A program made the translations under genes and the position numbers. The notes below the pieces were generated by a model. The model ran no database searches, had not been told where the DNA came from, and saw nothing but the letters and a program-made list of their open reading frames with translations. This document shows, piece by piece, positions 1 through 64,000 of a DNA stretch of 64,000 nt (its first letter is position 1; every line of letters starts with the position of its first letter). The stretch is taken from contig NC_018691.1 of assembly GCF_000300005.1 (NCBI RefSeq), positions 3,658,001 to 3,722,000 on the forward strand, written 5' to 3'. This stretch comes from Alloalcanivorax dieselolei B5 (lineage in GTDB: Bacteria; Pseudomonadota; Gammaproteobacteria; Pseudomonadales; Alcanivoracaceae).

Positions 1-1
1 G

Positions 2-871
2 TATAAGCAGGGCATCAGCTACGCTTCCGCCGACGCGGTGGCGTTCGCCGACCAGTCCATGGAAGCGGTCAGCTACTACGCGATCCAGGCTTCCGCCGAT
101 CTGGCCGAGGAGCGCGGCGCCTACCAGACCTTCGACGGTTCCCTGTGGAGCCAGGGCGTGCTGCCGATCGACTCCATCGACATCCTGGTGAAACAGCGTG
201 GCGAAGACTATTGCACGGTGGATCGCAGCCAGACCCTGGATTGGGACAGCGTTCGTGAAAGAGCGCGCCAGGGCATGCGCAATTCCAACGTGATGGCGAT
301 CGCGCCCACCGCCACCATCGCCAACATCACCGGCGTGTCCCAGTCCATCGAGCCCACGTATCAGAACCTGTACGTGAAATCGAACCTGTCCGGCGAATTC
401 ACCGTGGTCAATCCGTATCTGGTGAACGCCCTCAAGGAACGCGGTCTGTGGGACAACGTGATGGTCAACGACCTCAAGTACTACGACGGTTCCGTGCAGC
501 CGATCGAGCGGGTGCCGGCGGACCTGAAGGAACGCTTCCGTACCGCCTTCGAGGTGGAGCCGCGCTGGCTGGTGGAATCCGCCAGCCGCCGCCAGAAGTG
601 GATCGATCAGGCCCAGTCCCTGAACCTGTACATCGCCGAGGCCAATGGTAAGAAACTGGATGTGACCTACAAAATGGCGTGGCTGCTGGGTCTGAAAACC
701 ACCTATTACCTGCGTGCCATCGGCGCCACCCAGACCGAGAAGTCCACGGTCAACGACAACAAGCTCAACCGGGTATCCGCCGTGGCGGAGGAGCCGGCCC
801 AGTTCGACAAGGCGGCGGATGTGCCGCAGGCCTGCTCCCTCGACGACCCGGACTGCGAGGCGTGCCAATAA
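2..871 (+). CDS. nrdA: Ribonucleoside-diphosphate reductase alpha subunit, C-terminal part
   Basis: This is the 3' end of a class Ia ribonucleotide reductase large subunit, which reduces ribonucleoside diphosphates to deoxyribonucleotides. The frame is open from base 2, so the gene begins upstream of the window. Visible family marks are the block [18 protein letters not shown] about 100 residues into the visible part and the C-terminal tail [12 protein letters not shown], whose two cysteines re-reduce the active-site disulfide. It lies 140 bp upstream of nrdB on the same strand, the usual nrdAB arrangement, with an unusual hairpin-rich spacer between them. The identity is secure; only the N-terminal part is missing. 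Confidence 0.97.
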
Positions 872-881
872 AGACGCAAGC

Positions 882-947
882 ACGCTTACACGCTGGCACG
901 CACCACGCCTTTTTGCGTGCCAGCGTGAAGCGTGTTGCGTGTAAGCG
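882..947 (+). repeat. Imperfect long hairpin with an alternative arm in the nrdA-nrdB spacer
   Basis: Bases 882-902 and 914-933 are reverse complements except for one missing base, giving a stem of about 20 bp with an 11-nt loop that contains CCTTTTT-like sequence. The 11-mer CGCTTACACGC (884-893 region) also has an exact complement GCGTGTAAGCG at 937-947, so a second, mutually exclusive pairing exists. There is no proper U-tract after either stem. It may reduce read-through or stabilise the nrdA transcript end, or it may be a decayed repeat element. The role is inferred. Confidence 0.7.
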
Positions 948-1011
948 GCTTCTTTAAAGAATGCACCACCAGTGACGCCAAGGCGCCACCCTGAAAGAAT
1001 GGAGAAATCAC

Positions 1012-2325
1012 ATGCTGAGCTGGGACGATTTTGATGCGCAAGAGACGCCCGCCAACAAGCAGCCCCGCGTCGCACAGCCGACGCCGCCGCAATCTGAGCC
1101 GGTCGCTGAGAAAGCGGCATCTGCACCTCAAGCACCGGCAGCGGGAAGTGCAGCGAATGCTGAACCTCAGAAAGAGCGAGGAAGAGCCGCTGACGCCGCC
1201 AACGAAAGCGCCCGGGAACGCGCCCTGAGCGATGCCGTGGCCCGTGCCCGGCAGGCGGTGGAGAAAATGGACATCGCCGAAGGCGTGGCCGAGCTGGAAG
1301 GCACCGCCGGCCGCGTGCAAGTGGACGACAAGCGGATGATCAACTGCCGCGCCGACCTCAACCAGCTGGTGCCCTTCAAGTACGACTGGGCCTGGCAGAA
1401 ATACCTGGACGGCTGCGCCAACCACTGGATGCCCCAGGAAATCAACATGAACGCGGACCTGGCGCTGTGGAAGCGGACGGACGGCCTGACCGAGGACGAG
1501 CGCCGCATCGTCAAGCGCAACCTGGGCTTCTTCTCCACCGCCGATTCCCTGGTGGCCAACAACCTGGTACTGGCTCTGTACCGGCTGATCACCAACCCCG
1601 AGTGCCGCCAGTACATCCTGCGCCAGTCCTTCGAGGAGGCGATCCACACCCACGCCTACCAGTACTGCATCGAATCCCTGGGCATGGATGAAGGCGAGAT
1701 CTTCAACATGTACCGGGAAATCCCCTCCGTGGCCAAGAAGGCGCAATGGGGCATTGAGTACACCCGCGAACTGTCCGATCCGAAGTTCACCACCGGCACC
1801 GAGGAAACCGACAAGGCGCTACTGCAGAACCTGATTGCGTTCTACTGCGTACTGGAAGGTATTTTCTTCTATTGCGGCTTCACCCAGATTCTGTCCATGG
1901 GCCGTCGCAACAAGATGACCGGCGTGGCCGAACAGTTCCAGTACATCCTGCGTGACGAGTCCATGCACGTGAACTTCGGCGTCGACGTGATCAACCAGAT
2001 CAAGCTGGAAAACCCGCATTTGTGGGATCAGGCCATGCGTGACCAGGCCACCCAGATGATCCTGGAAGGCACCGAGCTGGAGATTCAGTACGCCCGCGAT
2101 ACCATGCCCCGTGGTGTATTGGGCATGAACGCCGCGATGATGGAAGAGTATCTGCAGTTCATCGCCAACCGTCGTCTCACTCAGTTGGGGCTGCCCGAAC
2201 AGTTCAAGGGCGTCAGCAATCCCTTCCCCTGGATGAGCGAGATCATGGACCTGCGCAAGGAGAAGAACTTCTTCGAGACCCGGGTCACCGAGTATCAGGT
2301 CGGTGGCGCGCTGAGCTGGGACTGA
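1012..2325 (+). CDS. nrdB: Ribonucleoside-diphosphate reductase beta subunit
   Basis: This is the class Ia small subunit that carries the diiron centre and tyrosyl radical and pairs with NrdA. The 437-residue protein starts MLSWDDFD and ends GGALSWD. The core runs from about residue 95 ([20 protein letters not shown]) and includes [12 protein letters not shown], the [12 protein letters not shown] helix and the metal-ligand block [10 protein letters not shown]. Residues about 10-90 form a Pro/Ala/Glu-rich linker, as in Pseudomonas NrdB and unlike the shorter enterobacterial protein. A GGAGA ribosome site precedes the ATG. A strong hairpin follows the stop. It is probably co-transcribed with nrdA. 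Confidence 0.97.
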
Positions 2326-2333
2326 GTCCGCCG

Positions 2334-2368
2334 AAAGGCAGCGGGGACCAACGGCACCCGCTGCCTTT
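2334..2368 (+). terminator. Hairpin terminator after nrdB
   Basis: AAAGGCAGCGGG at 2334-2345 pairs perfectly with CCCGCTGCCTTT at 2357-2368 around an 11-nt loop, 9 bases after the nrdB stop. The following T-run is weak (CTGTTTT about 10 bases on), so termination may be only partly intrinsic. Confidence 0.7.
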
Positions 2369-2460
2369 CATGGCCTGTTTTACCGGCCTGTCGGCATGAC
2401 GGCAATTGTTCTCGTGCCATTTCCTTGGCACCATTCCCCTATCCACACAGGGAGGCCTTC

Positions 2461-2673
2461 ATGAGCCAACACGATCAGGACCACGATACCCTAGAGGAAG
2501 CGCGGGAACTGCTCGACACCATCGAGCAGGTGGAAGAAGCCCTGACGGTGATGACCACCGTGGTGGCCCAGCTCAAGGAGCAGGTGGCCACCCATCTGGA
2601 AGACGATACCGAGGAAATAACCGCCGAGGAATTTCTCGAGCGCTGTGAAAACCTGGCCGGTACCTGGCACTGA
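2461..2673 (+). CDS. Small acidic helical protein, unknown function
   Basis: A 70-residue, strongly acidic protein (MSQHDQDHDTLEEARELL at the start) predicted from its heptad-like Leu/Val/Glu pattern to be a single long helix or coiled coil. There is no signal peptide or membrane segment. The start at 2461 is preferred over an upstream in-frame ATG at 2425 because AGGGAGG lies 6-12 bases before it. It is a monocistronic unit between the nrdB hairpin and the terminator at 2769. I do not recognise the family. Confidence 0.7.
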   Translation: MSQHDQDHDTLEEARELLDTIEQVEEALTVMTTVVAQLKEQVATHLEDDTEEITAEEFLERCENLAGTWH

Positions 2674-2768
2674 GCCCTTAATTTGGTTAAACCGGCGCTG
2701 ATTGGATAATCCGATGACATCCATCAGCCAATCCACGCGCAACCGGGCGCCCAAGGCGTTATAGTGTG

Positions 2769-2803
2769 AGACGGCGTTGACCGGAAGGTCGCGCCGTCTT
2801 TTT
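2769..2803 (+). terminator. Rho-independent terminator
   Basis: AGACGGCG at 2769-2776 pairs with CGCCGTCT at 2792-2799 and runs straight into TTTTT at 2799-2803. It ends the small-gene transcript about 95 bases after its stop and isolates the next gene. Confidence 0.85.
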
Positions 2804-2885
2804 ACATGTTGCCGCACTGCTTTCCATGTAAGAATTGCTGCATATAAAGTTGCTGCGTTGTTGCTGCGTTAGGGAGCCCCTGTTC

Positions 2886-4529
2886 ATGAAAGCGTCGGAT
2901 CTCTTTGTCCGTGCCCTGGAAGCCGAAGGCGTCGAATACCTGTTCGCCATCCCCGGGGAAGAGAACCTGGATCTGCTGGAATCCCTGCGGGGATCCAAGA
3001 AAATCAAACTGGTCATTACCCGCCACGAGCAAGCCGCCGGTTTCATGGCCGCCACCTACGGCCGCTTCACCGGGAAGGCCGGCGTCTGTCTGTCCACCCT
3101 GGGGCCCGGCGCCACCAACCTGGTCACCGCCGCCGCCTACGCCCAGCTCGGCGCCATGCCGATGGTGATGATCACCGGCCAGAAGCCGATCAAGTCCAGT
3201 AAACAGGGTCAGTTCCAGATCATCGACGTGGTCGACATGATGCGTCCGCTGACCAAGTTCACCAAGCAGGTGGTCAGCGGCGACACCATTCCCGCCCGCA
3301 TCCGCGAGGCGTTCCGTCTGTCCCAGGAGGAGCGCCCCGGCGCCACCCATCTGGAACTGCCGGAAGACATCGCCCGCGAACATTCCACCATGCCGGTATT
3401 GGAGCCGAGCCTGACGCGCCGGCCCATCGCCGAGGACAAGGCCATCTGCCGCGCCGTGGAAGCGATCCAGAACGCGCGCAAACCACTGATCCTGGTGGGC
3501 GCCGGCGGCAACCGCAAGCTGACCAGCAAGATGCTGCGCCAGTTCATGGACAAGCTGGGCATTCCGGTGGTCACCACGCAGATGGGCAAAGGCGTGGTGG
3601 ATGAAACCGGGCCTCACTTCCTCGGCAATACCGCGCTGTCCGATGGCGACTTCGTGCACCGCGCCATTAGCGCCGCCGACCTGATCATCAACATTGGCCA
3701 TGACGTGGTGGAAAAGCCACCGTTCTTCATGCGCCCCGGCGGGCCGGAAGTGGTACACATCAACTTCAACTCCGCCCAGGTGGACCCGGTCTACTTCCCG
3801 CAAATCGAAGTGGTCGGCGATATCGCCAACAGCCTGTGGCAGCTCAAGGAGCGCCTGGACCCGCAGGAGCATTGGAGCTTCGCCGACTTCCACCGGGTGC
3901 GCGATGCGCTGCAGAAGCACATCAACGAAGGCGCCCGTGACGACCGTTTCCCGATGCTGCCCCAGCGGCTGGTGCACGAGGTGCGCAAGGTGATGCCGGA
4001 CGACGGCGTCATCGCCCTGGACAACGGCATGTACAAAATCTGGTTCGCCCGCAACTACCCGGCCACTCACCCCAACACGGTGTTGCTGGATAACGCTCTG
4101 GCCAGCATGGGCGCCGGCCTGCCCTCGGCGATGGCGGCGAAGATGGTTCATCCCAATCGCCGGGTTCTGTCGGTCTGCGGCGACGGCGGCTTCATGATGA
4201 ATTCCCAGGAGCTGGAAACCGCGGTGCGCATGGGGCTGGATCTGGTGGTGCTGATTCTGCGCGACGACGGCTACGGCATGATCAAGTGGAAACAGAGCCA
4301 GATGGACTTCCACGATTTCGGCCTGGATTTCCACAATCCGGATTTCGTCGCCTACGCCAAGGCCTATGGCGCCGAGGGACACCGGGTGGAAAGCAGCGAT
4401 CAGCTGGTTCCCCTGGTGGAGAGCTGCTTCGAGGCTGGCGGCGTTCACGTCATCGACCTGCCGGTGGACTACTCCCAGAACGACCGCATTCTCAACCAGG
4501 AAATCCGCGAGTTGAGCAGCAAGGTCTGA
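2886..4529 (+). CDS. Acetolactate synthase, large-subunit type (AlsS-like)
   Basis: A 547-residue thiamine-diphosphate enzyme predicted to condense two pyruvates into acetolactate. The N-terminal ThDP pyrimidine-binding domain has the catalytic Glu in FAIPGEENLDLL; a central Rossmann domain follows; the C-terminal domain has the Mg/ThDP motif GDGGFMMNSQELETAVRMG. The C-terminus (DLPVDYSQNDR) resembles catabolic AlsS rather than IlvB. The ATG at 2886 is preferred over one at 2835 because AGGGAG sits just upstream and the alignment begins there. No small subunit (ilvH/ilvN) or acetolactate decarboxylase lies next to it, so it stands alone between two terminators. A related ThDP decarboxylase activity cannot be excluded. 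Confidence 0.88.
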   Translation: MKASDLFVRALEAEGVEYLFAIPGEENLDLLESLRGSKKIKLVITRHEQAAGFMAATYGRFTGKAGVCLSTLGPGATNLVTAAAYAQLGAMPMVMITGQKPIKSSKQGQFQIIDVVDMMRPLTKFTKQVVSGDTIPARIREAFRLSQEERPGATHLELPEDIAREHSTMPVLEPSLTRRPIAEDKAICRAVEAIQNARKPLILVGAGGNRKLTSKMLRQFMDKLGIPVVTTQMGKGVVDETGPHFLGNTALSDGDFVHRAISAADLIINIGHDVVEKPPFFMRPGGPEVVHINFNSAQVDPVYFPQIEVVGDIANSLWQLKERLDPQEHWSFADFHRVRDALQKHINEGARDDRFPMLPQRLVHEVRKVMPDDGVIALDNGMYKIWFARNYPATHPNTVLLDNALASMGAGLPSAMAAKMVHPNRRVLSVCGDGGFMMNSQELETAVRMGLDLVVLILRDDGYGMIKWKQSQMDFHDFGLDFHNPDFVAYAKAYGAEGHRVESSDQLVPLVESCFEAGGVHVIDLPVDYSQNDRILNQEIRELSSKV

Positions 4530-4623
4530 GTTGACGACACCGGGCGGCGCGAACGGATTCATAATCCGGCGCCGCGGAGTGATTCCGTACCGGCACCTTG
4601 AATAACAATCGCGCACTCCTTGA

Positions 4624-4650
4624 AGACGCCTCCCGGGGCGTCTCTTTTTT
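4624..4650 (+). terminator. Rho-independent terminator after the acetolactate synthase
   Basis: AGACGCC at 4624-4630 pairs with GGCGTCT at 4637-4643, followed by CTTTTTT (4644-4650). This is a textbook intrinsic terminator about 95 bases after the stop codon. Confidence 0.88.
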
Positions 4651-4685
4651 GTGGCCTGCCGTCCATGGCGGCCACCCTGCGGGCC

Positions 4686-4756
4686 GATTCGCTGGCAAGC
4701 CAGCTTCCCACACAGGGGCCACGAAGCCGCTGTGGGAAGCGAGTTCACTCGCGAAC
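4686..4756. repeat. REP-like inverted pair, copy 1
   Basis: Two GC-rich half-elements face each other: GATTCGCTGGCAAGCCAGC...TCCCACA at 4686-4713 and TGTGGGAAGCGAGTTCACTC...GCGAA at 4731-4756. Each half is itself a small hairpin. This is the layout of Pseudomonas-type REP doublets found between genes. A diverged copy of the same layout lies at 60894-60967. The rest of the spacer 4530-4847 holds only the terminator above; I see no gene in it. Confidence 0.75.
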
Positions 4757-4847
4757 AGCGAGCATCCCCGGTATCAAACCACGATTGGCAAGCCCCGGAT
4801 TACCTGCCAACATCCCTGCCTGAACGGCCCAATCCCCGGAGGTTGTG

Positions 4848-5342
4848 ATGTGGTTATCGCACTACTCGACACTGGCCCGCTACAACCAGTGGCAAAACCA
4901 GCAACACTACCAACTCTGCGACAGGCTGGACGACACCCAGCGCAAGGCGGACCGGGGCCTGTTCTTTCACTCCATCCATGGCACGCTCAACCATCTTCTG
5001 CTCGCCGACCGGCTGTGGCTGGGCCGGTTCCTTGACCGCCCTTTTCATGTCCAGAGACTGGATCAGGAGCTGTATGAGGATTTCGATCAATTATGGCGCG
5101 AACGGGAAAATACCGATCAGGCCATCCTCGACTATATCGCCGGGCTCGAGGAAAGCCGTCTGGACGGAGAGCTCAGCTACGTCTCCGCCTCCACCGGCCA
5201 ATCCCGAAGCCAGCCGTTGCGGCTTTGCCTGACTCATTTTTTCAACCACCAGACCCACCATCGCGGCCAGATCACCACCGCCTATGGCCAGCTGGGCCAT
5301 GATGTGGGCGTCACGGACTTGATCTTCATGCCTTCTCTATGA
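4848..5342 (+). CDS. DinB-fold putative metal-dependent enzyme
   Basis: A 164-residue DinB/YfiT-like four-helix protein. Family members bind a divalent metal through a His triad and act as thiol-dependent transferases or hydrolases of varied substrates. Candidate ligands are visible: HSIHGTLNH (His41, 44, 49) near the N-terminus and HFFNHQTHHRGQ (His130, 134, 137, 138) near the C-terminus. GGAGG at 4838-4842 serves either the ATG at 4848 or a GTG one codon earlier. The gene stands alone, ending 50 bp before the antiporter. Substrate unknown. Confidence 0.8.
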   Translation: MWLSHYSTLARYNQWQNQQHYQLCDRLDDTQRKADRGLFFHSIHGTLNHLLLADRLWLGRFLDRPFHVQRLDQELYEDFDQLWRERENTDQAILDYIAGLEESRLDGELSYVSASTGQSRSQPLRLCLTHFFNHQTHHRGQITTAYGQLGHDVGVTDLIFMPSL

Positions 5343-5393
5343 CGCGAACTGCGGTACTCTGATTCTCAAGCGATTGTACTCACAGGACGCGCC

Positions 5394-7352
5394 ATGCCCG
5401 ATGCTCTCACTCTTGTCGTGATTCTGCTCGCCACCGCGGTGTTCGCCGTGGTGCTGTTCCGGCGTCTGCATCTGCCTCCAATCCTGGCGTATCTCGGAGC
5501 CGGGGTTCTGGCCGGACCGGGGGGGCTGGGCTGGGTCGACGATACCTCCGGCATGCAGTATCTGGCCGAGTTCGGCATTGTCTTTCTGTTGTTCTCCCTG
5601 GGGCTGGAATTTTCCATACCGCGTCTGCTTGCCCTGCGCCGGGTGGTATTCGGCGCCGGACCGCTGCAGGTGCTGCTGACCGGCCTGCCGGTACTGCTGA
5701 TCATGTGGCTGCTGGATTTCCCACTGGCCATCGCCCTGATCGCCGGTGGCGCTTTCGCGCTGTCGTCCACCGCCATCGTGATCCGCGATCTGATCGCCCG
5801 GGGCGCGGTCAACACCGGCTATGGCCGCGCCAGCACCGGCATTCTGCTGTTCCAGGATCTGGCGGCGGTGATCATGCTGGTGCTGTTGCCGGTCCTCGCG
5901 CATCCGGAAATCGGCGATCCGTTCATCACCGCCGGGACGACATTGGGCAAAGCCCTGTTGTTGTTCTTTGGCATCTACGTGATTGGCAAGTGGGTACTGC
6001 CCCGCGCCCTGGAGGAAACCGGCCGCGCCCGTTCCGATGAAGTGTTCGTGATGACGGCTCTGCTGCTGGCGCTGCTGGCCGCCTGGGTGACCCATGCCCT
6101 GGGCTTGTCCATGGCTCTGGGCGCTTTTCTGGCCGGCATGATGCTTGGCGAAAGTCACTTCCGTCATCAGATCGAAGCCGATATCCGGCCCTTCCGTGAT
6201 CTGCTTCTGGGACTGTTTTTCATGGGCGTGGGCATGCTGGTGTCCCCGCAGCTGTTCGCCAAACACTGGTATTGGATCCTGCTCGGCGCCGCCGCTCTAA
6301 TGGTATTCAAATCAGTGCTAATAGCGGCGCTATTGACGTTGCTGGGCGAACGTAAGGAAACGGCCCTGCGCAGCGGTATCATGCTGGCGCAGGGCGGCGA
6401 ATTCGGTTTCGTGCTGGTGACCCTGGCGGTGTCACACGGCCTGATGAACAGCGAACAGGCCGGCATCCTGATATCGATCGCCGTGCTGACCATGGCGGCC
6501 ACCCCGGCGCTGTTGGAGCACAGCCGCACCCTCACCCGTCACCTGCTCCGGCGCTGGGAACAGGAACCGGACACCCCGGCGGTTGACGAGAACACCAGTG
6601 GGCACGTATTGCTGTGCGGTTATGGCCGCGTCGGTCAGAACCTGATGCGCTATCTGAACCGCTTTCATCATCAGGCCGTGGCCATCGATACCGACCTGGT
6701 GCGGATTCAGGAAGCCAGCCAGGCCGGCGAACGCATTATCTTTGGCGACGCCACCCGCAAGGAGATCCTGGAACGGGCCGGTATTCATCGCGCCAGCCTG
6801 CTGGTGGTCACCTTCGACGACGCACGACAGGCCGAGCGTATCCTGCATACCGCCCATCAGCTGTGTCCGGACTTGCGGATTCTGGTGCGCACTCGCGACG
6901 ACACCCATCTGGATGAGTTGCTGCAGGCTGGCGCCGCCGAAGTGGTGCCGGAAGTGCTGGAAGCCTCGCTGATGCTGGTGGCCCATGCCCTGATGATGCT
7001 GGATACGCCGTTCGGCAAAGTGCTGGCCATGCTGCGTCAGAGCCGTCGCGAACGCTACAAGCTGCTGCACGGCTACTATCATGGTGAGTCGCTGCCCACC
7101 AGCGACAGCGCCGGCAATCCCTATCGGCTTCTGCACGCGGTCACCCTCGACGAACAGGCCGCGTGTATCGGCAAAACTCTGGGCGACCTGGACCTGCCCG
7201 CCCGCAAGGTGGAAGTGCAGACCCTGCGCCGGCAGGAACAGACCATCCATCACCCGGCCGCGGATCAGACGCTGATGGCCGGTGACATTCTCATTCTCTA
7301 CGGGCCTTTGGAAGCGGTGGAAGCCATCGAGGAAAAACTGCTCGGCGGCTAA
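5394..7352 (+). CDS. Kef/YbaL-type monovalent cation:proton antiporter
   Basis: A 652-residue CPA2-family inner-membrane antiporter, likely K+/H+. Roughly residues 1-380 form about a dozen membrane helices (start MPDALTLVVILLATAVFAVV; conserved FGIVFLLFSLGLEFS and AQGGEFGFVL). A RCK/TrkA-N Rossmann domain starts near residue 400 (HVLLCGYGRVGQNLMRYL, then FGDATRKEILERAGI), followed by a TrkA-C-like domain, which together gate transport by nucleotide binding. AGGA lies before the ATG. The 3' end overlaps the convergent AraC gene by 3 bases. No KefF/KefG-like ancillary subunit is adjacent. Confidence 0.92.
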   Translation: MPDALTLVVILLATAVFAVVLFRRLHLPPILAYLGAGVLAGPGGLGWVDDTSGMQYLAEFGIVFLLFSLGLEFSIPRLLALRRVVFGAGPLQVLLTGLPVLLIMWLLDFPLAIALIAGGAFALSSTAIVIRDLIARGAVNTGYGRASTGILLFQDLAAVIMLVLLPVLAHPEIGDPFITAGTTLGKALLLFFGIYVIGKWVLPRALEETGRARSDEVFVMTALLLALLAAWVTHALGLSMALGAFLAGMMLGESHFRHQIEADIRPFRDLLLGLFFMGVGMLVSPQLFAKHWYWILLGAAALMVFKSVLIAALLTLLGERKETALRSGIMLAQGGEFGFVLVTLAVSHGLMNSEQAGILISIAVLTMAATPALLEHSRTLTRHLLRRWEQEPDTPAVDENTSGHVLLCGYGRVGQNLMRYLNRFHHQAVAIDTDLVRIQEASQAGERIIFGDATRKEILERAGIHRASLLVVTFDDARQAERILHTAHQLCPDLRILVRTRDDTHLDELLQAGAAEVVPEVLEASLMLVAHALMMLDTPFGKVLAMLRQSRRERYKLLHGYYHGESLPTSDSAGNPYRLLHAVTLDEQAACIGKTLGDLDLPARKVEVQTLRRQEQTIHHPAADQTLMAGDILILYGPLEAVEAIEEKLLGG

Positions 7353-8356
7353 TGCTCGCGGCGCCAGCGCTTGGGGCCGACACCGGCCCATTGACGAAAC
7401 GCCCGGGTAAAAGCGCTGTGCTCGGAGTAACCGAGCAGCGCCGCCACTTCCGTCAGTTCCAGGCGGCCGTCCGCCAGGTATTCCCGGGCCATCTGGTAAC
7501 GCACCCTCTGCAACACGGCCTGGAACGTCTCCCCCTGTTCCGCCAGACGGCGTTGCATGGTACGTGCACTGACATGATGGCGTTCCGCCAGAGCTTCCAG
7601 CGTCGGCCGCCCTTCGCGCATCAAACGCACCAGGTCGGCGTCATAGGGCGACCCCGCGCGCGGCTGACGTTCCAGTAACGACTGCGCCTGCCGGTCCAGG
7701 ATATCCACCAGGCCCGGATCCGGCGCGCCCAGCGGCAGCGTCAGATAGGTCAGCGGTATCCGCAACACCGTCCATGCGCAATCGAAGCGCACTTCCGCGC
7801 CGAAAAACGCCCGATAAGGCGCCGGATCCACCGGCTCGGGGTTAACGAAATGCACCGCCTCCACCGGCAAATTCCGACCCACCAGGTTGCGAATGAACTG
7901 CACCACCGCCGCCACGCCGGTCTCATCCACCAGAGCACCCGGACGACCGCGTTCCACGCCCCAACGCACCTCCAGACTATTGCCCACCGTGGCCACCCGG
8001 GCTGGATTCACGTCATAAACCAACCGGTGATACCGCTCCAGCCGCGCCAGCGCTTCGCCCAGTGTGCCGCAGTGGGACACCACATAGCCAAGCACATCGA
8101 AATGCCGGGCGGTGATGGTACGCGCCACCGCCAGCCCCAGGGCCGGCTCATCCAGGTGCTGGCTGGCAATCTCAAGACTGTGCCGCCAGAACGCCAGCGG
8201 CACTTTCTCCAACCCATCCTCGGCCAGCACCGTCGGCGCGCCCAGCAACGCCTCGGCCTCCACCCCCTGGCTTTCCAGGTAATCGTAAAGCAACCGCACA
8301 TAGGCGGCGGCCACATAATTTTCGGCGGAAGCCGTCATTGTCGTATCGTCGATCAT
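7349..8356 (-). CDS. AraC-family transcriptional regulator
   Basis: A 335-residue regulator with an N-terminal arabinose-binding-like (PF12625-type) ligand domain and a C-terminal double helix-turn-helix: LEALAERHHVSARTMQRRL and the family signature VAALLGYSEHSAFTRAFRQWAG. Its ATG overlaps the stop of the upstream Na/Pi cotransporter gene in an ATGA, so the two are translationally coupled, and it may respond to a solute linked to that transporter. The ligand is unknown. Confidence 0.88.
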   Translation of the reverse strand: MIDDTTMTASAENYVAAAYVRLLYDYLESQGVEAEALLGAPTVLAEDGLEKVPLAFWRHSLEIASQHLDEPALGLAVARTITARHFDVLGYVVSHCGTLGEALARLERYHRLVYDVNPARVATVGNSLEVRWGVERGRPGALVDETGVAAVVQFIRNLVGRNLPVEAVHFVNPEPVDPAPYRAFFGAEVRFDCAWTVLRIPLTYLTLPLGAPDPGLVDILDRQAQSLLERQPRAGSPYDADLVRLMREGRPTLEALAERHHVSARTMQRRLAEQGETFQAVLQRVRYQMAREYLADGRLELTEVAALLGYSEHSAFTRAFRQWAGVGPKRWRREH

Positions 8357-9918
8357 GGTATCGGTGCCTGTGGCTCGGGATCATCGAGCAGAGCACGGAG
8401 ATGTACCGTGGCCCGCCACCATTGTTCCAGAAAGCGGCGGGACAAACTCAAATCCTGCAAGGCCAGATCCAACGTATAGCGTGTCAGCGCGCCGTCCATG
8501 GCGCGTTGCATCAAAGCGTCCTTGACCTGCTCGTAGGCGAAACGCAACGGCTCCGTGGGATCACCCCCGCGCCGCAGTTGCTGGTGCATTTGCTCGAACC
8601 AGGCCGCCAGTACCGCCATGGCGACCTCATGATCCGGCTGCCGGATCATCTGGCGGCCATGCTCGTTCATCCCGGCCAGGGCATCTTCCATGTTGGAAAG
8701 GTTCAACTGGATCCGCCAGCCGATACGAAAGCCATTCATCTGTTCCTCGGTGAGCTGTTGCCGACCGGCCATGGCCAGAAAATCACCCAATCCCGCCAGC
8801 AGCTGGCGCCGCTCGGCGATGCCCTTGAGACGCTCGTCATGAGGCCGCGGCAAGCCACCGAGCGCATCCGGATAGCGCGCAAGGATCCGTTCGATCTCCC
8901 TGGCCAGCGCCGTCCTTGCCGCGTCCGGCAAATCCGCCACGTTACGATCCAGGAACTGCAACTGCGCCGTGGCCCGTTGACGTTCCTTGAAGCGCGTCAG
9001 CAAAAAACGCGTCAGCACCGGCTCCAATGGCCACATCAGCACTATGCCCAAGGCATTGAACGCAGTATGAAACAGAGCCAGCTGCCCCGGCGGCGCCAGC
9101 CCCCAACCACTGGCGACAGCCACAACCAGATCGACGCCGGGCCCTAGTAACGCCAACGCGACCAGCGCGGTCAGCAGATTGAACAACACATGGGCCACCG
9201 CCAAACGCCGGGCCTGAACGGTGGCACCGAGGATGGACAGCAGCGCCGTGGACGTGGTGCCCACGTTGGCGCCGATCACCAGCGCCGCGGCGCCGTCGAA
9301 ATCGATCACGCCACCGGCCAGGGCGGTGAGCACCACCGCCAGGGCGGCACTGGAAGACTGCATCAAGGTGGTCAGCAACACGCCTATTCCCACCATCAGC
9401 ACCAACGGCTGGCCCGCCATGCCCAGCGACAGCCGCTCTCCCATCTGGCCAAAGCCGGAGGACAGCACCTGGATACCCATGAACAGCAAGCCGAATCCCG
9501 CCAAGGCCATGCCAAGGCTGCGGTAACGGTCAAAAGGGGCGAACACGCGCAGCAGCGCACCCACCCCGATGATGGGCAAGGCGAACAGATCGATCTTGAA
9601 GCTGAAGCCGATCATCGCCACCAGCCACGCCGTCAGAGTGGTTCCCAGATTACTGCCGAAAATCACCCAAACCGCCCGCTCGAAGCGCAACAATCCGGTA
9701 TTGACGAACCCCAGGGCCGCCACGGTGACAGCGCTTGAGGATTGCACCATGACGGTCAGCAAAGTGCCCGACACCAGGCCGCGCCACCGGCTCGAGGTCC
9801 AGGAGGACAGCAGCCGCTCCAGGGAGGGTCCGGCGGCGACCCGCAAGCCTTCGGTGATCAACCACATGCCCAGCAAGAACAGTCCCAGACCGCCCAGGCT
9901 GGCGCTTATATACCCCAT
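8353..9918 (-). CDS. Na+/phosphate cotransporter family protein with PhoU-like tail
   Basis: A 521-residue membrane protein of the Na/Pi-cotransporter II-related (NptA/YjbB) family. Two inverted transport repeats each contain the hallmark QSSSA motif (VMVQSSSAVTVAALG and LMQSSSAALAVVL). The last ~200 residues are hydrophilic and helical, like PhoU. It may carry phosphate or another anion in either direction. It is the first gene of a two-gene operon with the AraC regulator. The 174-bp gap before the divergent membrane hydroxylase gene shows no feature I can name. Confidence 0.88.
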   Translation of the reverse strand: MGYISASLGGLGLFLLGMWLITEGLRVAAGPSLERLLSSWTSSRWRGLVSGTLLTVMVQSSSAVTVAALGFVNTGLLRFERAVWVIFGSNLGTTLTAWLVAMIGFSFKIDLFALPIIGVGALLRVFAPFDRYRSLGMALAGFGLLFMGIQVLSSGFGQMGERLSLGMAGQPLVLMVGIGVLLTTLMQSSSAALAVVLTALAGGVIDFDGAAALVIGANVGTTSTALLSILGATVQARRLAVAHVLFNLLTALVALALLGPGVDLVVAVASGWGLAPPGQLALFHTAFNALGIVLMWPLEPVLTRFLLTRFKERQRATAQLQFLDRNVADLPDAARTALAREIERILARYPDALGGLPRPHDERLKGIAERRQLLAGLGDFLAMAGRQQLTEEQMNGFRIGWRIQLNLSNMEDALAGMNEHGRQMIRQPDHEVAMAVLAAWFEQMHQQLRRGGDPTEPLRFAYEQVKDALMQRAMDGALTRYTLDLALQDLSLSRRFLEQWWRATVHLRALLDDPEPQAPIP

Positions 9919-10092
9919 GTGCCTTCTCTCTGACCGTGTCTCGCGCCCTTGTCGTCATTTGTCAAAAAAGAGTCCGGCTGCGTCAAGCGTTTTCTGCGCC
10001 ATCAGGGAACAATCTTGAGGTCCGTCAATCTTCCCGGACCGTCCCGCCGCCCACCATGGCGGTGGTGGCGACCGTTTTTTCGCGAGGTCCCC

Positions 10093-10986
10093 ATGCTCGA
10101 GGCTTTACAACATCTGGACTGGCGCACCCTGGTATTACCCGCAATGGTGCCGATCTTCATCGCTGTGTTATTGGCGGAGTGGACCCGCTTTCGCGGTCGC
10201 GGCCGCTTCCTGCTGCGCGACACCGCTGCCAGTATGGGGTTGGGGGCCCTGTATATGGTGTTCGATACGCTGGTCACCGTGACCCTGGTGGCGCTGCTGT
10301 TCAACTGGGCCTACCAGCACCGGCTGTTCACCGTCAGCATGACCCCGCTCACCGGAGCGCTGCTGTTCGTGCTTCTGGAGTTCTTTTATTACTGGTTTCA
10401 CCGCGCCAGCCATCGCATCCGCTGGTTCTGGTCGGCCCATGTGGCGCACCATTCCAGCCGCTATATGAACTTCTCCACCGCCATGCGGCAAAGCGCCCTG
10501 TACAGCCTGGCCGGCAACTGGATTTTTTATATTCCGCTGGCGTTTCTCGGCTTCGAACCGGTGTGGGTATTCTTCATGCTCACGGTGAATCTGGCTTATC
10601 AGTACTTCATCCATACCCAATGGGTTGGCAAGCTGCCGCGCCCCATCGAGTTTGTGTTCAATACGCCCAGCCATCACCGCGCCCACCATGGCCGCAATCC
10701 CGAATACATCGATCGCAACTATGGTGGCATTGTGATCCTGTATGACCGGCTGTTCGGCACTTTCGTGGAAGAGCAGGAAACAGCGCCGGTGGAGTACGGC
10801 ATTACCCGTCCGGTGGACAGCTTCAATCCGGTCACATTGACGGTGCACGAGGCCCGCGACATGTTTCGGGATGCGCTGCGGCCCGGCCCGCTAAGGCAAC
10901 GCCTGAAACATTTCTGGGCGCCGCCGGAATGGCAGCGCCCGGAACAGGAAGAGGAAAGCGCACTCAACCGCTCCCCGGCAGATTAA
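10093..10986 (+). CDS. Sterol desaturase/fatty acid hydroxylase superfamily protein
   Basis: A 297-residue integral membrane diiron oxygenase. The diagnostic histidine clusters are present: HRASH, HVAHHSSRYMN and SHHRAHHGRNPEYIDRNYGG. Four to five hydrophobic segments surround them (the first near MVPIFIAVLLAEW). Bacterial relatives hydroxylate or desaturate lipids; the substrate here is unknown. The ATG at 10093 follows GCGAGGT; the frame stays open upstream but that part is not protein-like. The end overlaps the convergent dctM gene by 23 bases. Confidence 0.85.
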   Translation: MLEALQHLDWRTLVLPAMVPIFIAVLLAEWTRFRGRGRFLLRDTAASMGLGALYMVFDTLVTVTLVALLFNWAYQHRLFTVSMTPLTGALLFVLLEFFYYWFHRASHRIRWFWSAHVAHHSSRYMNFSTAMRQSALYSLAGNWIFYIPLAFLGFEPVWVFFMLTVNLAYQYFIHTQWVGKLPRPIEFVFNTPSHHRAHHGRNPEYIDRNYGGIVILYDRLFGTFVEEQETAPVEYGITRPVDSFNPVTLTVHEARDMFRDALRPGPLRQRLKHFWAPPEWQRPEQEEESALNRSPAD

Positions 10987-12298
10987 GCAGAAACAGCGAC
11001 AGGGCCGGGACCATCACCAGGATGGCGATACGAATCACATCCGCGTACAGGAACGGGACAATACCCCGGCTCACCGTGCCCAGAGATGTATTGACGCTGT
11101 ACTTCTGCACGATGAACAGGTTCATGCCCATAGGCGGCGTGATCAGACCGATCTCCACCACCATCAGAGCGAGGATACCGAACCAGATCGATTTTTCGGT
11201 ATAGGTGAGATCGAAGAATTCCAGGTTGACCACGATCGGATAAAAGATCGGCACGGTGAGCAGAATCATGGACAGGGAGTCCATCACGCAGCCCAGCAGC
11301 AGATAGATGGCCAGAATCGAGAGCAGTACCACGAACGGCGCCAGCCCACTGTCGGCGACCCAGGACGCCAGTTCCGCCGGCATCTGACTGAGCGCCAGAC
11401 CACTGTTGAGCAGATCGGCGCCGACCACCACCAGATAGATCATGGCGGTGGCCTCGGCGGTGCCGATCAGGCTTTGATACAACCCTTTCCAGCGCAAGCC
11501 ACCGCGTACCACCGCGAACGCCCCGCAGGCGGCGGCGCCGATGGACGCCGCCTCGGTGAGGTTGGCCCAGCCTCCGTAGATACCGAAGATCACCACGATG
11601 AAGATCAACAGCACCGGAGACACCTCCAGCAACGCCCGCCACCGTTGAGGCCAGCCGGCCTTGTCTACCCTCGGCACCGACGCCATGGTACGTACCGCCA
11701 CCAGGCGGATCACCACCAGATAACCGAACATCGCCACCAGACCAGGAATCACCGCCGCCATGAACAGCTTGGCGATGGACTCCTCGGTGAGCACCGCATA
11801 GATGATCAACGGTACCGACGGCGGAATCAGAATGCCCAGAGTACCAGCGGCCGCCACCGTCCCGGCGGCCAGTTTGGGCGGGTAGTGATGTTTCTCCAGC
11901 TCCGGTAACGCCACCTGGCTCATGGTGGCGGCGGTGGCCAGGGACGAGCCGCAAATAGCACCGAAACCGGCACAGGCACCGGCGGCGGACATCGCCAGAC
12001 CACCGCGCCAATGACCAATGAAAGCCGCCGCCGCTTTGAACAGGGCGCGCGACAGACCGCCGTGAATGGCGAACTGCCCCATCAACACGAACAGTGGAAT
12101 CACCGCCAGGTCGTAATTGGAAAACCGGGCGTAAACCAGATTGTTGATGGTGAACAGCAGCGCCGTGGTGTCACCGTGATTGACGATCAGATAGCAGGCC
12201 ACGCCGCCCAGCAGCATGCCCACGCCCACGTGCACGCGCAGCGCCAGAATCAGCAGCACACCGCCGAGTACCCAGAGTCCGATTTCCATACCGCTCAT
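10964..12298 (-). CDS. TRAP transporter large permease (DctM type)
   Basis: A 444-residue DctM protein with about twelve membrane helices (start MSGMEIGLWVLGGVLLILAL). Family blocks are visible: GFGAICGSSLATAATMSQVALPEL, GTLGILIPPSVPLIIYAV and LITPPMGMNLFIVQ. It is the Na+-driven transport subunit fed by the periplasmic DctP. Its ATG overlaps the stop of the small-permease gene (ATGA). It belongs to dctPQM, which diverges from an aromatic hydroxylase gene and probably imports the aromatic acid used by the hpa pathway; that substrate is inferred. Confidence 0.93.
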   Translation of the reverse strand: MSGMEIGLWVLGGVLLILALRVHVGVGMLLGGVACYLIVNHGDTTALLFTINNLVYARFSNYDLAVIPLFVLMGQFAIHGGLSRALFKAAAAFIGHWRGGLAMSAAGACAGFGAICGSSLATAATMSQVALPELEKHHYPPKLAAGTVAAAGTLGILIPPSVPLIIYAVLTEESIAKLFMAAVIPGLVAMFGYLVVIRLVAVRTMASVPRVDKAGWPQRWRALLEVSPVLLIFIVVIFGIYGGWANLTEAASIGAAACGAFAVVRGGLRWKGLYQSLIGTAEATAMIYLVVVGADLLNSGLALSQMPAELASWVADSGLAPFVVLLSILAIYLLLGCVMDSLSMILLTVPIFYPIVVNLEFFDLTYTEKSIWFGILALMVVEIGLITPPMGMNLFIVQKYSVNTSLGTVSRGIVPFLYADVIRIAILVMVPALSLFLLNLPGSG

Positions 12299-12786
12299 GA
12301 CGGCACCTGCAGCGGTTTACCAGTCAGCGACCGCGCCGCCTGATACAGGGCACAGGCGCACAGCAGCGCCAGACCGGGCAGCATCAGCATCTGCGGAATC
12401 CACAGCGGCACCGCCAGCATGGTGGATGTGGACCCGTATTCGTGGCTGTCCAGGGTCAGCAGACCGGTTCGCCAGATCAGCAACGCCGCCACCAGCGCCA
12501 GCAGCAGATGACTGAGCGATAACAACGCCCGGTTCACTCCCGCCGGTAACAGCCCGGCGATCAGATCCACGCGGATGTGGTTATCGCGCAGCTCGCACAG
12601 CGGCATGAACGAGGCCACCGCCACGGCGATGGCCATTTCCAGAATTTCGATGTCACCGGGAATCGGCGCGGACCACAACTTGCGCCCCAGCAGAGAGACC
12701 AGCGACATGGCGATCACCGACAACACCACGGCACCGCCAAGCACGGCGACCGCGATGCTGAGACGGCGCAATACCGTTTCAACCAT
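12295..12786 (-). CDS. TRAP transporter small permease (DctQ type)
   Basis: A 163-residue four-helix membrane protein (MVETVLRRLSIAVAVLGGAV; IRVDLIAGLLP). DctQ proteins hold the DctM subunit and help dock DctP. It sits between dctP (63 bp upstream) and dctM (4-bp overlap), completing the tripartite system. Confidence 0.9.
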   Translation of the reverse strand: MVETVLRRLSIAVAVLGGAVVLSVIAMSLVSLLGRKLWSAPIPGDIEILEMAIAVAVASFMPLCELRDNHIRVDLIAGLLPAGVNRALLSLSHLLLALVAALLIWRTGLLTLDSHEYGSTSTMLAVPLWIPQMLMLPGLALLCACALYQAARSLTGKPLQVPS

Positions 12787-12849
12787 GGGAAACCTCGGCC
12801 TTTATCAGAGTTGAAGGGCAGAATTGACGGGCGGCACTAATTGGCGGCG

Positions 12850-13902
12850 TTAGCGGGCGGCGTGCTCGCGCACGATATCCTGCAACCCCTGATACAGTGC
12901 CTGGCGGTCGATGCCGCCCTTGTCGGAGGCCACCCACTCATCGGTGACCCTCTGCGAGGCCTCACGCATGGACTGATAGGTGGCATCATCCAGCGTCACG
13001 ATCTCGTGGTCCGGATCGGCGGACAACTGCTCCACCACCTGATCGATGGTCACATCCCAGGCTTCCCCGAAACGGCGGGACAGCGCCTCTCCGCTAAGCC
13101 GGTCGACGATCGCGCGCAGATCGTCGGGCAGATTCTGATAGCGCTTCTTGTTCATCAGCACCGCCAGCGTGGTTACCGTGGGGGTAGCCTGATCCGCGGC
13201 GGTTTGCATGTGATAGTGCGTGGTTTCGTCCAGTTTGGTCGGCGGCACCACTTCCCACACCGCCAGGGCCCCGTCGATGACGCCCTTGGCCAGCGTGTCG
13301 GCGATTTGCGCCGGCGGCATGCTCACCGGAGTGGCGCCCAGGGAAGTGAGCATCTCGGAAGCCAGCCGGGTGGACGCCCGTACTCGCAGCCCTTTCATGT
13401 CATCCAGGGAGGCCACTTTCTTGCGCGCGGTGTGCAAAGTACCACCGCCATCGCTCTGAATGGCCAGCACGTGGTAATCACGGAAATCGTCCTTGGCATA
13501 GCGCTGGTAAAACTCCCAAGCCACTTCACTGCCGTCAACGCCGCCGGGAGGCATCACGAACGGCAACTCCAGCGCCTCGCTACGGGGGAAACGGCCGGCG
13601 GCGTAACCGAGACCGGTCCAGACAATATCCACCACGCCATTGCGCGCCATGTCGGCCAGCTGCGCGGGAGTACCGCCCAATTGCATGGACGGATAAATCT
13701 GACATTCGATGCGGTTGCCGGACTGCTCGGCCAGATCGGCGCACCAGGGTTCCAGTACGTTTTTCTGGGCATTCGCCACCGCCGGCAGGAAATGCATGAT
13801 ACGTAAAGTGACTTTTTCTTTTTCCTGCTCCGCCGCCTGGATCTGGGTGCTCAAGGACAGCCATACGATCGCCAGAAGGGCCATGATGTTTTTGGAATTC
13901 AT
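12850..13902 (-). CDS. TRAP transporter periplasmic binding protein (DctP type)
   Basis: A 350-residue solute receptor with a cleavable signal peptide (about 24 residues, ending TQIQAAEQ). The family block MKGLRVRASTRLASEML contains the Arg that normally salt-bridges a ligand carboxylate, consistent with an organic acid. The ATG at 13902 is preferred over an in-frame GTG two codons upstream because AGAGG is correctly spaced. A promoter-like sequence and a 16-bp palindrome lie 85-130 bp upstream. It is the first gene of dctPQM. The proposed ligand, a hydroxyphenylacetate-like acid, rests only on neighbours. Confidence 0.9.
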   Translation of the reverse strand: MNSKNIMALLAIVWLSLSTQIQAAEQEKEKVTLRIMHFLPAVANAQKNVLEPWCADLAEQSGNRIECQIYPSMQLGGTPAQLADMARNGVVDIVWTGLGYAAGRFPRSEALELPFVMPPGGVDGSEVAWEFYQRYAKDDFRDYHVLAIQSDGGGTLHTARKKVASLDDMKGLRVRASTRLASEMLTSLGATPVSMPPAQIADTLAKGVIDGALAVWEVVPPTKLDETTHYHMQTAADQATPTVTTLAVLMNKKRYQNLPDDLRAIVDRLSGEALSRRFGEAWDVTIDQVVEQLSADPDHEIVTLDDATYQSMREASQRVTDEWVASDKGGIDRQALYQGLQDIVREHAAR

Positions 13903-13987
13903 ACACACCTCTCGGGTTGATACCCTGATTGTTATTCATCGAAATCCATCCTTGCCATCGATTCCTTTCACTGGCCCGCCCGGATTC

Positions 13988-14003
13988 CATTAATGTATTA
14001 ATG
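13988..14003. promoter_or_regulatory. 16-bp palindromic operator, copy 1 (HpaR-like site)
   Basis: CATTAATGTATTAATG is a perfect 7-2-7 inverted repeat. It differs only in the central dinucleotide from the palindrome before hpaG1 at 17132-17147. MarR-family repressors such as HpaR bind AT-rich palindromes of this size. It sits immediately downstream of a -10-like element for dctP, where a bound repressor would block transcription. Confidence 0.75.
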
Positions 14004-14005
14004 AA

Positions 14006-14034
14006 TTTCTAACACCTCGTCCTGGTCAGGTCAA
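14006..14034 (-). promoter_or_regulatory. Probable sigma70 promoter of dctPQM
   Basis: On the minus strand TTGACC (14029-14034) is followed by a 17-base spacer and TAGAAA (14006-14011), then by the palindrome at 13988-14003. This is a reasonable -35/-10 pair directed at dctP. The rest of the 348-bp divergent spacer 13903-14250 has no gene. Confidence 0.5.
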
Positions 14035-14250
14035 CGAAGGATTGGGAAAAACCGCGTTTGCCCCTCTTCTGTTGTCTTCCGTGCCGTCCTTCCCCCCATG
14101 AAAAGTGCAATTTTTCCTGCGGAAATCACCTGGGCTCGCTTTCATGGCTCGGCCAAGATGCGGAACGTCATACGCCGATAACAACAATCGCGGCGGGCCG
14201 GTTCGATGTTCACAGACCTCCGGCCAGCCCGGAAAACAGGAGAGGTAACA

Positions 14251-16152
14251 GTGCAGTTCCACCATCACGGCTATGTATCCGATGACCCGAGAATCGAGGA
14301 CGCGACCGGCACCGGGATCGATCGCCCCGACACCTTGCCGGACCAGGTCGACGTGCTGATTGTCGGCAGCGGACCGGCGGGCATGATCGCCGCCGCCCAG
14401 TTGGCGAAGTTTCCGAATATCACCACCCGTATCGTCGAACGCCGCCCCGGGCGCCTGCGGCTGGGCCAGGCCGACGGCATCCAGGCACGCAGTGTGGAAA
14501 CCTTCCAGGCGTTCGGCTTCGCCGAACGGATCACCGCCGAAGCCTACCGGATCACCGAGATGGCGTTCTGGACACCGGACCCGGACAACCCCTCCCACAT
14601 TGTCCGCTCCTCGGTGGCCCCCGATGACGCCAGCGGCGAAATCAGCGAATTTCCTCATCTCATCGTCAACCAGGCTCGGGTGCTGGATTATTTCGCCGAG
14701 TTCGCCCGCAACGCCCCCGCCCGCCTGACTCCGGACTATGGGCTGGAATTCCAGGATTTACGCATCGATCATGGCGAGGACTACCCGGTGGCGGTGACGT
14801 TGCGCCATGTCTGCGGCGATCGGGAAGGTCTGGAACGCACCGTGAAAGCCAGGTACGTGATCGGTTGCGACGGTGCTCACAGCCGCGTGCGCGAAGCCAT
14901 CGGCCGCAAGCACATCGGCAAGGTCGCCAATCACGCCTGGGGCGTCATGGATGTTCTCGCCACCACCGATTTCCCGGACATCCGCACCAAGTGCGCGATC
15001 CAGTCCGCCTCCGGTGGCAGCATTCTGCACATTCCCCGCGAGGGCGGTCACCTGTTCCGCATGTACGTCGATCTCGGCGAAGTGGCCGGAGACGACAACC
15101 GCCGGGTACGCCAAACCACGCTGGAAACCACCGTCGCCAAGGCCAACCGGATCCTCCATCCCTACACCCTGGAAGTGAAGGACTGCGCCTGGTACACCGT
15201 CTATGAAGTGGGCCACCGGGTAACCGACAAGTTCGATGACGTGCCCCCCGAGGCTACCGGCACCCGCGCGCCCCGCGTTTTCATCACCGGCGATGCCTGC
15301 CATACCCACAGTGCCAAGGCCGGCCAGGGCATGAATGTGTCCATGCAGGATGGTTGGAACATCGCCTGGAAACTGGGCCACGTGCTCTCGGGCATCGCCC
15401 CGGAATCGCTGCTGGAAACCTATTCCAGCGAGCGTCAGGTGGTGGCTCAGAACCTGATTGATTTCGATCGCGAATGGTCGAGCCTGATGGCCAAACCGGC
15501 CGAGCAATTCAGCGACCCGCAAGAGCTGAAGGAATTCTACGTCAAGACCGCCGAATTCCCGGCGGGCTTCATGACCGAATATCAACCCTCGATGATCACT
15601 GGCGGCAGGGCACACCAGCATCTGGCCACCGGCTTCCCGATCGGCAAGCGGTTCAAATCCGCCCCGGTCATGCGGGTGTGTGATGGCAATGACGTTCACC
15701 TGGGGCATCACGCCACTGCTGACGGCCGCTGGCGGATCTATGTCTTCGCCGACCGGGCCGCTCCCGCCGGGCACTCCCCGTTGACCACCTTCGCCGACTG
15801 GATGCTGAACAGCACCGACTCCCCGGTGGTGAAATACACTCCGGCAGGAACCGATCTCGACAGTCTCTTCGATATCAAGGTGATCTATCGGCGGCCCCAT
15901 GGCGAGGTGGAGTTCGGCCCGATGATTCCGGCGTTGTTCACGCCAAAGGTCGGCCCGTTCCAATTGACGGACTACGAAAAGGTTTACGCCGTCGACCCGG
16001 AGCACGACATCTTCGAGGCCCGGGGTATTGCCCCGGAAGGCGCGGTGGTGGTGGTGCGGCCGGACCAGTACGTTTCCCTGGTGACCGCTCTGCACGCCAC
16101 CGATGAACTGACCGCCTTCTTCGATGGGGCCATGCTGCGGCGAGGCCAATGA
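14251..16152 (+). CDS. FAD-dependent aromatic hydroxylase, 3-hydroxybenzoate 4-monooxygenase family
   Basis: A 633-residue single-component flavin hydroxylase. The N-terminal ADP-binding motif is VDVLIVGSGPAGMIAAAQLA; RYVIGCDGAHSRVREAIG gives the DG motif; ITGDACHTHSAKAGQGMNVSMQDGWNIAWKL gives the GD flavin motif; a thioredoxin-like C-terminal domain follows. It closely resembles MobA, which makes protocatechuate from 3-hydroxybenzoate. Start: GTG at 14251 after AGGAGAGG, giving MQFHHHGYV as in relatives; an ATG at 14206 lacks a ribosome site. It diverges from dctPQM and lies beside the homoprotocatechuate genes, where no hpaBC is seen, so it may supply 3,4-dihydroxyphenylacetate from a monohydroxyphenylacetate. 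Substrate inferred. Confidence 0.88.
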   Translation: MQFHHHGYVSDDPRIEDATGTGIDRPDTLPDQVDVLIVGSGPAGMIAAAQLAKFPNITTRIVERRPGRLRLGQADGIQARSVETFQAFGFAERITAEAYRITEMAFWTPDPDNPSHIVRSSVAPDDASGEISEFPHLIVNQARVLDYFAEFARNAPARLTPDYGLEFQDLRIDHGEDYPVAVTLRHVCGDREGLERTVKARYVIGCDGAHSRVREAIGRKHIGKVANHAWGVMDVLATTDFPDIRTKCAIQSASGGSILHIPREGGHLFRMYVDLGEVAGDDNRRVRQTTLETTVAKANRILHPYTLEVKDCAWYTVYEVGHRVTDKFDDVPPEATGTRAPRVFITGDACHTHSAKAGQGMNVSMQDGWNIAWKLGHVLSGIAPESLLETYSSERQVVAQNLIDFDREWSSLMAKPAEQFSDPQELKEFYVKTAEFPAGFMTEYQPSMITGGRAHQHLATGFPIGKRFKSAPVMRVCDGNDVHLGHHATADGRWRIYVFADRAAPAGHSPLTTFADWMLNSTDSPVVKYTPAGTDLDSLFDIKVIYRRPHGEVEFGPMIPALFTPKVGPFQLTDYEKVYAVDPEHDIFEARGIAPEGAVVVVRPDQYVSLVTALHATDELTAFFDGAMLRRGQ

Positions 16153-16162
16153 CAGCCCGGAC

Positions 16163-17062
16163 TCAGAGCGCCCGCTTGTCGGCGCGGTAGCGCCCCGGAG
16201 TCATGCCCGCTTCGCGGGTGAAAAAGCGTGAGAAATAGGCGGGGTCATTAAAGCCCAGCTGGTAGCCGATCTCGTTGATCGACGCGGTAGTGAAGATCAG
16301 CAACCGACGCGCTTCCTGCATCAGCCGGTCGAACACCAACCGCTTGCTGGATTTGCCGGCGGTGCGCCGGCAGATCTCGTTGAGCCGGTTCTCGGTAACG
16401 CCCAGTTCGTCGGCATAGCGGGTCAGGGTCCAGTGATGCGGGTAATGGTCCTCGATCAGCATCTGAAAACGCTGAAACAGGGAGAGGTCCTCATGGCGTA
16501 CCGGCTGCGGCGTCACGCGGTTGCGTGCCAGCCGGAACAGATCAATGAAGATCAGCTGTGCCAGCGCCCGCACCGCCTGCGGCTGCCCTGGCCGCGGCCG
16601 GTGGATTTCCCCGCGCAGCTGATCGAACAGACGGTCGAGCCCCGCCATCGCCGGTGCCTGTGGCGCCGGCAGTTGGGAGGCCGCCACGCACAGCGGTGCG
16701 ATGTCACTGACATCGCCCAGGTCACCGCTTTCCTCCAGCAGCGACCACACCAATTGCTGCTGCACGGTGAGCACATGGCCGTCGGCGTCCGCATCGGTGA
16801 CGAAGGCGTGGGTCACCGTGGGAGGCGTGAGGAAGAACAGAGGTGCCGGCTGATGGTACTGATGCTCATCCAGGTACACCCGCACCATGCCGGACTTGAC
16901 GTAATGCACCTGGAAGAAGCGCACATGGCGGTGCGCCGGCATGTTGCGTCCGAAGAAGTCCGCCATGCGGCCCAGCGCATCGTAGTGCACCTCGGCGTCG
17001 GCGTAACGCTTGTCGTACACCTGACCGATGTTGATGTTGGGTATGGGGTCACTTGTTGTCAT
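16163..17062 (-). CDS. hpaA: 4-hydroxyphenylacetate catabolism activator, AraC family
   Basis: A 299-residue AraC/XylS regulator closely resembling E. coli HpaA: the cupin-like N-terminal ligand domain has DVHY-like spacing (VHYDALGRMADFFGRNMPAHRH), LTPPTVTHAF and DGHVLTVQQQLVW. The C-terminal HTH contains TENRLNEICRRTAGKSSKRL and INEIGYQLGFNDPAYFSRFF. The ATG at 17062 (AGGA just upstream) is preferred over a GTG four codons earlier. It is divergent from hpaG1 and convergent with the hydroxylase gene. In E. coli it activates hpaBC with hydroxyphenylacetates as effectors; here the target would be the hydroxylase or the hpa operon. Confidence 0.88.
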   Translation of the reverse strand: MTTSDPIPNINIGQVYDKRYADAEVHYDALGRMADFFGRNMPAHRHVRFFQVHYVKSGMVRVYLDEHQYHQPAPLFFLTPPTVTHAFVTDADADGHVLTVQQQLVWSLLEESGDLGDVSDIAPLCVAASQLPAPQAPAMAGLDRLFDQLRGEIHRPRPGQPQAVRALAQLIFIDLFRLARNRVTPQPVRHEDLSLFQRFQMLIEDHYPHHWTLTRYADELGVTENRLNEICRRTAGKSSKRLVFDRLMQEARRLLIFTTASINEIGYQLGFNDPAYFSRFFTREAGMTPGRYRADKRAL

Positions 17063-17124
17063 CGTCCTGCCCACTGCCTGATACCGGCATCATTCACCGC
17101 TTTAGCGGATCCGGCAACGTCTTC

Positions 17125-17157
17125 TTGATTTCATTAATATATTAATGTAAATATTAA
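17125..17157 (+). promoter_or_regulatory. hpa operon promoter region with palindromic operator, copy 2
   Basis: CATTAATATATTAATG at 17132-17147 is a perfect palindrome matching the dctP/hydroxylase site except at its centre. TTGATT (17125-17130) lies just before it and AT-rich -10-like sequence (TAAATA 17148-17153 or TATTAA 17152-17157) just after, so the operator would fill the promoter spacer. A half-site pair ATTAACCTATTAAC follows at 17153-17166. HpaR is the most likely binder. Confidence 0.7.
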
Positions 17158-17181
17158 CCTATTAACAAAAAAGGAGCCTTC

Positions 17182-17955
17182 ATGCGGCACGCTAAAGTGG
17201 AATATCAAGGGCGCGTCCGGACGGTCACCGTCGGTCCGGACGACCTCCCCATGAGCGACGACGGCGCGGTTCTTGACGCCGCCGCGCTGCGCTGGCTCCC
17301 CGCCAGCGGCGGCACCCTGTTCGGCGTGGCATTGAACTATCGGGGTCTGCTGGAGGCCCGGCTGCCGGAGTTTCATCAGCCGCCCTATCAAAAGCCGCCG
17401 GAGAAACCGGTGTTGTTCATCAAGACCCCGAACACGCGCAACGCGCACCAGGGCACCGTGGCCCTGCCTCCGGGGGAACGGCTGCAACCGGGCCCCGCCC
17501 TGGGCGTGGTGATCGGTCGCCGCGCCAGTCGCGTCAGCGAGCAGGACGCCTTCGATCATGTGCGCGGCTACACCGTGGTCAACGAATTCAGCCTGCCGGA
17601 AGACAGCTACTACCGGCCGGCGATCAAGGCCAAGTGCCGGGATGGTTTTTGCGCATTGGGTCCCTGGTGGGTGGACCGCGACGATATCGCCAATCCCCAT
17701 GATCTCACGCTGACCCTGACGGTGAACGGGGTCGAAAAGCAGCGCGGCAGTAGCGCCGACCTGATTCGCCCGATTCCCCGCCTGATCGCCGAGTTGAGCG
17801 AATTCATGACCTTGAATGAAGGCGACGTGCTGATCACCGGAACGCCGCCAGGCCGGGTGGACGTCAGCGAAGGGGATCAGGTGGACATCACCATCGAGGG
17901 CATTGGCACCCTCCGCAATCATATCGTCACCGACCACAGCGGGGAGGCGGAATAA
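17182..17955 (+). CDS. hpaG1: Homoprotocatechuate pathway HpaG1, isomerase/decarboxylase subunit 1
   Basis: A 257-residue FAH-superfamily protein matching the N-terminal half of E. coli HpaG (YRPAIKAKCRDGFC is almost identical). Together with HpaG2 it isomerises and decarboxylates 5-oxopent-3-ene-1,2,5-tricarboxylate to oxohepta-3-enedioate. In this half the position where HpaG2 has the metal-binding E-x-E reads LQPGPALGVVIG, with no acidic residue, as in the N-terminal half of the fused enzyme. AAGGAG precedes the ATG. It begins the operon and its TAA overlaps the hpaG2 ATG by one base. Confidence 0.9.
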   Translation: MRHAKVEYQGRVRTVTVGPDDLPMSDDGAVLDAAALRWLPASGGTLFGVALNYRGLLEARLPEFHQPPYQKPPEKPVLFIKTPNTRNAHQGTVALPPGERLQPGPALGVVIGRRASRVSEQDAFDHVRGYTVVNEFSLPEDSYYRPAIKAKCRDGFCALGPWWVDRDDIANPHDLTLTLTVNGVEKQRGSSADLIRPIPRLIAELSEFMTLNEGDVLITGTPPGRVDVSEGDQVDITIEGIGTLRNHIVTDHSGEAE

Positions 17956-18725
17956 TGAAAAGTGCACGCATTCAATACCACGGCGATACGCTGGCGGTGT
18001 CCGTGAATGACGACGGCCATCCGCTATTAGCGGACGGTACCGTGCTGGCCCCGGAACAGGTCACATGGCTGCCGCCCGCCACCGGTACCCTGTTCGCCCT
18101 GGGGCTCAACTACGCCGACCACGCCGCTGAACTGTCCTTCAAGGCAGCGCCCAAGGAACCACTGGTGTTCGTCAAGGCCGCCAATGCCTACACCGGTCAT
18201 AACGGCCGCAGCTGGCGCCCGGACAACGTCGAGTACATGCACTACGAGTGCGAGCTGGTGGCGGTAATCGGCAAGACCGCGCGTAATGTGCCGCGCGCCG
18301 ACGCCCTCGACTTTGTGGCCGGCTACACCCTGTGTAACGACTACGCCATTCGCGATTACCTGGAAAACTACTACCGCCCCAATTTGCGGGTGAAAAATCG
18401 CGACAGCACCACCCCGGTGGGCCCGTGGATCGTCGACCGTGACGATGTGCCCGACCCCAATGACCTGCGCCTGCGCACCTACATCAACGGTGAGCTGCGC
18501 CAGGAAGGTACCACCGCCGACATGATTTTCGATGTCGCTTTCCTGATCGAGTACCTGTCCGGCTTCATGACCCTGTCCCCTGGCGACATGATCGCCACCG
18601 GCACCCCCAAGGGCATGGCCGACGTCCAGCCCGGTGATGTGGTGGACGTGGAGATAGAAGGGATCGGCAGGCTGCGCAACCACATGGTCAGCGAGAGCGA
18701 CTTTTTCCGGAAGAATCAGGAGTAA
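17955..18725 (+). CDS. hpaG2: Homoprotocatechuate pathway HpaG2, isomerase/decarboxylase subunit 2
   Basis: A 256-residue FAH-fold enzyme matching the C-terminal half of E. coli HpaG: LFALGLNYADHAAELSFK, EYMHYECELVAVIGK with the E-x-E metal ligands, and LCNDYAIRDYLENYYRPNLR with the metal Asp. It provides the metal site for the decarboxylation/isomerisation step. It overlaps hpaG1 by one base and is followed 3 bp later by hpaE, indicating tight co-translation. Confidence 0.93.
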   Translation: MKSARIQYHGDTLAVSVNDDGHPLLADGTVLAPEQVTWLPPATGTLFALGLNYADHAAELSFKAAPKEPLVFVKAANAYTGHNGRSWRPDNVEYMHYECELVAVIGKTARNVPRADALDFVAGYTLCNDYAIRDYLENYYRPNLRVKNRDSTTPVGPWIVDRDDVPDPNDLRLRTYINGELRQEGTTADMIFDVAFLIEYLSGFMTLSPGDMIATGTPKGMADVQPGDVVDVEIEGIGRLRNHMVSESDFFRKNQE

Positions 18726-18728
18726 CCC

Positions 18729-20189
18729 GTGATCAAGCATTGGATTAACGGCCAGCAGGTGGCCAGCGACGAGACCTTCGATAATATCAACCCGGCCACC
18801 GGCGAAGTGATCGGCCAGGTGGCCAGCGCCGGCGACCGGGAAGTGCAACAGGCGGTGGCCGCCGCCAAAGCCGCCTTTCCCGGCTGGGCCGCCACCCCGG
18901 CCAAGGAGCGGGCGCGGCTGATGCGCCGGCTCGGTGAACTGATCGATGAGAACGTACCGAAACTGGCGGAGTTGGAAACCCTGGATACCGGGCTGCCGAT
19001 CCACCAGACCAAAAACGTGCTGATCCCGCGCGCGTCACATAACTTCAACTTTTTCGCCGAGGTGTGTACCCGCATGAACGGGCACAGTTATCCGGTGGAC
19101 GACCAGATGCTCAATTACACCCTGTACCAGCCGGTCGGGGTGTGCGCGCTGGTGTCGCCCTGGAATGTACCGTTCATGACCGCCACCTGGAAAACCGCGC
19201 CCTGCCTGGCTCTGGGCAACACCGCCGTGCTCAAGATGTCGGAACTGTCGCCGCTCACCGCCAACGAACTGGGACGGCTGGCCCAGGAAGCGGGTCTGCC
19301 CGACGGCGTGTTCAACGTGATCCAGGGTTACGGTGCCACCGCCGGTGACGCCCTGGTTCGCCACCCGGACGTACGTGCGGTGTCCTTCACCGGGGGCACC
19401 ACTACCGGCCGCAAGATCATGCAGAACGGCGGCATGAAAAAATACTCCATGGAGCTGGGCGGCAAGTCGCCGGTGCTGGTGTTCGAGGATGCCGACCTGG
19501 ATCGGGCCCTGGACGCGGCGCTGTTCACCATTTTCTCTCTGAACGGTGAACGCTGCACCGCCGGCAGCCGTATCTTCATTCAGGAAAGTGTTTACGACGA
19601 GTTCGTGAAGACCTTCGCCGAGCGCGCCAAACGCCTGAAGGTGGGCGACCCCACCGATGCGGAAACCCAGGTGGGCTCGATGATCACCCGTCAGCACTAC
19701 GAGAAGGTCACCGGCTATATTCGGCTGGGTATCGAGGAAGGCGCCAAATTAGTGGCCGGCGGCCTGGAGCGTCCCGCCGGGCTGCCGGAGCGGGTCGCCA
19801 ACGGTCAGTTCATTCAACCCACCGTGTTCGCCGACGTGGACAACCGCATGCGCATCTGCCAGGAAGAGATCTTTGGCCCGGTGGTGTGTCTGGGTAAATT
19901 CAAGGACGAGCGCGAAGCTCTGGAACTGGCCAACGGCGTGGAATACGGTCTGGCCTCCTATGTCTGGACCAATGACGTGGGCAAGGCGCACCGGGTGGCG
20001 CGCGGCATCGAGGCCGGCATGGTGTTCATCAACAGCCAGAACGTGCGCGATCTGCGTCAGCCGTTTGGCGGCGTCAAACAGTCCGGTACCGGCCGCGAAG
20101 GTGGTGAATACAGTTTCGAGGCCTTCACCGAAGTCAAGAACGTCTGCCTTTCCATGGGCAGCCACCACATTCCCCGCTGGGGCGTGTGA
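18729..20189 (+). CDS. hpaE: 5-carboxymethyl-2-hydroxymuconate semialdehyde dehydrogenase
   Basis: A 486-residue NAD-dependent aldehyde dehydrogenase that oxidises the ring-cleavage semialdehyde to 5-carboxymethyl-2-hydroxymuconate. Catalytic Glu is in KKYSMELGGKSPVLVFED and catalytic Cys in FSLNGERCTAGSR; the C-terminal FGGVKQSGTGREGGEYSFE is typical. It starts with GTG at 18729, preceded by AGGAG at 18718-18722. It is the third gene of the hpa operon. Confidence 0.95.
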   Translation: MIKHWINGQQVASDETFDNINPATGEVIGQVASAGDREVQQAVAAAKAAFPGWAATPAKERARLMRRLGELIDENVPKLAELETLDTGLPIHQTKNVLIPRASHNFNFFAEVCTRMNGHSYPVDDQMLNYTLYQPVGVCALVSPWNVPFMTATWKTAPCLALGNTAVLKMSELSPLTANELGRLAQEAGLPDGVFNVIQGYGATAGDALVRHPDVRAVSFTGGTTTGRKIMQNGGMKKYSMELGGKSPVLVFEDADLDRALDAALFTIFSLNGERCTAGSRIFIQESVYDEFVKTFAERAKRLKVGDPTDAETQVGSMITRQHYEKVTGYIRLGIEEGAKLVAGGLERPAGLPERVANGQFIQPTVFADVDNRMRICQEEIFGPVVCLGKFKDEREALELANGVEYGLASYVWTNDVGKAHRVARGIEAGMVFINSQNVRDLRQPFGGVKQSGTGREGGEYSFEAFTEVKNVCLSMGSHHIPRWGV

Positions 20190-20225
20190 GCCGAGGCCCA
20201 GGCCTCACCGATAAGGAGAACAATC

Positions 20226-21089
20226 ATGGGCGAAGTCGTTCTCGCCGCGAAAATCACCCACGTGCCCTCCATGTACCTGTCGGAGTTGCCGGGCAAACAT
20301 CAGGGCTGCCGGCAGGCGGCCATTGATGGCCACAAGGAGATCGGCCGCCGCGCCCGTGAGCTCGGCGCCGACACCGCCGTGGTGTTCGACGTGCACTGGC
20401 TGGTCAACAGCGGCTTCCATATCAACTGCGGCGAACGGTTCGAGGGCATCTACACCAGCAACGAGCTGCCACACTTCATCAAGGACATGCGCTACCGCTA
20501 TCGCGGCAACCCCGCGCTGGGAGAAAACATCGCCGCCGCAGCCAACGCCGCCGGCGTGCGCACCCTGGCTCACAACATTCCCAGTCTGGAACTGGAGTAC
20601 GGCACCCTGGTGCCCATGCGCTACATGCACATGGACGTACCCGAGGAACAGCATCTCAGTGTCATTTCCATCGCCGCCTGGAACGCCTGGCACCGGCTGG
20701 AGGACAGCTTCACCTTCGGCGCCGCCGTACGCCGCGCCATCGAGGCCAGCGATCGCAAAGTTCTGGTACTGGCTTCGGGATCGCTTTCCCACCGCTTCTC
20801 CGACGATCGCGAAGCGGAGAACAACCTGCACAAGTGGACCCGGGAGTTCGATCGTCAGGTGGACATGCGGGTGGTGGAACTGTGGCGCCAGGGCCGCTTC
20901 AGGGAGTTCTGCGCCATGCTGCCGGACTACGCCGAACACTGCTATGGCGAGGGTGGCATGCACGATACCGCCATGTTGCTGGGGCTGCTCGGCGGCGCCG
21001 ACTACGACAAGCCGGTGGAGATTCTCACCGAACCGTTCGGCAGTTCCGGCACCGGCCAGATCAACGCGGTGTTCCCCCTGCCCTGGTAA
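20226..21089 (+). CDS. hpaD: 3,4-dihydroxyphenylacetate 2,3-dioxygenase
   Basis: A 287-residue class III (LigB-type) extradiol dioxygenase that opens the homoprotocatechuate ring next to the hydroxyls. Candidate Fe/Mn ligands are His in AAKITHVPSMYLSE, His in VVFDVHWLVNSGFH and Glu in PSLELEYGTLVPMRYM. AAGGAG precedes the ATG. Its presence defines the operon as a homoprotocatechuate meta-cleavage route and sets which catechol the upstream hydroxylase must make. Confidence 0.95.
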   Translation: MGEVVLAAKITHVPSMYLSELPGKHQGCRQAAIDGHKEIGRRARELGADTAVVFDVHWLVNSGFHINCGERFEGIYTSNELPHFIKDMRYRYRGNPALGENIAAAANAAGVRTLAHNIPSLELEYGTLVPMRYMHMDVPEEQHLSVISIAAWNAWHRLEDSFTFGAAVRRAIEASDRKVLVLASGSLSHRFSDDREAENNLHKWTREFDRQVDMRVVELWRQGRFREFCAMLPDYAEHCYGEGGMHDTAMLLGLLGGADYDKPVEILTEPFGSSGTGQINAVFPLPW

Positions 21090-21103
21090 CCGCGCGCACT
21101 GAC

Positions 21104-21136
21104 ACGGACGTACTCAAACGGACGTACTCAAACGGA
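21104..21136 (+). repeat. 14-bp tandem duplication before hpaF
   Basis: ACGGACGTACTCAA occurs twice head-to-tail (21104-21117 and 21118-21131), followed by a partial third ACGGA that merges with the hpaF ribosome site (GGAG). It lies in the 56-bp hpaD-hpaF spacer and looks like replication slippage. Confidence 0.85.
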
Positions 21137-21145
21137 GTAAGGGTC

Positions 21146-21535
21146 ATGCCCCATTTCATTGCTGAATACAGCGGCAACCTCGAATCCGAAGCGGATTTCG
21201 ACGGTCTGTTCGCCAACGTCCACAAGGTTCTCGGTAACAGCGGCGTGTTTCCACTCGGCGGCATCCGCAGCCGGGCGATCCGTCATGACACCTGGCGCAT
21301 CGCCGACGGCCAACACGACTATGCTTTCGTGCACATGACGCTCAAGGTCGGCAGCGGACGGGATCTGGCGACGCGCAAACAGGTGGCCGAAACCCTGTTC
21401 GAAACCATCAAGGCGCACTTCGCGCCCTTGCAGGAAAAGCGACTGCTGGCGGTGTCCTTCGAGATGACCGAGCTGAACCCGGACCTGAACTTCAAACACA
21501 ACAACATTCACGCCTTTCTCAAAGGGGAGAGCTGA
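21146..21535 (+). CDS. hpaF: 5-carboxymethyl-2-hydroxymuconate delta-isomerase
   Basis: A 129-residue CHMI-family trimeric isomerase of the tautomerase superfamily. Pro2 (after Met1) is the expected catalytic residue ([18 protein letters not shown]). [21 protein letters not shown] is a family block. It shifts the double bond of carboxymethyl-hydroxymuconate before HpaG acts. The ATG at 21146 was chosen for this N-terminal Pro and the upstream GGAG. The TGA overlaps the hpaH ATG by one base. Confidence 0.95.
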
Positions 21536-22338
21536 TGCTCGACGAGGCTTTCATTCGCCAGGCCGCCCGGCGGCTCGACGACGCCGAACAGCGGCGCACC
21601 CAGATCCGGCAGTTGTCACTGGAACAGCCGGACATCACCATCGAGGACGCGTACGCCATCCAACGCGCCTGGGTGGAGAAGAAGATCGCCGACGGCCGCA
21701 AGCTGATCGGCCATAAAATCGGCCTCACCTCCCGCGCCATGCAGGTTTCATCCAACATTGACGAACCGGACTACGGCGCCTTGCTGGATGACATGCTGTT
21801 CAACGAGGGCAGTGACATTCCCTGCGACCGTTTCATCGTGCCGCGCCTGGAAGTGGAACTGGCCTTCATGCTCGGCAAGCCGCTGCAAGGACCAGACTGC
21901 ACCCTCTTCGATGTCTACGATGCCACCGAGTATGTCATTCCGGCGTTGGAAATCATCGACGCCCGCATTCAGCAGGTGGATGCGGAAAGCGGTGTCACCC
22001 GCAAGGTGTTCGACACCATCTCCGACAACGCCGCCAACGCCGGCGTGGTCATGGGCGGCCGCGCCATCCGCCCCATGGACGTGGATCTCAGACGGGTATC
22101 GGCGGTGCTTTATCGCAACGGCGTGATCGAGGAATCCGGTGTCGCCGCCGCCGTCCTCAACCACCCGGCCAAGGGCGTGGCCTGGCTCGCCAACCGGCTG
22201 GCCCCCTACGGTATCGGCCTGGAACCCGGCCAGTTGATCCTCGGTGGCTCTTTCACTCGGCCGGTGGCGGTCCGCCCCGGAGATACCTTCCACGTGGACT
22301 ATGGCGAACTGGGTGCTATTGCCTGCCGCTTCGTCTGA
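21535..22338 (+). CDS. hpaH: 2-oxo-hepta-4-ene-1,7-dioate hydratase
   Basis: A 267-residue Mg-dependent hydratase of the MhpD/HpaH family that adds water to 2-oxohept-4-ene-dioate to give 4-hydroxy-2-oxoheptanedioate. Supporting blocks: [14 protein letters not shown] near residue 60, [14 protein letters not shown] with the acidic metal ligands, and [18 protein letters not shown] at the C-terminus. It is coupled to hpaF and precedes hpaI by 13 bp. Confidence 0.95.
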
Positions 22339-22351
22339 ATGGAGAGACGTC

Positions 22352-23152
22352 ATGGACATGCCTCTGAACACCTTCAAGCAGGCCCTGCTTCGCGGTGAAC
22401 CGCAGATCGGCCTGTGGCTCGGCCTGGCCCACGCCTACAGTGCCGAACTGGCGGCCAACGCCGACTTCGACTGGCTGTTACTGGACGCAGAGCACGCGCC
22501 CAACGATCTGCGCAGTCTGCTGTCGCAATTGCAGGCCATCGCCCCTTATCGCTCGCAACCGGTGGTACGCCCGCCAGTGGGCGACACCGCCCTGATCAAG
22601 CAGTACCTGGATCTGGGCGCGCAGACACTGCTGGTGCCAATGGTGGAGACAGCGGATCAGGCGCGTCAGTTGGTTCGTGACATGCGTTACCCGCCAGAGG
22701 GCGTACGCGGTGTCGGCAGTGCTCTGGCGCGGGCGTCACGCTGGAACAGCGTGCCCGGCTACCTGGACAAGGCCAACCACGAAATGTGTCTGCTGGTGCA
22801 AATAGAGTCCCGGGCCGGCCTGGATAATCTGGACGACATCGCTGCGGTGGATGGCGTCGATGGTGTCTTCATCGGTCCGGCGGACCTCAGTGCCGCCCTG
22901 GGCCATCGCGGCAACCCCGGCCATCCAGAAGTACAAAGCGCCATCGAGGATGCCATTCGCCGCATCCTGGCCGCCGGCAAGGCCCCCGGCATTCTCTACG
23001 CCGATACCGGAAAAGCCCGCCATTTTCTCGATCTGGGTTGTCTGTTCGTGGCCGTGGGCGTGGACACCAGCCTGCTAATGGGGGCTCTGAAAAACCTGGC
23101 CGGTCAGTTTAAACCCGATGACGACAATCCCACCTCACCTTCCGTGTATTGA
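22352..23152 (+). CDS. hpaI: 4-hydroxy-2-oxoheptanedioate aldolase
   Basis: A 266-residue class II aldolase of the HpcH/HpaI family that splits hydroxy-oxoheptanedioate into pyruvate and succinic semialdehyde. The catalytic His is in [12 protein letters not shown], the Arg in PVVRPPVGD, and metal ligands in [12 protein letters not shown] and [13 protein letters not shown]. The ATG at 22352 has GGAGAG 6 bases upstream; the frame runs further upstream but overlaps hpaH in another frame. It is the last intact catabolic gene of the operon; a broken succinate-semialdehyde dehydrogenase follows. Confidence 0.95.
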
Positions 23153-23177
23153 CCCGTGCAGTGTATTGACCCGTGTA
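23144..23177 (+). repeat. 17-bp period tandem duplication after hpaI
   Basis: GTGTATTGACCCGTG occurs at 23144-23158 and again at 23161-23175, separated by CA. The first copy contains the hpaI stop codon (TGA at 23150-23152). It lies just before a truncated dehydrogenase remnant and may mark a rearrangement junction. Confidence 0.85.
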
Positions 23178-23220
23178 TTAACGCCACGACGCTGCTGTTC
23201 GCAGCCGCTCTGTTTCCTTA

Positions 23221-23388
23221 ATGGAGGAAGCGCTGGAATATGGCATGGTCGGCGTTAATGAAGGTATTATTTCCAACCAGCGGGCACCCTTTGGCGGCAC
23301 CAAGGAATCAGGTCAGGGCCGCGAAGGCTCCCGTTACGGAATAGAGGACTATCTGGAAGTAAAATACATGTGTCTGGGCATCGGTTGA
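23221..23388 (+). pseudogene. C-terminal remnant of succinate-semialdehyde dehydrogenase
   Basis: A 55-codon open stretch ending in TGA encodes [18 protein letters not shown]...[16 protein letters not shown]...[17 protein letters not shown], which is the last ~55 residues of GabD/Sad-type succinate-semialdehyde dehydrogenase. The other ~430 residues, including the active-site Cys and Glu, are missing; the 5' side ends in unrelated sequence with a tandem repeat. In the intact pathway this enzyme would consume the succinic semialdehyde released by HpaI, so its place directly after hpaI is logical. It cannot be functional; another copy elsewhere in the genome must do the job. Confidence 0.88.
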
Positions 23389-23421
23389 TGCCCATTCCAA
23401 CTGTAAGGACGCCGATCCCGC

Positions 23422-23850
23422 ATGCCCAAAGCCGCACCCTCCCTCACCCTGGCCCTGTTGCAGGGTCGCGAAGCCGTGATGGCGTACTTCCGCCCTTTGC
23501 TCAACAAACACAACTTGACCGAGCAGCAATGGCGCGTCATTCGTATTCTTAAACAAGCCCCTGACTTTACCCTGGAAAGCCGTGATCTGGCCGCCCTGGC
23601 CTGTATTCTCCGGCCCAGCCTTACCGGCGTGCTGGTGCGCTTGGAAAAAGCCGGCCACGTTCGCCGCTGGAAACCGGAAACCGATCAACGGCGCCTGTGC
23701 GTCACCCTCACCGACCAGGGACATGAGGTATTCGCGCAGATGAGCAAAGGTATGAATCGACAGTATCAGAAGATCCAGCAGCGACTCGGCGAAGACGACT
23801 ACCAGACGTTGATGGATCTGCTCAGCCGGCTGCGGGACCTGCAGCCCTGA
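23422..23850 (+). CDS. hpaR: Homoprotocatechuate operon repressor, MarR family
   Basis: A 142-residue winged-helix regulator very similar to E. coli HpaR/HpcR: LALLQGREAVMAYFRPLL, NLTEQQWRVIRILKQ and LACILRPSLTGVLVRLEKAG are near-identical blocks. In E. coli HpaR represses the meta operon and is relieved by hydroxyphenylacetates. The two matching palindromes at 13988 and 17132 are its likely targets. It is monocistronic, after the operon and the dehydrogenase remnant. Confidence 0.93.
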   Translation: MPKAAPSLTLALLQGREAVMAYFRPLLNKHNLTEQQWRVIRILKQAPDFTLESRDLAALACILRPSLTGVLVRLEKAGHVRRWKPETDQRRLCVTLTDQGHEVFAQMSKGMNRQYQKIQQRLGEDDYQTLMDLLSRLRDLQP

Positions 23851-23883
23851 TTCCGGACGCAGTCCTGAACCCGGAAACAGGCT

Positions 23884-23906
23884 GGCGGCGACCAGAGGCC
23901 GCCGCC
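23884..23906. terminator. GC-rich hairpin between hpaR and the convergent binding-protein gene
   Basis: GGCGGC at 23884-23889 can pair with GCCGCC at 23898-23903 (or 23901-23906). It sits in the 63-bp gap between two converging genes and could terminate both. There is no clear T-run, so support is modest. Confidence 0.4.
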
Positions 23907-23913
23907 GCTTCTG

Positions 23914-25140
23914 TTATTGTGGCCGGCGCATGCGGCAACCGGTGGCCGGCATGGTGACCGCCTCCGGTTCGATGCGATCCAGTTTGGCGAAATTGAAATC
24001 CGTTCCTTCGGCACCATAGGGCATGTTGTCCTTCAGTACCGAAACGAACAACGGTGTTTGCAGCTGGTGGTCCTCGCCACGCATGGTGACGGTGCCATAG
24101 GACGTTTCCAATGACAGCCCTTCCAGCGCCCGGGCCACGGCCACCGGATCATTGCTGCCGGCCTTGTCCGCCGCCTTTTGCAGCATTTCCAACATTACCG
24201 TGATACGCGGATAGAACAGGAAGTAATCCCACTTCTTGTCTTTATACATCTGCTTCTGACGCTCGCCGATGGCGTCGTCGTCGGTATCACCGTAATAGCC
24301 ATAAATCTCATAAATGCGGTCCACTCCCTGCTCGCCCAACTGGCTGACCACCCCCGGGCTGCCGCCATAATAAGTCAGGAACGGCACATTCAGACCGAAT
24401 TCCGCCGCCGCTTTGACCAGCAAGGAGATGTCCTGCCCCCAGTTACCGGTGATGATGGCGTCGGCCCCGGATGCCTTGATCTTGGAGACATAAGGCGTGA
24501 AATCCTTCACCTTGCTCAACGGATGGAAATCCGTACCGACAATTTCGATGTCCGGACGTTTTTCCTTGAGCATGGTACGCGCCGCTTCCGCCAACGCATG
24601 GCCAAAGCTGTAGTCCTGGTTAATCAGGTAGATCTTCTTGATGTCATCCCGCTTGGCGATCCAGTCGGTAAGCGCTTTCATCTTCATGTCGGAATGGGCT
24701 TCGAAGCGGAAGTGCCAGAACGAACAGCGGTCGTTGGTGAAACTCGGCTCCACCGCGCCGTGGTTCAGATAAAGCACCTCTTTTCCGGGGTTACGCCGGT
24801 TATACTTATCCACCGCCGCGATCAGAGCCGAGCCCACCGCCGAGCCGTTACCCTGAACAATGTATCGGGCCCCTTCATCGATGGCTTTCTGCAACTGCAC
24901 CAGACTTTCCTGGGGATTGATCTTGTTATCCAGCCCGATGATTTCGATGGAATCCCCATTGAACCCACCGTTGGCGTTAAGCCGTCGCGCATCGAAACGA
25001 AGGTGCTCCAATACCGGCAGGCCGGTGCTGGCCATGGGACCGGTCAGTGGATCAATCAGCGCAATTTTTACCGGTGCCGCCAACAGCGGTCCCGTTATCA
25101 TCATCAATGCAGCGAATAGAACAGAAATGGCACTCCGCAT
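23914..25140 (-). CDS. Branched-chain amino-acid-type ABC transporter binding protein (LivK family)
   Basis: A 408-residue periplasmic binding protein of the Peripla_BP_6 type. The ATG at 25140 follows GGAGG and begins a clean signal peptide (MRSAISVLFAALMMITGPLLAAP); the frame's upstream extension lacks these signals. The mature start VKIALIDPLTGPMASTG is the classic family opening, with GADAIITGNWGQDISLLVKAA in the middle. No LivH/M/G/F genes are adjacent, so it is an orphan receptor. Family members near aromatic pathways often bind aromatic acids; here that is an inference from position beside hpaR. Confidence 0.88.
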   Translation of the reverse strand: MRSAISVLFAALMMITGPLLAAPVKIALIDPLTGPMASTGLPVLEHLRFDARRLNANGGFNGDSIEIIGLDNKINPQESLVQLQKAIDEGARYIVQGNGSAVGSALIAAVDKYNRRNPGKEVLYLNHGAVEPSFTNDRCSFWHFRFEAHSDMKMKALTDWIAKRDDIKKIYLINQDYSFGHALAEAARTMLKEKRPDIEIVGTDFHPLSKVKDFTPYVSKIKASGADAIITGNWGQDISLLVKAAAEFGLNVPFLTYYGGSPGVVSQLGEQGVDRIYEIYGYYGDTDDDAIGERQKQMYKDKKWDYFLFYPRITVMLEMLQKAADKAGSNDPVAVARALEGLSLETSYGTVTMRGEDHQLQTPLFVSVLKDNMPYGAEGTDFNFAKLDRIEPEAVTMPATGCRMRRPQ

Positions 25141-25270
25141 AAAGCCTCCGTTGTTATTTTGATAAGCGTTATTCATGCCTCCCGAAGCAAGGCTTTTAAT
25201 ATTTACTCTTTGTATATACCAAAGAGTATGTGCACAACAACGAGGCCATGTCTATTTTACCTTCCACCAC

Positions 25271-26008
25271 CTAGTCTCCACTGTCCGCCTGGCGTCGACG
25301 AGCGCTCATACGCAAGTTGAGCATTTCCACGCCAAAGCTGAACGCCATGGCGAAGTAGATGTAGCCTTTGGGTATGTGGAAATCGAGGCCGTCCGCCACC
25401 AACGCCGTGCCCACCAGCACCAGAAACGCCAGCGCCAGCATCTTCAGGGTGGGGTGTTCGGTAACGAAATTACCGATGGCATTGGCGAAGACCATCATGA
25501 AGCCCACCGCGATGACCACCGCGATCACCATCACCTCCAGATGATTGGCCATGCCGACAGCGGTAATCACGGAGTCCAGCGAGAACACCACATCCAGCAA
25601 TGCGATCTGCACCAGAATACTGAGAAAGGAAGCGCTGCCCCTGGACTTGGTGAACTGATGTTGTTCGCCCACGTCATCGATGGAGTGATGGATTTCCATC
25701 ACCGATTTTGCCAGCAGAAACAAACCGCCGAGAATCAACACCAGATCGCGACCGGAAATGCCCTGCCCCAGCACCGTGAACCAATCCGCGGTGAGTCTGG
25801 TCAGCCAGGCCAGTGACGCCAGCAACAGCAGCCGCATGATCATGGCCAGGGACAGGCCGATCAAACGCGCCTTGGGACGCTGCCGCTCTGGTAACCGGTC
25901 GACCAGAATGGACAGGAAAATAATGTTGTCGATACCCAGCACGATCTCCAGGGCGGTCAGCGTGGCGAGCGCCACCCAGGCCTCCGGAGAGGTCATCCAC
26001 TCAAGCAT
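25271..26008 (-). CDS. TerC family integral membrane protein
   Basis: A 245-residue protein with about seven hydrophobic segments and the two acidic TerC signatures, LTALEIVLGIDNIIFLSIL and LDVVFSLDSVITAVGMANH. Family members (TerC, Alx, YoaE, YgdQ) act in metal homeostasis, chiefly Mn2+ export, or tellurite resistance. It is a single gene; AAGGATG precedes the ATG. Divergent from acnA across a 224-bp spacer in which I see no gene. Confidence 0.88.
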   Translation of the reverse strand: MLEWMTSPEAWVALATLTALEIVLGIDNIIFLSILVDRLPERQRPKARLIGLSLAMIMRLLLLASLAWLTRLTADWFTVLGQGISGRDLVLILGGLFLLAKSVMEIHHSIDDVGEQHQFTKSRGSASFLSILVQIALLDVVFSLDSVITAVGMANHLEVMVIAVVIAVGFMMVFANAIGNFVTEHPTLKMLALAFLVLVGTALVADGLDFHIPKGYIYFAMAFSFGVEMLNLRMSARRRQADSGD

Positions 26009-26232
26009 GTATCATCCTTCGTCCAGCCACCAACGTTAAGTCCTGGCGTTAGGGGGCCGAACCAAGCGCCTCACCCGCTCCCCAGGCATCGATTTTCGGC
26101 CATTGAAGCGCCATTGCCGCCCCCCATCCTACCCATAGTCCCCCCCTCTCGCCCACTGGTTCATGTACCGGCCATATGGGCGTAGTATCAAGGGACCCCA
26201 ACCCCACAACTTGCATGAAAAGGAGGTGCGCA

Positions 26233-28977
26233 GTGACGAGGATTGGCCAGGACACCCTGAACAGCGCCAAGCCGCTGAACGTCGGCGATCGGACCTATCA
26301 TTACTTCGATCTCAACACCGTGGCCGACAAAGGATGGGGTGACCTCAGCAAACTGCCCTTTTCCCTGAAAGTTCTACTGGAAAACCTGCTGCGCCATGAA
26401 GATGGCGACACCGTCACCGTGGACGATATCGAAGCCCTGGTCCGCTGGCCGGAGAAACGCACTTCTGATCGCGAAATCAACTACCGCCCCGCCCGGGTAT
26501 TGATGCAGGACTTCACCGGTGTACCCGGGGTGGTGGATCTGGCCGCCATGCGCGACGCCATCAGCAAGGCCGGCGGCAACCCGGACCGCATCAACCCGCT
26601 GGCCCCGGTGGATCTGGTCATCGACCACTCGGTGATGGTGGACAAGTTCGGCAATCCCCAGGCGTTCTCGGAAAACGTGGAGATTGAATACGAACGCAAC
26701 CGCGAGCGGTATCAGTTCCTTCGCTGGGGCCAGAAGGCCTTCGACAATTTCCGCGTGGTGCCACCGGGCACCGGTATCTGTCACCAGGTCAATCTGGAGT
26801 ACCTGGCCCGCGGCGTCTGGTCCGGCGACAGCGACGACGGCAACACCTATGCCTATCCGGACACGCTGGTGGGCACCGACTCCCACACCACCATGATCAA
26901 TGGCCTGGGTGTACTGGGCTGGGGTGTCGGCGGCATCGAAGCGGAAGCGGCCATGCTCGGCCAGCCGGTGGCCATGCTGATCCCGGAAGTGATCGGCTTC
27001 AAGATCACCGGCAAACTGCGTGAGGGCGTTACCGCCACCGACCTGGTGCTGACCGTGACCGAAATGTTGCGCCGCCGTGGCGTGGTGGGCAAGTTCGTCG
27101 AATTCTTCGGTGACGGCCTGGCCGACCTGAGCCTGGCGGACCGCGCCACCATCGGCAACATGGCACCGGAATACGGCGCCACCTGCGGCTTCTTCCCCAT
27201 CGACGAACGGACCACCGAATATCTGCGACTCACCGCCCGTCCCCAGGAAGTGGTGGATCTGGTGGAAGCCTACTGCAAGGCCCAGGGTCTGTGGCGCTCC
27301 AGCGCCGATCCCGATCCGGTCTTCACTGATACCCTGGAGCTGGACCTGGACGACGTGGTCCCCAGCCTGGCCGGTCCGAAACGACCCCAGGACCGGGTAC
27401 CGATGACGGAAGTGAAACGCACTTTCGCCGATCTGCTCACCAAGGAGCTGAAACTCGATGACGCCGAGATCTCCAAGTTGGAAGGCGAAGGCGGACAGAC
27501 CGCGGTGGGCAACCACGAACCCAACAGTGGTGTGGAAGTGGAACTCAACGGCGAGCGCTTTCACCTCGACCATGGCGCCGTGGTGATCGCCGCGATCACC
27601 TCCTGCACCAATACCTCCAATCCCAGCGTCATGCTGGCCGCCGGTCTGGTGGCAAAAAAGGCGGTGGAAAGGGGCCTGATCCGCAAACCCTGGGTAAAAA
27701 CCTCGCTGGCACCGGGCTCCAAGGTGGTGACTGACTACCTGAACAAAACCGGCCTCCAGGACCCGTTGAACGAACTGGGATTCGATCTGGTGGGCTACGG
27801 CTGTACCACCTGTATCGGTAACTCCGGCCCCTTGCCGGAAGAGATCGACCACGGTATCACCGAAGGCGATCTGGTGGTGGCGTCGGTGCTCTCCGGTAAC
27901 CGCAACTTCGAAGGCAGGGTGCACCAGAGCGTGCGCACCAACTGGCTGGCATCACCGCCGCTGGTGGTGGCCTACGCCCTGGCCGGTACCGTGCGGATCG
28001 ATCTGGACAAGGACCCGCTGGGCCGCGACAACGACGGCAAACCGGTCTATCTGAAGGACATCTGGCCCAGCAGCAAGGAAATCCAGGATGCCATGCTGAT
28101 GGTCAACAACGACATGTTCACCCGCGAGTACGCCAGCGTGTTCGACGGCGATGAAATCTGGAAGAGTCTGCCGATACCGGATTCCAAGACCTATGAGTGG
28201 AACAGCAAATCCACTTACATCCAGAACCCGCCTTTCTTCGAAGGCCTCACCCCCGAAGTGGAAGACGTGCAGCCGGTCAGCAACGCCCGCGTGCTGGCTC
28301 TGCTCGGCGATTCCATCACCACCGACCACATCTCGCCGGCCGGGGCGATCAAGGCGGACAGCCCGGCCGGGCATTACCTGCAGGGCCACGGCGTGGAGCC
28401 GATCAACTTCAACTCCTACGGTTCCCGGCGCGGTAACCATGAGGTGATGATGCGCGGCACTTTCGCCAACATCCGTATCCGCAACGAGATGACACCCAAC
28501 ATCGAGGGCGGCTACACCAAGCACATGCCTGGCGGTGAGGAAATGCCGATTTACGGCGCCGCCATGCGTTACCGTAAGGAAGGCGTCCCCAGTGTGGTGG
28601 TGGCCGGCAAGGAATATGGCACCGGCTCCAGCCGCGACTGGGCGGCGAAAGGCACCCGTCTGCTTGGGGTACGCGCGCTGATCGCCGAAAGCTTCGAGCG
28701 GATCCACCGCTCGAACCTGATCGGCATGGGCGTGTTGCCGCTGCAATTCCCGGAAGGGGTGGACCGCAAAACGCTTAACCTGGATGGCAGCGAGGAAGTG
28801 GATATCCCCGGTCTGAACAACGACCTGAAACCGGGCCAGGAAATCGAGGTGGTATTCCGCAAGAGCAACGGCAAGGCGCACAGCGTCAAGGCGATCAGCC
28901 GTCTGGATACCGGCGCCGAGGTGACCTATTACAAGAATGGCGGCATTCTCCACTATGTGCTGCGGCAAATGATGTAA
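26233..28977 (+). CDS. acnA: Aconitate hydratase A
   Basis: A 914-residue aconitase of the AcnA/IRP1 class that interconverts citrate and isocitrate in the TCA cycle. The three [4Fe-4S] cysteines are in [13 protein letters not shown] and [12 protein letters not shown]-terminal swivel-domain blocks [13 protein letters not shown] and [12 protein letters not shown] are present. The GTG at 26233 is chosen because AGGAGG lies at 26221-26226; an upstream ATG at 26176 gives a non-family extension. A strong terminator follows. Confidence 0.97.
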
Positions 28978-28984
28978 CCCTCCC

Positions 28985-29014
28985 GCGCCGGCCCTGCATA
29001 AACGGGGTCGGCGC
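28985..29014 (+). terminator. Terminator of acnA
   Basis: GCGCCGGCCC at 28985-28994 pairs with GGGTCGGCGC at 29005-29014 (one G-U pair), then a pyrimidine/T-rich tail with TTTTTTT continues to about 29035. It begins 8 bases after the acnA stop. Confidence 0.85.
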
Positions 29015-29373
29015 TCTTCTTTCTTTTTTTCTTCCTTACCTTTTTCATACACGTCTTTTCATTCCCCTTTTTTTCGCCTACCGGAAAACGTCGATAAGCG
29101 CTTTTTTACCGTCTTTATTGCCCTCAAAAGTGGGGCATAAAGAGCCGGCCAGTTGCCGTTTTTTCCAAGCGGAAAACATTCTATCTGTCCCCTTTTTTAT
29201 GGATTACGCATTTTTTATAGGAACGAGTTTGCGTTCGGCGCATAACAGAGCAAAGATAGGTTCGCCGGCAGCATTTGGGGCAAGCCGGCAAGGCGTTGCT
29301 CCTGCCCCGGGCGACGCCGCCACTGTTGATCATCACGGACCAAAAAATCACACAAGGAGGCAAGAGACAGGGA
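29015..29373 (+). other. AT-rich to structured leader before the AP2-like gene
   Basis: No coding sequence is supported here. The first ~200 bases are AT-rich with several poly-T runs. The last ~110 bases can fold in alternative ways: GCCGGC at 29264-29269 with 29284-29289, GGGGCA 29277-29282 with TGCCCC 29303-29308, and GGCGT 29292-29296 with ACGCC 29314-29318. It could be a structured 5' leader; I do not recognise a known riboswitch. Confidence 0.35.
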
Positions 29374-29934
29374 ATGAATATTTCCACGGTAATCAACCCG
29401 AAAATTCATCCTTTTCTATATGTCTATCGCAGCCGCGAAGATGATTTCTGGTGGTGTGCGATTCCCTACATCGATAAGCGGGCAAGGCGCCGCCAGAAAC
29501 GCTGTACTTTCCGCGACAGCAAGTTTGGCAGCACCGAAGCGGCGCTCTATCAGGCAAGGATCTGGCGCGACCGGCAGATCCAGCGGCCAGAAGTACGCGC
29601 CGCCATGGGAAAACACCGACCATTGATCCTTTGCAGCACCGACGAATTGGATCGCATGTCCGAGACCCGGAACCCCTTCGGCCTGGTGGGCATCACCGCC
29701 ACCTTTCGCGACAAACCCCTGGGGGGTAACTTTTCGGTCACCGCCAACCGGGGGCGCAAGAAGTGGTTTTCCATGCGTCGCTATGGTGGCTATGGCGCTT
29801 TCCGCCGGGCGGTGGAGCAGCGCTGTCGCTGGGTCGGCGAACCAATGCCCGACGAAGAAGACCTCAAACGCCGTTATCAACACTGGGCTCGTCGCAACCG
29901 CGACACCCTGATCAGCCATCGGGTGGAAACCTGA
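29374..29934 (+). CDS. Putative DNA-binding protein with two AP2-like repeats
   Basis: A 186-residue protein in which two segments resemble AP2/ERF-type three-strand-plus-helix domains. The first, about residues 10-65, has FWWCAIPYIDKRARR... then FGSTEAALYQARIWRD; the second, about 100-150, has NPFGLVGITATF...WFSMRRYGGYGAFRRAVEQR. The W-x-A/V..., K-x-F and G..EA...A.xWRD pattern is the basis. It is rich in Arg and Trp. AAGGAGG lies upstream of the ATG at 29374; an in-frame ATG at 29275 has none. It could be a regulator or a relic of a homing-type element. Family assignment is by eye. Confidence 0.6.
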   Translation: MNISTVINPKIHPFLYVYRSREDDFWWCAIPYIDKRARRRQKRCTFRDSKFGSTEAALYQARIWRDRQIQRPEVRAAMGKHRPLILCSTDELDRMSETRNPFGLVGITATFRDKPLGGNFSVTANRGRKKWFSMRRYGGYGAFRRAVEQRCRWVGEPMPDEEDLKRRYQHWARRNRDTLISHRVET

Positions 29935-29944
29935 TCCCGGCAAC

Positions 29945-29971
29945 ACAGAGCCGCCAATCCGGCGGCTCTGT
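29945..29971 (+). terminator. Hairpin terminator after the AP2-like gene
   Basis: ACAGAGCCGCC (29945-29955) pairs perfectly with GGCGGCTCTGT (29961-29971) around a 5-nt loop, 11 bases after the stop. It is followed by TACCCTTCTTCC, a weak T-tract. Confidence 0.8.
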
Positions 29972-30027
29972 TACCCTTCTTCCCTGCCGGTTGAGTTCTT
30001 TGGTAACAACACAACAAAATAATGTAT

Positions 30028-30048
30028 TTGTATTAATCTTTAATACAA
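30028..30048. promoter_or_regulatory. Perfect 9-3-9 palindrome in an AT-rich spacer
   Basis: TTGTATTAA (30028-30036), TCT, TTAATACAA (30040-30048) is an exact inverted repeat. It stands about 200 bp before a promoter-like sequence in the 538-bp spacer 29935-30472, which is much AT-richer than its surroundings and holds no supported gene. It is a candidate regulator-binding site of unknown owner. Confidence 0.5.
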
Positions 30049-30248
30049 GAACACTCAGTTTTACCTGACCATAAGAGCCTTCCATTCGAGCCTTGAAACC
30101 GTTGATTGCTCCTTTTCGCCACTGTCCCGCCCTTTCCTTTTTCTTCTTGAAAAATTAAATAATCTTTTTATAACAACAAGTTATATATCAGAAGAGAGAC
30201 CTGAACCGCACTATCGCTTCCTCCTCCCGCCCTCATTCATAGCACGCC

Positions 30249-30278
30249 TTGACACCCGAAAATGGGGAGGGCTAAAGT
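30249..30278 (+). promoter_or_regulatory. Probable sigma70 promoter of the dipeptide-type ABC operon
   Basis: TTGACA (30249-30254), an 18-base spacer and TAAAGT (30273-30278) match a sigma70 promoter well. A small palindrome GCATTA-TTT-TAATGC at 30309-30323 lies where a repressor could act just downstream. The leader to the first gene would be nearly 190 bases. Confidence 0.5.
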
Positions 30279-30472
30279 GAAATTGAAGTTCATTATTTGA
30301 GAGATCAGGCATTATTTTAATGCTCTGACGTTTACTTCTGCCGGATCACCAGGCTTCGCTCCTGGCGGGGAATCAGCAGCCACGACAACTTTTCACAACA
30401 ACTATCGACAACAATATGGCCCGACAAGAGCGGAACATCGCCGGGGCCAGGCTCGGGAAGCAGGTAGTCAAC

Positions 30473-31432
30473 ATGGGTTTCTATGTATTACGGCGCTTGC
30501 TGGCGCTGATTCCCACCCTGTTCATCGCCAGTGTCATTGCGTTCACCGTGGTCCGTCTTGTTCCCGGTGATGTTCTCGACCTGATGCTCAGCGAGAACGT
30601 GTACTCTTCCGGCGCGCCGGAAGACCGGGCCCAGTTGGAACAAGCGCTGGGCCTGGACAAGCCGCTCTATCAACAATATCTGCACTGGGCCGGCGATGCC
30701 CTGCAAGGGGATCTGGGGAAATCGCTGTGGCGCAACACCCCGGTCACCGGGGAAATCGCGGCGCGCCTGGACGTCACTTTGGAATTGGGCATTCTGGCGC
30801 TACTGATCGCGCTGGCGATCGGGCTGCCCATCGGCATCTTCGCCGCGGTCCGGCAGGAGACTCTGGGCGATCATATTGGCCGCACCTTTTCCATCCTTGC
30901 CCTGGCCATGCCCAATTTCTGGCTTGGCACCCTGGTGGTGATTCTGCCGGCCTTGTGGTGGGGCTGGTCCCCGCCCAATGAGCTGGTGCCGTTCTTTGAA
31001 AACCCGCTGGAAAATCTCAAGACCTTCCTGTTGCCCTCTCTGATTCTGGGCACCTCGCTATCGGCGGTGATCATGCGCATGACCCGCACCATGATGCTGG
31101 AAGTGCTGCGTCAGGATTACATCCGCACGGCCTGGGCCAAGGGGCTGCGCGAGCGCCGGGTGGTACTGATGCACGCGGTGAAGAACGCCATGATTCCGGT
31201 GATCACTCTGGTTGGCATCCTGGTGCCGATTCTGTTCGGCGGCACCGTCATTATCGAGCAGATCTTTCGCCTGCCGGGGCTGGGACAATTGCTGTTGGAA
31301 GCGGTGAGCACCCGCGATTACCCGGTCATCACCGGCGTCTTTCTGGTCACCGGCGTGGTGGTGATGCTGGTCAACCTGCTGGTTGATCTGTGCTACGGCT
31401 ATCTTGACCCCAAAGTTCGTTACGACCGCTGA
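30473..31432 (+). CDS. Dipeptide/oligopeptide-type ABC permease (DppB type)
   Basis: A 319-residue inner-membrane permease (MGFYVLRRLLALIPTLFIASV) with six helices and the EAA-loop region LRQDYIRTAWAKGLRERRVV. It forms the transmembrane channel with the next gene's product. The ATG at 30473 matches the usual DppB N-terminus; an earlier in-frame ATG at 30416 would add 19 atypical residues. First gene of a five-gene operon whose receptor gene comes last. Confidence 0.92.
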   Translation: MGFYVLRRLLALIPTLFIASVIAFTVVRLVPGDVLDLMLSENVYSSGAPEDRAQLEQALGLDKPLYQQYLHWAGDALQGDLGKSLWRNTPVTGEIAARLDVTLELGILALLIALAIGLPIGIFAAVRQETLGDHIGRTFSILALAMPNFWLGTLVVILPALWWGWSPPNELVPFFENPLENLKTFLLPSLILGTSLSAVIMRMTRTMMLEVLRQDYIRTAWAKGLRERRVVLMHAVKNAMIPVITLVGILVPILFGGTVIIEQIFRLPGLGQLLLEAVSTRDYPVITGVFLVTGVVVMLVNLLVDLCYGYLDPKVRYDR

Positions 31433-31443
31433 CGGAGACCGCC

Positions 31444-32397
31444 ATGAGCCTGTCCATACAGCCCCCCGCGGCCGCCATCCCGGCCACACCGCCGCGCCGT
31501 CGTCCCCGCCCCAAAACACTGCGTTTCCTGCGGCGCCTGTGCAAGGAGCGGCCACTGGGCGCGCTGGGCGCGATGATTTGCCTGGTGCTGTTGTTGACCG
31601 GCCTGTTCGCCGACGTCATCGCCCCCGAAGGGTTCAACGCCATTAACCCCATCGAACGGCTGCAAGCCCCTTCGGCCACGCATTGGCTGGGCACCGATCA
31701 ACTGGGCCGCGATGTCTTCGCGCGCATCGTGCACGGTGCCCAGCTGTCGGTGATCGTGGCCTTCGCCGCCACCACGCTGTCGATTGTGATCTCCGCGCTG
31801 CTGGGCATTCTCAGCGGCTATTTCGGTGGCCGTCTGGACATGATCATTCAACGCCTGGTGGATGGCTGGATGTGTTTTCCCGATCTGATTCTGCTGATCG
31901 TGGCGGTGGCGGTCCTGGGCCCGGGCACCTGGCAGGTGATCCTTATTCTGGGGTTGCTGTTTGGCATTTCCGGTTCGCGCATCATTCGCGGCGCGGTGCT
32001 CAGTGCCAAACAGAACGTCTATGTTCACGCCGCGCAATCCATGGGCGCCTCCAGCGCCCGTATTCTGCTCAAACATATTCTGCCCAACGTCATGGCACCG
32101 CTGATCGTGCTTTATACCACCCGTCTGGCGGCGGTGATTCTGGCCGAATCCGGGCTCAGTTTTCTCGGCCTCGGCATCCCCCCGCCGGAGCCGAGCTGGG
32201 GCGGCATGCTCAGCCTGGACGGACGTAGCTATATGTTCCAGGCACCGTGGCTGGCGATCGCGCCCGGCATCGCGCTGACCGTGGCGGTGTTCGGCATCAA
32301 CATGTTCGGCGATGCCCTGCGTGACCTGCTCGACCCGAGAATGCGCGGTGGCGGCGGTCGTTATCTGGCCCGCGTCAAACGCACCATCGGCAGTTGA
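31444..32397 (+). CDS. Dipeptide/oligopeptide-type ABC permease (DppC type)
   Basis: A 317-residue permease with a cytoplasmic Pro/Arg-rich start, the family block HWLGTDQLGRDVFARIVHGA and the EAA loop YVHAAQSMGASSARILLKHILPN. It pairs with the DppB-type subunit 11 bp upstream. Confidence 0.92.
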   Translation: MSLSIQPPAAAIPATPPRRRPRPKTLRFLRRLCKERPLGALGAMICLVLLLTGLFADVIAPEGFNAINPIERLQAPSATHWLGTDQLGRDVFARIVHGAQLSVIVAFAATTLSIVISALLGILSGYFGGRLDMIIQRLVDGWMCFPDLILLIVAVAVLGPGTWQVILILGLLFGISGSRIIRGAVLSAKQNVYVHAAQSMGASSARILLKHILPNVMAPLIVLYTTRLAAVILAESGLSFLGLGIPPPEPSWGGMLSLDGRSYMFQAPWLAIAPGIALTVAVFGINMFGDALRDLLDPRMRGGGGRYLARVKRTIGS

Positions 32398-32427
32398 CCA
32401 GCCCCTGGCCCGAGGAAGGGAGAGACC

Positions 32428-33462
32428 ATGTCCACAGAGACTTCGACGGCGACGGCCGCCGCCGCGCCGCGCAACAAGCCCGCCCCCACACTGCTACGGG
32501 TGGAAAACCTGCACACTGTGTTCGAGAAGGACGACAGCCTGGTGCACGCGGTCAACGATGTCAGCTTCGATGTGCGCCGTGGAGAAGTGCTCGCTATTGT
32601 TGGCGAAAGCGGCTCCGGCAAAAGCATCACCGCCATGTCGCTGTTGCGTTTGATCCCCAGCCCGCCGGGGCAGATCATCGGCGGCCGGGTGCTGTTTGAC
32701 GGTCAGGACCTGCTGGATCTGTCCGACGATGCCATTCGTCAGCTCCGGGGCCGCGACATTTCCATGATCTTCCAGGAACCGATGACCTCGTTGAATCCGA
32801 GTCTGCGCATCGGCCGGCAGCTGGCGGAACCGCTGCGCGTTCATGGCAGTGTGCCCAAGAACAAGGTTCGTGAGCGATGCATCGAGTTACTCAGCCAGGT
32901 GCGTATCGGTGACCCGGAAAAACGCCTCGACGCCTATCCCCATGAGCTGTCCGGTGGCATGCGCCAACGCGTCATGATCGCCATGGGACTGGCCTGCCTG
33001 CCCCGGCTGATCATCGCCGACGAACCCACCACCGCCCTGGACGTCACGGTGCAGGCGCAAATTCTGGAACTGCTGCGCGACATCACCCGCGCCAGTCAGT
33101 CGTCGATGATACTGATCACCCACGACCTCGGCGTGGTGGCCCGCTACGCCGACCGCATCAACGTCATGTACGCCGGCCGTATCGTCGAGCGTGGCACCGC
33201 CCACGATATTTTTCATCGGCCGCGACACCCGTACACGGTGGGCCTGATGGAATCCATGCCACGGCTCGACGACGCCATTGGCAATCGTTTGACGCCGATT
33301 CCCGGCTCACCGCCGGATCTGTCCGATCCTCCGTCCGGATGTGCGTTCCATCCCCGCTGCCGCTTCGCCCTGCCCCGTTGCAAGCAGGAACGGCCTCCGC
33401 TGGAGCGGCTCGACGAAGAACACTGGAAAGCCTGCTGGGTGAATCTCGATGACACACACTGA
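32428..33462 (+). CDS. Dipeptide-type ABC transporter ATPase (DppD type)
   Basis: A 344-residue ATPase with Walker A GESGSGKS, signature LSGGMRQR, Walker [14 protein letters not shown] and the oligopeptide-family C-terminal motif [15 protein letters not shown]. It forms a heterodimer with the DppF-type ATPase, whose gene overlaps it by 14 bases. Confidence 0.93.
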
Positions 33463-34519
33463 TTCTCACGCCGACACCGATCCGCTACTCCAGGTCAGCG
33501 GCTTGAAAGTCCATTTCCCGCTGCGCCCGGGTTTGTTCGGCAAACCCGCCGCCATGGTCAAGGCGGTGGACGGTGTCGATTTCACCGTACGTCGTGGCGA
33601 AACGCTGGGCCTGGTGGGCGAATCCGGTTGCGGCAAGTCCACCACCGGTCTGGCGGTACTGCGCATGACCCCGCTCACGGAAGGACGCATCGTCTTTGAC
33701 GGCGAGGACATCAGCCATCCGGACGCGGCCACCACGAAGCGGCTGCGGCGCAAGATGCAGATGGTGTATCAGGACCCGTTCGGGGCGCTCAACCCCCGCA
33801 TGCGCGTACTGGATATCATTGGCGAACCGCTGCGCGTGCACCGGCTCACCCGCACCCGGGCGGAATACCGGGAACGGGTCATGGACCTGCTCGACCGGGT
33901 CGGTCTCAAAGCGGAAATGGCCGACCGCTATCCCCACGAATTCTCCGGCGGCCAACGGCAGCGCATCGGTATCGCCCGGGCACTGGCGGCGGATCCGTCA
34001 CTGATCATCTGCGACGAACCGGTGTCCGCTCTGGACGTATCGATCCAGGCCCAGGTCATCAATCTGCTGGAAGACCTGCAACGGGATCTCGGTCTGACCT
34101 ATTTATTCGTTGCCCACGACCTGGCGGTGGTGCGTCACCTTTGTCACCGCATCGTGGTCATGTATCTGGGACGAGTGGTGGAAGTGGCGGATCGGGAGCG
34201 GTTGTATCAGGCACCACGCCATCCTTATACCCGGGCGCTGCTGGGCGCCATTCCCATCGCCGATCCGGATCCGGTGGTCCAGGCCCGCTTCAACCCTTCG
34301 GTCGACGGCGAAGTCCCCAGCCCCATCGATCCGCCTCCGGGCTGCCCGTTCCATCCCCGCTGTCCCCACGCCACCGATCTGTGCCGCCGCGAGGCACCAC
34401 GGCCGATCGACGTGGAAGACGGCCACAGCGTCGCCTGCCATCTTCACGACCCGTCCCGGGTGGCGGAGATGAATCACTCCGAACCTTCATACCAAGAACA
34501 AGCGAGGAACATCGCATGA
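33449..34519 (+). CDS. Dipeptide-type ABC transporter ATPase (DppF type)
   Basis: A 356-residue ATPase with Walker A GESGCGKST, signature FSGGQRQR, Walker B LIICDEPVSALDV and GCPFHPRCPHATDLC near the C-terminus. It is the second nucleotide-binding subunit of the importer. Its TGA overlaps the next gene's ATG (ATGA). Confidence 0.93.
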   Translation: MTHTDSHADTDPLLQVSGLKVHFPLRPGLFGKPAAMVKAVDGVDFTVRRGETLGLVGESGCGKSTTGLAVLRMTPLTEGRIVFDGEDISHPDAATTKRLRRKMQMVYQDPFGALNPRMRVLDIIGEPLRVHRLTRTRAEYRERVMDLLDRVGLKAEMADRYPHEFSGGQRQRIGIARALAADPSLIICDEPVSALDVSIQAQVINLLEDLQRDLGLTYLFVAHDLAVVRHLCHRIVVMYLGRVVEVADRERLYQAPRHPYTRALLGAIPIADPDPVVQARFNPSVDGEVPSPIDPPPGCPFHPRCPHATDLCRREAPRPIDVEDGHSVACHLHDPSRVAEMNHSEPSYQEQARNIA

Positions 34520-36225
34520 CTCTGCGCACTCTTCGAACCACTCTGGTTCTGGCCACGCTCGGCGCCGCCGGTGCTATCCAGGCCGCCGAGGAAGCAACAC
34601 CCCAGCTCGGCGGTACCGTGAATATCTCCACCATGTACCGCACTCTGGATGCCACCACCTGGGATTTGCAGAATTGGACCTGGAAAGGCAACCACGACAA
34701 TCTGCAACTGGAATCCCTGCTGCGCGGCGACCTGCAATACGGCCCGCGAGGCAAGAATGAAAACTCGTTCGTCGAGCAGGCTTATATTCCCTACAACCAG
34801 CTGGAAGGCAGCCTGGCGGAAAGCTGGGAGGTGAAGGAAGACCCGATGCGGGTGATCTTCCACCTGCGCAAGGGCGTCCAGTGGCAGGAAGTGCCCGGCG
34901 TGATGAAAAAGCGGGAACTGGTGGCCAACGACGTCATCACTTCGTTCCAAAGCCGTGGCGAGAGTCCCCGCGCCATCCCCACCTTCTGGGATTTCATCGA
35001 GCGCTGGGAAGCGCCGGATGACCACACCGTGATCGCTTATTTCAACCAGTTCCACGGCAACTGGCCGTACCGGATTGCCTGGGGATACTACGACGGCATC
35101 TCTCCGCCGGAGTGGCAGAATCTCAGCGAGGACAAACGGGCGGACTGGCGTAACGCCGCCGGCACCGGCCCCTATCGCATCGAAAAGATCGAGACCGGCC
35201 GTCAGCAGGTGTACGCGAAGAACGACGGCTACTGGGATTCGGTGACCCTCAACGGCAAGGAATATCCGCTGCCGCTGAACGACAAAGTGATCTATCACAT
35301 CATCAAGGATGAGGCGAGCGCGGTGGCGGCGCTCAGTTCCGGCCGCATTGATATCATGGAGGCGATCCGCTGGCAGTTGGTGGATCAGTTGAAGAAAACC
35401 GCGCCGGAGTTGCAGTTCCGCAAGAACCTGTCCACCAATGGCACTTATATCGCCCTGCGCACCGATCAAAAACCCTTCAACGATGTACGCGTGCGCCGCG
35501 CCCTGAACATCGCGGTGGACCAGAAAGCGATTCTCTCCTCGCTGCTCAATGGTGAAGGGGAATTGCTCAACTATCCCTTCGCACAGCGTTGGACCGAGTT
35601 TTATACCCCGCTGGACCAGCTCTCCGATGAAGCCCGGGAACTGTTTGAATACAACCCGGAGAAAGCGAAAAAGCTGCTGGCCGAAGCCGGTTATCCAAAA
35701 GGCTTCAGCTTCGATCTCCAGGTCTGCTCCTGCAGCCCCTACCACATGGATGTGGCGCCCATGCTGCAGGCTTACTATCAGCAGGTCGGTGTGAAAGTGA
35801 ACATCAAGACCATGGAGTACGGTGCCTTCCGCTCCAACATGCGTGGCAAGACCCAGGCCGGCGGCTATCTGATGAACAACGGCTCCGGTAATCCGATCCA
35901 GGTACTGCGCAAGAGCTTCCGCACCGATCAGACCTGGAACGCGTCCTGGTACAGCAACGAGGAGTTTGACCGGAAGATCGACGCCGCCATCAAGGAACCG
36001 GACACCGAGAAACGCAACGCGATGCTGAAAGAGTTGAATGATTTCATCATCGATGAAGCCGTGCCGCACGTGTGGCTGCCGACGGAAATGGGCTACTCCG
36101 CCTGGTGGCCGTGGGTGAAAAACTACTACGGTGAGCAACGTATCGGCGCGGTCAAACCCAACGCCATCTACTCACGCATCTGGATCGATCAGAAAATGAA
36201 GGAAAGCATGGGCAAAGCGCGCTGA
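34516..36225 (+). CDS. ABC transporter periplasmic binding protein (SBP_bac_5 family)
   Basis: A 569-residue extracytoplasmic receptor with a signal peptide ending near AIQAAEEA. Family marks are LEGSLAESWEVKEDPMRVIF, VQWQEVPG, and RIDIMEAIRW in the lid region. Such receptors bind peptides, opines, nickel chelates or sugars; this one is rather divergent from DppA, so the ligand is not clear. The ATG at 34516 lies in an ATGA overlap with the ATPase gene. The stop abuts the convergent LysR stop with no intervening base. Confidence 0.9.
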   Translation: MTLRTLRTTLVLATLGAAGAIQAAEEATPQLGGTVNISTMYRTLDATTWDLQNWTWKGNHDNLQLESLLRGDLQYGPRGKNENSFVEQAYIPYNQLEGSLAESWEVKEDPMRVIFHLRKGVQWQEVPGVMKKRELVANDVITSFQSRGESPRAIPTFWDFIERWEAPDDHTVIAYFNQFHGNWPYRIAWGYYDGISPPEWQNLSEDKRADWRNAAGTGPYRIEKIETGRQQVYAKNDGYWDSVTLNGKEYPLPLNDKVIYHIIKDEASAVAALSSGRIDIMEAIRWQLVDQLKKTAPELQFRKNLSTNGTYIALRTDQKPFNDVRVRRALNIAVDQKAILSSLLNGEGELLNYPFAQRWTEFYTPLDQLSDEARELFEYNPEKAKKLLAEAGYPKGFSFDLQVCSCSPYHMDVAPMLQAYYQQVGVKVNIKTMEYGAFRSNMRGKTQAGGYLMNNGSGNPIQVLRKSFRTDQTWNASWYSNEEFDRKIDAAIKEPDTEKRNAMLKELNDFIIDEAVPHVWLPTEMGYSAWWPWVKNYYGEQRIGAVKPNAIYSRIWIDQKMKESMGKAR

Positions 36226-37092
36226 TCACGGCACCGCTTCCCGCAACACGGCCCCCAGGGCCGTTTCCCCCGCGCCCGGCTCATGCCGGGCGTGTCGTAC
36301 CCAGTACAGCGGCCGCACCAAACGCTGATGCGGCCCCGGCACCGGACACAGCCGACCGTCGGCCAGCGCCGCGCTCACACTGGTCTCGCTGACATAACCG
36401 ACACCGGCCCCGGCCATCAGCGCCTGGCGCACCGCCTCGCCGGCCCCCAGTTCCAGTATCCGTTGCGGCTCCGGAAAATCGGTCCCCAGACTGCGTTCAA
36501 TCACCGCCCGGGTGCCCGAACCGGGCTCACGCATCACCCAGGGCCAATACGCGGGATCCGCCTTCAATGCCTCCACCACCGATGGTGCCGCCACTCGTAA
36601 TAGCACATCGTCGCGCCAATGCCGCACCCGCAGCAGAGCATGGGACACCGGCCCCTCCACCAGCGCCAGGTCCACTTTCAATTCCAGCAGCAATGCCACC
36701 GCCTGGCGGGTATTGACCACATCCATCCGCACCCGCGCCCGCGGATGACGCTGCCTGAATGTCGACAACAATGGCGGCAGATAGTAATTACCCAAGGTGT
36801 GGGTGGCGGCCAGCATCACCTCCAACGGGGGCGACTGGAACAACCTCTCGCAACGGGAGAGCTGTGTCAGCAAGGCGCGAGCTTCCGGAATCAGCGCCCG
36901 CCCCCGGTCATTCAGAACCAGCCCGCGGCCAACACGATCGAACAGCCGCGCGTCCAGCCGCTGCTCCAACTGCGCCAGGCCCTGACTCACCGCCGGCTGG
37001 GTCAGCGCCACCCGTTCCGCCGCCGCCGCCACCGAACCGGTTTCCGCCACCGCAAGGAACAGCCGCCATTGTTTGAGTGTTGTTTCATTCAT
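36226..37092 (-). CDS. LysR-family regulator next to yeiH-like gene (YeiE-like)
   Basis: A 288-residue LysR regulator: N-terminal winged helix WRLFLAVAETGSVAAAAERVALTQPAVSQGLAQLEQ, then an effector domain with ATHTLGNYYLPPLL. It is divergent from the UPF0324/YeiH gene, the arrangement seen for E. coli yeiE, whose product senses sulfite. It probably controls that neighbour through the AT-rich palindrome between them. The sulfite link is by analogy. Confidence 0.85.
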   Translation of the reverse strand: MNETTLKQWRLFLAVAETGSVAAAAERVALTQPAVSQGLAQLEQRLDARLFDRVGRGLVLNDRGRALIPEARALLTQLSRCERLFQSPPLEVMLAATHTLGNYYLPPLLSTFRQRHPRARVRMDVVNTRQAVALLLELKVDLALVEGPVSHALLRVRHWRDDVLLRVAAPSVVEALKADPAYWPWVMREPGSGTRAVIERSLGTDFPEPQRILELGAGEAVRQALMAGAGVGYVSETSVSAALADGRLCPVPGPHQRLVRPLYWVRHARHEPGAGETALGAVLREAVP

Positions 37093-37105
37093 AAATTTAT
37101 TTTAG

Positions 37106-37119
37106 TTATAAGTTTATAA
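37106..37119. promoter_or_regulatory. AT-rich inverted repeat in the LysR/yeiH-like divergent promoter
   Basis: TTATAA-GT-TTATAA at 37106-37119 is a perfect two-arm palindrome within a 99-bp, strongly AT-rich intergenic region, 14 bases from the LysR start. It is a good candidate for autoregulation and neighbour activation. Confidence 0.5.
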
Positions 37120-37191
37120 TTATCAAATATTATTATTTATGGCGCTTCGGCATAGTGGCTTGACCTTGCCAAAGGATCACAGGAACCACCG

Positions 37192-38244
37192 ATGCGCACC
37201 CTCTCTCTCTCCCTGCCCCGCCCGCACTGGCCCATGGCGCTGCTGGTCCTGGCCTGCGCTCTGGCCGGGATCGGCCTGGCCCACAGCCGGCTGGCTCAAC
37301 ACTGGGGACTGGGCGCGCTGGCCCTGGCCATGCTGCTTGGCCTGGTGGTGGCGCAACCGCTGCCAGCGCCACTGCGCGAGGCCGGCGGATCCGCCCTGGC
37401 GCTGTTCAAGGGGCCGATTCTGAAAATCGCCATCGTCCTGTACGGACTGCGCATTCCCCTGGACGCGGTGGGCGAACTGGGCCTCGGCGTGATCGCCCTG
37501 AACGCCGGGCAAATCGCCCTGAGCCTGATACTCGGCGGCTGGCTGGGGCAGCGCTGGCTGGGCATGAGCCGCGCCGCCGCCCTTTCCATCGGCGCCGGCA
37601 ACGGCATCTGCGGTGCCGCCGCGGTGCTCGCCGCCGAGCCGGTGCTGGGGACCCGCGACCGGGATACCGCCATGGCGGTGGCGGCGGTGGTGGTGTTCGG
37701 CACGCTCAACATGCTGTTGCTGCCACTGCTGTATCACCATCTGCCAACACTGTTTCCGGACCAGAATCACTTCGCCGTGCTGGTGGGGGCCAGCGTCCAG
37801 GAGGTGGCCCAGGTGATCGTCGCCGCCCAGGCCATGTCGCCGGCGCTGGTGGACAGCGCCCTGCTGGTCAAAATGGTGCGGGTGATGATGCTGGCGCCGG
37901 TACTGCTGATACTCGGCATGGGCGCGCGCCGCGCCGCCGGCACTGGCGCCGGCACCAGCATCGGCAACAGTGGCATCAAGGCACGGCCGGTTCTCCCCGC
38001 TTTCACGTTCTGGTTCGTCGGTGCCCTGGTGGTCAACGGCCTGGGCTGGGTACCCGATTCCCTGGCCTCTCCCCTGGCCGGCCTGGACGACATTCTGCTG
38101 GCGCTGGCGATGGCGGCACTGGGCTTGAGCACCCACTTCGATTTGCTACGCCGCGCCGGATGGCGCCCTCTGGCCCTGGGCGCGATACTCTGGCTCGCCA
38201 CCCTGGCGGTGGTCTTCGCCGCCCTGTTCAGCGGGGCTCTCTAG
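37192..38244 (+). CDS. YeiH/UPF0324 family putative sulfate or sulfonate exporter
   Basis: A 350-residue membrane protein with about ten helices (MRTLSLSLPRPHWPMALLVL). Family blocks are LSIGAGNGICGAAAVLAAEPV and ASVQEVAQVIVAAQAMS. Relatives are annotated as putative sulfate exporters and some are induced by taurine or sulfite. It is paired with the divergent LysR gene and has no other operon partner. Confidence 0.85.
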   Translation: MRTLSLSLPRPHWPMALLVLACALAGIGLAHSRLAQHWGLGALALAMLLGLVVAQPLPAPLREAGGSALALFKGPILKIAIVLYGLRIPLDAVGELGLGVIALNAGQIALSLILGGWLGQRWLGMSRAAALSIGAGNGICGAAAVLAAEPVLGTRDRDTAMAVAAVVVFGTLNMLLLPLLYHHLPTLFPDQNHFAVLVGASVQEVAQVIVAAQAMSPALVDSALLVKMVRVMMLAPVLLILGMGARRAAGTGAGTSIGNSGIKARPVLPAFTFWFVGALVVNGLGWVPDSLASPLAGLDDILLALAMAALGLSTHFDLLRRAGWRPLALGAILWLATLAVVFAALFSGAL

Positions 38245-38270
38245 TCGCCGAAACCGATCATTCCCTCTTT

Positions 38271-38307
38271 ACCCCCCCTTTGGGGGGTATCGGCCCCCTC
38301 CGGGGCC
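38271..38307 (+). terminator. Two adjacent GC hairpins after the yeiH-like gene
   Basis: ACCCCCC...GGGGGGT (38271-38288) and GGCCCC...GGGGCC (38292-38307) form back-to-back hairpins about 25 bases after the stop. Neither is followed by a T-run, so termination would have to be inefficient or Rho-assisted; they may also affect the next gene's leader. Confidence 0.4.
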
Positions 38308-38361
38308 ATCGATAATGCCCCTGTTTGTGACGACCACCCTCAACTTAAAAGAATCAGGGAC

Positions 38362-38979
38362 ATGAACAGATACAAGGATCCGTTTTTTCACTCCGCTTCT
38401 CTTTTCTTGTTTGCCGCGCTCGTTTTGAGTGGATGTGGCGATAACGAATCCGGCGGCGATGCCAACGCCGCCACGGCGACGCTTCCCGCCTATGAACGCA
38501 TCCCCGATTGCGACGGCATGGCCGCGATCCTCGGGGACCTGGTCAGTGGCTTGACGCCCGCCGACGATGAAGGCGAGCCAGGTCGTTATCAGGAAGACGG
38601 CCGCTATGGCGTCAACTGCACCTGGCTGACGCCCCGGGTGGAAAGTGATAACGCTTTCGAAATGGTCAAGGGCGGCAGTCTGTCGATCGGTATCACCGTG
38701 GACCCTCAACACAGCTCCGACGAGAAAACACTACGCGACCTGGGCATGGTGTATGACGATGCCCGCGTCGAAGCCCTTGGCGGTTATGTCGTCGACATGG
38801 GCGGCAAACTCGATCCCTCCGCCCAGTTGGGCATGATCGGACCGCAAGTGGTGGTTGGCAGCGTCAACATTTCCTTCGCCGCCGGCGGCCTGTACTTGCA
38901 AAAAGTGGAAGAACTGAAAAGTATCACCAACGACCGTGTCATCGAAGCCGCGGTCGCCCTGCATCGCTCGTTACGCTAG
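38362..38979 (+). CDS. Putative lipoprotein, unknown function
   Basis: A 205-residue exported protein with a lipobox LVLSGC (Cys about 27), then a Gly/Asn/Ala linker and a globular domain. Two further cysteines (PDCDG and VNCTW) could form a disulfide. Asp after the lipid Cys is not at +2 (the next residue is Gly), so outer-membrane sorting is expected. I do not recognise a family. It heads a run of three small exported proteins on the same strand. Confidence 0.75.
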   Translation: MNRYKDPFFHSASLFLFAALVLSGCGDNESGGDANAATATLPAYERIPDCDGMAAILGDLVSGLTPADDEGEPGRYQEDGRYGVNCTWLTPRVESDNAFEMVKGGSLSIGITVDPQHSSDEKTLRDLGMVYDDARVEALGGYVVDMGGKLDPSAQLGMIGPQVVVGSVNISFAAGGLYLQKVEELKSITNDRVIEAAVALHRSLR

Positions 38980-39026
38980 ATCCGAACGGCACTCATTGCC
39001 CCATTTCACTTCAAGGAGAGGAAACC

Positions 39027-39407
39027 ATGCTGAAATCCATTCTGACCCGCCTGTTGGCGGCGTCCATCGCCATCGCCGCCTTCGGCCCACTGCATGCGCA
39101 GACTTCCGGGGGGGCTCCCAACATGGCCCAGATGGGTAACCAGGTGGCCACCTTCAGCGGCAGCATGCACGCCGCCGCCGAGGTGTGCGGCGGTTACACC
39201 AAGGACCAACTGGCGGATATGAAAGCCAAGCAGAAACAGCAGATGACCAAAATGGGCCTCACCGCCCAGGAATTCGACACCGCCTTTGACACCGGCAAGA
39301 AAAAAACCGATGAGCGCTGGGACACCATGTCCAAAGCCGAGCAAAAATCCGCCTGTGAGGAACTGCGGCAACAGATGAGTCAGGCCTTCAACGGCATGAT
39401 CAAGTAG
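39027..39407 (+). CDS. Small secreted protein, unknown function
   Basis: A 126-residue protein with a clear signal peptide (cleavage likely after GPLHAQ). The mature part is helical and rich in Gln, Lys and Met, with two cysteines (AEVCGGY and SACEEL) placed to form one disulfide. AAGGAGAGG precedes the ATG. Similar small periplasmic proteins of unknown function occur in related bacteria. Confidence 0.75.
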   Translation: MLKSILTRLLAASIAIAAFGPLHAQTSGGAPNMAQMGNQVATFSGSMHAAAEVCGGYTKDQLADMKAKQKQQMTKMGLTAQEFDTAFDTGKKKTDERWDTMSKAEQKSACEELRQQMSQAFNGMIK

Positions 39408-39471
39408 TCCGGCTCACGGGATCGGCGGGATCTGCTACACTGCCCGCGTCAAAGTCACAGCCATTCAAGTC

Positions 39472-39726
39472 ATGCGTTTTATCGCTTTTTTTACACTCGC
39501 TCTGCCGCTGTGGGCGCCACTGGCCACGGCGGCGGACGCGGCCCGGGACGAAACCCGCGACGCCCTGTTGCGAGAGCAGCAGGAACTGAATGAGCGGGCC
39601 GAGGCCCTGGCCGACCAGCAGGCCACCACACAACGGCTGTTGGAACAGCAGCAGGCTTATCTGGACGCCCTGGAAAAGGAAATCCAGTCATTGAAAGCTG
39701 CTCCAGAATCAGATCAAAAAAACTGA
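39472..39726 (+). CDS. Small periplasmic coiled-coil protein, unknown function
   Basis: An 84-residue protein: a signal peptide ([22 protein letters not shown]) followed by one long charged heptad-repeat helix ([18 protein letters not shown]...). It has no cysteine in the mature part. The ribosome site is weak, so expression is less certain than for its neighbours. Confidence 0.6.
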
Positions 39727-39808
39727 TCAATCCGTTTCAGCCAGTCCTCTCCCTCCCCTGGTAACACAACGCTATCTTGGGCTCTCCCATCCTCAACAGG
39801 AGAGTCCG

Positions 39809-40408
39809 ATGAAGCGCGTTCTGGTTCTTTACTACTCCATGTACGGCCATATCGAAAGCCTGGCCCGGGCCGTGGCCGAAGGCGCCGCCAAAGTCGACGG
39901 CGTGGAAGTGGAGATCAAACGAGTGGCCGAGACCATGGATCCGGAGGCGTTCCAGAACGCCGGTGGCAAAACCGACCAGGCCTACCCCGTGGCCAGCCCG
40001 GCGGAACTCAAGGACTACGATGCCATCATCATCGGCACCCCCACCCGCTTCGGTAACATGAGTGGCCAGATGCGCACTTTTTGGGACCAGACCGGCGGCC
40101 TGTGGGCCCAGGGTGCCCTGGCCGGCAAAGTCGCCAGTGTGTTCACCTCCACCGGCACCGCCGGCGGCAAGGAAACCACCATCATCAGCACCTGGCTGAC
40201 CCTGGCCCACCACGGCTTCATCATCGTGCCACTGGGCTATGCCGATCCCGGTCAGGAACAAATGGACATCAGTGAAGTGCATGGCGCCTCCCCTTACGGA
40301 GCCGGCACCATCGCCGGTCCCGACGGCAGCCGCCAGCCCAGCACCAAGGAACTCAATCTGGCCCGCTACCAGGGAGAACAGGTGGCCCGCCTGACCGCGA
40401 AACTGTGA
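39809..40408 (+). CDS. wrbA: NAD(P)H:quinone oxidoreductase, WrbA type
   Basis: A 199-residue flavodoxin-like FMN protein that reduces quinones by two electrons. [19 protein letters not shown] binds the FMN phosphate, [24 protein letters not shown] and [11 protein letters not shown] line the flavin, and [13 protein letters not shown] completes the family signature. CAGGAGAG precedes the ATG, and an intrinsic terminator follows at 40458. Confidence 0.95.
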
Positions 40409-40457
40409 CCTCCGATTCAGCCTGACACTTCTCTCGTCTTGCTCTGATCCCCCCTTT

Positions 40458-40496
40458 GGCCGCCTTCCCCTTCCTGAACAGGCGGCCTTCTTTTTT
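40458..40496 (+). terminator. Rho-independent terminator after wrbA
   Basis: GGCCGCC (40458-40464) pairs with GGCGGCC (40481-40487), followed by TTCTTTTTT. It lies 50 bases after the wrbA stop. Confidence 0.85.
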
Positions 40497-40562
40497 GCCT
40501 GCCATCATGCCGGAGCTCGCCATTCACGTTATGGTAGAGACTCCACTGAGCAAGGAATCACC

Positions 40563-41312
40563 ATGGCCGACACCACCGCTATCTCCGAGTCCAACCGGCA
40601 ACCCACCCTGGCCGTTCTGATCGACGCGGACAACACACCACCGGCCATCGTCGAGGGCCTGTTCGAGGAGATCGCCAAGTACGGCACCGCCACCATCAAG
40701 CGCATCTACGGTGACTGGACCCAGCCCAACCTTGGTGGCTGGAAGAAAGTACTGCTGGATCATTCGATTCAGCCGGTGCAGCAGTTCGCCTACACCACCG
40801 GCAAGAACGCCACCGACAGTTCGCTGATCATCGATGCCATGGATCTGCTCTACACCCGGGAGCTGGATGGGTTCTGTCTGGTTTCCAGCGACAGCGACTT
40901 CACCCGGCTGGCGGCCCGATTACGGGAAGCCGGCCTCACCGTGTATGGCTTCGGTGAACAAAAGACCCCCAAACCGCTGGTGGCGGCCTGCGATAAATTC
41001 ATCTACACCGAGATTTTGCGCGCCGGCGATGACAGCGCCGCCAGCAAGGGCGGCAAAGCCGGCAAGGACAAAACCAGCGGCAACACGCCGCCTTTGAAGT
41101 TCATCGCCCGGGTCATCGACGATGTCTCCGGAGAAGACGACTGGGCCCATCTGGGGGTGCTTGGACAGAACCTGAGCCAGCGCCGCCCGGAGTTCGACAC
41201 CCGGCTCTACGGCTTCCGCAAACTGAGCGAGCTGCTCAATGCCCAGACCGGCCACTTCGAGCTGAAGAAAGGGGAAAACGGCGGACTGTGGGTGAAGAAC
41301 AAGAACGGGTGA
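40563..41312 (+). CDS. NYN-domain putative ribonuclease with OST-HTH/LOTUS domain
   Basis: A 249-residue protein of the LabA/DUF88-type PIN-like nuclease fold. Acidic catalytic candidates are in AVLIDADNTPP, KNATDSSLIIDAMDLL and LVSSDSDFTRLAARLRE. A Gly/Lys-rich linker (about residues 160-180) leads to a C-terminal OST-HTH-like domain (VIDDVSGEDDWAHLGVLGQ ... FRKLSELL), which in relatives binds RNA. It is likely an RNA-processing enzyme; the target is unknown. Confidence 0.85.
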   Translation: MADTTAISESNRQPTLAVLIDADNTPPAIVEGLFEEIAKYGTATIKRIYGDWTQPNLGGWKKVLLDHSIQPVQQFAYTTGKNATDSSLIIDAMDLLYTRELDGFCLVSSDSDFTRLAARLREAGLTVYGFGEQKTPKPLVAACDKFIYTEILRAGDDSAASKGGKAGKDKTSGNTPPLKFIARVIDDVSGEDDWAHLGVLGQNLSQRRPEFDTRLYGFRKLSELLNAQTGHFELKKGENGGLWVKNKNG

Positions 41313-41333
41313 TCGCGGTCCACGCCCCGCGAT
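41312..41333. terminator. Hairpin between converging NYN and TRAP genes
   Basis: ATCGCGG (41312-41318) pairs with CCGCGAT (41327-41333) around an 8-nt loop, starting at the last base of the NYN stop. It is well placed as a two-way terminator though the T-tracts are poor. Confidence 0.45.
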
Positions 41334-41352
41334 TCTCCTGTTGCTTCCCCAC

Positions 41353-42642
41353 CTATCGAACCAGCCAGAGACTCAATTCCGGCACATAGGTAATCAGCAG
41401 CAGCGCGATGATCAGCACCAGCATGAACGGCAGCGTGGCCCGGAACAGTTCGGTGATCGACTTGCGGAACCGGTAGCTGGCGATGAACAGATTCATCCCC
41501 ACCGGCGGCGTGATGTAGCCGATCTGCATGTTGGCGACAAAGATAATGCCCAGATGTACCGGATCGATGCCGTAGCGCAGCGCCACCGGCAGAATCAACG
41601 GCACCATGATCACCAGAGCGGCAAAAATATCCAGCACGGCGCCGAGCAACAGCAACAGAATATTGAGCAGAATCAAAAACGCCAGCTTGCTCTGTACGTG
41701 GGTCTGGATGAAGGCGAACAAATGCTCAGGCACGCCGGCATACACCAGATAGTCGGCGAAGGCCTGGGCCACCGCCAGAATCAGCAGGATTCCCCCCACC
41801 ATGACCATAGCTTCGCGGGTCAGCCCCGGCAGACGGCGCAACGGAATCTCCCGGTACAGCACCACTTCCGCCAGCAGCACATAAAGGGCGGTGACCGCCG
41901 CCGCCTCGCTCACCACCAGGAAGCCGGAGAAGATACCGCCGAGCACCACCAGCGGCAGCGGCAATTCCCAGCGCGCATCCCACAGCGCCTGCCCCAGCTC
42001 CCGCGCGTTGAACGGTTGCCGCGGCAGCGGGTCGCTGCGATTGACATACACACAGTAGCCGTACAGCAACACCACCATCAGCAGCGCCGGTCCCACCCCG
42101 GCCAGGTACAGATCGACGATTTCCACCGGCGGCATGGTCAGTTGCTGCGACAACTGCTGGGCGATGATGCCGTAGATCAGCAGCGGCACCGATGGCACCA
42201 GCAGCAACCCCAGGCTGCCGGACGAGGTCACCAGCCCGAGGCTGAAACGCTGCGGATAACCGGCCTTGACCAGCGCCGGCAGCAACAGCGCGCCCAGCGC
42301 CACGATGGTGACACCGGAGCCGCCGGTGAGCGCGGTGAAAAAGGCGCAAGCCACCAGCGCCACGAAGGCCATGCCGCCGGGCATCCAGCCGAACGCGGCC
42401 TGGCTGAGACGGACCAGGCGATCGGCGGTACGCGATTCACTGAGCAGAAAACCGGCAAAGGTGAACAGCGGCAGCGCCATCAGCACCACCGAATCGGACA
42501 GCTGGTAAATATCAATGTGGAGCACCGACAGCGGTGTCTCCTGGGTGAAGAAGCCGATGGCGGCCGCGGCCAGCAGAATGGCGAACAGCGGCGCGCCCAT
42601 CAGTGCCAGCACGATCAACAGAACAATGGCGGCGATAATCAT
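41353..42642 (-). CDS. TRAP transporter large permease of a TatT-associated system
   Basis: A 429-residue DctM-type protein with about twelve helices. Family blocks include FFTALTGGSGVTIVALGALLLPAL, GSLGLLLVPSVPLLIYGI and YITPPVGMNLFIASY. The ATG at 42642 overlaps the small-permease stop (ATGA); the long upstream open frame overlaps dctQ out of frame and is not coding. It is the last gene of the tatT-dctP-dctQ-dctM operon. Confidence 0.93.
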   Translation of the reverse strand: MIIAAIVLLIVLALMGAPLFAILLAAAAIGFFTQETPLSVLHIDIYQLSDSVVLMALPLFTFAGFLLSESRTADRLVRLSQAAFGWMPGGMAFVALVACAFFTALTGGSGVTIVALGALLLPALVKAGYPQRFSLGLVTSSGSLGLLLVPSVPLLIYGIIAQQLSQQLTMPPVEIVDLYLAGVGPALLMVVLLYGYCVYVNRSDPLPRQPFNARELGQALWDARWELPLPLVVLGGIFSGFLVVSEAAAVTALYVLLAEVVLYREIPLRRLPGLTREAMVMVGGILLILAVAQAFADYLVYAGVPEHLFAFIQTHVQSKLAFLILLNILLLLLGAVLDIFAALVIMVPLILPVALRYGIDPVHLGIIFVANMQIGYITPPVGMNLFIASYRFRKSITELFRATLPFMLVLIIALLLITYVPELSLWLVR

Positions 42643-43133
42643 CCCAGCGGCTCCCGCATGCAGGGCCGGCGCCCGCCCAACCCGAGCACGAACAGCACCA
42701 GGTAACGCAGCGCCATGACGCTGAAGCCGAACGGAATGATCACCTGCGGCACCCAGCTCGGGATGCCGGCGAAGGCAATCTCGCCGTACTGATACTCCTC
42801 GATCACGAAACCAATACTGTACCAGGCCACCAGAGTACAGATGGCGGCGGTGAACAGATCCACCGCACCGGTGATCCAGGGTTGGAAGGATTTGGGCAAC
42901 CACTGTCCCAGCAGATCGATGCGGATGTGCTCGTCCCGGCGGGAGGCGATCATGGCGCCGAGCAGGCCGATCCACAACACCGCGTTACGCAGCAGCGGCT
43001 CCACCCAGATCAGACTGACACCGGCCATGTTGCGCAGCCCGATTTGCACCACCGCCAACAGCACCATGCCCAGCAGGATGGCCACGATCAGGCCATCCTC
43101 CAGCCGGTGCAACCAGGACAGCAGGCGCCGCAT
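42639..43133 (-). CDS. TRAP transporter small permease of a TatT-associated system
   Basis: A 164-residue four-helix DctQ-type subunit (RRLLSWLHRLEDGLIVAILLGM; HIRIDLLGQWLP). The ATG at 43131-43133 shares its A with the dctP TGA (TGATG), which points to translational reinitiation and supports this start over a TTG one codon upstream. Confidence 0.9.
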   Translation of the reverse strand: MRRLLSWLHRLEDGLIVAILLGMVLLAVVQIGLRNMAGVSLIWVEPLLRNAVLWIGLLGAMIASRRDEHIRIDLLGQWLPKSFQPWITGAVDLFTAAICTLVAWYSIGFVIEEYQYGEIAFAGIPSWVPQVIIPFGFSVMALRYLVLFVLGLGGRRPCMREPLG

Positions 43134-44119
43134 CAACGGGCCCGGTAGTCGTCGAGCAGCCGATGCAGCCGGTCCAGCATGCCACTGCTCAGCTCGCCGT
43201 CGCTGACCAGCGACTGGGTGGCTTTATCAGCGGCGGATTTCCACTCGGTGCGTTGTTCGTCGCTGGGGGTCACCGTTTCCAGCCCTTGCTGTTGCACCGC
43301 CTTGAACGCTTCGCGGTTCTGCTCGCGGCCTTCCTGATCCAATTGAGTGAAGGTGTTGCCCAGGACTTCGCGCATGATCTTCTGATCCCCCTCGGAAAGA
43401 CGATCGAAATAGCGCTTGTCGATGGCCAGCAGGCCGTAGGTGTACAGCAGCGGCAGGTCGGTGATGTACTTCACCCGCGCGTACCATTGCAGAGTGAGCG
43501 CCGCCACCGGCGGCGCGGCGAAGCTGTCGATGGCGCCGGTCTGCAACGATGTCAGCACCGAGCCGATATTCAGCACGATCGGAGACAATCCCAGTGTCTT
43601 GGCCGCCTTGGCGGAAGCCGAGTCACTGGCCGGCAACCACAACTTGCGCGCCTGCAGATCCGCCAGACTGACCACCGGCTGCGTCGACATAATGTAGGCA
43701 AAGCCGCCGTCCACCAGTCCGAAACTGATCCAGCCGTTATCTTCCAGCCCCTTGAGGATGACCGGATCCAGCTCTTCGCGAACCGCGTCCACTTCGCCGT
43801 AATCATTGAACGTGAGCGGCACGTTGAGGATCTGGCCATCCGGATAGGCGTCGGCGAAGGCACCGCCCTGGGCCATCTGGCCGTGCAACTGACCGATACG
43901 AATCTTGCGCTGTACCGCCCTGTCGTCCCCCATCACACCGCCGGGATAAATCTTCAGGGCCACTCGTCCCTCGGTGCGCTCCTCGATGGTGGCGCCGGCT
44001 TTTTTCAGCGCCCGAACCACACTGGTGCCATCCGGATACAGGGTGGAAATCTTGAAGGTGGTGGCCAAGGCCAGCACCGGAAACAGGGCCATGACGGCCA
44101 CCACGAATCGCAACATCAT
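43133..44119 (-). CDS. TRAP transporter binding protein partnered with TatT
   Basis: A 328-residue DctP-type receptor with a signal peptide (MMLRFVVAVMALFPVLALAT). KIYPGGVMGDDRAVQRKIRIGQLHG and NVPLTFNDYGEVDAVREEL match the TRAP receptors that occur with TatT lipoproteins (TPAT systems, e.g. Tp0957-Tp0956 of Treponema), which are thought to handle hydrophobic ligands. GGAGAGG abuts the ATG, so initiation may be at 44119, at the next ATG 44116, or at an upstream ATG 44152. Confidence 0.88.
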   Translation of the reverse strand: MMLRFVVAVMALFPVLALATTFKISTLYPDGTSVVRALKKAGATIEERTEGRVALKIYPGGVMGDDRAVQRKIRIGQLHGQMAQGGAFADAYPDGQILNVPLTFNDYGEVDAVREELDPVILKGLEDNGWISFGLVDGGFAYIMSTQPVVSLADLQARKLWLPASDSASAKAAKTLGLSPIVLNIGSVLTSLQTGAIDSFAAPPVAALTLQWYARVKYITDLPLLYTYGLLAIDKRYFDRLSEGDQKIMREVLGNTFTQLDQEGREQNREAFKAVQQQGLETVTPSDEQRTEWKSAADKATQSLVSDGELSSGMLDRLHRLLDDYRAR

Positions 44120-44194
44120 CCTCTCCAGCTTCGATGGGGCCGGGCGCTCCATCGCTCACATACACGGCTCACATATACTGCTCAAAAATGCCGC

Positions 44195-45031
44195 TCAGAA
44201 ATACGCGTCGGCGCTGTCCAGCAGACGTTGTGCCTGCTGCTGTGCGTAGACGTTCTGCAAGGTCAGTCCGGGCTGCTCCGGATCCGCTTCCAGCACTTTA
44301 TGAAGCTGGGCATCATGCAGCTCACGATCAAACACCAGACGGGCATAGTGCTCGGCGTACAGCACCCGCGCCAGCAGGTTGCGCCCTTGGGACAACGCCA
44401 CCGCCTGCTCGAAATGCGCCTTGGCCTGCTCCGGCTGGCCGCCCAGGGAGGCCGGCAGCAGACTGTTGAGCACTCCCAGGTACATATGCGCCTGACCGTT
44501 CTGGTAGCCTTCGTCCAATGTCACCACCCGCTCCATCAGCGCACGCACCCGGGCCAGTTCGGCCACCGCGTTCCAGTCGTCGGAATGGGTCTGGATGTAG
44601 CCGGCCCAGGCGCTGCCCAGAGTAAACAACAGGGGCAGATCCTCGTCGCCGGCCTCCGCCAGCAACGCCTCGAACTCCGGCACCGGCGTCTGGCGCAAAT
44701 CGCAGTAATCGCTCCGCTGGCTGCAAGCGGCGCGCATGGCGTAATCCAGGGCCTTCTCGTTGAGTGTCGCGGCGCGATCGGGGTCCTCAACGAACAAACC
44801 GGCGTAGGCGCCATACAAATCGGCGCCGGCACGCAACAGGCTGGTACGCTCCGGCCAGGTCAGGATCAGACCATCCACCATCAGCAGATAGCTGGGCAGT
44901 CCCTCACCCACCAGGACCAGATCGTTGTTGTCCTCGATGCCCTTGGCCAGATTGTCGCCGATCCGATTCACCGCGCAGCCCTGCACAATCAGCAACAGAA
45001 CCACCGAACAGACTGCTCGCCATTGTTTCAC
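44195..45031 (-). CDS. TRAP-associated TatT-type TPR lipoprotein
   Basis: A 278-residue protein with a signal/lipobox region (VLLLIVQGCAVNRIGDNLA) and helical repeats throughout (SLLRAGADLYGAYAGLF, LNEKALDYAMRAAC, NGQAHMYLGVLNSLL, AKAHFEQAVALSQG). This matches the TatT (T component of TPAT transporters) family, which forms a trimer next to the DctP-type receptor and has a ligand tunnel. The start is taken as GTG at 45031 after AGGAGG; in-frame codons further upstream lack a ribosome site. It is the first gene of the TRAP operon. Confidence 0.85.
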   Translation of the reverse strand: MKQWRAVCSVVLLLIVQGCAVNRIGDNLAKGIEDNNDLVLVGEGLPSYLLMVDGLILTWPERTSLLRAGADLYGAYAGLFVEDPDRAATLNEKALDYAMRAACSQRSDYCDLRQTPVPEFEALLAEAGDEDLPLLFTLGSAWAGYIQTHSDDWNAVAELARVRALMERVVTLDEGYQNGQAHMYLGVLNSLLPASLGGQPEQAKAHFEQAVALSQGRNLLARVLYAEHYARLVFDRELHDAQLHKVLEADPEQPGLTLQNVYAQQQAQRLLDSADAYF

Positions 45032-45122
45032 GCTGTTGTTGCCTCCTATTCCGGGACTCTTTATAGCAGCGGCCACCGACCAAACTCAAACGACCGTTGG
45101 AAACCGGCCATGACGCTCTGCC

Positions 45123-45947
45123 TCACGCCGGCCGCTGACGGCGCCAGAGCCCCACCGCGGTGCCAATCGCCATGCCGCTGAGCAATCCGGCCAGATGCGC
45201 TGAGTTGGCGACGATGCCGGAGAGCCCGACATAACAGATCACCAGCCACACCAGCATCAACACCACCACTTCCTTGCGCAGTTGATAGCCGGCCCCTGGA
45301 TTGACCTTGCCGTACAGCCACAGATACCCGAGCAGGCCATACACCACACCGGACAGACCGCCGAAATTGGGGCCGGTGTCGTAGAACTGAGCCAGGTTGC
45401 TGACGGCGGCGGTAACCAGGGTGATCCACAGCAGTTGAAAACTGGACTGGAACCGTTCAATCACCCGGCCCAGATCGCACCACCACAACAGATTGAACAG
45501 GATATGCAGAAGCGACATGTGCAGCAGCATCGGGGTGACCACCCGCCATGGCTGCACGGCCAGTCCGTCCAGGGAAGGCGGAAACATCAGCGCCGCGTAA
45601 AGCCGGTCTCCCAGTAAAAAGGGGGACAGATACACCAGAACACAGAGCACCAGCCCGCTCTTGGTCACCAGCCCCAGGCTGCGAAACCAGCCGCCACTGA
45701 ACAGCGCCTGCCGCGGCACGTCGGCGGGGGCATTGCTGTGCCAGGCGTCTTCCTGCCAGCGCCGGTCATCGGGGCTGGCCAGGAAGGCCTGACACAGCTC
45801 GCGGGCTTCCTCAAAGCGGTCCGCCGCCACGGACACCACCTGGCCGTCCTGCTCCGGTCGCAGCTCCGCGCGGATACCGCGCTGCCCCAGCATATGCACC
45901 AACCGCGCGGCGAGCGCGGCGTTGTTCACGCGAACCAGTTCAATCAT
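45123..45947 (-). CDS. glpG: Rhomboid intramembrane serine protease, GlpG type
   Basis: A 274-residue rhomboid. A cytoplasmic GlpG-type domain occupies about residues 1-75 (MIELVRVNNAALAARLVHML). The membrane core has HILFNLLWWCDLG, the catalytic Ser in GGLSGVVYGLLGY and the catalytic His in NSAHLAGLLSGMAIG. It cleaves single-pass membrane proteins within the bilayer. Its ATG overlaps the stop of the aminopeptidase gene (ATGA), so it is the last gene of an efpL-aminopeptidase-glpG unit. Confidence 0.92.
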   Translation of the reverse strand: MIELVRVNNAALAARLVHMLGQRGIRAELRPEQDGQVVSVAADRFEEARELCQAFLASPDDRRWQEDAWHSNAPADVPRQALFSGGWFRSLGLVTKSGLVLCVLVYLSPFLLGDRLYAALMFPPSLDGLAVQPWRVVTPMLLHMSLLHILFNLLWWCDLGRVIERFQSSFQLLWITLVTAAVSNLAQFYDTGPNFGGLSGVVYGLLGYLWLYGKVNPGAGYQLRKEVVVLMLVWLVICYVGLSGIVANSAHLAGLLSGMAIGTAVGLWRRQRPA

Positions 45948-46987
45948 GGAATCTCCTGCTGCCAGCGCCGCCGGGCCCGTGGGTCATCGGCGAGCCGCTC
46001 CACCTGCTCCCAGAAGCAGTGCCAATGCCCGCCACAGCCTAACAGAAGGGCCTGGAAAGCGGGCACCAAACCGTAATAATCCCCCACGCCGTTGAGTTGG
46101 GCATTATTGAGCGGGCCCTGGAAAAAGCCCTGATAGGCGTCCAGGGCGGGCAGTTGGCGGCGCTCGGACTGATAGCGCTGGCGCAACTGGCCAATCAGCC
46201 GGTCCTTGCTCTCGGCCATCGCCGATCCCGGGATGTCACTGGCGTAGAGTCGGGTCAAGGCCGCGCGGGTGTCGGTCACCATGGCCAGAAAGGCGGCACG
46301 GGCACGGTCCACATCGCGCCAGCGCTCCAGGTCCACGGTCAGGTCATGGCCGGCAATGAACCGGGTGGTGCCTTCACGGGCCACCATGGTGGCCAGGGAC
46401 TCATTGAAGCGGGTATCGCCCTTCACATACAAACGCCGGTGCACCAGTTCGTGCAACAGCAGGTCCACCATGTCGGCGCGGGAACGGTTCATCATCGGCG
46501 TGGTGAGCGGGTCGTTGAACCAGCCCAGCGTGGAGTAAGCGGCGGCACCGCCCACATAGGTGTCGAAACCCTGCTCATCGAGATCATGTGCCGCACGCAA
46601 GGCGGCCTGCCGATCGAAATAACCGCGATAGCTGACACAACCGGCAAACGGGTAGCACCAGGTTTCTGGCGTCAAGGAGAACGCCGGCGCGGCCATGAGA
46701 TTCCAGACCACCGCCCGGCTTTCCAGGGCCACGTACTGCCGATAGACACCGCGAGCGGGCAATCCCATGCGGTCGGCGGCGAAGTCCAGCACCTCCTCCG
46801 CCAGCCGCAGATTATCCCGCACCCGCTGCGGCGTGGCCGGATCGGCCAGGGCGTCGGCCAGCGGCTGCCGTTTCGACATCAGAGACCAATGCCCCTTTAT
46901 TGCCTGGCCGTAATAGCCCAGTTGGCAGCCGGAGAGCACCGCCACCACAATGACAGCGGCCAACAGCCAGATCCGTTTACGCCTCAT
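45944..46987 (-). CDS. Putative zinc aminopeptidase lipoprotein (PF10023 type)
   Basis: A 347-residue exported protein with lipobox VLSGCQ (Cys about 21) and the zinc motif LLLHELVHRRLYVKGDTRFNES, where HELVH supplies two ligands and the downstream Glu (NES) the third. This is the bacterial predicted-aminopeptidase family. Its ATG overlaps the efpL stop and its stop overlaps the glpG start, both as ATGA. Substrate unknown. Confidence 0.87.
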   Translation of the reverse strand: MRRKRIWLLAAVIVVAVLSGCQLGYYGQAIKGHWSLMSKRQPLADALADPATPQRVRDNLRLAEEVLDFAADRMGLPARGVYRQYVALESRAVVWNLMAAPAFSLTPETWCYPFAGCVSYRGYFDRQAALRAAHDLDEQGFDTYVGGAAAYSTLGWFNDPLTTPMMNRSRADMVDLLLHELVHRRLYVKGDTRFNESLATMVAREGTTRFIAGHDLTVDLERWRDVDRARAAFLAMVTDTRAALTRLYASDIPGSAMAESKDRLIGQLRQRYQSERRQLPALDAYQGFFQGPLNNAQLNGVGDYYGLVPAFQALLLGCGGHWHCFWEQVERLADDPRARRRWQQEIP

Positions 46988-47550
46988 GCGCGGGACATGA
47001 ACTTCCGTTCCAGGGTATTGACCTTCACCCGCTCCCCCTCCTGAATGTACTCCGGCACCTGGATCACCAGGCCGGTTTCCAGGGTGGCGGGTTTGGTGCG
47101 GGCGCTGGCGGAGGCGGCTTTCATCGCCGGCGCCGTTTCCTCAATGGTCAGTTCCACCGCCTGCGGCAGTTCCAGGCCGATCACCGAATCACCGACCCGC
47201 AAGGCCAGCAACCCGCCGGTAGCCTCGGTAACGAACGCCAGTTCATCCTCGATGTCCTCGGACCGCAGCGGGTATTGGGTGAAATCCTCCTCGTCCATGA
47301 AGATATGCTCGGCGCCGTCCACATAGGAGAAACGCACCGGGCGGCGTTGCAGATCCACGGTGGGCACGTCGTCATCGCCCTTGAAGCGCTCCTCGAACTT
47401 GGAGCCGCCGCCAACGGCCGTGGCGCGGACCCGGTAGAGGGTGGCGGCACCACGGGCGGAAGGGGATTGCACTTCGATCTGGCGGATCACGTAGAGGCCG
47501 CCGTTATGCTCGATCACATCGGATTTCTTCAGGTCGCTGGCGCGGGTCAC
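46984..47550 (-). CDS. efpL: Elongation factor P-like protein EfpL (YeiP)
   Basis: A 188-residue three-domain EF-P paralogue. The acceptor-loop region reads QSPSARGAATLYRVR, as in YeiP/EfpL where an Arg rather than a modified Lys sits at the tip. The middle and C-terminal parts (FSYVDGAEHIFMDEEDF; ASASARTKPATLETGLVIQVPEYI) are nearly diagnostic. It relieves ribosome stalling at a subset of proline-containing motifs. First gene of the operon with the aminopeptidase and glpG. Confidence 0.95.
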   Translation of the reverse strand: MTRASDLKKSDVIEHNGGLYVIRQIEVQSPSARGAATLYRVRATAVGGGSKFEERFKGDDDVPTVDLQRRPVRFSYVDGAEHIFMDEEDFTQYPLRSEDIEDELAFVTEATGGLLALRVGDSVIGLELPQAVELTIEETAPAMKAASASARTKPATLETGLVIQVPEYIQEGERVKVNTLERKFMSRA

Positions 47551-47684
47551 AAAACAATCCTCACTGAATGGTCGCCAGCCATTCTAGCCCAGAGGGCAAG
47601 ACGGTCCTACAGTCGTGACGCCGGACGCCCTGGCAAGCATGAAAAGTGGTTGTTTATATCCGCAATGTTCCGAGACACGGTGTT

Positions 47685-48479
47685 CTATAGCGTCTGGCGT
47701 CCAGCGTCCCGCGTCAGGCGTTCCGCAATCCAGTCCCGGGCGCGTTCGCTCAGGCGCTTGGGGTCGTCGTCCGCCGGCAAGGGCGCGCCGAAGGTCAGAT
47801 CGACAATGACCCGCGGACGGCCCAGCAGCCGCCACAGATGATGGTGGAATTCGTCGTTGCCGATGAACGCCAGAGTCGGATCAAAGTCACCGTTATGGTC
47901 CCGGTAACGCAGCGCCACCGGCTGCACCGGCGCCTGATCAGCGGCGGCCAGCAACTGCGGGAAAAACCGCCGCACGGCACGGCCATCCGTGGTGGTGCCC
48001 TCGGGGAAGACCAGCACCGAACGGCCACCTGCCAGGCGCTCGCGGATTTCCTCGACCTTGCGGCTGACTTCGCCGCGGCCGCGACGAATGAACAGGGTCC
48101 CCACATTGCGGGCCAGCCAGCCGATCACCGGCCACTCGGCCACTTCCGCCTTGGACAACATATCGCAGGGCCGCAGCGCGCCGATCACGGGAATGTCCAG
48201 CCAGGAAACGTGGTTGCTGATCAACAGCATGGCGCCACCGGCCGGTGCGCCGGTCACCCGTAGCCGCACCCCCAGCAGCGACAACAGCCGCAAATACCAG
48301 CGCTGTTTGGCCATCACCATGGCCGGATGAGACCGCGGATAGCGGGCGCGCAGCCACAATGCCTCAAGCACCCCGGCAAGGATATGCAGCACCACCAGCG
48401 GCAGCCGCCAGGCCCGGCGCAGCGCGGCGGCCAGCCCCGTGCCATGGCGATTGGCGGCGGCGGTCTCCAGCCGTTCCAT
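47685..48479 (-). CDS. olsA: Lysophospholipid/lyso-ornithine lipid acyltransferase (PlsC family, OlsA-like)
   Basis: A 264-residue 1-acylglycerol-3-phosphate acyltransferase-type enzyme with the catalytic NHVSWLD (NHx4D), FIRRGRGEVSRK and FPEGTTTDG motifs and an N-terminal membrane segment (LVVLHILAGVLEALWL). The ATG at 48479 shares its A with the TGA of the OlsB-like gene (TGATG). Paired with OlsB it would add the second acyl chain to make ornithine lipid; on its own it could be a second PlsC. Confidence 0.85.
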   Translation of the reverse strand: MERLETAAANRHGTGLAAALRRAWRLPLVVLHILAGVLEALWLRARYPRSHPAMVMAKQRWYLRLLSLLGVRLRVTGAPAGGAMLLISNHVSWLDIPVIGALRPCDMLSKAEVAEWPVIGWLARNVGTLFIRRGRGEVSRKVEEIRERLAGGRSVLVFPEGTTTDGRAVRRFFPQLLAAADQAPVQPVALRYRDHNGDFDPTLAFIGNDEFHHHLWRLLGRPRVIVDLTFGAPLPADDDPKRLSERARDWIAERLTRDAGRQTL

Positions 48480-49315
48480 CACACCGCCTGCGCCGGTTGC
48501 AGGAAATGCTGGACGTAGCGGCTGGGCAGATCGTCCACCGCCAGCAGGATGAAGTAGTCCAGACAGTTGAAATCCGGATCCCAGCACGGTTCGCCGCAGA
48601 CCTTGGCGCCCATGCGCAGGTAGGCCTTGAGCAGTGGCGGCATGCGCTTGCCGTTCTCCAGCGGATCGCCGGGCAGACTTTCCAGACGGTACCGCGGTGA
48701 CACCCGGTATTGCGCCGGTGCTCTGTGATTCTCGCGAATATGCTGGTCTATGGCGGCCACGTTATAACCCTCGCCCAGAGCGATACTGGCACAGCCGATC
48801 AGGTAACGGGTGTTCTGCTCGATCATGTAACGGGCCAGCCGTGCCCACAGCACGGTGATCACGGCGCCGCCGCGATGGCGCGGGTCGATGCAGGTGCGGC
48901 CAATCTCCGCCACCTGGCCATCCAGATGCCGCACCAGGGGCATGTGGAACTCGCCGGTGGAGTAAAAGCCACCGGTGCGCGCCACCCGATCACCAGGCAG
49001 CACCCGGGTATAGCCCACCAATTCTCCGGTCTGGTTATCGCGCACCACCAAATGCAGACAATGGCGGTCGAAGCGATCCCGGTCCAGACCGAATGGAGCA
49101 TGGAAGCTGGCACCGTATTCCTCGGAGAAAATCCGGTAGCGCATGCGCTGCACTTTCAGGATCTCGCGTCGAGACCGGGTAAAGTAGGCGCTGAAACGGC
49201 TGTTGTTGGTATTCGCCTCTTCCCGCTCACGGGCAGGCTGGCGGAAAACCACCCGCCATTGCGGCTTCAGGGCTTTCAATTTTCCAGCGGCTTGCGCAAG
49301 CATAATGGGCTCCAT
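48479..49315 (-). CDS. olsB: Ornithine N-acyltransferase, OlsB-like
   Basis: A 278-residue GNAT-fold acyl-ACP-dependent acyltransferase that would transfer a 3-hydroxyacyl chain to the alpha-amino group of ornithine. Blocks include VQRMRYRIFSEEYGASFH, LVVRDNQTGELVGYTRVLPGD and AEIGRTCIDPRHRGGAVITVLW. The start at 49315 (MEPIM) is tentative; ATG at 49303 is also possible. It precedes and is coupled to the PlsC-type gene, the known olsBA layout. Confidence 0.87.
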   Translation of the reverse strand: MEPIMLAQAAGKLKALKPQWRVVFRQPAREREEANTNNSRFSAYFTRSRREILKVQRMRYRIFSEEYGASFHAPFGLDRDRFDRHCLHLVVRDNQTGELVGYTRVLPGDRVARTGGFYSTGEFHMPLVRHLDGQVAEIGRTCIDPRHRGGAVITVLWARLARYMIEQNTRYLIGCASIALGEGYNVAAIDQHIRENHRAPAQYRVSPRYRLESLPGDPLENGKRMPPLLKAYLRMGAKVCGEPCWDPDFNCLDYFILLAVDDLPSRYVQHFLQPAQAV

Positions 49316-49547
49316 GGCTCTTTTTCCGGCAGTCTGTAAGCCCGCCATGTCGACGCCGTGACAGCCTTGTGACAGTTCCGCGACAGGACCGCCGCACCAA
49401 TTACCCGCTCTCTGGCCATCAACAGGTGCCGCCACGGCAACGTGCCGTCGCCAAAAAAGAAATTATCCGGTCGCCACAATCCGTGTTTCATGGCCAGACC
49501 GGCGCCGCGCGCGGCGCTCTCTTTCGGTATCAAGTGGGGAAACCAAC

Positions 49548-50573
49548 ATGTTCTTAACCACCGCCAGAGCGCTGCTTGCCATATCCACCCTTGTTTGTGC
49601 TCTGACCTCCATGGCGGACGGCCGTCTGCCGATTTCCTTCGTTCTCGATTGGAAACTTCAGGGCGTGCACTCGTGGTACTACCTGGCCGAGGACCGAGGC
49701 TACTTTGATCGGGAAAACATCGAACTGAACATCGATCAGGGCGATGGCTCCGCCGCCACCGTCACCAAGATCATGGCGGGAACCTATCAGGCCGGTTTCG
49801 GTGACGTTAACGCGATTATCCAGAACGCGGCCCGGCGCCCGGAAAGCACACCGGTGATGGTCTACATGGTTTATAACCGGGCGCCCTTCGCCATAATGAC
49901 GCTGGCTGACGGCCCTATTCACAGGCTCGAGGACCTGCAGGGTGCCCGCCTGGGATCACCGGCCGGCGGCGCGGCAATGCGCATGTTCGACACCCTGGCC
50001 CGTCTCAACAACCTGGACGCCGACAGCGTCGAGTGGGTCAACATGGCTCCCAACCTCCAGGAACAGATGTTGCTACGCGGCGAGGTGGATGCCTCCGCGG
50101 TATTCTCGGTGACCAGCTATGTAAACCTGCTGGCTCAGGGCAAGGACCCGGAGCAGGACGTGCGCTGGTTTCATTACGCCGACCACGGCGTGGCCCTGTA
50201 CGGTAACGGCGTGATGGTCTCACCCGAACTGATTGAGCAGCATCCGCAGGCCGTGCACGGGCTGGTAAGGGCAATCAACCACGGTATTCGCGATGCCATC
50301 GCCGATCCGGACGCGGCCATCGAAGCATTGGCCAAACGGGAGCCGCTGATCAACAAGGCCCTGGAAAAACAGCGCCTTCTTTACACCCTGAAAACCGTGA
50401 TGCTGACGCCGGAGGTCAGTGACAACGGCCTGGGCCAAACGGATCCCGAGCGTCTGGCCCGATCTATCGAGCAGGTTGCCGACGTATTCGAGCTACCCGC
50501 CAGACCCAGCGCCAGTCGCGTTTTTACCGATGAATTCCTGCCCCCCAGGGCGCAACGTCAGGCCGGACAATGA
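49548..50573 (+). CDS. ABC transporter binding protein, NMT1/THI5-like (receptor 1)
   Basis: A 341-residue periplasmic receptor with a signal peptide (LLAISTLVCALTSMADG). The mature start PISFVLDWKLQGVHSWYYLA and IDQGDGSAATVTKIMAGTYQAGFGD are hallmarks of the family that binds pyrimidine precursors (ThiY), taurine or related small ligands. It is a paralogue of the receptor at 53949. No permease or ATPase is in its own operon; it is coupled by an ATGA overlap to the amidohydrolase gene, which suggests that its ligand is that enzyme's substrate. Confidence 0.88.
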   Translation: MFLTTARALLAISTLVCALTSMADGRLPISFVLDWKLQGVHSWYYLAEDRGYFDRENIELNIDQGDGSAATVTKIMAGTYQAGFGDVNAIIQNAARRPESTPVMVYMVYNRAPFAIMTLADGPIHRLEDLQGARLGSPAGGAAMRMFDTLARLNNLDADSVEWVNMAPNLQEQMLLRGEVDASAVFSVTSYVNLLAQGKDPEQDVRWFHYADHGVALYGNGVMVSPELIEQHPQAVHGLVRAINHGIRDAIADPDAAIEALAKREPLINKALEKQRLLYTLKTVMLTPEVSDNGLGQTDPERLARSIEQVADVFELPARPSASRVFTDEFLPPRAQRQAGQ

Positions 50574-52051
50574 ACACGCCCGCTCGTTGGCATTGCGAAT
50601 GGCTGCTGCCCGCACCGGGACAGCGCCCGGCCCGGCGGGGCGCCCGCTTGCAATGGAACGGCGCCAACCTGACCTCGTGGCGGAATCGGGCCGTCGATGA
50701 CCCCGTTCCCCCTCGGGGACTGGTGCTGCCGGCACTGGCCAATGCCCATGACCATGCCCGCGGCTTTCGCAACGCCAGCCTTGGCGCCTTCGGCGAACCC
50801 CTGGAAAGCTGGTTGCCATTTCTTGGCTGGATGCCGCCAATGCCGCCTTATCTGTGCGCGGCCACTTCCCTTGCCCGGTCCGCACGCCACGGCGTGGTCA
50901 ACGTCCTGGTCCATTACACCCGCGTGCAAGGCGGCCTGCCTTACCTGGAAGAGGCTCGGGAGGTGGGCCGTGCCGCCCGCGATGTCGGCGTGCATATCGG
51001 CTTCGCCCTGGCGCTAAGGGATCGTCAGTCTCTCGCCTATGCTCCGGACCACACCGTGCTGGCGCGGTTGTCCCCCGCGATTCGCGACGCTATCCGTCGC
51101 CAACTCGCCAGCCCGGCGCTGCCCGTGGCCGAGCAGTTGGCACTGGTCGAGGAAGTGGCTGCCGCCTGCGCCGACTACCCAATGACGGTGCAGTATGGCC
51201 CTACCGGCGTGCAGTGGTGCTCCAACGCTTTACTGGAAGGCGTGGCGCAGGCGTCCTCCGATCAACAAAGACCAGTGCACATGCACTTGCTGGAAACCAG
51301 GCGGCAAAGACAATGGGCCGATCACGCCTTCCCCGGCGGCATCGTCCACCATCTGGACCAACTGGGACTGCTCACTCCCCGGCTGACCCTGGCGCACTGT
51401 ACCTGGTGCCGGCCGGAGGAACTGGCCCTGCTGGTGGAACGGGGGGTCACCATCGCCGTCAACACCAGTTCCAATCTGCTGTTGGGCTCCGGTATCGCGC
51501 CGTTTGAGGAGATGCAGCGTCAGGGCTGCCGGGTGGCCATGGGGCTGGACGGTCTGGCACTGGACGAAGACGACGACGCCTGGCGCGAATTACGTCTGAC
51601 CTGGGCTCTGCATCGGGGAAGCGAATTCCGGCCGGCGCTGGACGCCGCCACCCTCTGGCGATTCGCCGCCGTCGACGGCCGGCGCGCGGTCACCGGCGAA
51701 CAGGATGGTGGCGGCGTGATCGACGACGGCGCTCCGGCGGACCTGATCATGCTGGACTGGGACGCTCTCAACGACGACGGACTCTGGCCCGACCACGACC
51801 CCTGGCCGTTGATACTGGCGCGGGCCAGTGGCCGCCATATCGACAAGGTAGTGGCCTCGGGGCGGCTGATTGTCGACCAGGGCCAGGTACTGACCGTGGA
51901 CGAAACCGCGCTCACCGACGAATTACATCGACGCGCGCGGCATGCCATTGACCGTGACAGTGCCGGGATACAGGCATGGCGCCGGACTCTCACCACATTC
52001 AGCCGCGAGCTGGAAGCCTTCTATCACCATCAGGGACATTGCTGTGGCTGA
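50570..52051 (+). CDS. TRZ/ATZ-type amidohydrolase
   Basis: A 493-residue metal-dependent hydrolase of the amidohydrolase superfamily. The metal and catalytic residues are visible: NAHDHARGF (HxH, about residue 60), VHMHLLETR, LTLAHCTWC and MGLDGLALDEDDD. Relatives deaminate or dechlorinate N-heterocycles (guanine, cytosine, s-triazines, 5-methylthioadenosine). The combination with an NMT1-type receptor in the same operon points to a heterocyclic amine. Exact substrate unknown. Confidence 0.85.
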   Translation: MNTPARWHCEWLLPAPGQRPARRGARLQWNGANLTSWRNRAVDDPVPPRGLVLPALANAHDHARGFRNASLGAFGEPLESWLPFLGWMPPMPPYLCAATSLARSARHGVVNVLVHYTRVQGGLPYLEEAREVGRAARDVGVHIGFALALRDRQSLAYAPDHTVLARLSPAIRDAIRRQLASPALPVAEQLALVEEVAAACADYPMTVQYGPTGVQWCSNALLEGVAQASSDQQRPVHMHLLETRRQRQWADHAFPGGIVHHLDQLGLLTPRLTLAHCTWCRPEELALLVERGVTIAVNTSSNLLLGSGIAPFEEMQRQGCRVAMGLDGLALDEDDDAWRELRLTWALHRGSEFRPALDAATLWRFAAVDGRRAVTGEQDGGGVIDDGAPADLIMLDWDALNDDGLWPDHDPWPLILARASGRHIDKVVASGRLIVDQGQVLTVDETALTDELHRRARHAIDRDSAGIQAWRRTLTTFSRELEAFYHHQGHCCG

Positions 52052-52056
52052 GATGG

Positions 52057-52962
52057 TCAGGCCAACAGTGCCGCCGGCTCGGCCAGGTGCCATTTCAGAT
52101 GTTCCGCGAAACTGTACGCGGCCACCGGCAAGCGGCGGCCGCGCAGCTGTGCCAGCAGCAGTTTGCCGCGGGGGAAGCCGTGATCTTCAATTTCCCGTGC
52201 CACCAGATCACCGCCGTCGGTGAGTGCGCCCACTGAAATCTGGAACGACACTGCTTGTTCGCGATGCAGAAAGCCACGCAGAAATTCAAAGGAATTACTC
52301 TGCACCGCCGGCGTGAAACGCACCGAGCTGCGGGCCAGAAAGCGATCCAGCATTTCTCGCCCGGCGGTGCCCCTTCCCGCCAGAGCCAATGGCCAGTCGA
52401 CACAATCCCTGAGCCGTAGTGACGGTTTCTCCACCAACGGATGGGTATGGTGCATCCACGCCACCAGCTTCTGCTCGTAGGAACCGAGTATCTGCAGATC
52501 CGGCTCCGGCTGCAGGTTGAAAACCAGCGCCAGGTCGCTGTCGAAGTCACGCAGTACGTCCAACGCGTGCAGATGATCAGCAACGTTCACTTCGAATTCC
52601 ACCGCCGGGTGCGCTTCACGAAACGCCTGCACCGCATGGGGCAGAAACACCGGCGCCAGCGCCTGGCTGCACACCAGCCGCACCAGGCCACGCCGCAGTC
52701 CGGACAGATCCTCGATATTGGACCGCACGCGCTCCAGCTCCGCCGTGCGATCACGGATATAGGCGACGAACAGCTCCCCGGCGGCGGTGAGGCGCATCCC
52801 CCGCGGCAGCCGTTCGAAGATCGGTGCTCCCAGTTCGTCCTCCAGGTCCTGAATCCGGCGAATCACCGCCGAGGGGGCCACATGCAAGCGCTCCGCTGCC
52901 TGCCGCACCGATCCCACCCGTGCCACCTCATCCACGTAACGAAGAAACCGAAGGTGATTCAT
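52057..52962 (-). CDS. LysR-family regulator of the heterocycle locus
   Basis: A 301-residue LysR protein: winged helix FLRYVDEVARVGSVRQAAERLHVAPSAVIRRIQDLED, then an effector domain. The ATG at 52962 follows CAGGG; the frame extends further but without a ribosome site. It is divergent from the isochorismatase-fold gene and convergent with the amidohydrolase gene, so it is well placed to control both units. Confidence 0.88.
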   Translation of the reverse strand: MNHLRFLRYVDEVARVGSVRQAAERLHVAPSAVIRRIQDLEDELGAPIFERLPRGMRLTAAGELFVAYIRDRTAELERVRSNIEDLSGLRRGLVRLVCSQALAPVFLPHAVQAFREAHPAVEFEVNVADHLHALDVLRDFDSDLALVFNLQPEPDLQILGSYEQKLVAWMHHTHPLVEKPSLRLRDCVDWPLALAGRGTAGREMLDRFLARSSVRFTPAVQSNSFEFLRGFLHREQAVSFQISVGALTDGGDLVAREIEDHGFPRGKLLLAQLRGRRLPVAAYSFAEHLKWHLAEPAALLA

Positions 52963-53019
52963 AGCCCTGCCCGTTTGCTGTGATGGTCGATCACGCAAGC
53001 AGGTTTAGTGCCATATACC

Positions 53020-53036
53020 GTTGCCAAAATCGCAAC
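53020..53036. promoter_or_regulatory. Inverted repeat in the LysR/hydrolase divergent region
   Basis: GTTGC-N7-GCAAC at 53020-53036 is a perfect two-arm dyad of LysR-site size, 58 bp from the LysR start and about 90 bp before the divergent hydrolase gene. It is a candidate binding site for the LysR product. Confidence 0.45.
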
Positions 53037-53123
53037 AGTTAAGCGCCCAAAAAGCAATAAAAGAGAACAGCCTATGGCACGTGGCGTGCTTGGTTACTGG
53101 CGTTGAATACAACGTGAAGAGCG

Positions 53124-53906
53124 ATGCCGGACATGACCCAGCCCCCGACCACCAGGATGCCCCCCCTTAGCCAACAATGGCATGACACCGAACAGGGCGT
53201 CAGCCTGATCCGATTTCCCCTGCCGGCCCGCCCCATTACGATGCAGGCGCAGCCGGAATGCATCGAATTGGACCTCAACCGTACCCAGTTGGTGGTGGTC
53301 GACATGCAGAACGATTTCTGCCACCCGCAAGGCTGGTTCGGTATCCAGGGAGTCGATATTTCACCGATGCGCTCACCGCTGACCACCCTGATCCCGCTGG
53401 TGGACGGCTGGCGCGCACTGGGCTACCCGGTGCTGTGGCTGAATTGGGGGATTCGTCCAGACTGCGCCAATCTCAGCCCCACCCAATTGCACAAGGGACG
53501 GCGTCTGCCCGACGGTATTGGTTACGGCGACGCCCTCCCCGGCCAGGACAGCCGCGCCGTGGTGGCCGGCGATTGGGGCGCGCGCAACGTCGATGAACTG
53601 CCGCCGCGGGAAGGCGATTTGTTGATTCACAAACATCGCCTGAGCGGATTCTGGGACAGTGAGCTGGATTCGGTGCTGCGTCAGCGTGGCATCACCACTT
53701 TGCTGTTCGCCGGCATCAACACCGACCGCTGCGTGTTCAGCACACTGCAGGACGCCGCCTTTCTTGGTTACGACTGCGTGCTGCTCGAAGACGCGTGCGG
53801 CACGCCCTCTCCACAGTACGTCAGCGACGCCATTTATTTTCTTGTTCGCCAATTACACGGCTTCGTCGGCCGCGCCACGCATCTGCTCGACGCCTGCGCA
53901 CCGTGA
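53124..53906 (+). CDS. Isochorismatase-fold cysteine hydrolase
   Basis: A 260-residue hydrolase of the isochorismatase/nicotinamidase superfamily. The Asp-Lys-Cys triad is visible: VVVDMQNDFCHP, LLIHKHRLSGFWDSEL and FAGINTDRCVFSTLQDAAF. Close functional relatives are RutB-type ureidoacrylate amidohydrolase, biuret hydrolase and N-carbamoyl amidases, which cleave the open-chain ureides left after ring opening. The start at 53124 is the first plausible ATG; the ribosome site is weak. First gene of a seven-gene run ending with the LOG protein. Confidence 0.87.
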   Translation: MPDMTQPPTTRMPPLSQQWHDTEQGVSLIRFPLPARPITMQAQPECIELDLNRTQLVVVDMQNDFCHPQGWFGIQGVDISPMRSPLTTLIPLVDGWRALGYPVLWLNWGIRPDCANLSPTQLHKGRRLPDGIGYGDALPGQDSRAVVAGDWGARNVDELPPREGDLLIHKHRLSGFWDSELDSVLRQRGITTLLFAGINTDRCVFSTLQDAAFLGYDCVLLEDACGTPSPQYVSDAIYFLVRQLHGFVGRATHLLDACAP

Positions 53907-53948
53907 CACCGGTTTTCATTCCATAACCGCCAACGTTAAGGATTTGCC

Positions 53949-54977
53949 ATGACATCGTTTACCCGTCTGCTTCGCTACTGCCTTATGGCCAGCCTGCTGG
54001 TCAGCGCCGCCCTGGCCGGCGCTGATACCCGTTTGAAGATGGTGCTCAACTGGAAATACGAAGGCTCCCAGGCCTGGTTCTTCCTGGCCAAGGAAAAAGG
54101 TTATTTCAAGGAGGAAGGCATCGATGTGGTGCTCGACCAGGGCGAAGGCTCCGCCGCGTCCATCGGCAAGGTCGCCAGCGGCGCCTATGACGTCGGCTTC
54201 GGCGACACCAACGCCATCATCGAGGCCGCCGCCACCCATCCGGATCGCGCCCCGGTGGCGGTCTACATGATCTACAACACGCCGCCGTTCGTGATCGCGG
54301 TAAAAAGCGGCAGTGACATCAAAACACCGGGCGATCTGTCTGGTAAAACCCTGGCCGGCCCAGCCAACGACGGCGCGCTGAAACTGTTCCCGGCGCTGGC
54401 CCGCCAGGTCGGCCTGGACACCGATTCGGTGAACATTCTCAACGTGGCGCCGAACCTGCGCGAACAAACGCTGCTGCGTGACCGTGCCGACGGCATCTTT
54501 GGTTACCTCAATACGATCCGCTTCTCCGCCAAACTCGTGGGCATGAACCCGGACCAGGACCTGCGCTTCATCCGCTACAGCGACCATGGTCTGGATCTGT
54601 ATTCCAACGCGGTGTTCTTCTCCCAGGACATCATCAACGAAAAACCGGAAGTCGTGCACGGTTTCGTGCGGGCGCTGAACAAAGCGATCAAGGAAGTGAT
54701 CGCCGATCCGGACGCCGGCGTCGACTACGTGCTGAAGCAGGAACCACTGCTGAACAGGGAAGTGGAGAAAGCCCGTCTTCTGGCCACTCTGCAATGGGAA
54801 ATGAACCACCCGGAAATCGGGAAAATCGGCCTGGGCGCGGTGGATCAGGCCCGTCTCAAACGCAGCATCGATATCGACGTGCAAGCGAAAAACCTGCCGC
54901 GCGTCCCCACCGTGGAACAAATCTTCGACAGCCGTTTCCTGCCTGCCGAGGAAGATCGTATTCATCAATTGAAATGA
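53949..54977 (+). CDS. ABC transporter binding protein, NMT1/THI5-like (receptor 2)
   Basis: A 342-residue periplasmic receptor with a signal peptide (LMASLLVSAALAGADT). Blocks LKMVLNWKYEGSQAWFFLAKEKG and LDQGEGSAASIGKVASGAYDVGFGDTNAI match its paralogue at 49548 along the whole length. This one is in the operon with the ATPase and permease, so it is the primary receptor. The shared GFGD-x-NAII block suggests related ligands. Confidence 0.9.
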   Translation: MTSFTRLLRYCLMASLLVSAALAGADTRLKMVLNWKYEGSQAWFFLAKEKGYFKEEGIDVVLDQGEGSAASIGKVASGAYDVGFGDTNAIIEAAATHPDRAPVAVYMIYNTPPFVIAVKSGSDIKTPGDLSGKTLAGPANDGALKLFPALARQVGLDTDSVNILNVAPNLREQTLLRDRADGIFGYLNTIRFSAKLVGMNPDQDLRFIRYSDHGLDLYSNAVFFSQDIINEKPEVVHGFVRALNKAIKEVIADPDAGVDYVLKQEPLLNREVEKARLLATLQWEMNHPEIGKIGLGAVDQARLKRSIDIDVQAKNLPRVPTVEQIFDSRFLPAEEDRIHQLK

Positions 54978-54984
54978 GGACGGC

Positions 54985-55776
54985 ATGAAGCTCAATCTGC
55001 AAGGAAAAAACGTCATCATCACCGGCCCGGCCAAGGGCATGGGCCGGACCGTCACCCTCGCGTTCGCCGCCGAAGGGGCCAATCTGGCGCTTACCGGCCG
55101 GGACATCGCGGCGATTGAACCGGTCGCCGAGGAAGCCCGTGCTCTGGGCGTGACCGCCACGGTACTGCGCTGTGACCTGAGCATCGGTGCGCAAGTGAAC
55201 ACGATGGTCGCTGAAGCGGAAAAAACACTCGGCCCCATCGACGCCCTGATCAATGTCGCCGGCGGCTCCGGCCCGATCGGCAAGACCGGCTGGGAGACCA
55301 CCCAGGAAGAATTCGACGACATCGTCCGGATCAATATGACCGGCTGCTTCAACACCATGCGCGCGGTGCTGCCCGGCATGATCGCCAACAGCGGCGGCAA
55401 GATCGTCAACGTCGGCGGCACCTTCGGTATGCACGGCCGCGCCGGGCGTATGGCCTATTCCGCCTCGAAATGGGGACTGCGCGGCATCACCAAGAGCTTC
55501 GCCATCGAAGCCGGCCCGCACAACATCAACGTCAACTGCGTGGCACCGGGCATGGTCGACGGCCCCCGCTTCCGTGACAAAGTCTGCGCCAACATGGCCG
55601 CCGCCCAGGGCATTTCGCTGGAACAGGCGATGCAGCGTCACGCCGAGGACTATGCCCTGCGGCGTGTCACTACCGACCAGGACGTGGCGCACGCCTGCCT
55701 GTTCCTGGCCAGCGAGGTGTCACGCCAGATCACCGGAGTGGACCTGCCGGTGGATGGCGGCTGGGCCGCCTTATAA
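54985..55776 (+). CDS. Short-chain dehydrogenase/reductase
   Basis: A 263-residue classical SDR. The nucleotide motif is VIITGPAKGMGR (with P in place of the usual first G spacing residue), NVAGGSG is the NNAG-type motif, and the catalytic Tyr-Lys are in MAYSASKWGLRG. The C-terminus GVDLPVDGGWAAL is typical. It would oxidise or reduce an alcohol/ketone in the same pathway as the hydrolases. Ten bases separate it from the next gene. Confidence 0.9.
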   Translation: MKLNLQGKNVIITGPAKGMGRTVTLAFAAEGANLALTGRDIAAIEPVAEEARALGVTATVLRCDLSIGAQVNTMVAEAEKTLGPIDALINVAGGSGPIGKTGWETTQEEFDDIVRINMTGCFNTMRAVLPGMIANSGGKIVNVGGTFGMHGRAGRMAYSASKWGLRGITKSFAIEAGPHNINVNCVAPGMVDGPRFRDKVCANMAAAQGISLEQAMQRHAEDYALRRVTTDQDVAHACLFLASEVSRQITGVDLPVDGGWAAL

Positions 55777-55786
55777 GGAGAAGAGT

Positions 55787-57259
55787 ATGAAAACGGTAGA
55801 TACGGTTATTCGCGGCGGCACCGTGGTGTCGTCCCAGCGGATAGTGAAAGCCTCCGTAGCCATCGATAATGGTCTGATCGTCGCCGTCGGCGATGATGCG
55901 GTTATGCCCGACGCACGGGAAACGGTGTCCGCCGAAGGGCTCTATGTGTTGCCCGGCGCCATCGACAGCCATGTCCACTTCCGCGATCCAGGGTATCCGC
56001 ACAAGGAAACCTGGAAAACCGGCTCGGCGGCGGCCGCTTGCGGCGGCGTCACCACGGTGTTCGACATGCCCAACACCAACCCGCCCACCGGCACGTTGGA
56101 AGCCCTGGCGATGAAACTGAAGGCGGCGGAAAGTTCCTATGTGGACTTCGGCATCCACGCGCTGTTCGACGACAGCACAGTGGCAACCCTCATCGACCTG
56201 CTCGACGGCGGCGCCACCAGTTTCAAGGCGTTCGTCGGCAACACCTTCGGCAATCTGCCCGCCCCCAGTGACGGCGCTCTGCTGGAAGGCTTTGAAACAC
56301 TGGCGCCGCTGGGTATTCGTACCACCGTGCACGCGGAAAATTCCTCAATCATGGCACGGCGCCAGAAACATCTGCGTGACGCCGGCCGTACCGATCCCCT
56401 GGCGCATCTGGCGGCGCGGCCGGCGGTTGCTGAAATCGAGGCCATCGGCCGCATCATCACTCTGGCGGAGTGGACTGGCGCACGGGTCCACATCGCCCAC
56501 CACAGTGCCGCGGATTCCCTTTATCTGTTGCGTGAAGCGAAACGGCGCGGCGTCGATGTTACCGCCGAAACCTGTCCCCAGTATCTGTTGCTCAATACCG
56601 TCAATATGCTCGATCTGGGCGGTCTGTTAAGGGTCAATCCACCGGTACGCGAACCACGCCACAACGAGCCGTTATGGCGGGCCCTGCTCGACGGCGTGAT
56701 CGACATGATCGCCACCGACCACGCTCCCCATGCGCCGGAGGAGAAAACCCGCGACGATATCTGGGAATGCGACTGCGGCTTTCCCGGCGTGGAAACGCAG
56801 ATGCCGCTGATGCTCACCGAAATCAATGGCGGCCGCGCGGCGATCACCGACTATGTGCGCTGGAGTGCCGAAGCCCCGGCCCGGGCCTGGGGTTTGCAGG
56901 GCATCAAAGGGGTGATCGCCCCCGGCGCCCATGCCGATATCGTCCTGGTGGACATGGGCCGCAGCGAAAATCTCTCCCAGTACCGCCTGCAGTCAATCGG
57001 CAAGATTTCCCCCTGGCACGACCGGCAAGTCAAAGGCTGCCCACTGCACACCATGGTGCGCGGTCGTTTCGTGGTGCGTGACGGTGAGCTGCTGGAACAC
57101 ACCGCGGGTTGGGGCCAATCGATAAAACCGGTGCAACGAATGCCGCCCGCGCGGGTCGCTCACCCGGACACCACCACCCGTGCCATCACCGAGCCGGGCG
57201 CGGCGGAGCGGGAAGCCAGAGCCACTGCCGGGGGAGCATCATGCAAGATACACCGCTGA
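55787..57259 (+). CDS. Dihydroorotase/allantoinase/hydantoinase-like cyclic amidase
   Basis: A 490-residue binuclear-metal amidohydrolase that opens cyclic ureides. Metal ligands: DSHVHFRDPGYPHKE (HxH), the carboxylated Lys in GATSFKAFVG, VHAENS, HIAHHSAADS and MIATDHAPHAPEEK. The ATG at 55787 after AAGGAG is chosen; the frame extends upstream over the SDR gene. It is 40-60 residues longer than most relatives at the C-terminus, and this tail overlaps the ATPase gene by 19 bases. pyrC-type biosynthetic function is unlikely given the operon; a catabolic role fits. Confidence 0.88.
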   Translation: MKTVDTVIRGGTVVSSQRIVKASVAIDNGLIVAVGDDAVMPDARETVSAEGLYVLPGAIDSHVHFRDPGYPHKETWKTGSAAAACGGVTTVFDMPNTNPPTGTLEALAMKLKAAESSYVDFGIHALFDDSTVATLIDLLDGGATSFKAFVGNTFGNLPAPSDGALLEGFETLAPLGIRTTVHAENSSIMARRQKHLRDAGRTDPLAHLAARPAVAEIEAIGRIITLAEWTGARVHIAHHSAADSLYLLREAKRRGVDVTAETCPQYLLLNTVNMLDLGGLLRVNPPVREPRHNEPLWRALLDGVIDMIATDHAPHAPEEKTRDDIWECDCGFPGVETQMPLMLTEINGGRAAITDYVRWSAEAPARAWGLQGIKGVIAPGAHADIVLVDMGRSENLSQYRLQSIGKISPWHDRQVKGCPLHTMVRGRFVVRDGELLEHTAGWGQSIKPVQRMPPARVAHPDTTTRAITEPGAAEREARATAGGASCKIHR

Positions 57260-58059
57260 TCGAACTGTCCCAGGTTACCGTTCGCTACGGCGATCCGGAG
57301 AGCGGCACCCTGGCTCTGGCACAGACCAGCCTGCGCATCGACCGCGGCGACTTTGTCGCCCTGGTCGGCCCCAGCGGCTGTGGCAAATCCACCATTCTGA
57401 AACTGGTGGCGGGATTGCTCACCGCCAGTTCCGGAGGCGTGCTGCTGAACGGCCGCGAAGCCAACTACAAAGGCATCGGCATCGGTCTGGCGTTTCAGAA
57501 TCCGACCATGATGCCCTGGCTGACGATCCGCGAAAACATCATGATCCCGTTGAAAATCGTCGAGCCATACCGCAGCCAGTATGCGCGCAAAAAGAAAGGC
57601 GAATTCGCGGAAAAAGCCGATGCCATGCTGGCCCGGGTCGGGCTGGCCGGCCTCGGTGACAAACGGCCCTGGGAACTGTCCGGCGGCATGTTACAGCGGG
57701 CCTCGCTGTGCCGGGCACTGATCCACGAGCCGCAATTATTATTGCTCGACGAGCCCTTTGGTGCCCTCGATTCATTCACCCGGGAGGAACTCTGGGGCAT
57801 TCTCCAGCAGTTGTGGATGGACACCGGCTCCACAGTCCTGCTGGTTACCCACGATCTGCGCGAGGCGGCGTATCTGGCCAACCGGGTTTGCGTCATGTCG
57901 TCCCGGCCCGGGCGCATCCTGGAAGATTGTCCGGTGCCCTTTCCTCGCCCACGCAGCGAGGAAACGGCTTACCAACCGGAGTGCGTCAGTCTGATTCACA
58001 GCCTGCGCAAACAGATTGCCAACGCCCGCGCCGACGAACCCGCCCAGGAGAGCGCATGA
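57241..58059 (+). CDS. ABC transporter ATPase, NitT/TauT type
   Basis: A 272-residue ATPase: Walker A VGPSGCGKST, Q-loop GLAFQNPTMMPWLT, signature LSGGMLQRASLCRAL, Walker B LLLLDEPFGALDS, and H-loop VTHDLREAAYL. It drives the permease encoded next. The ATG at 57241 follows GGGGGAGC and lies inside the 3' end of the cyclic amidase gene. Confidence 0.93.
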   Translation: MQDTPLIELSQVTVRYGDPESGTLALAQTSLRIDRGDFVALVGPSGCGKSTILKLVAGLLTASSGGVLLNGREANYKGIGIGLAFQNPTMMPWLTIRENIMIPLKIVEPYRSQYARKKKGEFAEKADAMLARVGLAGLGDKRPWELSGGMLQRASLCRALIHEPQLLLLDEPFGALDSFTREELWGILQQLWMDTGSTVLLVTHDLREAAYLANRVCVMSSRPGRILEDCPVPFPRPRSEETAYQPECVSLIHSLRKQIANARADEPAQESA

Positions 58060-58838
58060 TGAAACCGCTGAATACCCAACAACGCCAGCGGCTGCTGTCG
58101 GTCATGGTACTGATCGGTTTTTTTCTGTTCTGGGAACTGGCCTGCCTGGCGTTCCAGGTTTCCGATCTGGTGTTGCCACGGCCGACACAAATCTTCCTGG
58201 TCCTGTTTGAAAAAATGCCGCTGCTCTGGCCACACACGGTGCAAACGCTCTACACCACGGTGCTGGGTTTTGCCCTGGGAGTGATCAGCGGCGTACTGCT
58301 CGGCGTCATGGTCGGCTCCTCGCGGCTGGCCTACAATGTGGCGTATCCGCTACTGGTGGGATTCTCCAGTATTCCCAAGGTGGCCGTGGTGCCGATTTTC
58401 GTGGTCTGGTTCGGTGCCGGCACGGTCCCGGCGGTGCTCACGTCGATGATCATCAGTATCTTCCCGGTGGTGGTCAACGTGGCCACCGGTCTGGCCAGCA
58501 CCGAGCCGGAATTCGAGGATGTGCTCAAGGTACTCGGCGCCAGCAAAAGAGATATTCTCTGGAATGTCAGTCTGCCGCGGGCACTGCCCTACTTGTTCGC
58601 ATCCCTGAAAGTCGCCATCACCCTGGCTTTCGTCGGCACCGTTCTGTCCGAGTCGGTGGCCGCCAACAAGGGCATCGGTAACGTCATGATGATCGCCAGC
58701 GGCAACTTCGACGTCGCCCTGGTGTTCGCCGGGCTGATCATTCTGGCGGTAATGGGCGTGTTGCTGTACGCGCTTTCCGCTTACGTCGAGCACCGCGTTA
58801 CCGGCTGGGCCCATCGCAAAACCGAGAACATGACATGA
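58056..58838 (+). CDS. ABC transporter permease, NitT/TauT type
   Basis: A 260-residue permease with six helices and the EAA loop FEDVLKVLGASKRDILWNVSLPRALP. Two successive ATGs (58056 and 58059) follow CAGGAG; the first overlaps the ATPase stop. With the ATPase and the receptors at 53949 and perhaps 49548 it forms the only complete importer of this locus. Confidence 0.92.
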   Translation: MMKPLNTQQRQRLLSVMVLIGFFLFWELACLAFQVSDLVLPRPTQIFLVLFEKMPLLWPHTVQTLYTTVLGFALGVISGVLLGVMVGSSRLAYNVAYPLLVGFSSIPKVAVVPIFVVWFGAGTVPAVLTSMIISIFPVVVNVATGLASTEPEFEDVLKVLGASKRDILWNVSLPRALPYLFASLKVAITLAFVGTVLSESVAANKGIGNVMMIASGNFDVALVFAGLIILAVMGVLLYALSAYVEHRVTGWAHRKTENMT

Positions 58839-59449
58839 ACCAGAACACTCAGACATTACAACGCATCGCCGTATTCTGCGGCTCCAATTTTGGCACCCAC
58901 GATGACTACCGGGAACAGGCGGCGGCCCTCGGCACACTGCTGGCGGAGCAGGGTATTACCCTGGTTTACGGCGGCACCAGCAAAGGGCTGATGGGGGTGG
59001 CGGCGGACGCCGCCCTCGCCGCCGGCGGAGAGGTGTTTGGTGTCATCAATCGCCGCTTGTTCGAACGCGGCCATCTCCATCCCCGGCTCTCAGGCCATGA
59101 AGTGGTGGACAATATGCGCCAGCGCAAAGCGCGCATGGCGGAACTGGCCGACGCCTTCATCGCTCTGCCCGGCGGCCTGGGAACCCTGGAGGAGTTGCTG
59201 GAAGCGGCAACGCTGAGCCAGCTGCGTGATCACGTCAACCGCCCCAGCAAGGCCTGTGGCGCGCTGAATATTCGCGGCTTCTATTCGCCATTGCAGGCGT
59301 TACTGAGCCATGCCGCGGCCGAAGGGTTCATGCCGGCCGCCCACCTGGATCTCATCGCCGTGGCGGATACGCCGGCGGCGTTACTGGCCGCGCTGGAGCA
59401 GTGGGTTCCGCCGGACGTCAACAAATGGATCGGCCAGCCCGGCTCCTGA
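58835..59449 (+). CDS. LOG-family nucleoside 5'-monophosphate phosphoribohydrolase
   Basis: A 204-residue LONELY GUY-type Rossmann enzyme with the PGGxGTxxE motif (ALPGGLGTLEELLEA) and the N-terminal VFCGSNFGTHDDYREQA. LOG enzymes release a free base from a nucleoside monophosphate (cytokinin riboside monophosphates in plants; AMP, CMP and others in PpnN-type bacterial relatives). The ATG overlaps the permease stop (ATGA), so it belongs to the heterocycle operon. There it might free a base for the amidohydrolases. That role is inferred. Confidence 0.9.
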   Translation: MNQNTQTLQRIAVFCGSNFGTHDDYREQAAALGTLLAEQGITLVYGGTSKGLMGVAADAALAAGGEVFGVINRRLFERGHLHPRLSGHEVVDNMRQRKARMAELADAFIALPGGLGTLEELLEAATLSQLRDHVNRPSKACGALNIRGFYSPLQALLSHAAAEGFMPAAHLDLIAVADTPAALLAALEQWVPPDVNKWIGQPGS

Positions 59450-59460
59450 TCCGGGGCCGT

Positions 59461-59488
59461 CGGAGGGCACGCTAGCCGCGCCCTTCCG
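59461..59488. terminator. Hairpin between converging LOG and DUF3830 genes
   Basis: CGGAGGGC (59461-59468) pairs with GCCCTTCCG (59480-59488) with a single bulge, 12 bases after the LOG stop, in an 81-bp gap between convergent genes. The T-run is absent. Confidence 0.4.
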
Positions 59489-59530
59489 GATTTCGCGCTG
59501 TCGCCAGTGACGACCGCGTTTTTCTGACCG

Positions 59531-59941
59531 TCACGCTTTCTCGAAAACGATATCCTGCGCTCCTTCCCACAGCACTTTCTGCCCCAGCGCGCGCAAATTC
59601 TCCTTGCCCTGGACAATGCTGAGAAAATGATTTCCGGCCAATTGGCCCATTTGGCTGGAGAAGCAGCAACTGCCATAGGCCATAATGATCTCGGTTTCGC
59701 TGTAGCCGCCGGGGTAGAACAGGATGTCACCCACCGAGGGATGGCTGGTGTGGTTCTCGAATGCCACGCCCAACTGCCAGTCACCGAGCGGAATCCAACA
59801 GCCCTCACCGCTCCAACGCACATGAATCAGGCGCTGACGGTAAGGCAGCAGCGCCTCGAACGCCGCCACCGTGTTCGGCGCATCGGCCTGGGTTTCAGCG
59901 ATAAACGTAAAGCCGCCGGCGGTGATACGAATCAAAGACAT
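59531..59941 (-). CDS. DUF3830 family, cyclophilin-like protein
   Basis: A 136-residue protein matching the DUF3830 cyclophilin-like fold by eye: FIAETQADAPNTVAAFEALLPY at the start, then WSGEGCWIPLGD, NHTSHPSVGDILFYPGG and a C-terminal helix. Relatives are often encoded near NMT1-type transporters and amidohydrolases; the function is not established. It faces the LOG gene. The association with the heterocycle locus is by proximity only. Confidence 0.75.
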   Translation of the reverse strand: MSLIRITAGGFTFIAETQADAPNTVAAFEALLPYRQRLIHVRWSGEGCWIPLGDWQLGVAFENHTSHPSVGDILFYPGGYSETEIIMAYGSCCFSSQMGQLAGNHFLSIVQGKENLRALGQKVLWEGAQDIVFEKA

Positions 59942-60020
59942 AGAATGTTATCCACAAGCAATGAGCAATATTGCCGGCTTAACAATACCCAAAAGCGCCG
60001 GCTTTTACCGGTCCGGAAAG

Positions 60021-60059
60021 GTGGTTTAAAACCACGACAACGTTGCCGGAAAGGCAACG
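60021..60059. promoter_or_regulatory. Two small palindromes before the dienelactone-hydrolase-like gene
   Basis: GTGGTTT-A-AAACCAC (60021-60035) is a perfect 7-1-7 dyad, and CGTTGCC-GGAAA-GGCAACG (60041-60059) is a perfect 7-bp hairpin. They lie 40-75 bp before the ATG at 60098 and may form an operator and a leader hairpin. Confidence 0.5.
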
Positions 60060-60097
60060 GTTGATTCCGGCTCATTCATCCACGACAGGACCCTGCC

Positions 60098-60844
60098 ATG
60101 AACGCTGAAGCGATAAACCTGTCCTTGCCCGACGGCCATCCGATGCGGGCGCGCTGGATCGTTCCGGACCGGAACAACGGCCTCGGCGCTGGCATCATCG
60201 TCATTCACGACATCTTCGGCTTCACGCCGGATCTGCAACGGATCGCCGAGAGGCTGGCCAGCGCCGGCTACCCGGTGCTGGCGCCGGACCTCTACGACCA
60301 GGCCGGCGGCAAAGCCTCCTGCGTGGTGAGAACACTGCGTGATCATGAACGGGGACGCGGGTTCGCCTTCCAACAACTGGAAACCTGCCGTCAATGGTTG
60401 TTGCAACAACGCGACGCCGAGGTCACCAAGGTGGGGGTCATGGGCTTCTGCATGGGCGGCCGTTTTGCCCTGCTGTTCGCGGCGCGGGCGCCGATACAGG
60501 TGGTGGCGCCGTTCTATGGCGGTGTGCCGAAAAAGGCGGAATCACTCCACGGCATCTGCCCGGTGGTGGGCGGTTGGGGACGCAAGGATCTGATTTATGG
60601 AAATCACGGTGACCGGCTGGCCGGCCATCTGACCCGGCTCGACGTTCCCCACGACATACGCACCTACGATCACGCCGGCCATTCCTATATGAACGACCAC
60701 CAGACGTTCACCTTCAAGCGACTGGGCTGGTACTCACCGCTGCGCTCCCGGCACGATCCCGACGCCGCCGAGGACAGTTGGCGCCGGGTGTTGTCGTTTT
60801 TCGAGAAAACATTGCGGGAGTCGGAACCTGCTCTTCATGGCTAA
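60098..60844 (+). CDS. Dienelactone hydrolase family protein
   Basis: A 248-residue alpha/beta hydrolase. The nucleophile elbow is GFCMGG (Cys about residue 117), characteristic of dienelactone hydrolase; the catalytic His is in YDHAGHSYMN. Blocks IIVIHDIFGFTPDLQRIAERLASAGY and PFYGGVPKK support the family. No ortho-cleavage chloroaromatic genes are nearby, so it is probably a general carboxymethylenebutenolidase-like enzyme of unknown substrate. The start has a moderate GGACCC context. Confidence 0.85.
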   Translation: MNAEAINLSLPDGHPMRARWIVPDRNNGLGAGIIVIHDIFGFTPDLQRIAERLASAGYPVLAPDLYDQAGGKASCVVRTLRDHERGRGFAFQQLETCRQWLLQQRDAEVTKVGVMGFCMGGRFALLFAARAPIQVVAPFYGGVPKKAESLHGICPVVGGWGRKDLIYGNHGDRLAGHLTRLDVPHDIRTYDHAGHSYMNDHQTFTFKRLGWYSPLRSRHDPDAAEDSWRRVLSFFEKTLRESEPALHG

Positions 60845-60893
60845 AGCGGAACATCGCCCGGCGGTGTCCCGCCAAGAGGGACCACGAAGACCG

Positions 60894-60967
60894 GATTCGC
60901 TTGCAAGGCAAGCTCCTACAGCGGCCTTGTAGCATAGTCTGTAGGAGCCAGCCTTGCTGGCGAATTT
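60894..60967. repeat. REP-like inverted pair, copy 2
   Basis: GATTCGCTTGCAAGGCAAGC...TCCTACA (60894-60920) and TGTAGGAGCCAGCCTTGCTG...GCGAAT (60940-60965) face each other with a short spacer. The layout and the GATTCGC/GCGAA ends match the element at 4686-4756. It separates the hydrolase gene from the convergent ppc gene. Confidence 0.8.
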
Positions 60968-60983
60968 CTTGGGACACAACCGC

Positions 60984-63647
60984 TCAGCCGGTGTTGCGCA
61001 GGCCGGCGGCGATGCCGGCGATGGTGACCATCAAGGCGCTTTCCAGCACTCTGTCGGAATCGCGGTCACGCAGACGGGCCATCAGTTCCGCCTGCAACAG
61101 GTGCAGCGGATCGGTGTAGGGATCGCGCACGCGGATCGACCAGCGCATCACCGGATTGTTGTCGAGCAGATCGCCACGGCCGGTGAGCCGGCCCAACGCC
61201 TCCACGGTGCCGGCCAGACGCTGGCGCAGGGAATCGCCCAGCCGCATCAGGTCGGCGTCATCGGTGAGCCGCTCTTCGTACCAGGCGGCCACCCGAGAAT
61301 CCGCTTTCGCCAGCACCATTTCCAGCATGTCCACCACGCCCTGGAAAAACGGCCAATGGCTGGCCATTTCCCGTACCTGGTCGGTGTCGGACTGATCTTG
61401 CAAGGCGGCTTCCAGGGCGGCACCAGTGCCCAGCCAGGCCGGCAGCATCAGACGGATCTGTGTCCAGGCGAACACCCAGGGAATAGCGCGCAGGGATTCA
61501 ATACCGCCGTCGCTTTTACGCCGCGCCGGGCGGCTGCCCAGAGCCAGACGACTGAGCTCGGTCTCCGGCGTCACCGTGCGCAGATAACGCACCAGCGCCG
61601 GATCATCGCGCACCACCTGACGGTAACCTTCCACCGATACCCGGGTGAGCTTTTCCATTTGCTCGCGCCATTGCGGCTGCGGTTCACGGGGCGGCAGCAG
61701 CGTCGCTTCCAGGGTGGCGGCGACGTACTGCTCCAGATTGAAGGCGGCCACCGACGGGCGGCCATATTTGAAGCGAATCACTTCGCCCTGCTCGGTGACA
61801 CGGATGCGCCCGGCCACCGAACCGGACGGCTGGGACAGCAGCGCCATGCGCGTGGGCGAGCCGCCACGGGAAATGGAACCGCCACGGCCATGAAACAGGG
61901 TCAGCGGTATGCCGTGCTCACGAAACAGCGCGGTGAGTTTTTCCTGGGCGCGAAACTGGGCCCAGGCGGCACCGAGAAAACCGGCGTCCTTGGCGGAATC
62001 GGAATAGCCGATCATCACTTCCTGGCCGCCCTTGACCCGCTCCCGATAAAACGGAATCGACAACAGCGCGGACATGGTCTCCCCGGCGTTGTCCAGATCG
62101 TCCAGGGTCTCGAACAGCGGCACCACACGCATCGGCCGGGTCACCCCGGCGATCTTCTGCAGCAGCATCACCGCCAGCACATCCGAGGGGGCGTGCGCCA
62201 TGGAGATGACATAGGCACCCAACCCTTCCGGTCCCTGTTCGGCGATCACCTTGCAGGTATCCAGCACCTCACGCACCTGCGGGTCGCACAGCTCGCTCTG
62301 GTAGAAGAGGTCATCCACCAATGGGCGGCGATTCTCCAGCTCGGTCAGCAGAAAACGTTGCCGCTCGGCTTCATCCCATTCCAGATAGGAGCCCAGTTCC
62401 AGGTAGCGGGTGATGGCATCGACAGTGTCGGCGTGCCGGCCGGACTCCTGGCGCACATCCAGACACAATAACGTGATGCCAAAGCAACTCAGGCGGCGCA
62501 GGGTGTCCTTGAGCTGGCCGTTGGCGATGGACTCAAGACCGACGGCGCGCAGGGAACGGTCCAGCAAGCGTAATTCGTCACGCAACTGGGCACCGTTGAG
62601 AAAGCCTTCGCCATCCGGCACCGGCCGTTCTTCCACCAGCGCTTCCATACGCCGCCGGGTCACCTTGAGGCGGTCACGCACATCACGCAGTACCACGCGG
62701 TAGGGTTCGTGGCTGGGCCCGGTGCGAGCCAGCAGTTCGTCGCTGGCCCGATGCATGGACAAGTCCGCCAGCAAATTCTCCACATCACGCAAATACAGGT
62801 CCGCCGCCATCCAGCGCGCCAGCAACAGCACCTCGCGGGTGACCGCGGCAGTGACGTTGGGATTGCCATCACGATCGCCGCCCATCCAGGAGGCCAGGCG
62901 GACCGGCACCCAGTCCGCCGGCGGTGATGGCAGACCGGCCTGTTGCAGTTCCTCATCGAGCTGCCGCATGAAGTCCGGCACCGCCCGCCACAGGCTTTGT
63001 TCGATGGTGGCGAAACCCCATTTGGCTTCGTCCACCGGCGTCGGTCTCTCGCGACGAATCTCGTCGGTACTCCAGGCGGAGATAATCAGCTCGCGCAAAC
63101 GCTGTTCGAGTCGCTGCCGCTCTTCCCCTGTGAGATCCGGGCGATCCGATTCGGTGAGCAGGTCCGCCATCTGGTCGTACTTGCGAATCAACGTGCGCCG
63201 GGTCACCTCGGTGGGATGAGCGGTGAGCACCAGTTCCACGGAAAGGTCCGTCAGGGTGTCGCGCACGGTTTGCGCCGACACCTGCCTGGCGGACAGCCGC
63301 TCCAGCACATTGCGCAAACCCTGATCGCTGTCGGGGTCGCCGGGATAGCGCTGATGCTGACGGTGCAGACGTTCGCGATGATGCTGCTCGGCGATGTTGG
63401 CCAGGTTCAGGAACTGGCTGAACGCCCGTGCCACTTCCAGCAGGGCATCATCTTCCAGGGGATCGAGCAGGGCCCGCAGACGCGCCACCGACATTTCATC
63501 GTTGGAGCGGGTTTCCACCGCCGCCAGACGGATCCTCTCCACCGTTTCATACAGGTTCTCTCCCACCTGCTCACGCAACGTGTGGCCAAGCAGCTCCCCC
63601 AGCCAACGGACATCTTCGCGCAACGGCGCGTGCTGATCCTGTTCCAT
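60984..63647 (-). CDS. ppc: Phosphoenolpyruvate carboxylase
   Basis: An 887-residue anaplerotic enzyme that carboxylates PEP to oxaloacetate. The catalytic His is in LTAHPTEVTRRTL; the mobile-loop block FHGRGGSISRGGSP and the C-terminal RNTG end are diagnostic, as is VMIGYSDSAKDAGFLGA. The ATG at 63647 follows GGAGAG; a TTG one codon upstream is less likely. Single gene. Confidence 0.97.
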   Translation of the reverse strand: MEQDQHAPLREDVRWLGELLGHTLREQVGENLYETVERIRLAAVETRSNDEMSVARLRALLDPLEDDALLEVARAFSQFLNLANIAEQHHRERLHRQHQRYPGDPDSDQGLRNVLERLSARQVSAQTVRDTLTDLSVELVLTAHPTEVTRRTLIRKYDQMADLLTESDRPDLTGEERQRLEQRLRELIISAWSTDEIRRERPTPVDEAKWGFATIEQSLWRAVPDFMRQLDEELQQAGLPSPPADWVPVRLASWMGGDRDGNPNVTAAVTREVLLLARWMAADLYLRDVENLLADLSMHRASDELLARTGPSHEPYRVVLRDVRDRLKVTRRRMEALVEERPVPDGEGFLNGAQLRDELRLLDRSLRAVGLESIANGQLKDTLRRLSCFGITLLCLDVRQESGRHADTVDAITRYLELGSYLEWDEAERQRFLLTELENRRPLVDDLFYQSELCDPQVREVLDTCKVIAEQGPEGLGAYVISMAHAPSDVLAVMLLQKIAGVTRPMRVVPLFETLDDLDNAGETMSALLSIPFYRERVKGGQEVMIGYSDSAKDAGFLGAAWAQFRAQEKLTALFREHGIPLTLFHGRGGSISRGGSPTRMALLSQPSGSVAGRIRVTEQGEVIRFKYGRPSVAAFNLEQYVAATLEATLLPPREPQPQWREQMEKLTRVSVEGYRQVVRDDPALVRYLRTVTPETELSRLALGSRPARRKSDGGIESLRAIPWVFAWTQIRLMLPAWLGTGAALEAALQDQSDTDQVREMASHWPFFQGVVDMLEMVLAKADSRVAAWYEERLTDDADLMRLGDSLRQRLAGTVEALGRLTGRGDLLDNNPVMRWSIRVRDPYTDPLHLLQAELMARLRDRDSDRVLESALMVTIAGIAAGLRNTG

Positions 63648-63713
63648 CAATACGTCTCTCCGTTAATAGAGATCCTTCATGCTACCGGGAACGGGGGGAC
63701 AGGCAATAGCACT

Positions 63714-63743
63714 ATGGTCCGTGGCAACAATGGTCCGTGGCAA
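63714..63743 (+). repeat. 14-bp direct repeat upstream of the last gene
   Basis: ATGGTCCGTGGCAA occurs at 63714-63727 and 63730-63743 (16-bp period). It lies in the 203-bp divergent spacer between ppc and the partial gene, which otherwise shows no gene. Confidence 0.85.
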
Positions 63744-63850
63744 GAAAGGCCGCGCAAAATACCTTTTTACAACATTACGCCCATTGCAAGTCTTTATTCC
63801 CCGGGCCAGCTACCGCAACATAGGCGCATCTGGTTATCCACGGAACCTCA

Positions 63851-64000
63851 ATGAACTCGACCAACCGCGTGTCCTCCGAACAGGGCGCCATCATTCTGCA
63901 GTATCTGGCCCGGGCCCTGTTCGCCGTGCTGGCGGTGATTTACTTCCATCACACCCCGCAGTTCTTCGTCACGGTGCCGGAAAGCACCCCCTGGCTGATC
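63851..64000 (+). CDS. N-terminal part of a membrane protein, truncated by the window end
   Basis: Fifty codons are visible, starting MNSTNRVSSEQGAIILQYLA, followed by a hydrophobic stretch (ALFAVLAVIYFHH). It continues past base 64000, so no function can be given. Confidence 0.55.
   Translation, partial: MNSTNRVSSEQGAIILQYLARALFAVLAVIYFHHTPQFFVTVPESTPWLI

Follow-up and report, generated by a model that had tools for sequence, protein, structure and literature searches.

Which compound is handled by the genes at positions 49548-59941 of the window, the whole 64,000-nucleotide stretch of Alloalcanivorax dieselolei B5 DNA analysed here? A sequence-only reading had proposed an undescribed pathway for a cyclic ureide or pyrimidine-like compound, and gene calls and profile matches confirmed that all the genes it had named are present, including two receptors and one ABC transporter core. 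Receptor 1, an NMT1/THI5-type ABC substrate-binding protein (49548-50573, + strand; PF09084, 122 bits), is paired with a TRZ/ATZ-type amidohydrolase, a putative deaminase (50570-52051, +; PF01979, Amidohydro_1). A LysR-type regulator (52057-52998, -; PF00126 and PF03466) is divergent from the main operon. An isochorismatase-fold amidase (ISO; 53124-53906, +), a second NMT1/THI5-type binding protein, receptor 2 (53949-54977, +; PF09084, 130 bits), a short-chain dehydrogenase (SDR; 54985-55776, +; PF13561) and a cyclic amidase (55787-57259, +) are followed by the ABC ATPase (57241-58059, +; profile match) and permease (58059-58838, +; PF00528), a LOG-type phosphoribohydrolase (58835-59449, +; TIGR00730, 172 bits, cut-off 96) and a DUF3830 protein (59531-59941, -; PF12903, 99 bits, cut-off 26). 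Promoter and terminator scans of the cluster gave signals near the level of shuffled sequence. We conclude that these genes are one instance of a bacterial module that has apparently not been described and whose probable role is to import and hydrolyse ring compounds rich in nitrogen.

The neighbourhood of the receptor 2/cyclic amidase pair, whose survey had been suggested, proved to be a conserved core. We compared 83 loci: the best 80 of at least 333 confirmed matches, two plasmid records and the window. A gene was counted as present when it was no more than about 10 kb away from receptor 2 (or 14 kb, for the two plasmid stretches) and exceeded identity thresholds of our own choosing. Less than 20 kb of sequence was available for 24 of the 83 loci; the 59 with at least 20 kb, window included, are called full loci. 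Several loci come from close relatives (Variovorax, Tardiphaga and Aureimonas, and L047, a near twin of the window), so that the counts do not represent independent events. In this set of best matches, the recurring core consists of LysR, receptor 2, SDR, cyclic amidase, ABC ATPase and permease, to which an isochorismatase-type or FmdA-type amidase, the receptor 1-deaminase pair, DUF3830 and sometimes LOG are variably added. Among the loci listed, ATPase, permease and SDR each occur in 59 of 59 full loci, LysR in 58 and the cyclic amidase in 57, indicating that the grouping is beyond chance. The 82 relatives, again the best 80 of at least 333 matches plus the two plasmid records, belong to the alpha-, beta- and gammaproteobacteria. 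Gene order is much conserved across these three classes, and the relatives' module proteins are 41-82% identical to those of the window (twin L047 left out). The module is rare, a strong receptor 2 being found in 2 of 398 sampled genomes of the phylum, and our literature search on its gene context found no description among the papers listed. The survey of 83 loci thus bears out the view that the genes form a coherent module, both conserved and, as far as the search went, undescribed.

The absence of an AtzD-like gene, noted in the sequence-only reading, holds for the window but not outside it. In 50 of the 83 loci (best 80 of at least 333, plus three) the module contains or adjoins an AtzD-family gene, of the cyanuric acid hydrolase type, against a background of 14 of 398 sampled phylum genomes with any such gene, and one of these module products is a proven cyanuric acid hydrolase; the idea that the module stands apart from cyanurate gene sets is therefore not supported. 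The nearest called gene upstream of AtzD in the 50 loci listed is the cyclic amidase in 27, TRZ in 14, the permease in five, LysR in three and none in one. In G400, a genome matching Azorhizobium caulinodans, the last gene of the module encodes exactly the 353 residues of PDB 4nq3. Assays of this protein, AZC_3892, as a cyanuric acid hydrolase are described in PMC4051656 and PMC3758960, and barbituric acid inhibits it (PMC4051656). The cyanuric acid signature given in PMC3758960 (positions R188, T310, R314, G334 and G335) is kept in 52 of 52 module-linked proteins among the loci listed plus G400. These comprise 51 from the survey (the copy of L110 lying 4.6 kb outside the module) and that of G400; all were picked by identity except the last, which passed a motif filter. 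The signature is also present in 12 of 12 non-module AtzD sequences, a motif-filtered set: six of 18 had failed our self-made filter and were dropped from the tree. The tree placed deep groups inside the module and, together with the kept signature, led us to reject a barbiturase identity for the AtzD-type proteins of the module.

This association is one-sided. Only two of the 14 sampled AtzD genomes have a strong receptor 2, and of 132 plasmid records with an AtzD-family gene only one is known to carry the module. Conversely, 19 of 59 full loci listed have no AtzD gene nearby, and no AtzD-family match (E 1e-20) was found in seven of the 20 searched genomes whose loci have none nearby. This suggests that the core can work without AtzD, unless the draft genomes are incomplete. 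The seven include Halomonas and Vreelandella, whose loci keep receptor 1 and TRZ. In A. dieselolei the cluster itself holds no cyanuric acid hydrolase gene; the single AtzD-family gene of the genome lies at C1:785553, in a 12-kb stretch shared with genes for biuret hydrolase (BiuH, 426 bits, cut-off 370) and allophanate hydrolase (AtzF, 785 bits, cut-off 511). The LysR protein of the window is 46% identical to the one beside this AtzD gene.

Receptor 1 was found in 53 of the 83 surveyed loci (best 80 of at least 333, plus three). In 47 of the 53 cases listed the next gene is of the TRZ or AtzC-like type, so that the deamination step proposed earlier fits, and the TRZ/ATZ-type amidohydrolase probably deaminates the ligand of receptor 1. 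Its residues H60, H62, H239, E242, H276 and D327 are kept in 47 of 47 proteins from the loci listed. All NCBIfam matches of the window enzyme are below cut-off, and its similarity to the known triazine enzymes is remote (AtzA, 67 bits). Among the loci listed, an AtzC-like enzyme takes the place of the deaminase after receptor 1 in five, and a deaminase is present with no receptor 1 called in five full loci. The AtzC-like gene of L058 scored 173 bits to AtzC versus 125 to cytosine deaminase, and the other four are 69-98% identical to it; for the AtzC-like, FmdA-type and flanking BiuH-type genes of relatives, one each was scanned against profile libraries and the rest were assigned by identity.

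The predicted structure of receptor 2 (pLDDT 91) is nearest to 4nmy (thiamin), 3ix1 (formylaminopyrimidine) and Thi5. The neighbouring SDR has an unusual active site, with Gly at the usual Ser position: among the loci listed, G145 is kept in 76 of 77 proteins, and Y158, K162, T146, K100, R155 and R195 in all 77. The cyclic amidase exceeds the broad pyrC_multi cut-off (314 bits versus 279) but not those of AllB (335 versus 358), an identity that was dropped, or D-hydantoinase (315 versus 393). Among proteins of solved structure it is closest to an L-hydantoinase and an allantoinase. However, in 71 of 71 proteins from the loci listed we found the metal residues (HxH, Lys, His, His, Asp) together with R66, N96 and H315, as looked for in a dihydroorotase, and an invariant Cys within a DCGFPG motif. 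The Arg-Asn-His set also occurs in the dihydroorotase-like proteins L168 and L170, whereas none of five hydantoinase/allantoinase structures has it in full, the Arg being missing in all five. We take the dihydroorotase counterparts of these three residues to be carboxylate binders; no passage on such residues was found in PMC11818841. The pyrC_multi match at C1:83340 (L151) of the same genome lacks the dihydroorotase motif and was left out as a model.

ISO is neither RutB (137 bits, cut-off 378) nor BiuH (122 bits, cut-off 370), since it scores below both cut-offs; Leu, Phe or Tyr at the BiuH Lys145 position also speaks against BiuH identity. Residues D60, K170, C203, R172, N199 and R202, with two invariant Arg near the active site, are found in 54 of 54 proteins of the loci listed, whereas at the position corresponding to BiuH Gln215 only 27 of the 54 have Gln. 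ISO and the FmdA-type amidase appear to replace each other: in the 59 full loci listed, ISO alone occurs in 37, FmdA alone in 15, both in none and neither in seven (Fisher p 4e-9). A ring-opening enzyme followed by an amidase for the open ureide, as the sequence-only reading had it, fits the residues of the cyclic amidase and ISO. Its opening step, the release of a base from a nucleotide, is weak, because LOG occurs in only 18 of the 83 loci (best 80 of at least 333, plus three). LOG was dropped as a core step; the gene of the window does not reach the cytokinin LOG equivalog (103 bits, cut-off 300). DUF3830, with a predicted cyclophilin-like fold nearest 3kop, occurs in 41 of the same 83 loci; its model is of moderate quality (78 for the best of five, 50-65 for the others), and a literature search on DUF3830 found no papers.

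We propose, with a probability of about 0.55, that the module scavenges nitrogen from small nitrogen-rich rings of the s-triazine or oxidised-nucleobase kind, through two branches whose related receptors would share one ABC core. We infer from the sequences the order of the steps, the chemistry of the SDR, TRZ, cyclic amidase and amidase, and every substrate except cyanuric acid. In the first branch, receptor 1 would import a ring bearing an amino group, which the amidohydrolase, whether TRZ-type or AtzC-like, would exchange for oxygen, giving cyanuric acid or a near analogue. Opening of this ring by cyanuric acid hydrolase would yield carboxybiuret/biuret, whose breakdown would be finished by BiuH and allophanate hydrolase; in A. 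dieselolei these last steps are encoded by the separate cluster. In the second branch, receptor 2 may import a carboxylated ring whose oxidation state the SDR would change, the dihydroorotase-like amidase would open the carboxylated cyclic ureide, and ISO, or the FmdA-type amidase in other species, would split the open ureido acid to yield ammonia. Against the proposal count the loci and genomes without AtzD, the one-sidedness of the association, the distance of TRZ from triazine enzymes, the five full loci with a deaminase but no receptor 1 called, and Gln at the BiuH Gln215 position in only half of the ISO proteins. Because the copy of another bacterium contains a proven enzyme, the module may show a role of cyanuric acid hydrolases that preceded the triazine industry. 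A more tentative extension makes it their natural home, in which nitrogen would be salvaged from oxidised products of guanine and urate. The amino (guanine) series would fall to receptor 1 and the deaminase, and an oxo, carboxylated (oxonate- or alloxanate-like) series to receptor 2, the SDR and the dihydroorotase-like amidase, together with a new amidase type.

Among the alternatives, a pathway of the orotate type appears rather unlikely. Here the SDR would act as a reductase of orotate or of its 5-aza analogue, oxonate; ring opening of the dihydro product by the cyclic amidase would give an N-carbamoyl dicarboxylate for ISO to hydrolyse, and AtzD would be accessory. The Arg-Asn-His set of the cyclic amidase and the two invariant Arg of ISO agree with this, and oxonate would tie the second branch to triazines, but the TRZ/AtzC partner of receptor 1 is left unexplained, as is the frequent AtzD, except with the aza form as substrate. 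Furthermore, we know of no orotate reductase that is an SDR. BiuH can hold N-carbamoyl-aspartate (PMC5806882), which favours this reading; a literature search on oxonate and orotate found nothing on bacterial degradation among the papers listed. Breakdown of the thiamin pyrimidine (HMP) or cytosine-like bases by an AtzD-type enzyme of changed specificity is less probable still. It would suit the fold of receptor 2, the kinship of the AtzC-like enzyme to cytosine deaminase and two gene families beside the module in four of the 83 loci (best 80 of at least 333, plus three), presumably URC1/URC4 of uracil catabolism. However, cyanuric acid is the substrate of the proven module hydrolase and barbituric acid an inhibitor (PMC4051656), and the cyanuric signature is kept throughout.

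Ordinary use of allantoin or hydantoin, as implied by the public annotation "allantoinase AllB", which a Skermanella relative bears, seems equally doubtful: the nearest solved proteins favour it, but a plain allantoinase or hydantoinase reading was dropped on the cut-offs and the combined residue pattern, and no allantoicase or ureidoglycolate gene was found among the annotated genes of two stretches, from Skermanella and Azospirillum. Of possible relevance in its favour, PMC6015842 lists cyanuric acid hydrolase, a dihydroorotase-like amidohydrolase and ureidoglycolate lyase for the Polaromonas plasmid pE10SP1; no Polaromonas was present among the 40 listed of the 132 AtzD-family plasmid records. 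Finally, the AtzC-like, AtzD-type and TRZ-type genes of the module loci could suggest a pathway recently assembled for industrial s-triazines (herbicides, melamine). With 41-82% identity to the window, conserved order across three classes and deep AtzD groups, the divergence is too large for decades; a herbicide-age origin was rejected and is highly improbable.

The two-branch scavenging module that we favour resembles several known systems in part. The reductive pyrimidine pathway differs in that no dihydropyrimidine dehydrogenase or beta-ureidopropionase is found among the genes of the cluster. ISO belongs to the RutB/BiuH group and has Arg at the RutB position, but unlike RutB it carries Arg beside the catalytic Cys, and the module genes include no flavin monooxygenase. 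The receptors resemble ThiXYZ-type pyrimidine importers in fold and closest structures, whereas identity to the two nearest is about 21-24% and the module has two receptors and no thiamin genes. The cyclic amidase shares the metal residues of the dihydroorotase/allantoinase/hydantoinase family but lies under the equivalog cut-offs scored, and its invariant Cys sets it apart from the dihydroorotase-like L168. Study of the module may also reveal what DUF3830, the unusual SDR and the new type of amidase do. With the cyanuric acid/biuret pathway (AtzD, TrtB, BiuH, AtzF) it has in common the frequent hydrolase-type gene and, in A. dieselolei, a related LysR in the separate AtzD-BiuH-AtzF cluster. 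Unlike that pathway, and without AtzD in the window, it adds an SDR, a dihydroorotase-like amidase, a different isochorismatase-fold amidase, DUF3830 and a two-receptor NMT1-type ABC importer. A proven hydrolase as the last gene of a module spread over three proteobacterial classes thus gains concrete partner enzymes and two receptors, whose ligands could point directly to a natural precursor.

All eleven genes that the sequence-only reading had placed at 49548-59941 of the window, counting the ABC core as two, were confirmed in position; the window spans C1:3658001-3722000 in a genome assembled as one contig (4,928,223 bases). We scanned 84,980 species genomes with an alignment of the NMT1/THI5-type receptor 2 and used the best 80 of 333 confirmed loci. 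Together with two plasmids and the window, these gave 83 loci, 59 of which had at least 20 kb of sequence (full loci). The cyclic amidase (55787-57259), for which the same reading had proposed a neighbourhood survey together with receptor 2, accompanied the receptor at 57 of the 59 full loci (best 80 of 333 plus three). In this same set, receptor 2, the ABC ATPase, the permease and the SDR (54985-55776) occurred at all 59, followed by LysR (58), receptor 1 and the TRZ/ATZ-type amidohydrolase TRZ, a probable deaminase at 50570-52051 (45 each), a cyanuric acid hydrolase-type (AtzD-type) gene (40), the isochorismatase-fold amidase ISO at 53124-53906 (37), DUF3830 (34), an FmdA-type amidase (15) and LOG (12). 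Over all 83 loci (best 80 of 333 plus three) the counts were ISO 56, receptor 1 53, AtzD-type 51, TRZ 48, DUF3830 41, LOG 18 and FmdA-type 15. A near-twin of the window locus comes from Alloalcanivorax balearicus, and a close ISO orthologue was present in 2 of the 13 genomes of the genus sample, namely the window genome and G006. Querying plasmids with receptor 2 led to annotated relatives. The order in Skermanella rosea is LysR, receptor 2, SDR, an amidase labelled AllB, ABC, permease, receptor 1, amidohydrolase, ring-opening amidohydrolase, FmdA-type amidase and DUF3830; Azospirillum ramasamyi has a similar set without the ring-opening amidohydrolase. On four other plasmids with weaker receptor relatives the ABC core adjoined, and the remainder of the module set was absent.

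A biochemically proven enzyme lies in the module of G400, a genome of 5,369,772 bases matching Azorhizobium caulinodans. The gene order there is ISO, receptor 2, SDR, cyclic amidase, ABC, permease, receptor 1, TRZ and AtzD-type; no LysR gene was called within the fetched stretch, and the module proteins are 49-71% identical to those of the window. The final gene encodes all 353 residues of 4nq3 with zero changes. According to an excerpt of PMC4051656, 4nq3 is AZC_3892 of A. caulinodans, an assayed cyanuric acid hydrolase inhibited by barbituric acid. For another family member of this species, AZC_3203, activity was detected on neither cyanuric nor barbituric acid (PMC3758960, in excerpt). The A. 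caulinodans-like genome carries a second AtzD-family gene (L133/L139; G400 C1:3662169), which is probably AZC_3203.

An AtzD-type gene was found in or beside the module at 50 of the 83 loci (best 80 of 333 plus three), and at one further locus (L110) in a separate cluster at a distance of 4.6 kb. At these 50 loci the closest called gene on the upstream side was the cyclic amidase (27 loci), TRZ (14), the permease (5) or LysR (3), with none at the remaining locus. In the AtzD tree, whose root serves for drawing only, the genes at these positions fall into two or more separate groups; that AtzD joined the module repeatedly argues for a functional tie between the two. As background, any AtzD-family gene was present in 14 of 398 sampled genomes of the phylum and a strong receptor 2 in 2, both of which also had AtzD. 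The converse fails, 12 of the 14 sampled AtzD genomes having no strong receptor 2, and 132 plasmid records carry an AtzD-family gene. Twenty genomes were searched from the 32 module loci without a nearby AtzD (best 80 of 333 plus three): 13 had a family member elsewhere, with an identity of at least 51% in 9 of these, and the other 7 gave no AtzD-family match at E 1e-20. We aligned 52 AtzD-type sequences: that of G400 and 51 survey sequences, the separate L110 copy among them. The Ser-Lys dyads and R188, T310, R314, G334 and G335 were present in all 52. With the numbering transferred here from AtzD to 4nq3, these five residues correspond to the cyanuric acid signature of PMC3758960 (in excerpt); in barbiturases the R188 position is occupied by Gln (PMC4051656, in excerpt).

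No AtzD gene lies in the window, and that of the genome is outside it at C1:785553. Nearby are a biuret hydrolase (BiuH; 426 bits vs a cut-off of 370), a second BiuH/TrtA-like protein under the cut-off (224 bits), an ABC transporter with scores under cut-off throughout, highest for a putative B6 transporter, and a LysR 46% identical to that of the window. An allophanate hydrolase is encoded at C1:782582 (785 bits vs 511). Since AtzD, BiuH and allophanate hydrolase occur in the same genome, the same cell could finish cyanuric acid made by the module, and module and AtzD cluster may work together. At L023:10708-11391, a 227-residue ORF without Pfam or NCBIfam match, close to AtzD, BiuH and a TrtA-like gene, may encode the carboxybiuret decarboxylase TrtB or may not be a gene.

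In module loci a deaminase usually accompanies receptor 1. The gene right after this receptor (53 cases, best 80 of 333 plus three) was TRZ in 42 and AtzC-like in 5; among the full loci of this set, a deaminase without a called receptor 1 occurred in 5 of 59 and the reverse in 1 of 59. The AtzC-like gene of L058, with which the other four share 69-98% identity, scored 173 bits for AtzC vs 125 for cytosine deaminase. AtzABC convert atrazine to cyanuric acid (PMC13054789) and AtzC catalyses the third of the hydrolytic steps (PMC4577212), both sources in excerpt, so cyanuric acid is the product of AtzC.

The cyclic amidase retains its metal residues and R66, N96 and H315 in 71 of 71 sequences (best 80 of 333 plus three loci). 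The trio is shared by L168 and L170, dihydroorotase-like proteins from the L126 genome that score above and below the family cut-off, respectively. It was complete in none of five aligned hydantoinase/allantoinase structures: the Arg was missing from all five, in three allantoinases an Asn lined up with N96 once a one-residue insertion was allowed for, and in the L-hydantoinase a His lined up with H315. The dihydroorotase equivalents presumably bind a carboxylate. In the SDR, Tyr158 and Lys162 were found in 77 of 77; at what we take, by alignment, to be the usual catalytic Ser position, 76 of 77 had Gly and one Cys (best 80 of 333 plus three loci). Thr146 and several invariant Arg/Lys are also present, suggesting an anionic substrate. 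ISO has Asp60, Lys170, Cys203, Arg172, Asn199 and Arg202 in 54 of 54, and the position aligned to BiuH Gln215 is variable, with Gln in 27 of 54 (best 80 of 333 plus three loci). Arg172 is as in RutB, and Arg202 adjoins Cys203; BiuH differs, with Lys145 and Val174 in the Arg172/Arg202 region (PMC5806882, in excerpt, and alignment). The ISO substrate may thus be a carboxylated ureide. The receptor 2 model (pLDDT 91) was nearest to thiamin- and formylaminopyrimidine-binding proteins, and that of DUF3830 (pLDDT 78) to 3kop, a cyclophilin-like fold.

The 59 full loci (best 80 of 333 plus three) had ISO alone in 37, FmdA alone in 15, neither in 7 and both in none (Fisher p = 4e-9, an overstatement as loci are not independent). 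Since ISO and FmdA exclude each other and belong to different protein families, we infer that they perform the same job.

Other genes were observed near the module or related to it. Locus L022 (own genome, C1:4318500-4338000) holds at about 2289-11208 a second uncharacterised module, with a porin, an isochorismatase 45% identical to ISO, a CocE/NonD hydrolase, ABC ATPase, permease, FAD-binding oxidase, creatininase-family protein and NMT1 receptor (families named after those at L029, a parallel locus); sets resembling it in part occur elsewhere in the genus. At 4 of 83 loci (L107, L114, L123 and L125; best 80 of 333 plus three), the module is adjoined by genes of the GTP cyclohydrolase II-like (PRK07198) and DUF1688 kinds; we take these to be URC1 and URC4, which belong to uracil catabolism. 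L054, L064, L072, L078, L111 and L112 have, several kb from the module, BiuH-related isochorismatase genes (the one copy tested, L054:4140-5000, was over the BiuH cut-off at 416 bits) and a c18-cluster gene, related by its place to the ABC ATPase of L023. In Variovorax, an FAD-dependent monooxygenase of the PRK07538 family lies upstream of the module (L060:5791-7608); this copy, the one tested, matched urate hydroxylase HpxO more weakly, and cluster members also occur in L064, L066, L072 and L078.

We hypothesize that the module has two branches. In one, an amino ring would be converted to cyanuric acid or an analogue and passed to cyanuric acid hydrolase; in the other, the ring of a carboxylated cyclic ureide would be opened. 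Uric acid oxidation can yield cyanuric acid and triuret (PMC7948467, in excerpt), making oxidised purines a plausible natural source. Against this two-branch reading stand the seven module genomes that gave no AtzD-family match, the frequent occurrence of AtzD away from the module and the distance of TRZ from known triazine enzymes.

No description of the module was found in the literature searched, the likeliest papers on AtzD gene context lying outside that search. AZC_3892 occurs in two structural papers, and PMC6015842 (in excerpt) lists a dihydroorotase-like gene on the same plasmid as a cyanuric acid hydrolase, not presenting the two as a module. We therefore regard the module as a variation within known biology and not as a new category.
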